This document shows, piece by piece, positions 1 to 22,234 of a stretch of 22,234 nucleotides of DNA; positions within the stretch are counted from its first letter, which is position 1; every line of letters starts with the position of its first letter. Under the pieces are notes generated by a model. It had not been told where the DNA came from, did no database searches, and saw only the letters and a list, made by a program, of their open reading frames with translations. Origin of the DNA: Anaerolineae bacterium (GTDB lineage Bacteria; Chloroflexota; Anaerolineae; 4572-78; J111); assembly GCA_020433835.1 (NCBI GenBank), contig JAGRBY010000042.1, forward strand, positions 1 through 22,234. Direction: 5' to 3'. Position numbers and translations under genes: made by a program.

Positions 1-76
1 TTCTCAAGGTGCAACAATACAGAGGTATTCAATTAAGGGTGGTTGGATATTTTCCGGCCAAGCGGCTGCTAGCCGG

Positions 77-649
77 CTAGCGATAGCGCGGCACGGGCGG
101 CAGCGGCGAAACGGGAATAACCGGGACGCTGTTAATATCCCCTTTGGTGGCCACCACCGCTGCGGAGACCCAACTGGTCGAACTGGCGGCATCGCCAACG
201 GCGGGTATAGCCAGCCAGGTGCCCTCGGTGTTGCGGCCCACGATAAAGGTCATCTGCTCGGCAGGCAGCATGGCGATGAGGGCATACTCTACACCCGGCC
301 CGGAGCGCACGTTGGCCGGGTTGTGGGCGATTAAGAGCGGGGCAGCAACCGGCTTGGCGAGCGCCGCAGGACGTACGGTCGATGGTGCCGGTCGGGTCGG
401 CGGCGTTGAAATTGTTAACGGCAGATTGCTGCCCCGTAGGGGGCGGGCTGCCGTTTCATCCTCAGCAGAAAGATCACGGCGGGTGAAGTTGGCCGGAACG
501 GTATACGTGTCGCGCGGATGTCCGCCGGCAACCTGCGGGACGTACAGATACGGATCGAACTGCGCAAAAGAAAGGAGTGAGACAAGCCCACTCCCGATAA
601 GTAATCCAACGGCCAGATAAAAAACAATTTTCCGTTGGCGAGCCATCAT
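77..649 (-). CDS. Membrane-anchored SH3b-domain protein
   Basis: A 190-residue protein, probably exported but tethered by one N-terminal membrane segment (about residues 8-29, after the basic MMARQRK start). A low-complexity Pro/Ala/Thr-rich stretch (about 45-105) leads to a bacterial SH3 domain (about 108-170) with the typical NVRSGPGVEY signature. SH3b domains generally bind cell-wall or peptide ligands; no catalytic residues are visible, so a binding or scaffolding role outside the membrane is inferred. The start is ATGATG, and its first ATG overlaps the TGA stop of the upstream 63-residue gene, which suggests translational coupling. It is the last gene of a three-gene minus-strand operon. 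The specific ligand cannot be told from the sequence. Confidence 0.85.
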   Translation of the reverse strand: MMARQRKIVFYLAVGLLIGSGLVSLLSFAQFDPYLYVPQVAGGHPRDTYTVPANFTRRDLSAEDETAARPLRGSNLPLTISTPPTRPAPSTVRPAALAKPVAAPLLIAHNPANVRSGPGVEYALIAMLPAEQMTFIVGRNTEGTWLAIPAVGDAASSTSWVSAAVVATKGDINSVPVIPVSPLPPVPRYR

Positions 650-837
650 TTGCTGTGCCAGCCCACCAGTTTGAGACCGGAAACGACCAGCAGTTGTCCC
701 AATTTTCGCGCCGGTAGTTTAGAGGTGGTTGAAGCCGGTGCGGATTGCTCCAGGGCTTCTTCTATTTGGCGTCGTTGTTCTGCTTTGCGCAGGGTGTCTT
801 TTTCGTATTCTCTGGCTAATTGTTCTAAATGTAACAT
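646..837 (-). CDS. Small coiled-coil protein, function unknown
   Basis: A 63-residue protein starting MLHLEQLAREY. A longer reading from 870 is possible, but the ATG at 837 has an excellent ribosome binding site (AGGAGA at 845-850, 7 nt spacing), so it is preferred. Residues 1-32 are a charged helix rich in Glu, Lys, Arg and Gln, likely a short coiled coil. A short linker follows, then a basic/hydrophobic tail (LGQLLVVSGLKLVGW) that could lie on a membrane surface. It sits 40 nt after the ParB-like gene, and its stop overlaps the start of the SH3b gene, so all three are probably cotranscribed. I do not recognise a family. A partner or adaptor for the membrane SH3b protein is a guess from context. 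Confidence 0.7.
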   Translation of the reverse strand: MLHLEQLAREYEKDTLRKAEQRRQIEEALEQSAPASTTSKLPARKLGQLLVVSGLKLVGWHSK

Positions 838-877
838 GATATTTTCTCCTATTGCGTTTAAGCGGTACACCGTCTGT

Positions 878-1402
878 TTAAGATAAGGCGAATGTACCGG
901 ATGGTGTTCTTGTTCGATTTAATTTGTTGGTAATGCTCTTGATATCGTCGTGGGCGTCGATGTCGATTCGACAAGCGTATTCGGTGACAAAGGCTTCGAT
1001 AAAGCCGGTATTGTGCGCCCGGCTAACCGAAACGCGGTGATGTCCATCGAGCACAAAGTATACGTCACCAACTTTATACAGTTCGATGGGTTGAAAACCG
1101 GATAGGCGAAATAACTGGCTCACCCTTTCCCAACGCCATCGCAAATGCTCATATTTGGGATAGAAATCGCGCGAAAAGTCACGCTCTCGCCCCACGCTGC
1201 CGACAATACTATCCAGCTCGATATACTGAAGCCCTCGGTCGTGTTTGCTATACAGCCCCAAGATATCGCGTACCTCGCGGAAGGAAAGTAGAGCGTTGTG
1301 GCGGCCTCGCAACAGGTTGAACCAGGCGGTGCGGACGCCTTTGGCTATTGCCGCGTGGAAGGAAGCTTGGTTTAGTTTCGATAAATCAATGAGTGGGGCC
1401 AT
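878..1402 (-). CDS. ParB/sulfiredoxin-fold-like protein with DGHHR motif
   Basis: A 174-residue soluble protein. About residues 108-128 read YKVGDVYFVLDGHHRVSVSRA, the DG(H/N)HR-type motif of the ParB N-terminal/sulfiredoxin-like fold. In that superfamily the motif binds or hydrolyses nucleotides, and CTP in true ParB. No helix-turn-helix or C-terminal dimerisation domain of a partition ParB follows, and no parA is nearby, so chromosome partitioning is unlikely. It belongs to the short stand-alone group often annotated only as ParB-like or transcriptional regulator. The start ATG has GGGAGA at 1410-1415 with 7 nt spacing. It is the first gene of the minus-strand operon. A palindromic MITE-like element and a heptamer-repeat promoter lie just upstream. 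Confidence 0.75.
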   Translation of the reverse strand: MAPLIDLSKLNQASFHAAIAKGVRTAWFNLLRGRHNALLSFREVRDILGLYSKHDRGLQYIELDSIVGSVGRERDFSRDFYPKYEHLRWRWERVSQLFRLSGFQPIELYKVGDVYFVLDGHHRVSVSRAHNTGFIEAFVTEYACRIDIDAHDDIKSITNKLNRTRTPSGTFALS

Positions 1403-1415
1403 AATTCCATCTCCC

Positions 1416-1534
1416 AGGACTTACGCAGTTTTTAGGTGACAGTCACTTATCGCCGATAAATCAGCATCGTGATAGCTCAAACAGGTCGATTTAGCGTATG
1501 CAAGTGACTGTCATTTGGTTTTTGCGTAAGTTCT
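1416..1534 (-). mobile_element. MITE-like 119-bp palindromic element
   Basis: The two halves are imperfect inverted copies. Outer blocks: AGGACTTACGCA (1416-1427) against AGAACTTACGCA read inward from 1534. After 9 unmatched bases on each side come perfect inner blocks TGACAGTCACTT (1437-1448 and 1513-1502). After 5 more unmatched bases on each side come CGATAAATC and CGCTAAATC. The offsets are identical in both arms, so the whole segment folds as one long interrupted hairpin. ATCTC occurs on both flanks (1409-1413 and 1535-1539) and could be a target duplication, although the left copy leaves two extra C bases. There is no open reading frame inside. It lies between a predicted promoter and the ParB-like gene, so it would be transcribed as part of that leader. 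A large hairpin of another origin is the alternative. Confidence 0.7.
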
Positions 1535-1571
1535 ATCTCTGTTAGGGTAACTGTAAATTCAACTTGCCCTG

Positions 1572-1614
1572 ATGGTATCACCGTACTGCGAATAATCTGC
1601 GAAAATGATGCGGA
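1572..1614 (-). promoter_or_regulatory. Triple heptamer-repeat promoter for the ParB-like operon
   Basis: On the minus strand there are three heptamers with an exact 11-bp period: TCCGCAT (1614-1608), TTCGCAG (1603-1597) and TTCGCAG (1592-1586). They are separated by 4-bp spacers. After exactly 8 bp comes TACCAT (1577-1572), a 4/6 match to a -10 hexamer, and no -35 consensus is present. This is the classic layout of SARP-activated promoters, in which the repeats replace the -35 box. Transcription would start near 1565 and run through the palindromic element to the ATG at 1402. Binding and the responsible protein are inferred. Confidence 0.6.
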
Positions 1615-1643
1615 AGATTTGGCGCACGCTTATGGCCCGCTTT

Positions 1644-1698
1644 TTCACCCCTGCTTCGCACACTTTTCGCAGCCGGCTATTAAGCTGTCTCTTATAGT
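1644..1698 (+). promoter_or_regulatory. Heptamer-repeat promoter for the GNAT gene
   Basis: On the plus strand, TTCGCAC (1655-1661) and TTCGCAG (1666-1672) are separated by 4 bp. A weaker copy, TTCACCC (1644-1650), lies one 11-bp period upstream. A candidate -10, TATAGT (1693-1698), begins 20 bp after the last clear repeat. That would leave room for one more degenerate repeat and about 8-9 bp, much as in the lipoprotein promoter. A TSS near 1705 would place the AAGGAGA ribosome binding site (1709-1715) just inside the transcript. TATTAA at 1678-1683 is an alternative -10. The site is back-to-back with the minus-strand site at 1572-1614. Confidence 0.55.
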
Positions 1699-1721
1699 TC
1701 TTAGTAATAAGGAGACACCGT

Positions 1722-2558
1722 ATGCCGTACAAAATTCCTTCATCCACGCAATCAACACCCATTACAAAAATCGATACCAACTTTGCAGCGCGTATAGCTT
1801 ACTTTGGCCGGTCGCCCTACGTTGATATCTTGCGTGAGAAAGAGATTATGCGGTTACGTACCAATATCTCGTTTCCGCACTATATCTTTAATGTTGTGCC
1901 TACAGCCAATTTCTCCTCACCGGAAAGCGCCCACGCCCACATTTGTAGCGTGGTTAAAGATATCCGTGCTCGCAATACAACCCTCTTTTGGTCTGTTGGC
2001 CCCAGCACAGCGCCCATAGATTTAGGCTACTATTTAGAAGCCCACGGCTTTGAACAAGCCATAACCTGTAGTGGAATGACGATTGACATGGGGCTGCTAA
2101 ATGAGGAAGCCTATGTACCGTCCGGTTTTACAGTAGAGCGGGTTATGAGTAAGGCTCGGCTTGAACAGTTTGTCGATGTGCTGGCCGAAAATTCCCATAT
2201 GCCGCGCTCTGCCGCCGCAGATCTGTATAAAATTGAAGCCAGCCTGGGCTATCACCACTATTTGCCGCGCCAGCGTTACATCGGCATTTGGCACGGTCAG
2301 CCGGTGGCTACCACCACCCTGTTCTTTGGCGGCGATGTAGTGGGCATTTACCACGTGGCTACCGTTCCCCAGGCGCGTGGCTACGGTATCGCTTCGGCCA
2401 TGTCGCTGGCGGCGCTGCAAGATGCTCGGCGCTGGGGACATCGGCAGGCAACGTTGATCGCAACACCGCAGGGACAGCCGGTCTATCGCCGTTTAGGCTT
2501 CCAACCACGTTTCGAATATAAAGTGTATGCCTGGTCTACCTGGCCTAAAGGGCATTAA
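1722..2558 (+). CDS. GNAT-family N-acetyltransferase
   Basis: A 278-residue protein expected to transfer an acyl group, usually acetyl, from CoA to an amine. The catalytic GNAT fold occupies the C-terminal half: motif A around residues 211-230 contains VPQARGYGIAS, the (Q/R)xxGx(G/A) loop that holds the CoA pyrophosphate, and motif B is GQPVYRRLGFQ near 255-266. The first 130 residues, including HGFEQAITCSGM, look like a second, degenerate GNAT-like half of the kind seen in two-domain family members. The start is supported by AAGGAGA at 1709-1715, 6 nt before the ATG. It is a single gene, divergent from the ParB-like operon and behind a heptamer-repeat promoter. The substrate cannot be predicted. 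Confidence 0.88.
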   Translation: MPYKIPSSTQSTPITKIDTNFAARIAYFGRSPYVDILREKEIMRLRTNISFPHYIFNVVPTANFSSPESAHAHICSVVKDIRARNTTLFWSVGPSTAPIDLGYYLEAHGFEQAITCSGMTIDMGLLNEEAYVPSGFTVERVMSKARLEQFVDVLAENSHMPRSAAADLYKIEASLGYHHYLPRQRYIGIWHGQPVATTTLFFGGDVVGIYHVATVPQARGYGIASAMSLAALQDARRWGHRQATLIATPQGQPVYRRLGFQPRFEYKVYAWSTWPKGH

Positions 2559-2577
2559 GATTAGCGATATGCTTACT

Positions 2578-2601
2578 TAGCCTCAGCCTTAGCCTTAGCC
2601 T
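2578..2601 (+). repeat. Four tandem hexamers (T/C)AGCCT
   Basis: TAGCCT, CAGCCT, TAGCCT, TAGCCT lie head-to-tail just after the GNAT stop codon. This is a short simple repeat with no evident function, and it could vary by slippage. The rest of the 204-bp gap up to the transporter start holds the promoter listed next and nothing else I can identify. Confidence 0.7.
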
Positions 2602-2693
2602 GCTTTTCCCCTACGCAACTGTGCCGGCTAACGTGATGCGTGCTTATCCGCTAACTGCCGCCATTAACGCCCCAAGGCCGACGGTATTAATCT

Positions 2694-2721
2694 GTAACAA
2701 TCACGGTGACGGGTATATAAT
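2694..2721 (+). promoter_or_regulatory. Sigma-70-type promoter of the transporter operon
   Basis: A perfect -10 hexamer TATAAT (2716-2721) is preceded at 16 bp by GTAACA (2694-2699), a 4/6 match to the -35 consensus. A start point near 2728 gives a leader of about 35 nt to the ATG at 2763. It makes the in-frame GTG at 2733 an unlikely start, because that codon would sit almost at the 5' end. Unlike the other promoters described here, it carries no TTCGCA repeats. Confidence 0.6.
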
Positions 2722-2762
2722 GGAGCGAATGTGTGATTCGACCGTTGGAAAGGAATATCCCT

Positions 2763-3704
2763 ATGGCAACCAAAGCTGGTGATGTGCATTCTGCGGCGTC
2801 ACCCTCTTTCCTTGAAAAGTTCTTCAATATGCCGGTGCTGCTGCTGGTGCTGGCTACGCTCTTTTGGTCGGGCAACTTTATTTTGGGGCGAGCGGTGCGG
2901 CTCGATGTGCCGCCGGTGGGGTTGGCCTTTTGGCGCTGGTTTGGCGGCAGCTTGCTGGTGAGCGGTTTTGCCTGGCCCTATCTCAAGCGCGATTGGGGCG
3001 TCATTGTGCGCCATTGGAAAATCATCACCCTCCTGGCTATTCTGGGCGTAACCACCTTTAACACGCTGATCTACACCGGCTTGCAAAGTACCACTGCTCT
3101 CAACGCGCTGTTGATGCAATCGAGTATGCCGGTGGTTATTGTGTTGATGACGTTTCTCTTTTTTCGGGAGCGGGTAAGCGTTAAGCAAGCGTTTGGCATC
3201 GGCCTGTCGCTGGTGGGGGCGCTGACAATTGTGGCCCAGGGTGATCTGGCGGTACTGCTGGGGCTGTCGCTCAATTTTGGCGATGTGTTGGTGGTGATAG
3301 CGGTCTTCTCCTACGCCGCCTATTCGGCCCTGCTGCGCCGCCGACCGGCCTTGCATCCGTTGAGCTTTCTGGCGATTACATTTATGGTGGGTACGGCCTT
3401 TTTACTGCCCTTTTACGTGTGGGAAAACGTGGCGGGCCGGGTGATGCACTTCAATACCGTCACGGCGTTGGCTGTACTGTATGTGGCCATCTTTCCCAGC
3501 ATCCTGTCCTACCTCTTTTTCAATCGCGGCGTTGAGCTGATCGGCGCGAATCAGGCCGGGTTGTTTATCCACCTTATGCCGATTTTCGGCAGTATCATGG
3601 CCATGCTCTTTCTGGGCGAACGGTTATACTGGTTTCACGGCCTCGGTATTGTGCTGATCGTGTCGGGCATTACGCTGGCTACCCGTTTACGGCGCTCATC
3701 ATGA
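2763..3704 (+). CDS. EamA/DMT-superfamily transporter
   Basis: A 313-residue inner-membrane protein of the drug/metabolite transporter superfamily, with about ten hydrophobic helices in two EamA repeats (about residues 20-150 and 165-305). The first helix carries the family-typical LFWSGNFILGRAV, followed by PPVGLAFWRW. The second repeat ends with FGSIMAMLFLGERLYWFHGLG, the typical ERL(x)3(H/Q)xxG end. Substrates in this family are small metabolites or amino acids; none can be assigned. The ATG at 2763 has GGAAAGGA at 2747-2754 with 8 nt spacing; an upstream in-frame GTG at 2733 lacks support. The stop overlaps the methyltransferase ATG (ATGA), showing a tightly coupled operon. Confidence 0.9.
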   Translation: MATKAGDVHSAASPSFLEKFFNMPVLLLVLATLFWSGNFILGRAVRLDVPPVGLAFWRWFGGSLLVSGFAWPYLKRDWGVIVRHWKIITLLAILGVTTFNTLIYTGLQSTTALNALLMQSSMPVVIVLMTFLFFRERVSVKQAFGIGLSLVGALTIVAQGDLAVLLGLSLNFGDVLVVIAVFSYAAYSALLRRRPALHPLSFLAITFMVGTAFLLPFYVWENVAGRVMHFNTVTALAVLYVAIFPSILSYLFFNRGVELIGANQAGLFIHLMPIFGSIMAMLFLGERLYWFHGLGIVLIVSGITLATRLRRSS

Positions 3705-4459
3705 CCACGGCCAATTTTTACGACCGCATGTCGCCCTTTTATCACCTCGTCTATGACGATTGGGAGGCCGCTATTAAGCGGCAAGCCGATCAACTCGACA
3801 GTTTGATCCAGGAGTTTTGGGGCGATCAGGTTTGTACGGTGCTCGATGTGTCGTGTGGCATCGGCACCCAGGCTTTGGGGCTGGCCCAACACGGCTATCG
3901 GGTGACGGCATCTGATCTATCGGCGGCGGCGATCGAGCGGGCCAAACGGGAAGCGCTTCAACGGCGCATCAAAATCGATTGGTCGGTGGCCGATATGCGC
4001 CAGGCTTACAGTCACCACCAGCGCCAGTTCGATGTGGTTATCTCGTGCGATAACGCCGTGCCCCATCTGCTGACGGATGACGATATTTTGACCGCCTTTC
4101 GCCAGTTTTACACCTGCACCAAACCGGGCGGCGGCTGTTTGATCACCGTGCGCGATTACGATCAGGTTGTGCGCGAAGGCACGCAGGTTAAGCCGCCCGG
4201 CCTGCGGGTTGAAAACGGGGTGCGCTATCTTGTTTTTCAAGTGTGGGAATTTAAGGGCGCGATTTACGACTTATCGATGTATTTTGTGCAAGACGGCGGC
4301 GAGGGCGATAGCGTGCCTACCCAGGTGATGCGCACCCAATATTACGCCGTCTCGCCGAAGACGTTGATGACTCTGCTGGCCGAAGCCGGTTTTAGCGATG
4401 TCGCCCGGCTTGATGATCGCTTTTATCAGCCCGTTATCGTGGGCCGAAAGAAAGCATAA
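3701..4459 (+). CDS. Class I SAM-dependent methyltransferase
   Basis: A 252-residue cytosolic enzyme with the Rossmann methyltransferase fold. Motif I is VLDVSCGIGTQALG (about residues 47-60), which holds the SAM methionine part. The acidic residue that binds the ribose follows in TASDLS (about 70-74), then the ADMRQAY segment (motif II region) and FDVVISCDNAVPHL (motif III/IV). An N-terminal FYDRMSPFYHLVYDDW segment resembles the substrate lid of ubiquinone/glycine N-methyltransferase-like members. The start overlaps the transporter stop by 4 nt, and the stop overlaps the next gene's ATG (TAATG). The methyl acceptor is unknown; neighbours suggest modification or export of a small molecule, but this is weak inference. 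Confidence 0.9.
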   Translation: MTTANFYDRMSPFYHLVYDDWEAAIKRQADQLDSLIQEFWGDQVCTVLDVSCGIGTQALGLAQHGYRVTASDLSAAAIERAKREALQRRIKIDWSVADMRQAYSHHQRQFDVVISCDNAVPHLLTDDDILTAFRQFYTCTKPGGGCLITVRDYDQVVREGTQVKPPGLRVENGVRYLVFQVWEFKGAIYDLSMYFVQDGGEGDSVPTQVMRTQYYAVSPKTLMTLLAEAGFSDVARLDDRFYQPVIVGRKKA

Positions 4460-5280
4460 TGTGGTATTTACGATTTCGACGTAAACTACCCTTTACTTAC
4501 CACACTATCGTGCTGACCGGCGCAGCCTCCGGTATTGGTCGCGCTTTGCTGACGCGGTGGGCCAGCCGTCCGCTGCGCATTCTGGCGGTCGATGTCGATG
4601 GCGAACGGTTAGAAAGCATCGCCCAAACCCTGGCTGACGCCCCCGCCGACATCACCATGTTGGCGCTCGACCTGTCGCAGCCGGACAGCGTAGATCGCCT
4701 CTTTGAGGTAGCGGTCAACAGGCTGGGCAGCATCGATCTCTTTATCGCCAACGCCGGCTTCGCCTATTACGAGCAGCTTGAGACGGTCGACTGGAATCGG
4801 TTAGAGCAGATTTATCGGGTTAACGTTTTTGCGCCCATCGCTGCCGCCGTCAAGATGAAGCAGCTCAACGGCTCGCGGCCTTACAAAGTGGTGCTGACCG
4901 CATCGGCGATGGCCTACCTGGCCCTGCCGGGCTACGCTGTCTACGCCGCCACCAAAGCCGCCGTCCATCGCTTTGCTGAAGGCTATCGCCTTGAACTGGA
5001 CGACCCGGATCGGCTGGTGGTGGTCTATCCCATCGCCACCCGCACCAACTTTTTCAGCGCCGCCGCCCGTCGAACCGCGCCGGTAGCCTGGCCGTCTCAG
5101 ACTGCCGAGAGGGTCGCCGCCGCGATCATTACCGGCGTCGAGCAAAATCGGCGGGCAATTTACCCATCACGCCTGTTTGTCGCCTATTTGGTGTTGGTGC
5201 GCTTCTTTCCGGCACTCGGCACCGTTGTGCAATGGCCGGATCGGTGGAAGTTTAGGCGTTGGTTGAGCGGGGGAAGATAG
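4459..5280 (+). CDS. Short-chain dehydrogenase/reductase
   Basis: A 273-residue NAD(P)-dependent oxidoreductase of the classical SDR family. The cofactor glycine motif TGAASGIG is at residues 20-27, and an acidic DVDGERL follows beta-2, favouring NAD over NADP. Also visible are the IANAG structural motif (about 93-97), catalytic Ser149 in TASAM, and Tyr162/Lys166 in YAATK. A short N-terminal extension (WYLRFRRKLPF) and a C-terminal hydrophobic stretch (FVAYLVLVRFFPALG) suggest contact with the membrane, as in several lipid- or sterol-acting SDRs. It is the third gene of the operon with the transporter and methyltransferase and overlaps the latter by 1 nt. The substrate is unknown. Confidence 0.92.
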   Translation: MWYLRFRRKLPFTYHTIVLTGAASGIGRALLTRWASRPLRILAVDVDGERLESIAQTLADAPADITMLALDLSQPDSVDRLFEVAVNRLGSIDLFIANAGFAYYEQLETVDWNRLEQIYRVNVFAPIAAAVKMKQLNGSRPYKVVLTASAMAYLALPGYAVYAATKAAVHRFAEGYRLELDDPDRLVVVYPIATRTNFFSAAARRTAPVAWPSQTAERVAAAIITGVEQNRRAIYPSRLFVAYLVLVRFFPALGTVVQWPDRWKFRRWLSGGR

Positions 5281-5531
5281 TTGCCGGTCGGAACGATGAT
5301 GTGCTTAAAGACACCGGCGGCCATCACGGTATCGCCCTGGCCGATCAGCGTTTATCTGCATCTTATAAGATGGGTTGAACCTCATAATTCTTATTCAGCA
5401 ACAAGCCTAATGCGTAGACTCTAATCTTAACGCTTTTTATTCATGAGGAAAGGGGTGGGACAGTCTCACCTGAGACGACACCGGGAATAAAAATCGACTT
5501 CGATAAACACTCAGCGCTTTTTGGGCCTCTA

Positions 5532-6422
5532 TCACAGTATCGACTGCCCCAGCAGCGAAGCCATAAGTTCTGTCGCGATGCGGGCGGTGTGGTTGCTGCG
5601 ATCTAAAATGGGGTTAATCTCGACCACATCCACTGAACTGACCCGATTGTCGTCGGCTAATATCTCCATCAACAGATGGGCCTCGCGGTAGGTTAGCCCA
5701 CCGGGAACCGGGGTTCCCACGCCGGGGGCTTCGCTGGGTTCAAGGCTGTCCATATCCAGGCTGATGTGCAGATGAGACAGATGGCTCAAGTGCGATAGCG
5801 CTTGACGGGCAACGTGAGCCATCCCCTCCGCGTCGATGTTGCGCATGGTATACACTTTTACGCCGCTTTGCCGCAGCAGCACCCGCTCTTCTCGATCCAA
5901 ATCGCGAATACCGATTAAAACCACATCTTCCGCTTTGAGCTTGGGGCCGGAGCGGCCAAGGTTGACCAGCGCATCGGCTCCGTAACCCAGCAGCGCAGCC
6001 AGGGGCATGCCGTGCAGGTTGCCGCTGGGCGATGTATCGGGCGTGTTGAAATCGCCGTGGGCATCGATCCACAGCACCCCCACCCGCCGGTCGTGGCTCA
6101 CCCCGCCGATTGTCCCCACTGCAATGGAATGATCGCCACCAATGAAAATGGGTAAGCCGCCATCTGCTATGGCTTGCTGCCCCGCTGTGTAAACTGCCTG
6201 GCAGGCATGAACTACCGCCGGTAAAAAGGTCAAACCGCCCTGGGGCGGCAGCGTGTTGCGGTCTGGAGTATCTATATTACCTTTATCTTCAACCGTGTGG
6301 CCTAGCCGTGTTAAACGCTGAACCAAACCGGCGTAGCGTAACGCACTTGGCCCCATATCAACTCCCCGCCGTGATTGTCCCAGATCCATAGGAACGCCAA
6401 TGAGACGAATAGTTTTTTCCAT
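5532..6422 (-). CDS. rocF: Arginase
   Basis: A 296-residue manganese enzyme that hydrolyses L-arginine to L-ornithine and urea in the cytosol. All metal ligands of the ureohydrolase fold are present: His98 in GGDHS, Asp120/His122/Asp124 in DAHGD, and Asp223/Asp225 in SLDMDSLEP. The sequence [11 protein letters not shown] and the [10 protein letters not shown] segment mark arginase rather than agmatinase. The ATG at 6422 gives the usual family length and N-terminus ([14 protein letters not shown]). A TTG at 6479 and an ATG at 6446 are in frame upstream but would add unrelated residues; GGAG lies 13 nt upstream, so initiation is not strongly marked. A small in-frame SHL-SHL-SHL repetition sits at residues 210-218. 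It is a monocistronic gene divergent from the lipoprotein gene. Confidence 0.93.
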
Positions 6423-6428
6423 AGGTTT

Positions 6429-6471
6429 TTCGCACTCCGTTCGCATTTTCGGTGCAGTTGACTGGTATAGT
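6429..6471 (+). promoter_or_regulatory. Heptamer-repeat promoter upstream of lipoprotein gene
   Basis: TTCGCAC (6429-6435) and TTCGCAT (6440-6446) are separated by 4 bp. A weak third unit, GGTGCAG (6451-6457), continues the 11-bp period. Exactly 8 bp later lies TATAGT (6466-6471), a good -10, with no -35 consensus. It points toward the lipoprotein gene, giving a leader of about 125 nt. The same repeats begin only 7 bp before the arginase ATG on the other strand, so a bound protein could also hinder arginase expression. Geometry is seen directly; function is inferred. Confidence 0.6.
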
Positions 6472-6491
6472 GTTTTCAACCGTGCAGTTGA
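6452..6491 (+). repeat. 10-bp direct repeats GTGCAGTTGA
   Basis: GTGCAGTTGA occurs exactly twice, at 6452-6461 and 6482-6491. The copies are 30 bp apart start to start and flank the candidate -10 TATAGT of the lipoprotein promoter. They could be a second operator or the duplicated edges of an old insertion; the sequence alone does not decide. Confidence 0.6.
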
Positions 6492-6494
6492 GGT

Positions 6495-6556
6495 GTAGGA
6501 AGTAAGGAGTAGGGAGTAGTAGACTGTTCTCTTACTCCCTTCTCCTTACTTCCTAC
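6495..6556 (+). repeat. 24-bp inverted repeat, strong hairpin in lipoprotein leader
   Basis: Left arm 6495-6518 (begins GTAGGAAGTAAGG) and right arm 6533-6556 (begins TACTCCCTTCTCC) pair at 23 of 24 positions around a 14-nt loop. No T-run follows, so it is not an intrinsic terminator. An outer 8-bp inverted repeat, TGGTATAG (6463-6470) and CTATACCA (6577-6584), encloses it, which would fit a small nonautonomous element of about 122 bp. It lies between the predicted promoter and the lipoprotein ribosome binding site, and could stabilise or regulate the mRNA. Confidence 0.8.
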
Positions 6557-6601
6557 TCCATATAAGAAACTGTAGTCTATACCAAAAGGGGAAAACATAC
6601 C

Positions 6602-7777
6602 ATGACAAAAAAACTCTCACCGATTGTCTTTGTAGTTTTTGTTTTAGCGCTGGTCACATTGGCCTGTAGCGGCAGTAAAGCTGCCCGCCAAGCTGTTGAT
6701 GTTCCCAGCTCAAGCCAAGTAGCAAAGGCCATCGACCTACCTGTAAGCGAAGAAGAAGAAACCGGCGCTACCTGGCACGAATTTTCTTCCGTAGACGGTA
6801 ACTTCACCGCCCTGTTCCCGGTTGAGCCGGAAGAGCAAGTCCAAAAGGCTCCCAATGCTATTGTTGAAACGGAAGTTCATCTTTTTATGGCCGATTTAGG
6901 CGCTGCCGCTTATATGGTTGCTTATAATGATTTGCCCGCGGCTATAACACCCGACATGGCCGACAGCGAAGCGGTTGAGTCGTCCTTCGACTCTCTGCAT
7001 GAAACCTTTTTAGCCGGTTTCGGCGGTACATCTACCCAAGAAGAAGCCATTGATCTGGCCGGCTACCCCGGTCGCCAAATTGAGTTCACCGTAGGCGATA
7101 GCGTTCTGCCGGGCGGCGGCTTCGGTACCGTTCGCGTCTATGCCGTAGCGACACGCCTATATCAAGTTGCGGCCTTAGGTACGCCCGATGCGCTCTCGAA
7201 TGAAGATGTCGACACCTTCTTGAACTCCTTTGCCCTGTTAGAAACGCCGATTAGCGAACCGGAAGCATCGATTATCACCGAAACCGACGTTGTGGCCGTA
7301 GCCGACACCATCACGCAAGCCGAGCCGGTTGAGGCCGTTGAAGCGGTTATTGAAGTTGAGCCGGTTGAGGCTGAAGCCGTAACCGAAGGTGCCGAAGTTG
7401 TTGTTGAAGAGCGTGAAGCAGTCGACACCACTACCACCATCGAGCAACCCGTTGAAGTTGTAGCCGAAGCTGCGCCCGTGGAAACCTACGAAACCGACTT
7501 TCCGCTGCCCACCGTTGTCCAAAACTTCTACATCGAAGAGACACCTTACCAGCAAGTCAACTTCCAAACTGACCTCACGTTAGATGAAGCCCTGGCCTTC
7601 TACCGCGAAGCCTTTGCGGCTCAAGGATTAACCGAACGTACACTTCTTACCAACATCGTCGAAGGCACAGCTTTCAGCTTGGTCTTCGATGGCTCAGCCA
7701 ACGGTCTGGCACTAGTTATCCAAGCTGTGCCGATCGGCGAAGTCACGAACATCAACATTCGTTACGAGCCGGTCTAA
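6602..7777 (+). CDS. Secreted lipoprotein with acidic linker, function unknown
   Basis: A 391-residue lipoprotein. The signal peptide has a Lys-rich start, a hydrophobic core and a lipobox VTLAC with lipidated Cys22. Residues about 55-215 form a globular domain that opens with a WHEFSSVDGNFTALFP segment and probably continues to FLNSFALLE; similar 'F.S..GnFsv.fP' domains occur in other bacterial lipoproteins without known function. A Glu/Val/Ala/Thr-rich linker (about 219-300) with EPVEA repeats follows, then a C-terminal domain (about 300-391) beginning DFPLPTVVQNF and including ALAFYREAFAAQGL. The start has AAGGGGA at 6586-6592, 9 nt before the ATG. It is expressed from a long leader containing a hairpin and ends at a strong terminator. 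A surface sensor or binding role is possible but unproven. Confidence 0.85.
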   Translation: MTKKLSPIVFVVFVLALVTLACSGSKAARQAVDVPSSSQVAKAIDLPVSEEEETGATWHEFSSVDGNFTALFPVEPEEQVQKAPNAIVETEVHLFMADLGAAAYMVAYNDLPAAITPDMADSEAVESSFDSLHETFLAGFGGTSTQEEAIDLAGYPGRQIEFTVGDSVLPGGGFGTVRVYAVATRLYQVAALGTPDALSNEDVDTFLNSFALLETPISEPEASIITETDVVAVADTITQAEPVEAVEAVIEVEPVEAEAVTEGAEVVVEEREAVDTTTTIEQPVEVVAEAAPVETYETDFPLPTVVQNFYIEETPYQQVNFQTDLTLDEALAFYREAFAAQGLTERTLLTNIVEGTAFSLVFDGSANGLALVIQAVPIGEVTNINIRYEPV

Positions 7778-7812
7778 ACCAAGCGATATTCTATCTTTCT
7801 TCTCCTCCCCAG

Positions 7813-7847
7813 CGGCGGCTACCGGTACAGTAGCCGCCGTTTTTTTT
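7813..7847 (+). terminator. Rho-independent terminator after the lipoprotein gene
   Basis: A perfect 10-bp stem, CGGCGGCTAC (7813-7822) with GTAGCCGCCG (7830-7839), has a 7-nt loop and is followed by eight T residues (7840-7847). It lies 35 bp after the stop codon. In the other direction no T-run follows the stem, so it serves only the plus strand. Confidence 0.95.
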
Positions 7848-7892
7848 CTACACACCGAACTATGGGGGGAGATTGCTGTTTATGAGGATTCA

Positions 7893-10800
7893 TTACTCTC
7901 TATTTAAGGATTTGTCTTGGTAGCTGCTTATGGCCTGGTGCAGTTCCTTACTGAGATCTTCAATCTTAGCCTCGGCCAATTTTAAATCCGTAACGTCAAC
8001 CACCAGGGAGACGAAGCCTTGAACTTCATCATCGACAACTTCCGGTACAAAGGTGACCAGCTCATGTTTAACTTCATCCACTGCCGGAGAAGAAATGTTG
8101 ATTTCAAATTTAACGGCTTCTCCAGCCAGCACACGATCGATATAGGGCTTTTCCTGCTCATAACGTTCTACCCCAACGATTTCTTGCAGTAACTGCCCCA
8201 TCATCTGGGTACGGGGCAACGTTGTAAGCGGTTCATACTGCCGATTGGCAAAGTGAATCCGCTGGTCGGTGTCAACGTAGGCAATTCGGGCTGGAACGTT
8301 ATCCATGACAAGCCGAAGCTGATTGGTGGCTTTTTCAGCTACCTGCTCTGCTTTTTTACGGTCGGTGATGTCGATGGCCGTACCGAGAATTTCGGCCACA
8401 GAGCCATCGGCGTTACGCTTGAAAACCGTTTCGTAGCTGACGTGCCAGCGCCATTCGCCGTTTTTATGGAGAATGCGGTATTCATGACGAAACACCTGAC
8501 CGGTTTGGTCGGCGATCAATTTGGCCCAATGCTCCGGTTGTTTGGCCCAATCGTCAGGATGCATAAGCGAACCCAGTAGCGCATCGCCCATTGCCTGAAT
8601 TTCGGCGATGGTGTAGCCTAGCTCTTTGCCTATATCGCGGTTGAGATAAAGGTTGCGCTGCTCATTGAGGCTGTAGACGTAAATCCAATTGGGGTCGGCC
8701 TCCGTAACGGTCTCGATGAAGCGAATATTCTGTTTGAGCACGGTGATATCGACCGCCAAGATAAAAATACCTTTGATACGGTCGTTTTCGACATCGGGCA
8801 GGCAAGTAACTTGCACAACAAAGGGGTCCATACTTTCGATGTTGGGAAATTCATCTTCAAACGTGACGGTTTCGCCGGCCAAGGCTCTGTCGATATAAGG
8901 TTGGCTGCGGTTAAAGAATTCCGAGCCAAGGATCTCCCAAAGCGGGCGACCCATTATTTCAACAAGAGGAAGGGTTGTTAGCCTACTATACTGCTTGTTG
9001 ACAAAACGGAAATGGTAACCGGGGCCAACACGGGCAATCCAGGCCGGAATATTGTTCGTAATGGTTCGCAGTTGCTGGGTTGTTGTTTGCAGTGCTTGCT
9101 CAGCCCGAATGCGGTCGGTGATATCAACAATAAGGGCAAAGTAGCCCTGAACTGTGTCGTTGTTTATATCGGGTACCAGGGTGACCAGTTCGTGCTCATA
9201 GGCCGCTTCCAGTACAGGTGCGCCTTGCGCCTCAAACGTAACTTCCTCACCTTTTAGAACCCGTTCAATATACGGTTTAGCCCATTCATACCGCTCAGAA
9301 CCAACAATGTCCCGAACATGGTGACCAATAATTTGCTCGCGAGGCAGGCCGGTGAGTAGTTCATAGCGTTGGTTAATAAATTGCATGCGCTGTTCATGAT
9401 CAACGTAAGAAATGCGGCCCGGTAGGTTATCCGTAATGACGCGCAGTTGGTGGGTGGTTTGCTGCAAGGCGGTCTCCATGGCTTTGCGCCGGGTGATGTT
9501 TAAGCCGGAATTAATGGTGCCGGTAATACTGCCGTTACTATCTTTCAATAGAACGTTATTCCAGGCGATGGTCCGTACTTCGCCGGTTTTGGTAATAACC
9601 TCATTTTCGTAACTGGTCAGCATCTCTTCTTCGTCGACCAGGAGGCGTTTGAAGCCGCTTTTTACTTCTTCGATGTTGTTTGGCGGCAAACAGGTATCGA
9701 ACCAGTTGCGTCCGATCAATTCAGCTTCGGTGTAGCCTAACATCTGCGCCCCTTTAGGGTTGATACGGGTAATTTCGCCACTACGATTCAACACTACCAG
9801 TAGCCCGGACATTACATCTAAATACTGTTGAGATTGGCGAACAACCTCTAAAGCTTCCAGTTCTTTACGAACGGCGATATCGACAAAGGTTAACACTAAC
9901 CCTTCAATATGACCCGACTCGGTCTGGTACGGTAGAACCCGAAGTTGATAATAGGCACCGTCGCGCATTTTGATTTCAAACTCAATCGGTTTTCCCTCAT
10001 TCAACACCGCTTGAGCCGCTTGCGTAAGATCGTCAAAACTCAGATCGATGTTGTAAGCCAGATGCTCCAGAGGCCGGCCTACATCTTGAGGCAGCAGATT
10101 AAAACTTTCAGCTATAACCGGGGTAAAAGATCGAATACGCATTTCGGCATCTAAGAATATAACCCCAATTTGGGTACTTTGCTGCAAATTTTGTAGGTCG
10201 TCATTGAGTTGAATCAATTCATCAATTTTGCGCTGGTGTTCGGCGTTTACCGTGTACAACTCTTCGTTAACCGATTGTAACTCTTCGTTGGTTGATTGCA
10301 GTTCCTCGTTAGAGGCGGTCAACTCTTCATTGGTCGATTGCAGCTCTTCATTGGTGGTTTCTACCTGTTCAATAGTCAGCTTTAGATGCTCTTTCGCATA
10401 ATCAAGCTCTTGGCGCAAGCTAACCATCTGGTCTGTAGCAACCGGCTGGGCATGCAGTTGCTCAAGCGGCTCTTGTTGAGGCTTTTCTATCTGCTCCAAG
10501 GCTACAAAGAAACGCCTTATTTGCGCGAGTGATGATTTAAGAGGCTTAATAGTAACATTTAACTTTACCCGGCCTGTTTGGGTTATGGCTTCAATATTCT
10601 TGTAGGTGATCACCTTGTTTTCCTTGGCCACACGAAGTAGACCACCTCGGACCGTTATTTGAAGATCGCCTTCAAGCATTTTTAGGGCATTGAGCGTACC
10701 AGGGCCTTTTGGGGTCTGCAAATATTGGTTACCGTTGCCCAAAATATAAAGCACGTCGTATCCTTCGTTCAATAGCAGTCCATCGGGAACGTATTCATCC

Positions 10801-12347
10801 AGCAGCGACTCAACCCACTCATCCGAGAGCCGAGGGGGTACCTGGCCTAACAAAGATGTCTGGGTTTGAGAGAGTATCGGCGGAGGCGGGGGAACAATTT
10901 TTAAGCCTTCTAACCGGATATCACGCTTTTTGCGAAAGACGCGCCAGCGGCCCAGCGAGTCGAACTCTTTGCTAAGACGGCCAATATGATCACTGGCTCC
11001 CAATAGTAGAAAACCGCCGGTAACCAGGCCAAAGTGGAAATGCGTAAGTACCTGCTGCTGCACTGTATTTTCCAGATAAATAAGAACATTGCGACAACTG
11101 ATGAGGTGCTGTTTGGTAAAAGGTGGATTTTCTAAAACGTTGTGGCGAGAAAAAGCAACTTTCTCCCGAAACTTTTTGTCAATAACGTAACCATCTTGAT
11201 AAGGCGTGAAGTGGCGTATTAACTGTTCTTCCGAAAGGTTATTTAAACTGTTGCCTTTATAAAAGCCTTGAGCCGCAATATTTAGCGATTGTTGGTGTAT
11301 ATCGGTAGCAAAAACCTGCATGTTGAGTTGTAACTGGTGTTGTTCAAAATACTCATCAAAGAGAATAGCAATAGAATAGGCTTCCTCTCCGGTAGCACAG
11401 CCGGGCACCCAGATGCGAATTTCGCCACTGGAGGCTGCCATGTCAACCAGTTCGGGGATAACGATCTTTTGTATAATTTCAAAGGCTTCAGGGTTGCGAA
11501 AGAACTGCGTTACTTCAATCAATAAGTCTCTATAGAGGATATCCAGCTCTTTGGGGTTACTCTTTAAGCGCAGTAAGTAGCTTTTTATGTCACGACTGCC
11601 GGCCAGCGTTATCCGTCGTTCGATACGACGCAAAATGGTGTTCGGCTTGTACAGTGTAAAGTCAATTTGAAATTTTTCTTCCAGCAGTTTGAAGATAACT
11701 GAAAGTTCGTTTTCTTGAGAAATATTAGCGCTTGTGCTCGGGGGTAAAGTAATCGGTTGTAGGCTATTTATATAAGACAAGATCTTATCAGGTATTTGGT
11801 CTGGCTCGGTGATAATATCTGCTTTTCCGGTTTGGATAGCATTATGCGGCATACCATCAAAATGGGCTGATTTTTTATCCTGCACCACCACCAGGCCGCC
11901 TGCCTCATGAACAGACACTAAACCGCGCGAGCCGTCGCTGCCGGTACCCGATAAAATAACCACAATGGCTCGTTTTTTGGCATCTGCAGCCAATGACTCA
12001 AAAAATGTATCGATCGGCATATGGAGGCCGCGGGTATCTTGGCGTTCGGTTAGCAAAAGCTTGTTTTCAACAATTGCCATATTTTTGTTAGGAGGAATAA
12101 GGTAAACGGTGTCGGCTTCAACAAGCATCTCATGTTCTACCCGTTTGATAGCCATCTTCGTATGACGATTCAATAGTTCGCTCATCATACTTTTGAAATC
12201 GGGCGACAAATGCTGGACAACAATAAAGGCCATACCGGTGTCGGGTGGCATATGGTCGAAAAATGCCTCCAGGGCTTCCAGGCCACCAGCCGAAGCTCCT
12301 ATACCAACGATATAGGTAGGTTGATGCCGATTATCTTGTTGTATCAT
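7893..12347 (-). CDS. CheB-CheR fusion with six PAS domains, no kinase
   Basis: A 1484-residue cytosolic signalling protein. Order: CheB-type methylesterase (about 10-195) with catalytic Ser19 (GIGASAGG), His46 (VVQHLS) and Asp138 (SGTGSDGS); CheR methyltransferase (about 210-475) with SAM motif [15 protein letters not shown] near 312-326; a long coiled coil (about 640-710) of repeated TNEELQS heptads; then six PAS units beginning near 711, 835, 959, 1085, 1206 and 1338, several ending in the typical DITDRKKAE. No receiver precedes CheB and no HisKA/HATPase follows; it ends about 25 residues after the last PAS. In this family such fusions usually continue into a histidine kinase, so output is presumably by methylation chemistry or partner contact. 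AAAGGAT lies just upstream of the ATG. It lies 85 bp downstream of the SARP-type regulator gene on the same strand. Confidence 0.93.
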
Positions 12348-12362
12348 GCATTTATCCTTTGA

Positions 12363-12425
12363 AAATTGTCTTCTTTGAACAATTTGCTGATTTGATCAGG
12401 TGGGGATAAGACAGTGACTTGTCTT
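12363..12425 (-). promoter_or_regulatory. Two inverted repeats between regulator and CheB-CheR genes
   Basis: AAATTGT (12363-12369) with ACAATTT (12379-12385) are 7-bp arms 9 bp apart, and AAGACA (12408-12413) with TGTCTT (12420-12425) are 6-bp arms 6 bp apart. Neither is followed by a T-run on the minus strand, so they are not clear terminators. They could be operators or mRNA hairpins that set the expression of the CheB-CheR gene separately from the gene before it. Confidence 0.4.
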
Positions 12426-12432
12426 GGCAAAT

Positions 12433-15414
12433 TTAAAGTTGCCTGATGAGATCACTTAAAAGAAGAGTGTAGTTTTTCTTGCGGTCCGTATCCGTTATAT
12501 CCGGCAACTGACCGGATTGTTTAAGTCGAGCAATATCTTGCTCCGCCTGTTGCTGTAGCCGATAGCTGGCCGCCGGATGACGCAAAAGCAGTGCCAGCAC
12601 CGATGCTTCCCAGTTTGTTAGAGGCACGCTGTAGTTTTCATCCATGTAAGCTCTACTCTGCACAATTCCCCGTAATGCCTCAAGGAGGGCAGGTGTGAAC
12701 TGATCAGGATAGGCTATTGTGGCAGCTTCATGGAAAAAATTTTCGGCGGTTTGGCCATCTTTTAAGTCTAACGTAACCTGGCCAAGCGCATTGAGCGTGG
12801 TAACCTGTCCCCACGCATCTCTGGTTGTGCGGCTGCGCTCTAAACTCTCTTGCAGCAGCGTTAGGGCTTCGCCGCGTTCTGTGGAGGACTCAGTAACCTG
12901 GCTGAGATAGTGCCCCAAATTTTTCAACGTATGCACTACTGCCCAGTTGTCGCCTACCTCACGGTTGATAGCCAGGCACGCCCGCAGGCCATTTTCAAGC
13001 TCGACAGACCTTCTCCGGTCGGTAGCTTGAAGTGTCAACCCTAAGGTGCTGAGCGCATAGCTGCGATAGCGGCTTTCACCCAACGCTTCTAAATCTCTTA
13101 AGCTTTGGCGCAGCAGGTGTTCGGCTGGTTCCCATTCTCCGCGATCGTAGGCGACCATTCCCAAAAGTACATTCGAGCGGGCCCCATACAGGGGATCTCC
13201 GGCCGCCGCCAATACCGACAAGCTTTCGGTCAATCGCCGGCGGGCGGTATTGTAATCGCCTTGCTGATAAGCCAAAAAGCCCTGCTGATGCAGATCTAAG
13301 CCTCTATCCCAGGTGGGGCTGGGCGCATGCAGCGCGGCCAGGCTTTTATGGTACAGCCCCGCCGCCTGCTCAAAGCGACCGAGATACCAATACTGGTTGA
13401 TATCGGCCACGGTTGTGTTTTGATCAGAGCCAATGGCGTGCTGCCAACCGGCGCGGATGTTATCAGCCTCGGCGTTTAACTCGGCCACTACTTTGGTGTG
13501 TTCGGCCTCTTGATATTCGCCGCCGCGCTGCTGCAAAAAAGTAGCGTAGTAGCGGCTGTGGCGGTCGAGCATGGTCTCTTGCTCGTCCGGATTTTGGGCC
13601 AGTTTTTCGGCAGCATATTGGCGCAGCAGCTCGTGGATGCTATATCGCCCTGAGGGACTGTGGCGTAAAAGCGATTTGTCGATGAGCGAAGCCAGAACCG
13701 CCAGCGTAACTTCGGCCACGGCTTTGGCCGCCTCTTGTTGAAACCCGCCTCGCAAAACAGCCAACCGGCGCAGCCCCTCTTGTTCTTGGGGCTGGAGTAA
13801 ACTCCACGAATGTTCGAACATGGCTCGTAAACTGCGGTGGCGCATCGGCAAATTTCTGAGCGAGCTGGACAGAAAATCAAGATTGGCCTCAATACCGGCG
13901 GCGATTTCAGCACAGGTCGACAGCCGCCGCAAACTGGCCGCCAGTTCCAGTGCCAACGGGGTGCCTTCAACCAGGCGACATATTTTGATAACGTCCGGTA
14001 GCTCATCATCACCCAAGGCATAGTCGCCGCGCACTTGACGGGCGCGCTCCATAAATAGAGCAACAGCGCTATATTTTTCAGCATTGGCGAGCGGTGATAA
14101 TGCATTCGTGTTTGAGGTTTGGAGTAGGTTTGCGGCCGGATAGGTGAGACCGGAAAGTTCAATCACCCACTCTTGGCGGAGGCTGAGGCGTTCGCGCGAG
14201 GTTACAAGCAGCTTTAAATTGGGTGTCTGCTGAAGCAATCGGTCTAAAATATGGGCCTCTTCAATAAAGTACTCAAAATTGTCCAGCACCAAGAGTGTTG
14301 GCCCGGCTTTTTGCAGGTTAATGATCAACGCATTTAACGGCGAGGCATTCCCGGCGGCAGGCAGTTGAAGTGTATTTGTGATCATCGAAATAAGCAGCTC
14401 TGATGAGCCGCCCGGGCTGCTCGATGTCGCTCCATCGGCTAAAACCGCCAGCCCGATAAGGTAAATGCCGCCCTGAAAGTTGGTGACGCCGGTTAAATTT
14501 TTGGGGTCGGTGTAGCGCGTAGCAGCCTGCAAAGCCAGCCGCGTTTTGCCGACTCCGCCCGGCCCAACCAGCGTCAGCAGCCGGCAACTGTTGTTTTCCA
14601 GATCGGCCATGAGTTGGTGCAGTTCCGTTGCGCGACCAATAAAGGCATCAGATTGGGGCGGCAGATTGTGAGGTGGTGGAGCGTCGGCCGTTTTTAAGCG
14701 CTCGTAGAGGGCGGTGGTTTCGGGGGTTGGCTCTACCCCAAACTCGTCATCCAATAGACGGCGGCAGGTTTCGTATTGAGTCAGAGCGGCGTTGCGCTGG
14801 CCGTTGCGGGCTAGCAGCGTCATCATCTGCCGGTGAGCCGACTCGCGCCACGGATCCAGTTCCAACAGCCGGTTGGCATAGGTGATGCCCTTGTCGTAGT
14901 CACCTTGATGAATGTATTGGGTGATCAAATTTTCCAGCCCATCGAGCATCAGTTCGCGAAAATGTTCGCGCTGGTTAAGCATCCATTCTTCAAACGGCAG
15001 CGAGTCTTTGACGTAGATGCCGTCCAGAAAATCGCCCTGATAGAGATCGATGGCTTTTTTCAGCGCGTTTAACTGCGCCTTCTTTTCGCCGGTTTCGATG
15101 TTGGTTTGAAAAAGTTCCGTATCGAGTTGAACCGATTCATTCGATTTAAAGGTTACCGTTTGCCGTTCAATCTCAAGAAAGGGATCAACCAGTTTACGCA
15201 GGGTTGAAAGCGATTTGGTCAAATTGCGTTTGGCCTTGCCTTCATCCATCTCGCCCCAAAATAAGTCGGCCAATACCTCACGCGTTTGGGGCTGACCGGT
15301 AACGGCCAAAAAATAAAATAGTGCTTCGGTTTTGGCTGTACCGAAACCGGTAACGGGTTTGTTGTGCAAACTGACTTGCGGTTGTCCCAAAACTTTAATG
15401 TGTAAATCCGTCAT
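12433..15414 (-). CDS. AfsR/SARP-type regulator: BTAD, NB-ARC ATPase, TPR
   Basis: A 993-residue transcription activator. An OmpR-like winged helix (about 1-95; IKVLGQPQVSL, then LADLFWGEMDEGKAKRNL) is followed by the BTAD helical domain (about 100-245, ending EFGVEPTPETTALYERL), the pair that defines SARPs. An STAND-type NB-ARC ATPase follows: Walker A GPGGVGKTR near 283-291, Walker B TLLVLDNFEY near 371-380, and LLVTSRERL near 398. Its own winged-helix part is near 520-620, and TPR-like helical repeats run from about 690 to 930. Such proteins act as ATP-gated switches that bind heptameric direct repeats overlapping the -35 region. No good ribosome binding site is visible before the ATG. It is divergent from the propeller kinase, with a matching heptamer site between them. 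Confidence 0.93.
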   Translation of the reverse strand: MTDLHIKVLGQPQVSLHNKPVTGFGTAKTEALFYFLAVTGQPQTREVLADLFWGEMDEGKAKRNLTKSLSTLRKLVDPFLEIERQTVTFKSNESVQLDTELFQTNIETGEKKAQLNALKKAIDLYQGDFLDGIYVKDSLPFEEWMLNQREHFRELMLDGLENLITQYIHQGDYDKGITYANRLLELDPWRESAHRQMMTLLARNGQRNAALTQYETCRRLLDDEFGVEPTPETTALYERLKTADAPPPHNLPPQSDAFIGRATELHQLMADLENNSCRLLTLVGPGGVGKTRLALQAATRYTDPKNLTGVTNFQGGIYLIGLAVLADGATSSSPGGSSELLISMITNTLQLPAAGNASPLNALIINLQKAGPTLLVLDNFEYFIEEAHILDRLLQQTPNLKLLVTSRERLSLRQEWVIELSGLTYPAANLLQTSNTNALSPLANAEKYSAVALFMERARQVRGDYALGDDELPDVIKICRLVEGTPLALELAASLRRLSTCAEIAAGIEANLDFLSSSLRNLPMRHRSLRAMFEHSWSLLQPQEQEGLRRLAVLRGGFQQEAAKAVAEVTLAVLASLIDKSLLRHSPSGRYSIHELLRQYAAEKLAQNPDEQETMLDRHSRYYATFLQQRGGEYQEAEHTKVVAELNAEADNIRAGWQHAIGSDQNTTVADINQYWYLGRFEQAAGLYHKSLAALHAPSPTWDRGLDLHQQGFLAYQQGDYNTARRRLTESLSVLAAAGDPLYGARSNVLLGMVAYDRGEWEPAEHLLRQSLRDLEALGESRYRSYALSTLGLTLQATDRRRSVELENGLRACLAINREVGDNWAVVHTLKNLGHYLSQVTESSTERGEALTLLQESLERSRTTRDAWGQVTTLNALGQVTLDLKDGQTAENFFHEAATIAYPDQFTPALLEALRGIVQSRAYMDENYSVPLTNWEASVLALLLRHPAASYRLQQQAEQDIARLKQSGQLPDITDTDRKKNYTLLLSDLIRQL

Positions 15415-15502
15415 AAACCGTTTTGATTCTTTCTCAACTTAGGAGACCTGTTTTCGGTGAGCCGGGGCAGACGGGTTAGCTGTTTATTGCGGTAATGGAT
15501 TT

Positions 15503-15534
15503 TTCGCACTTTTTTCGCATTGGGTTACTATACT
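15503..15534 (+). promoter_or_regulatory. Heptamer-repeat promoter of the propeller hybrid kinase
   Basis: TTCGCAC (15503-15509) and TTCGCAT (15514-15520) are separated by 4 bp and end exactly 8 bp before TATACT (15529-15534), a 5/6 match to the -10 consensus. No -35 hexamer is present at 17 bp. This is the cleanest copy of the motif and lies in the 173-bp gap between the SARP-type regulator and the kinase gene, so the regulator could control its divergent neighbour and possibly itself. A start near 15541 gives a leader of about 47 nt. Confidence 0.65.
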
Positions 15535-15587
15535 AGCTAAGACTGCCCGTATTGTGTCTATTGATATTATAGGCGTAATTTCATTCC

Positions 15588-18500
15588 ATGAAAACGCTCG
15601 CTAAATTTTTCTTGATTATTGCCATAATGATGGCTTTAACGCCCCCTGTTACCGCTCAAACCGGCCCTGATGCCCTTAAATTCTTCCCGGTTGTGGTAAA
15701 AAGTGGTAATACGGTGACAGAGATATCTGTGTTGGCCATGCTGCAAGACTCCAAAGGGTTTATGTGGTTTGGTACCCACGACGGTTTGCACCGTTTTGAC
15801 GGCTACACTTTGGAGTCGTTTCAGAACGATGTCGACGATCCTTACAGTCTTAGCGCCAACAGCGTTCGTGCTCTGCACCTGGCGGATGATGATGTGTTGT
15901 GGATCGGCACCTGGGGCGGCGGCTTGAATCGGTATGATCCCACAACCGGCCAATTCACGCGCTACCAGCCTCACGCCGACGATGCTAACAGCCTCAGCGA
16001 TGACCTGGTGGTATCGATTGCCGCAGATGCCACCGGATATTTATGGCTGGCTACCAATCAAGGCGGCCTCAATAAATTTGATCCCACAACTGAAAAGTTT
16101 ACGCACTATCAGCACGACCTGGACGATCCCGCTAGTTTGCTCAGCAACGTCGTCAACGCGGTTATCGTCGACTCCAGCGGGTTAGTGTGGGCCGGTACGG
16201 ACGATGGTCTTGATCGCTTTGATCCGACCACCGGGCAGTTTGCCCGCGACATCGATGCGCTTACTGCACTGCGCGGAATGCATATTATAGCGCTTTATGA
16301 AGATCAAGCTGGTTTGATCTGGGCCGGCACGGAGCGCGATGGCCTTGTTCGACTCGATCCGGCCAGTGGGCAGGTTACAGTTTATCAGCATGACCCTGCT
16401 GATCCTGGCAGCTTGGGTGATGATTTTGTCATGAGTTTGCTTGAGGATCAAACCGGAGCGTTTTGGGTGGGTACCCGTAACAGCGGCCTCAATCTGTTTG
16501 ACCCGGCTACGGAACAGTTTACCCACTATGGCTATGAAGAGGATAATCCTTATTCAATAGCATCTAATCTTGTAATTTCGCTCTACGAAGATCGAACCGG
16601 AGCGGTGTGGGTTAGTGCCGGGGGACTAAGTCGCCTTGATCGGGCCAAAGTAAAGTTCAAAACCCATTATCGGCATGAGGAGGGTAACCCTAATAGTTTA
16701 GGCAGTAACACAGTTTGGCCTATTTTTGAAGATAGCGACGGCATTGTGTGGATTGGTCTTAACGGTGCTGGCCTAGACCGTATCGATCGCACCACCGGCG
16801 AGGTTACCCATTACCGCCACAATCCCGATGATCCCACCAGCCTCAGCAGCGATCGCGTTTGGTCGCTGTTTGAGGACTCGCACGGTGATTTTTGGGTGGG
16901 GACTTTTTTAGGCGGATTAAACAAAATGGATCGCCAGACCGGCCGGTTCACCACCTACCAGCACGATCCGGATGATCCGACGAGTCTCAGTAACGACATC
17001 GTCATGGATATTTTTGAGGATAGCCACGGTACTCTGTGGATTGGCAGCGGTGATGGGTTGAACCGCTATGATCGCGAGGCGGAACAGTTTACAAGCTACC
17101 TGGTTGATCCCAACAACCCCTATGGTCCCTCTAATGCCACGATTCGTGCAATTCACGAGGATTCAGAGGGGATGCTGTGGATTGCCACCATTGCCGGTGG
17201 CATCAACCGCTTCGATCCTCAAACTGAGCGTTTTACGCCCTATACGCACAACCCCGACGACTCTACCAGTATTAGCCATGACAGCATCTTTGCTATTCAT
17301 GAAGACGATGCGGGTAATTTGTGGATTGGTACGGAGGGGGGCCTTAATAAATTTGATCGGGAAACGGAACAATTTACTGCCTATCGTAAAAAACATGGCT
17401 TACCCAACGATGTTGTGTATGCCATTTTGGAAGATGCTGAAGGTAACTTATGGCTGAGTACCAACGAGGGCCTTTCGAAATTTAATCCCGCCACCGAAAC
17501 TTTTCGTAACTACGATAGAAGTGACGGTTTGCAACATGACGAGTTTAATATCTTTAGCTACTTCCAAAATTCTGACGGCGAGATGTTTTTTGGGGGCGTA
17601 AATGGCTTCAACGCCTTTTATCCATCCGAAATTAAGGACTATGCTATTATGCCGCCTATCGTCATTACCGATTTGCGGCTGTTTAATGAACCGGTGCCGA
17701 TTGGGGGCGACTCGCCGCTTCAGCAGCCGATTGAAGTTACCAAGGAACTGGAGTTTGAGCGCGACGATTATATCTTCTCGTTTGAAGTAGCGGCGCTCGA
17801 TTACAACGGGCCGGACAAAATAAAATATGCCTTCATGCTGGAAGGTTTTGACCAGGATTGGAACTATCGCGATGCGAACAACCGCTTTGTGACCTATACC
17901 AATTTGCCGCCGGGAAGCTATACATTTCACGCCAAGGCCACCAACAGCGATGGTTTATGGAGCGAAACAGAGCGAACCCTATCGCTTAATATTGTGCCGA
18001 CCTGGTGGCAAACCAATTGGTTTAGAGGGGGTGTTGGTTTAATCGGGGTTGGGATAGTGCTGTTGCTGCTGCGGCAGAGATCGATTATTAACGAGATGCA
18101 GAAGCAGCAGCTTCGTGAGCAAATTGAATCGCGAACGCGCGATTTGGTCAAGAGCAATGAGCAGCTTCTCAAAGAAATTGTGGAACGCGAAAAGGTGGAA
18201 GAGGCACTGCGCCAGCGTGAAAGCCGGACCCGCGCTTTGTTAAACGCCATACCGGACCTGATGTTGAATATGAGCCGCGAAGGTGACGTTTTAGAATTCG
18301 AGGCCTTGCAGGCCGGTGTCTACGGCGATCCGGATAGCCTTGTCGGCAGAAATATTCGTGATATTATGCCGCCCCACCTGGGCGAGTTGGCCATGCAGCA
18401 AATTACCAAAACCCTTGAAACCGGCGAGATGGCGACGGTAGAATACCAGTTACGCTCTCGCGAGGGTGTCTTGGAAGATTTTGAGACGCGTATGGTTGTT

Positions 18501-21146
18501 TCCGGCCCGGATGAGGTTATCGGCATGGTCCGTAATATTACCGACCGCAAACAGGCCGAAGCCAAACTGGAAGAAAGTCGCGCCCGACTGCGTGAGCTGT
18601 TCACCCAAACGCAAACCGCGCTGGCTGCAACCGAAACTTACGCGCAGCGGCTCAAGTTGCTCAACTCGATGGGACAGCAGTTGAATCTGGCCACCACCGA
18701 GCCGGGAATTTTCGACATCGCCACCCGCTCGATCTTGCAAATTATCCAAACCGATAGGGCCAGTATCACCCTTCTTGATGATAATGCCGACACGTACAAA
18801 ATTCATGCCTGCATTGGTGATAGCGGCGGCCTTGATCTGAACGAACCGATTCCCTTGGCGGGAACGCTCATCGAAGAAGCTATTCAGCAGCGCAAAGCAA
18901 TTAATATTGCCGATCTTTCAAGGGACGAGTATGCAACGCGTTCGACTCTGCGAGACGGAGGATTTTTGTCGTCTCTGGTTGTGCCGATGGTGGTTGGCGA
19001 CCGCGCTATCGGTACCATCAACGTTGGCAGCAAGGGCCGCAGTGCTTACGACTCACGCGATGAAGAGCTGCTGCGCCATATCGCCTCTTTTGTGGGGGTG
19101 ACGGTCGCCAATATGCGGTGGACCGGTGAGTTGGAGTCGGCCAAAGTTAAAGCCGAAAAGCTAAACCAGCAGTTGACTGAGAAAGTGGCTGAGTTGGAAG
19201 AAGCCCATGGTGAACTTCGTCGCCAGCGCAACTATCTGGCCGCTCTGCACGACACGGCACTAGAGCTGCTTAAGCGGCTCGATGTGACTAATCTGCTAGA
19301 GAGTATTTTGGAACGGGCCTGCCAAATGCTGGATATTTACGATGGTGTGTTTTACCTGGGAACTCCTGAAAGCGATACCCTTGACCAGGTGGCGGCTGTC
19401 GGTTTTCCTACTGATCTGCCCAAAACATCGCTCAAAGTAGGTGAGGGGTTGGTTGGTCAAGTCTGGCAGAGTGGCGAAACCATCATCATTCCTGATTATG
19501 CTTCCTGGCTAGAACGGTTGACCGGCAAAGCCTATCTGGTAGCCCATTATACAGTTGGCGTCCCTCTAAAAATTGATGAGGTCGTGGTAGGGGTGATTGT
19601 GATGGGCTCGACAGACCCGGAGCGGATAATCTCATCCGATGAGATTAAGCTGTTGGAGCAGTTTGCCCGGCTGGCGGCTATCGCAGTGGATAATGCCCGG
19701 CTCTATAATCAAACTTTGCAAGCCCGAGAAGCTGCGGAAGCCGCCAATCGGGCTAAAAGCGCCTTTTTGGCCAATATGAGCCACGAATTGCGCACACCTT
19801 TGAACGCCATTTTAGGCTTTGCCCAACTGATGGAGCGCGATGCGAATATTCCTGAAAACCATCAAGAAAATCTCACAATTATCAGCCGCAGCGGCGAGCA
19901 CCTGTTGTCGCTCATTAACGATGTGCTGGAGATGTCGAAAATTGAGGCCGGCCGGGTAACGTTGCACGAGCAAAATTTCGATCTGCATCGCTTGCTGGAT
20001 GATCTGGAAGATATGTTCCGGCTGCGGGCCGAGGAAAAGGGGTTGCAACTCATTTTTGAGCGCACATCTGATGTTCCGCGCTATATTCGGGCCGACGAGA
20101 GTAAGCTACGGCAGGTGTTAATCAATCTGTTGGGCAATTCCGTCAAATTTACTGAGGAAGGCGGAATTTCTCTCCGGGTTCGGCTCAATGGTCAGTCGGC
20201 CAACCCATCATCTGACCAAGCCACCCTTCACCTTTACTTCGAAGTGACCGATACCGGCCTTGGCATTGCTCCCGACGAGTTGGATCGCTTGTTTGAAGCA
20301 TTTGTGCAAACCAGCAGCGGTGAGCGCATGCAAGAAGGCACCGGCCTGGGGCTGCCGATTAGCCGCCAGTTCGTTCGGCTGATGGGGGGCGATTTCAACG
20401 TAAGCAGCGAAAGCGAACAGGGTTCGACCTTTGCCTTTGATATTTACGTAAAACCGGCCGAGGCGGTTGAGGCTCAAAGCAAACCTCAAAGCCGGCGGGT
20501 GGTGGGGTTGGCCCCTAACCAAGCTCAGTATCGCATTTTAGTGGTTGAAGATACCTGGGCCAACCGCAAGCTGCTGGTCAATCTACTGGAACCGCTTGGC
20601 TTTGAGGTGCGTGAGGCTGTCAATGGCCAAGAGGGGCTGGAGTTGTGGGAGACGTGGCATCCCCATTTAATTTGGATGGACCTGCGCATGCCGGTAATGA
20701 ACGGCTACGAAGCCGCGCAGCAAATCAAGGCATCGGACAAAGGGCAAGCCACAATCATTATTGCCCTTACGGCCAGCGCTTTTGAAGAGCAGCGGGCCGT
20801 GGTGCTGTCAGCCGGTTTCGATGATTTTGTGCGCAAGCCATTCCGTAATTCTGATATTTTTGATAAAATGGCCAAGCATCTTGGTGTCCAATATCAATAT
20901 GAAGCAGCCGGTGCTGCGGACAACGGGCATCAAAAGCGGGCCTCGCTGGCGGCAGATGATCTGTTGGCCCTGCCTCAAGAGTGGGTAGCCGAACTGCATC
21001 AAGCAGCAATCCGTGGCAAGGGCAAGGCTATTTTTGAACTACTTGATAAAATTCGGCCCAAGCATGATCCATTAGCCGATGCCTTGGGCCAATTGGTGCA
21101 TGATTTTAGATTTGATAAAATTGTTGAGCTAACCCATAAAGATTGA
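15588..21146 (+). CDS. Propeller-sensor hybrid histidine kinase
   Basis: A 1852-residue membrane sensor. A signal peptide (cleavage likely after PVTA, about residue 23) exports a sensor made of about 14 Reg_prop blades (WIGT..GL.RFDP repeats, about 40-700), enough for two seven-bladed propellers, then a Y_Y_Y domain (about 740-808) and one transmembrane helix (about 814-829). Inside the cell follow a coiled coil, a PAS (about 876-985), two GAF domains (about 1020-1175 and 1216-1375), HisKA with phospho-His1399 (MSHELRTP), and HATPase with N-box LINLLGNSVKF, DTGLGI and GTGLGLPIS. A receiver (about 1648-1760) has Asp1698 (WMDLRMP) and Lys in VRKPF. An 80-residue helical tail ends the protein. 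There is no output DNA-binding domain. No strong ribosome binding site is seen; the start is kept because it gives the signal peptide. Confidence 0.95.
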   Translation: MKTLAKFFLIIAIMMALTPPVTAQTGPDALKFFPVVVKSGNTVTEISVLAMLQDSKGFMWFGTHDGLHRFDGYTLESFQNDVDDPYSLSANSVRALHLADDDVLWIGTWGGGLNRYDPTTGQFTRYQPHADDANSLSDDLVVSIAADATGYLWLATNQGGLNKFDPTTEKFTHYQHDLDDPASLLSNVVNAVIVDSSGLVWAGTDDGLDRFDPTTGQFARDIDALTALRGMHIIALYEDQAGLIWAGTERDGLVRLDPASGQVTVYQHDPADPGSLGDDFVMSLLEDQTGAFWVGTRNSGLNLFDPATEQFTHYGYEEDNPYSIASNLVISLYEDRTGAVWVSAGGLSRLDRAKVKFKTHYRHEEGNPNSLGSNTVWPIFEDSDGIVWIGLNGAGLDRIDRTTGEVTHYRHNPDDPTSLSSDRVWSLFEDSHGDFWVGTFLGGLNKMDRQTGRFTTYQHDPDDPTSLSNDIVMDIFEDSHGTLWIGSGDGLNRYDREAEQFTSYLVDPNNPYGPSNATIRAIHEDSEGMLWIATIAGGINRFDPQTERFTPYTHNPDDSTSISHDSIFAIHEDDAGNLWIGTEGGLNKFDRETEQFTAYRKKHGLPNDVVYAILEDAEGNLWLSTNEGLSKFNPATETFRNYDRSDGLQHDEFNIFSYFQNSDGEMFFGGVNGFNAFYPSEIKDYAIMPPIVITDLRLFNEPVPIGGDSPLQQPIEVTKELEFERDDYIFSFEVAALDYNGPDKIKYAFMLEGFDQDWNYRDANNRFVTYTNLPPGSYTFHAKATNSDGLWSETERTLSLNIVPTWWQTNWFRGGVGLIGVGIVLLLLRQRSIINEMQKQQLREQIESRTRDLVKSNEQLLKEIVEREKVEEALRQRESRTRALLNAIPDLMLNMSREGDVLEFEALQAGVYGDPDSLVGRNIRDIMPPHLGELAMQQITKTLETGEMATVEYQLRSREGVLEDFETRMVVSGPDEVIGMVRNITDRKQAEAKLEESRARLRELFTQTQTALAATETYAQRLKLLNSMGQQLNLATTEPGIFDIATRSILQIIQTDRASITLLDDNADTYKIHACIGDSGGLDLNEPIPLAGTLIEEAIQQRKAINIADLSRDEYATRSTLRDGGFLSSLVVPMVVGDRAIGTINVGSKGRSAYDSRDEELLRHIASFVGVTVANMRWTGELESAKVKAEKLNQQLTEKVAELEEAHGELRRQRNYLAALHDTALELLKRLDVTNLLESILERACQMLDIYDGVFYLGTPESDTLDQVAAVGFPTDLPKTSLKVGEGLVGQVWQSGETIIIPDYASWLERLTGKAYLVAHYTVGVPLKIDEVVVGVIVMGSTDPERIISSDEIKLLEQFARLAAIAVDNARLYNQTLQAREAAEAANRAKSAFLANMSHELRTPLNAILGFAQLMERDANIPENHQENLTIISRSGEHLLSLINDVLEMSKIEAGRVTLHEQNFDLHRLLDDLEDMFRLRAEEKGLQLIFERTSDVPRYIRADESKLRQVLINLLGNSVKFTEEGGISLRVRLNGQSANPSSDQATLHLYFEVTDTGLGIAPDELDRLFEAFVQTSSGERMQEGTGLGLPISRQFVRLMGGDFNVSSESEQGSTFAFDIYVKPAEAVEAQSKPQSRRVVGLAPNQAQYRILVVEDTWANRKLLVNLLEPLGFEVREAVNGQEGLELWETWHPHLIWMDLRMPVMNGYEAAQQIKASDKGQATIIIALTASAFEEQRAVVLSAGFDDFVRKPFRNSDIFDKMAKHLGVQYQYEAAGAADNGHQKRASLAADDLLALPQEWVAELHQAAIRGKGKAIFELLDKIRPKHDPLADALGQLVHDFRFDKIVELTHKD

Positions 21147-21258
21147 AACTATAGAGACAGGCTAAAATCTGGCCTGATAAAGCGTCGAAATTTACTTTTG
21201 CCTGGCCGATTACTGTCTATCACCTTTTTAATTGATGGTCTCGTTGAGGAGAAACTTA

Positions 21259-22234
21259 ATGACCAATCCAGCCACCGAATCCTATATCCAAACCAAAGGC
21301 GACATCTTGATTGTTGATGACACGCTGCCCAACTTGCGCGTGCTATCCAGTATGTTAACGGAGCAAGGTTATGAAGTGCGCGGTGCACCCAACGCCCAAA
21401 TGGCCTTGATGATTATCGAAGCCGAGCCGCCGGATTTGATTCTTCTCGATATCAATATGCCTGGCATGAATGGATATGAACTGTGCGAGGCGATCAAAGC
21501 CAAGCCCGGCAGCAAAGATATTCCGGTGATTTTTATAAGTGCCCTGGATGAAGTGTTGGATAAAGTTAAGGCTTTTTCGGTTGGTGGGGTAGACTACATT
21601 ACCAAACCTTTCCAAATTGCCGAGGTATTGGTGCGGGTGCGTACGCACCTGACCATCCGTACATTGCAGCAGCAACTTCAACAAACCAATGCTGATATAC
21701 AACAAGCCAATGCCGACCTGCAAAAAGCCAACATCGAGCTTTTAGAGGCTAATTTGGCCCTGCAAGCCAGCAATCAAGAGTTAGATGCATTTGCTCGCAC
21801 CGTGGCCCACGATCTCAAAAACCCATTCTCGTCCATCGTCGGCGTGACGGATCGACTGAAGGATGATCTGGCTCAACTAGAAAGCGAAAATCCATCGACG
21901 CTGAAGTTGCTGGAACAGATAGAGCATGGCGGGCAGCAGGGGGTTAAGGTTATCGATAATTTGCTGTTACTGGCCTGGGTACGCAAAGGTGAGGTTGAGG
22001 TTAAACCGGTTGATATGGCCGGCGTGGTGAGTCGGGTTCAGGAAAGTTTGGCTGATATGATCCAGTCCTCTCAAGGTGAGTTAATTGTGCCGTCTCGGTG
22101 GCCGGTAGCGTTAGGATACGAACCCTGGCTAGAGGAAGTATGGGCCAACTACATCAGCAACGGTCTGAAGTTTGGGGGTGAGCCGCCCCGCCTAGAGTTA
22201 GGAGCCACCCCCCTGGCCAGTGGTCAGGTTCGTT
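21259..22234 (+). CDS. Receiver-histidine kinase, 3' end cut by window
   Basis: A partial reading frame of 325 codons, open to the end of the window. It starts at an ATG with GAGGAG at 21246-21251. An N-terminal receiver (about 14-130) shows ILIVDD, phospho-Asp64 in LLDINMPGMNG and Lys in YITKPF. A coiled coil with QQANADLQKAN-type repeats (about 135-175) leads to a HisKA-like domain with His184 in VAHDLKNP, then the start of an ATPase domain with N-box WANYISNGLKF. This receiver-first kinase layout is typical of proteins phosphorylated by, or relaying from, an upstream hybrid kinase. It follows the propeller kinase by 112 bp on the same strand, so the two probably work together. The intervening gap shows no clear terminator or promoter. 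Confidence 0.93.
   Translation, partial: MTNPATESYIQTKGDILIVDDTLPNLRVLSSMLTEQGYEVRGAPNAQMALMIIEAEPPDLILLDINMPGMNGYELCEAIKAKPGSKDIPVIFISALDEVLDKVKAFSVGGVDYITKPFQIAEVLVRVRTHLTIRTLQQQLQQTNADIQQANADLQKANIELLEANLALQASNQELDAFARTVAHDLKNPFSSIVGVTDRLKDDLAQLESENPSTLKLLEQIEHGGQQGVKVIDNLLLLAWVRKGEVEVKPVDMAGVVSRVQESLADMIQSSQGELIVPSRWPVALGYEPWLEEVWANYISNGLKFGGEPPRLELGATPLASGQVR

Follow-up and report, generated by a model that had tools for sequence, protein, structure and literature searches.

The window analysed here, a 22,234-nucleotide stretch of DNA from an Anaerolineae bacterium, carries a short direct repeat, TTCGCA-N5-TTCGCA, and this raises the question of whether the repeat marks the operators of a regulator and, if so, of which one. 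Four exact copies were found, on the minus strand at 1603-1587 and on the plus strand at 1655-1671, 6429-6445 and 15503-15519, precisely where the first-pass annotation had placed them. In 100 dinucleotide shuffles of the window the mean was 0.01 and the maximum 1, so the claimed rarity of the motif stood, while the earlier chance expectation of 0.003 had assumed equal base composition. With up to two mismatches the window contained eight sites against 3.18 expected, a count reached by 1 of the 100 shuffles. Two of the eight were overlapping pairs containing TCCGCAT and TTCACCC, and the third repeats previously proposed at the same 11-bp period were recovered in this way. Inspection of positions and open reading frames (ORFs) likewise bore out the observation that the copies sit in three divergent intergenic gaps, each copy being directed at a gene. 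In the program-made ORF list the arginase begins at 6479 with a TTG, so that the copy at 6429 falls inside the arginase ORF; by inspection, initiation at the in-frame ATG at 6422 is more probable.

The copies form part of arrays of heptamers with 4-bp spacers. Array A (1572..1614, minus strand) reads TCCGCAT-4-TTCGCAG-4-TTCGCAG, followed after 8 bp by TACCAT, and is directed towards its predicted target, the gene of a 174-aa protein without a Pfam match (878..1402, minus strand). Array B (1644..1686, plus strand; TTCACCC-4-TTCGCAC-4-TTCGCAG, 8 bp, TAAGCT) faces a GNAT acetyltransferase gene (1722..2558, plus strand) as predicted target, and array C (6429..6471, plus strand; TTCGCAC-4-TTCGCAT-4-GGTGCAG, 8 bp, TATAGT) that of a lipoprotein-like protein of 391 aa without a Pfam match at E 0.001 (6602..7777, plus strand). 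Array D (15503..15534, plus strand; TTCGCAC-4-TTCGCAT, 8 bp, TATACT) lies between two back-to-back genes, one for a BTAD regulator and one for a hybrid two-component sensor with Reg_prop, Y_Y_Y, GAF, HisKA, HATPase_c and receiver domains (15588..21146, plus strand), the latter being its predicted target. The distance of 8 bp to a -10-like hexamer, noted originally for three arrays, applies to all four if the degenerate third repeat of array C (GGTGCAG, 6451-6457) is counted.

TACCAT and TAAGCT are poor -10s. In the nearest relative, the MAG HKST-UBA12 (hereafter G001), the counterpart hexamers are TATTGT (A), TATGCT (B), TATAGT (C) and TATATT (D), and the third repeat of array C is preserved together with TATAGT on contig C471. 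The idea that the first hexamer is a -35 element was rejected by inspection because the resulting spacer would be 20 bp. Two inverted repeats were also seen in the window. One, MITE-like, at 1419-1531 (ACTTACGCA ... TGCGTAAGT) separates array A from the 174-aa gene, and none was seen at the G001 counterpart promoter; the other, at 6495-6556 (GTAGGAAGTAAGGAG ... CTCCTTACTTCCTAC), separates array C from the lipoprotein-like gene and had no match in the G001 counterpart promoter. The sites of a SARP are direct repeats with a spacing of 11 or 22 bp in the promoters that it controls (PMC10936776), and repeats so spaced are found here at the predicted target promoters, with the 3' repeat 8 bp before the -10 as judged by the consensus TAnnnT. 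It is thus very likely, judging from the DNA, that the repeats are operators of SARP geometry.

The BTAD gene beside array D (12433..15414, minus strand) encodes a protein of 993 aa, 87% identical to a protein of G001, with wHTH and BTA domains, a STAND/NB-ARC-like ATPase and TPRs. The earlier description of a SARP/BTAD-ATPase gene adjoining one copy of the motif was therefore correct, as the gene lies back to back with array D and the domains of AfsR are present. Residues of about 2-246 comprise an OmpR-type wHTH followed by the BTA domain, and NOD/STAND and TPR regions make up the C-terminal part, which is the organisation of a large AfsR-like SARP. AAA_16 and TPR_12 scored above cut-off; the NB-ARC and TPR matches came from the predicted structural model, whose low pTM, somewhat under one half, leaves the domain arrangement unsure. 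A CheB-CheR-PAS protein (7893-12347) and a receiver-HisKA gene (21232-22233) flank the BTAD/sensor-kinase pair, in a neighbourhood rich in signalling genes.

A genome-wide scan was run in G001, which had been reached via locus L001 and is represented by a fragmented assembly of 9.8 Mb. Exact period-11 pairs numbered eight against one for the reversed control, although the reversed hexamer is commoner in this genome (52 pairs over all periods against 22 TTCGCA pairs), so that this control is no flat background. Over periods 6-36, eight of the 22 TTCGCA pairs fell at period 11 and at most two at any other period, an excess with P of about 4e-8 (Poisson against the other 30 periods). All four promoters of the window have counterparts in G001, on C308 (two), C471 and C748, where the repeats are preserved and the flanks differ, both sides having been located by the exact motif. 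The first-pass annotation would have been contradicted by a motif as frequent within genes as between them. Seven of the eight exact period-11 pairs, however, lay outside ORFs of at least 100 aa, the eighth lying within a 150-aa ORF of the opposite strand, whereas 11 of 13 other-period pairs lay inside (a 14th, at period 22 and from a triple array, was left out of the count).

The distance to a -10 was equally informative, and agreed with the spacing proposed from the window. Downstream TAnnnT peaked at 8 bp (5/8 exact pairs) and at 19 bp (1/8), the latter being 11+8 bp; this layout is the AfsR/SARP geometry already published. Sites with one mismatch had it at 8 bp in 6/33 and at 19 bp in 4/33, the 19-bp cases being partly upstream pairs of triple arrays, and at none of the remaining offsets between 0 and 20 was there more than one; the count covers 41 of the 43 sites at the one-mismatch level. 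No excess over the reversed control was seen in G001 for one mismatch without a -10 (43 sites against 52) or for two mismatches with a -10 (22 against 23). It would be extremely improbable for the repeats to reflect chance or the spread of a mobile element: the background-level count of one-mismatch pairs without a -10 and the inverted repeats close by would suit such an origin, and against it stand the expectation from shuffling, the counterpart promoters that keep their repeats within different flanks, and the fixed TAnnnT distance.

In total, TAnnnT is correctly placed at 12 G001 sites with no more than one mismatch (at 8 bp for 11 of them and at 19 bp for one); for one of the 12, on C367, no ORF of 60 aa lies closer than 500 bp. 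The regulon suggested at the outset is upheld by these sites in sequence, and not beyond that level. Other predicted G001 targets, named by Pfam match, were a Kelch protein, a GNAT, a styrene-monooxygenase-like protein, a DinB-like protein and two Ser/Thr kinases, as well as a WD40 protein on C837 and a DUF4352 lipoprotein on C301; the hexamer at 8 bp does not fit TAnnnT for the WD40 gene or for one of the kinases (C825), and reads TAAAAG for the lipoprotein gene. A TTCGCA regulon in other relatives or class-wide was set aside, the counts being at or below control. The 40 relatives other than G001 gave six TTCGCA pairs against 18 for the control, and G001 alone stood out among these 41 genomes; with the -10 included, a scan of 396 class genomes found five occurrences in G001 and two in the other 395 (one in each of two) against four controls.

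The SARP geometry could also be followed through BTAD genes irrespective of the heptamer. A set of 106 distinct BTAD genes was picked by similarity to the window protein, together with the G001 loci (31/106), and is hence no random sample; from 113 sequences, one without a match, two starting too late in the protein and four duplicates had been dropped. Removal of two further rows with less than 170 bp upstream left 104 regions. In 47/104 the upstream region contained a period-11 heptamer pair that pointed away from the BTAD gene and had TAnnnT 8 bp further on, against a mean of 1.85 and a maximum of 5 in 40 rounds of dinucleotide shuffling, 2-7 regions at other periods and nine with arrays directed at the BTAD gene itself. 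Successive detector versions gave 37/104, 46/106 and 47/104. The array-bearing regions represent 30 Anaerolineae genomes plus the window, and the remaining 57/104 had no array at the detector threshold. The survey leaves the spacing unfixed, since with a good -10 each of the offsets 7-11 gave 16-21 regions, a similarity due to repeats that extend beyond 7 bp.

The heptamers at BTAD genes vary, and include TTGACGT, ATGACGT, TAAACGA, CAAATGA, GGAACGA, TGAACGT, CTGATAG, TTTGCAT, CTCGCAT and TTCGCAC. A search by pattern only for TGACG arrays, in 10 genomes chosen for their six known loci, returned nine sites against one for the reversed control, and a BTAD gene adjoined the array at 9/9, comprising the six known loci and three new ones. 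Separately, a family of small proteins (about 60-95 aa, YxSYLLRLW ... WRxSLEDPxTGERxGFAxL; for example at L061, L053 and L204) was seen divergent from BTAD genes at 20/106 loci, including 13/47 of the array-bearing ones; three members tested had no Pfam match over cut-off.

Direct repeats of 11 bp over the -35 are also typical of OmpR/PhoB-type regulators, and binding by an unrelated protein of that type had been named in the first-pass annotation as one outcome that would refute its reading. G001 has 59 Trans_reg_C matches, six of them in frames also containing BTAD, and two-component genes adjoin array D. Yet none of the 29 of these matches that were tested had a divergent array, against the 47/104 of the BTAD regions, and same-direction arrays were found at 2/29, a count not above that at other periods. 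PhoB sites, moreover, lie about 10 bp from the -10 as opposed to 8 bp here, and the heptamers covary with the recognition helix of the BTAD proteins, as described below. We therefore consider it very unlikely that a response regulator of the OmpR/PhoB type binds the repeats.

The recognition-helix residues T66, K67 and T71 of the window protein correspond to AfsR 87, 88 and 92, which contact DNA in AfsR, and the AfsR numbering is used for the set as a whole. An ACG core went with R87 (26/35 against 0/12, P 6e-6) and G at heptamer position 1 with R92 (5/5 against 3/42, P 4e-5), both from automatic calls and statistics that ignore kinship; the window row entered these Fisher counts in its automatic register and was scored as a miss for GCA. 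One R87 protein, L221, nevertheless had its heptamer called GCA. For the ranked covariation and the independent pairs the window register was set by hand, a T-run beside TTCGCA mimicking a repeat. Below 55% identity (n=30, 364 pairs of residue and heptamer position), the pairs predicted from AfsR ranked first (87-5), second (88-3), fifth (92-1) and sixth (87-6), with 79-2 and 109-1, from outside the prediction, third and fourth. Below 70% identity (n=40), 87-6 ranked first and 92-1 fourth with 84-3 and 50-3 between them, and the non-contact pair 75-1 also ranked high.

Similarity of the helix predicted similarity of the heptamer (r 0.23, P 0.004, n=30), and the SARP domain minus the helix did not (r 0.04, P 0.34, n=30). 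Similarity of the whole SARP domain was discarded as a tracker of the heptamer, there being no significant association. The 8-bp spacer also correlates, with the SARP domain at r 0.2-0.3 and with the helix at r 0.15-0.22, the window row here being in its uncorrected register. Phylogeny-controlled pairs for R87 (four supported, on average 2.5 in the same and 0.1 in the opposite direction) and for R92-G1 (3/3 in the expected direction) were too few for significance, which is out of reach with fewer than six changing pairs.

The window protein forms a clade with L041, L043, L065, L094 and L100 (support 99/93), whose heptamers are nnnGCA in 6/6, and the GCA link is confined to this one clade. L041, from genome G011, is closer to the window protein than any other row from outside G001, and its divergent promoter reads TTCGCTT-TTCGCAC-GGCGCAT-TTCGCAG, 8 bp, TACAGT, before a GNAT gene; this array was noticed by eye first and later recovered by a wider detector. 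A GNAT 60% identical to the L041-linked one is encoded on C491 of G001 behind TTTGCAC-TTCGCAG, 8 bp, TATACT, on a separate contig from the BTAD gene. A GNAT site retained at a distance from the gene of the regulator speaks in favour of a single regulator in common, though the two may still be linked, G001 being a fragmented assembly. L094 and L100, both on C299 of G001, have TTTGCA repeats with a last copy TTTGGAG before TAAGGT, and possibly represent a near-duplicate system.

Among the 39 BTAD matches in G001, two are thus clade members with TTTGCA arrays, so that cross-talk is possible, and together with the Trans_reg_C matches they mean that other binders exist. A clade paralog, such as one of the two on C299, could bind the arrays alone or with the window protein, since these paralogs have the T87 helix in common and carry TTTGCAT/TTTGCAC in their own divergent promoters. 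Their own repeats, however, are TTTGCA and not TTCGCA, which is the hexamer found in the divergent promoter of L041, and array D adjoins the gene of the window protein, as does its counterpart in G001. Binding by a paralog therefore seems unlikely to us, and the neighbouring BTAD protein remains the likely binder, as read from its gene's position and helix. The SARP reading of the motif is thus largely supported at the sequence level, and we hold with good confidence that a SARP-type activator would use the four repeats as its operators, the BTAD-ATPase-TPR protein 12433-15414 being the most likely candidate.

The wHTH and BTA domains of such a protein would sit next to each other on TTCGCAN heptamers spaced by one helical turn, so that the occupied array would cover the -35 region and its final heptamer would end 8 bp short of the -10. 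Bound there, the protein may recruit RNA polymerase in the manner of AfsR, and the STAND ATPase and TPR part would probably gate binding or recruitment in response to a signal. Activation rather than repression, and gating by ATP, are what we infer from this likeness.

AfsR of Streptomyces coelicolor, the large SARP that acts at the afs box of the afsS promoter, shares 28% identity with the window protein over 237 aligned residues. The two differ in the base-contacting residues (T88/R92 in AfsR, K67/T71 here) and in the heptamer, which is TTCGCAN in the window, and the 95.6 bits scored by the window protein fall far below the 1430-bit cut-off of NCBIfam NF053617 (AfsR equivalog). For PimR and other SARP-LAL regulators, operators made of two or three heptamers in direct repeat, separated by 4-bp spacers, and a SARP domain joined to a large C-terminal half are described (PMC5930380), as in the window; the PimR operator, however, is TGGCAAG...CGGCAAG-like and off the -35, which the TTCGCAN arrays are predicted to cover. 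The C-terminal half of these regulators is LAL-type, in contrast to the STAND ATPase with TPRs of the window protein. EmbR of Mycobacterium tuberculosis, in turn, ends in an FHA domain (PMC10936776), unlike the window protein. The kind of system is already known, and the novelty lies in the phylum, in the heptamer and in the diversity from regulator to regulator.

SARPs have been studied as antibiotic switches of actinomycetes, and no title on SARP operators in Chloroflexota was found among the matches listed, subscription journals being mostly outside the search. We think it reasonably probable that the Anaerolineae possess many SARP-type STAND regulators that are self-labelled, each gene lying back to back with a promoter that carries the regulator's own heptamer array in AfsR geometry, and that residues 92, 88 and 87 read heptamer positions 1, 3 and 4-6. 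If this is true, the DNA preference of a large share of such regulators, and then their regulons, would be readable from sequence, the TTCGCA protein being one case. The AfsR promoter layout, found with many heptamers beside BTAD genes, offers a natural experiment in DNA-binding specificity, and what BTAD-STAND proteins regulate becomes testable one regulator at a time.
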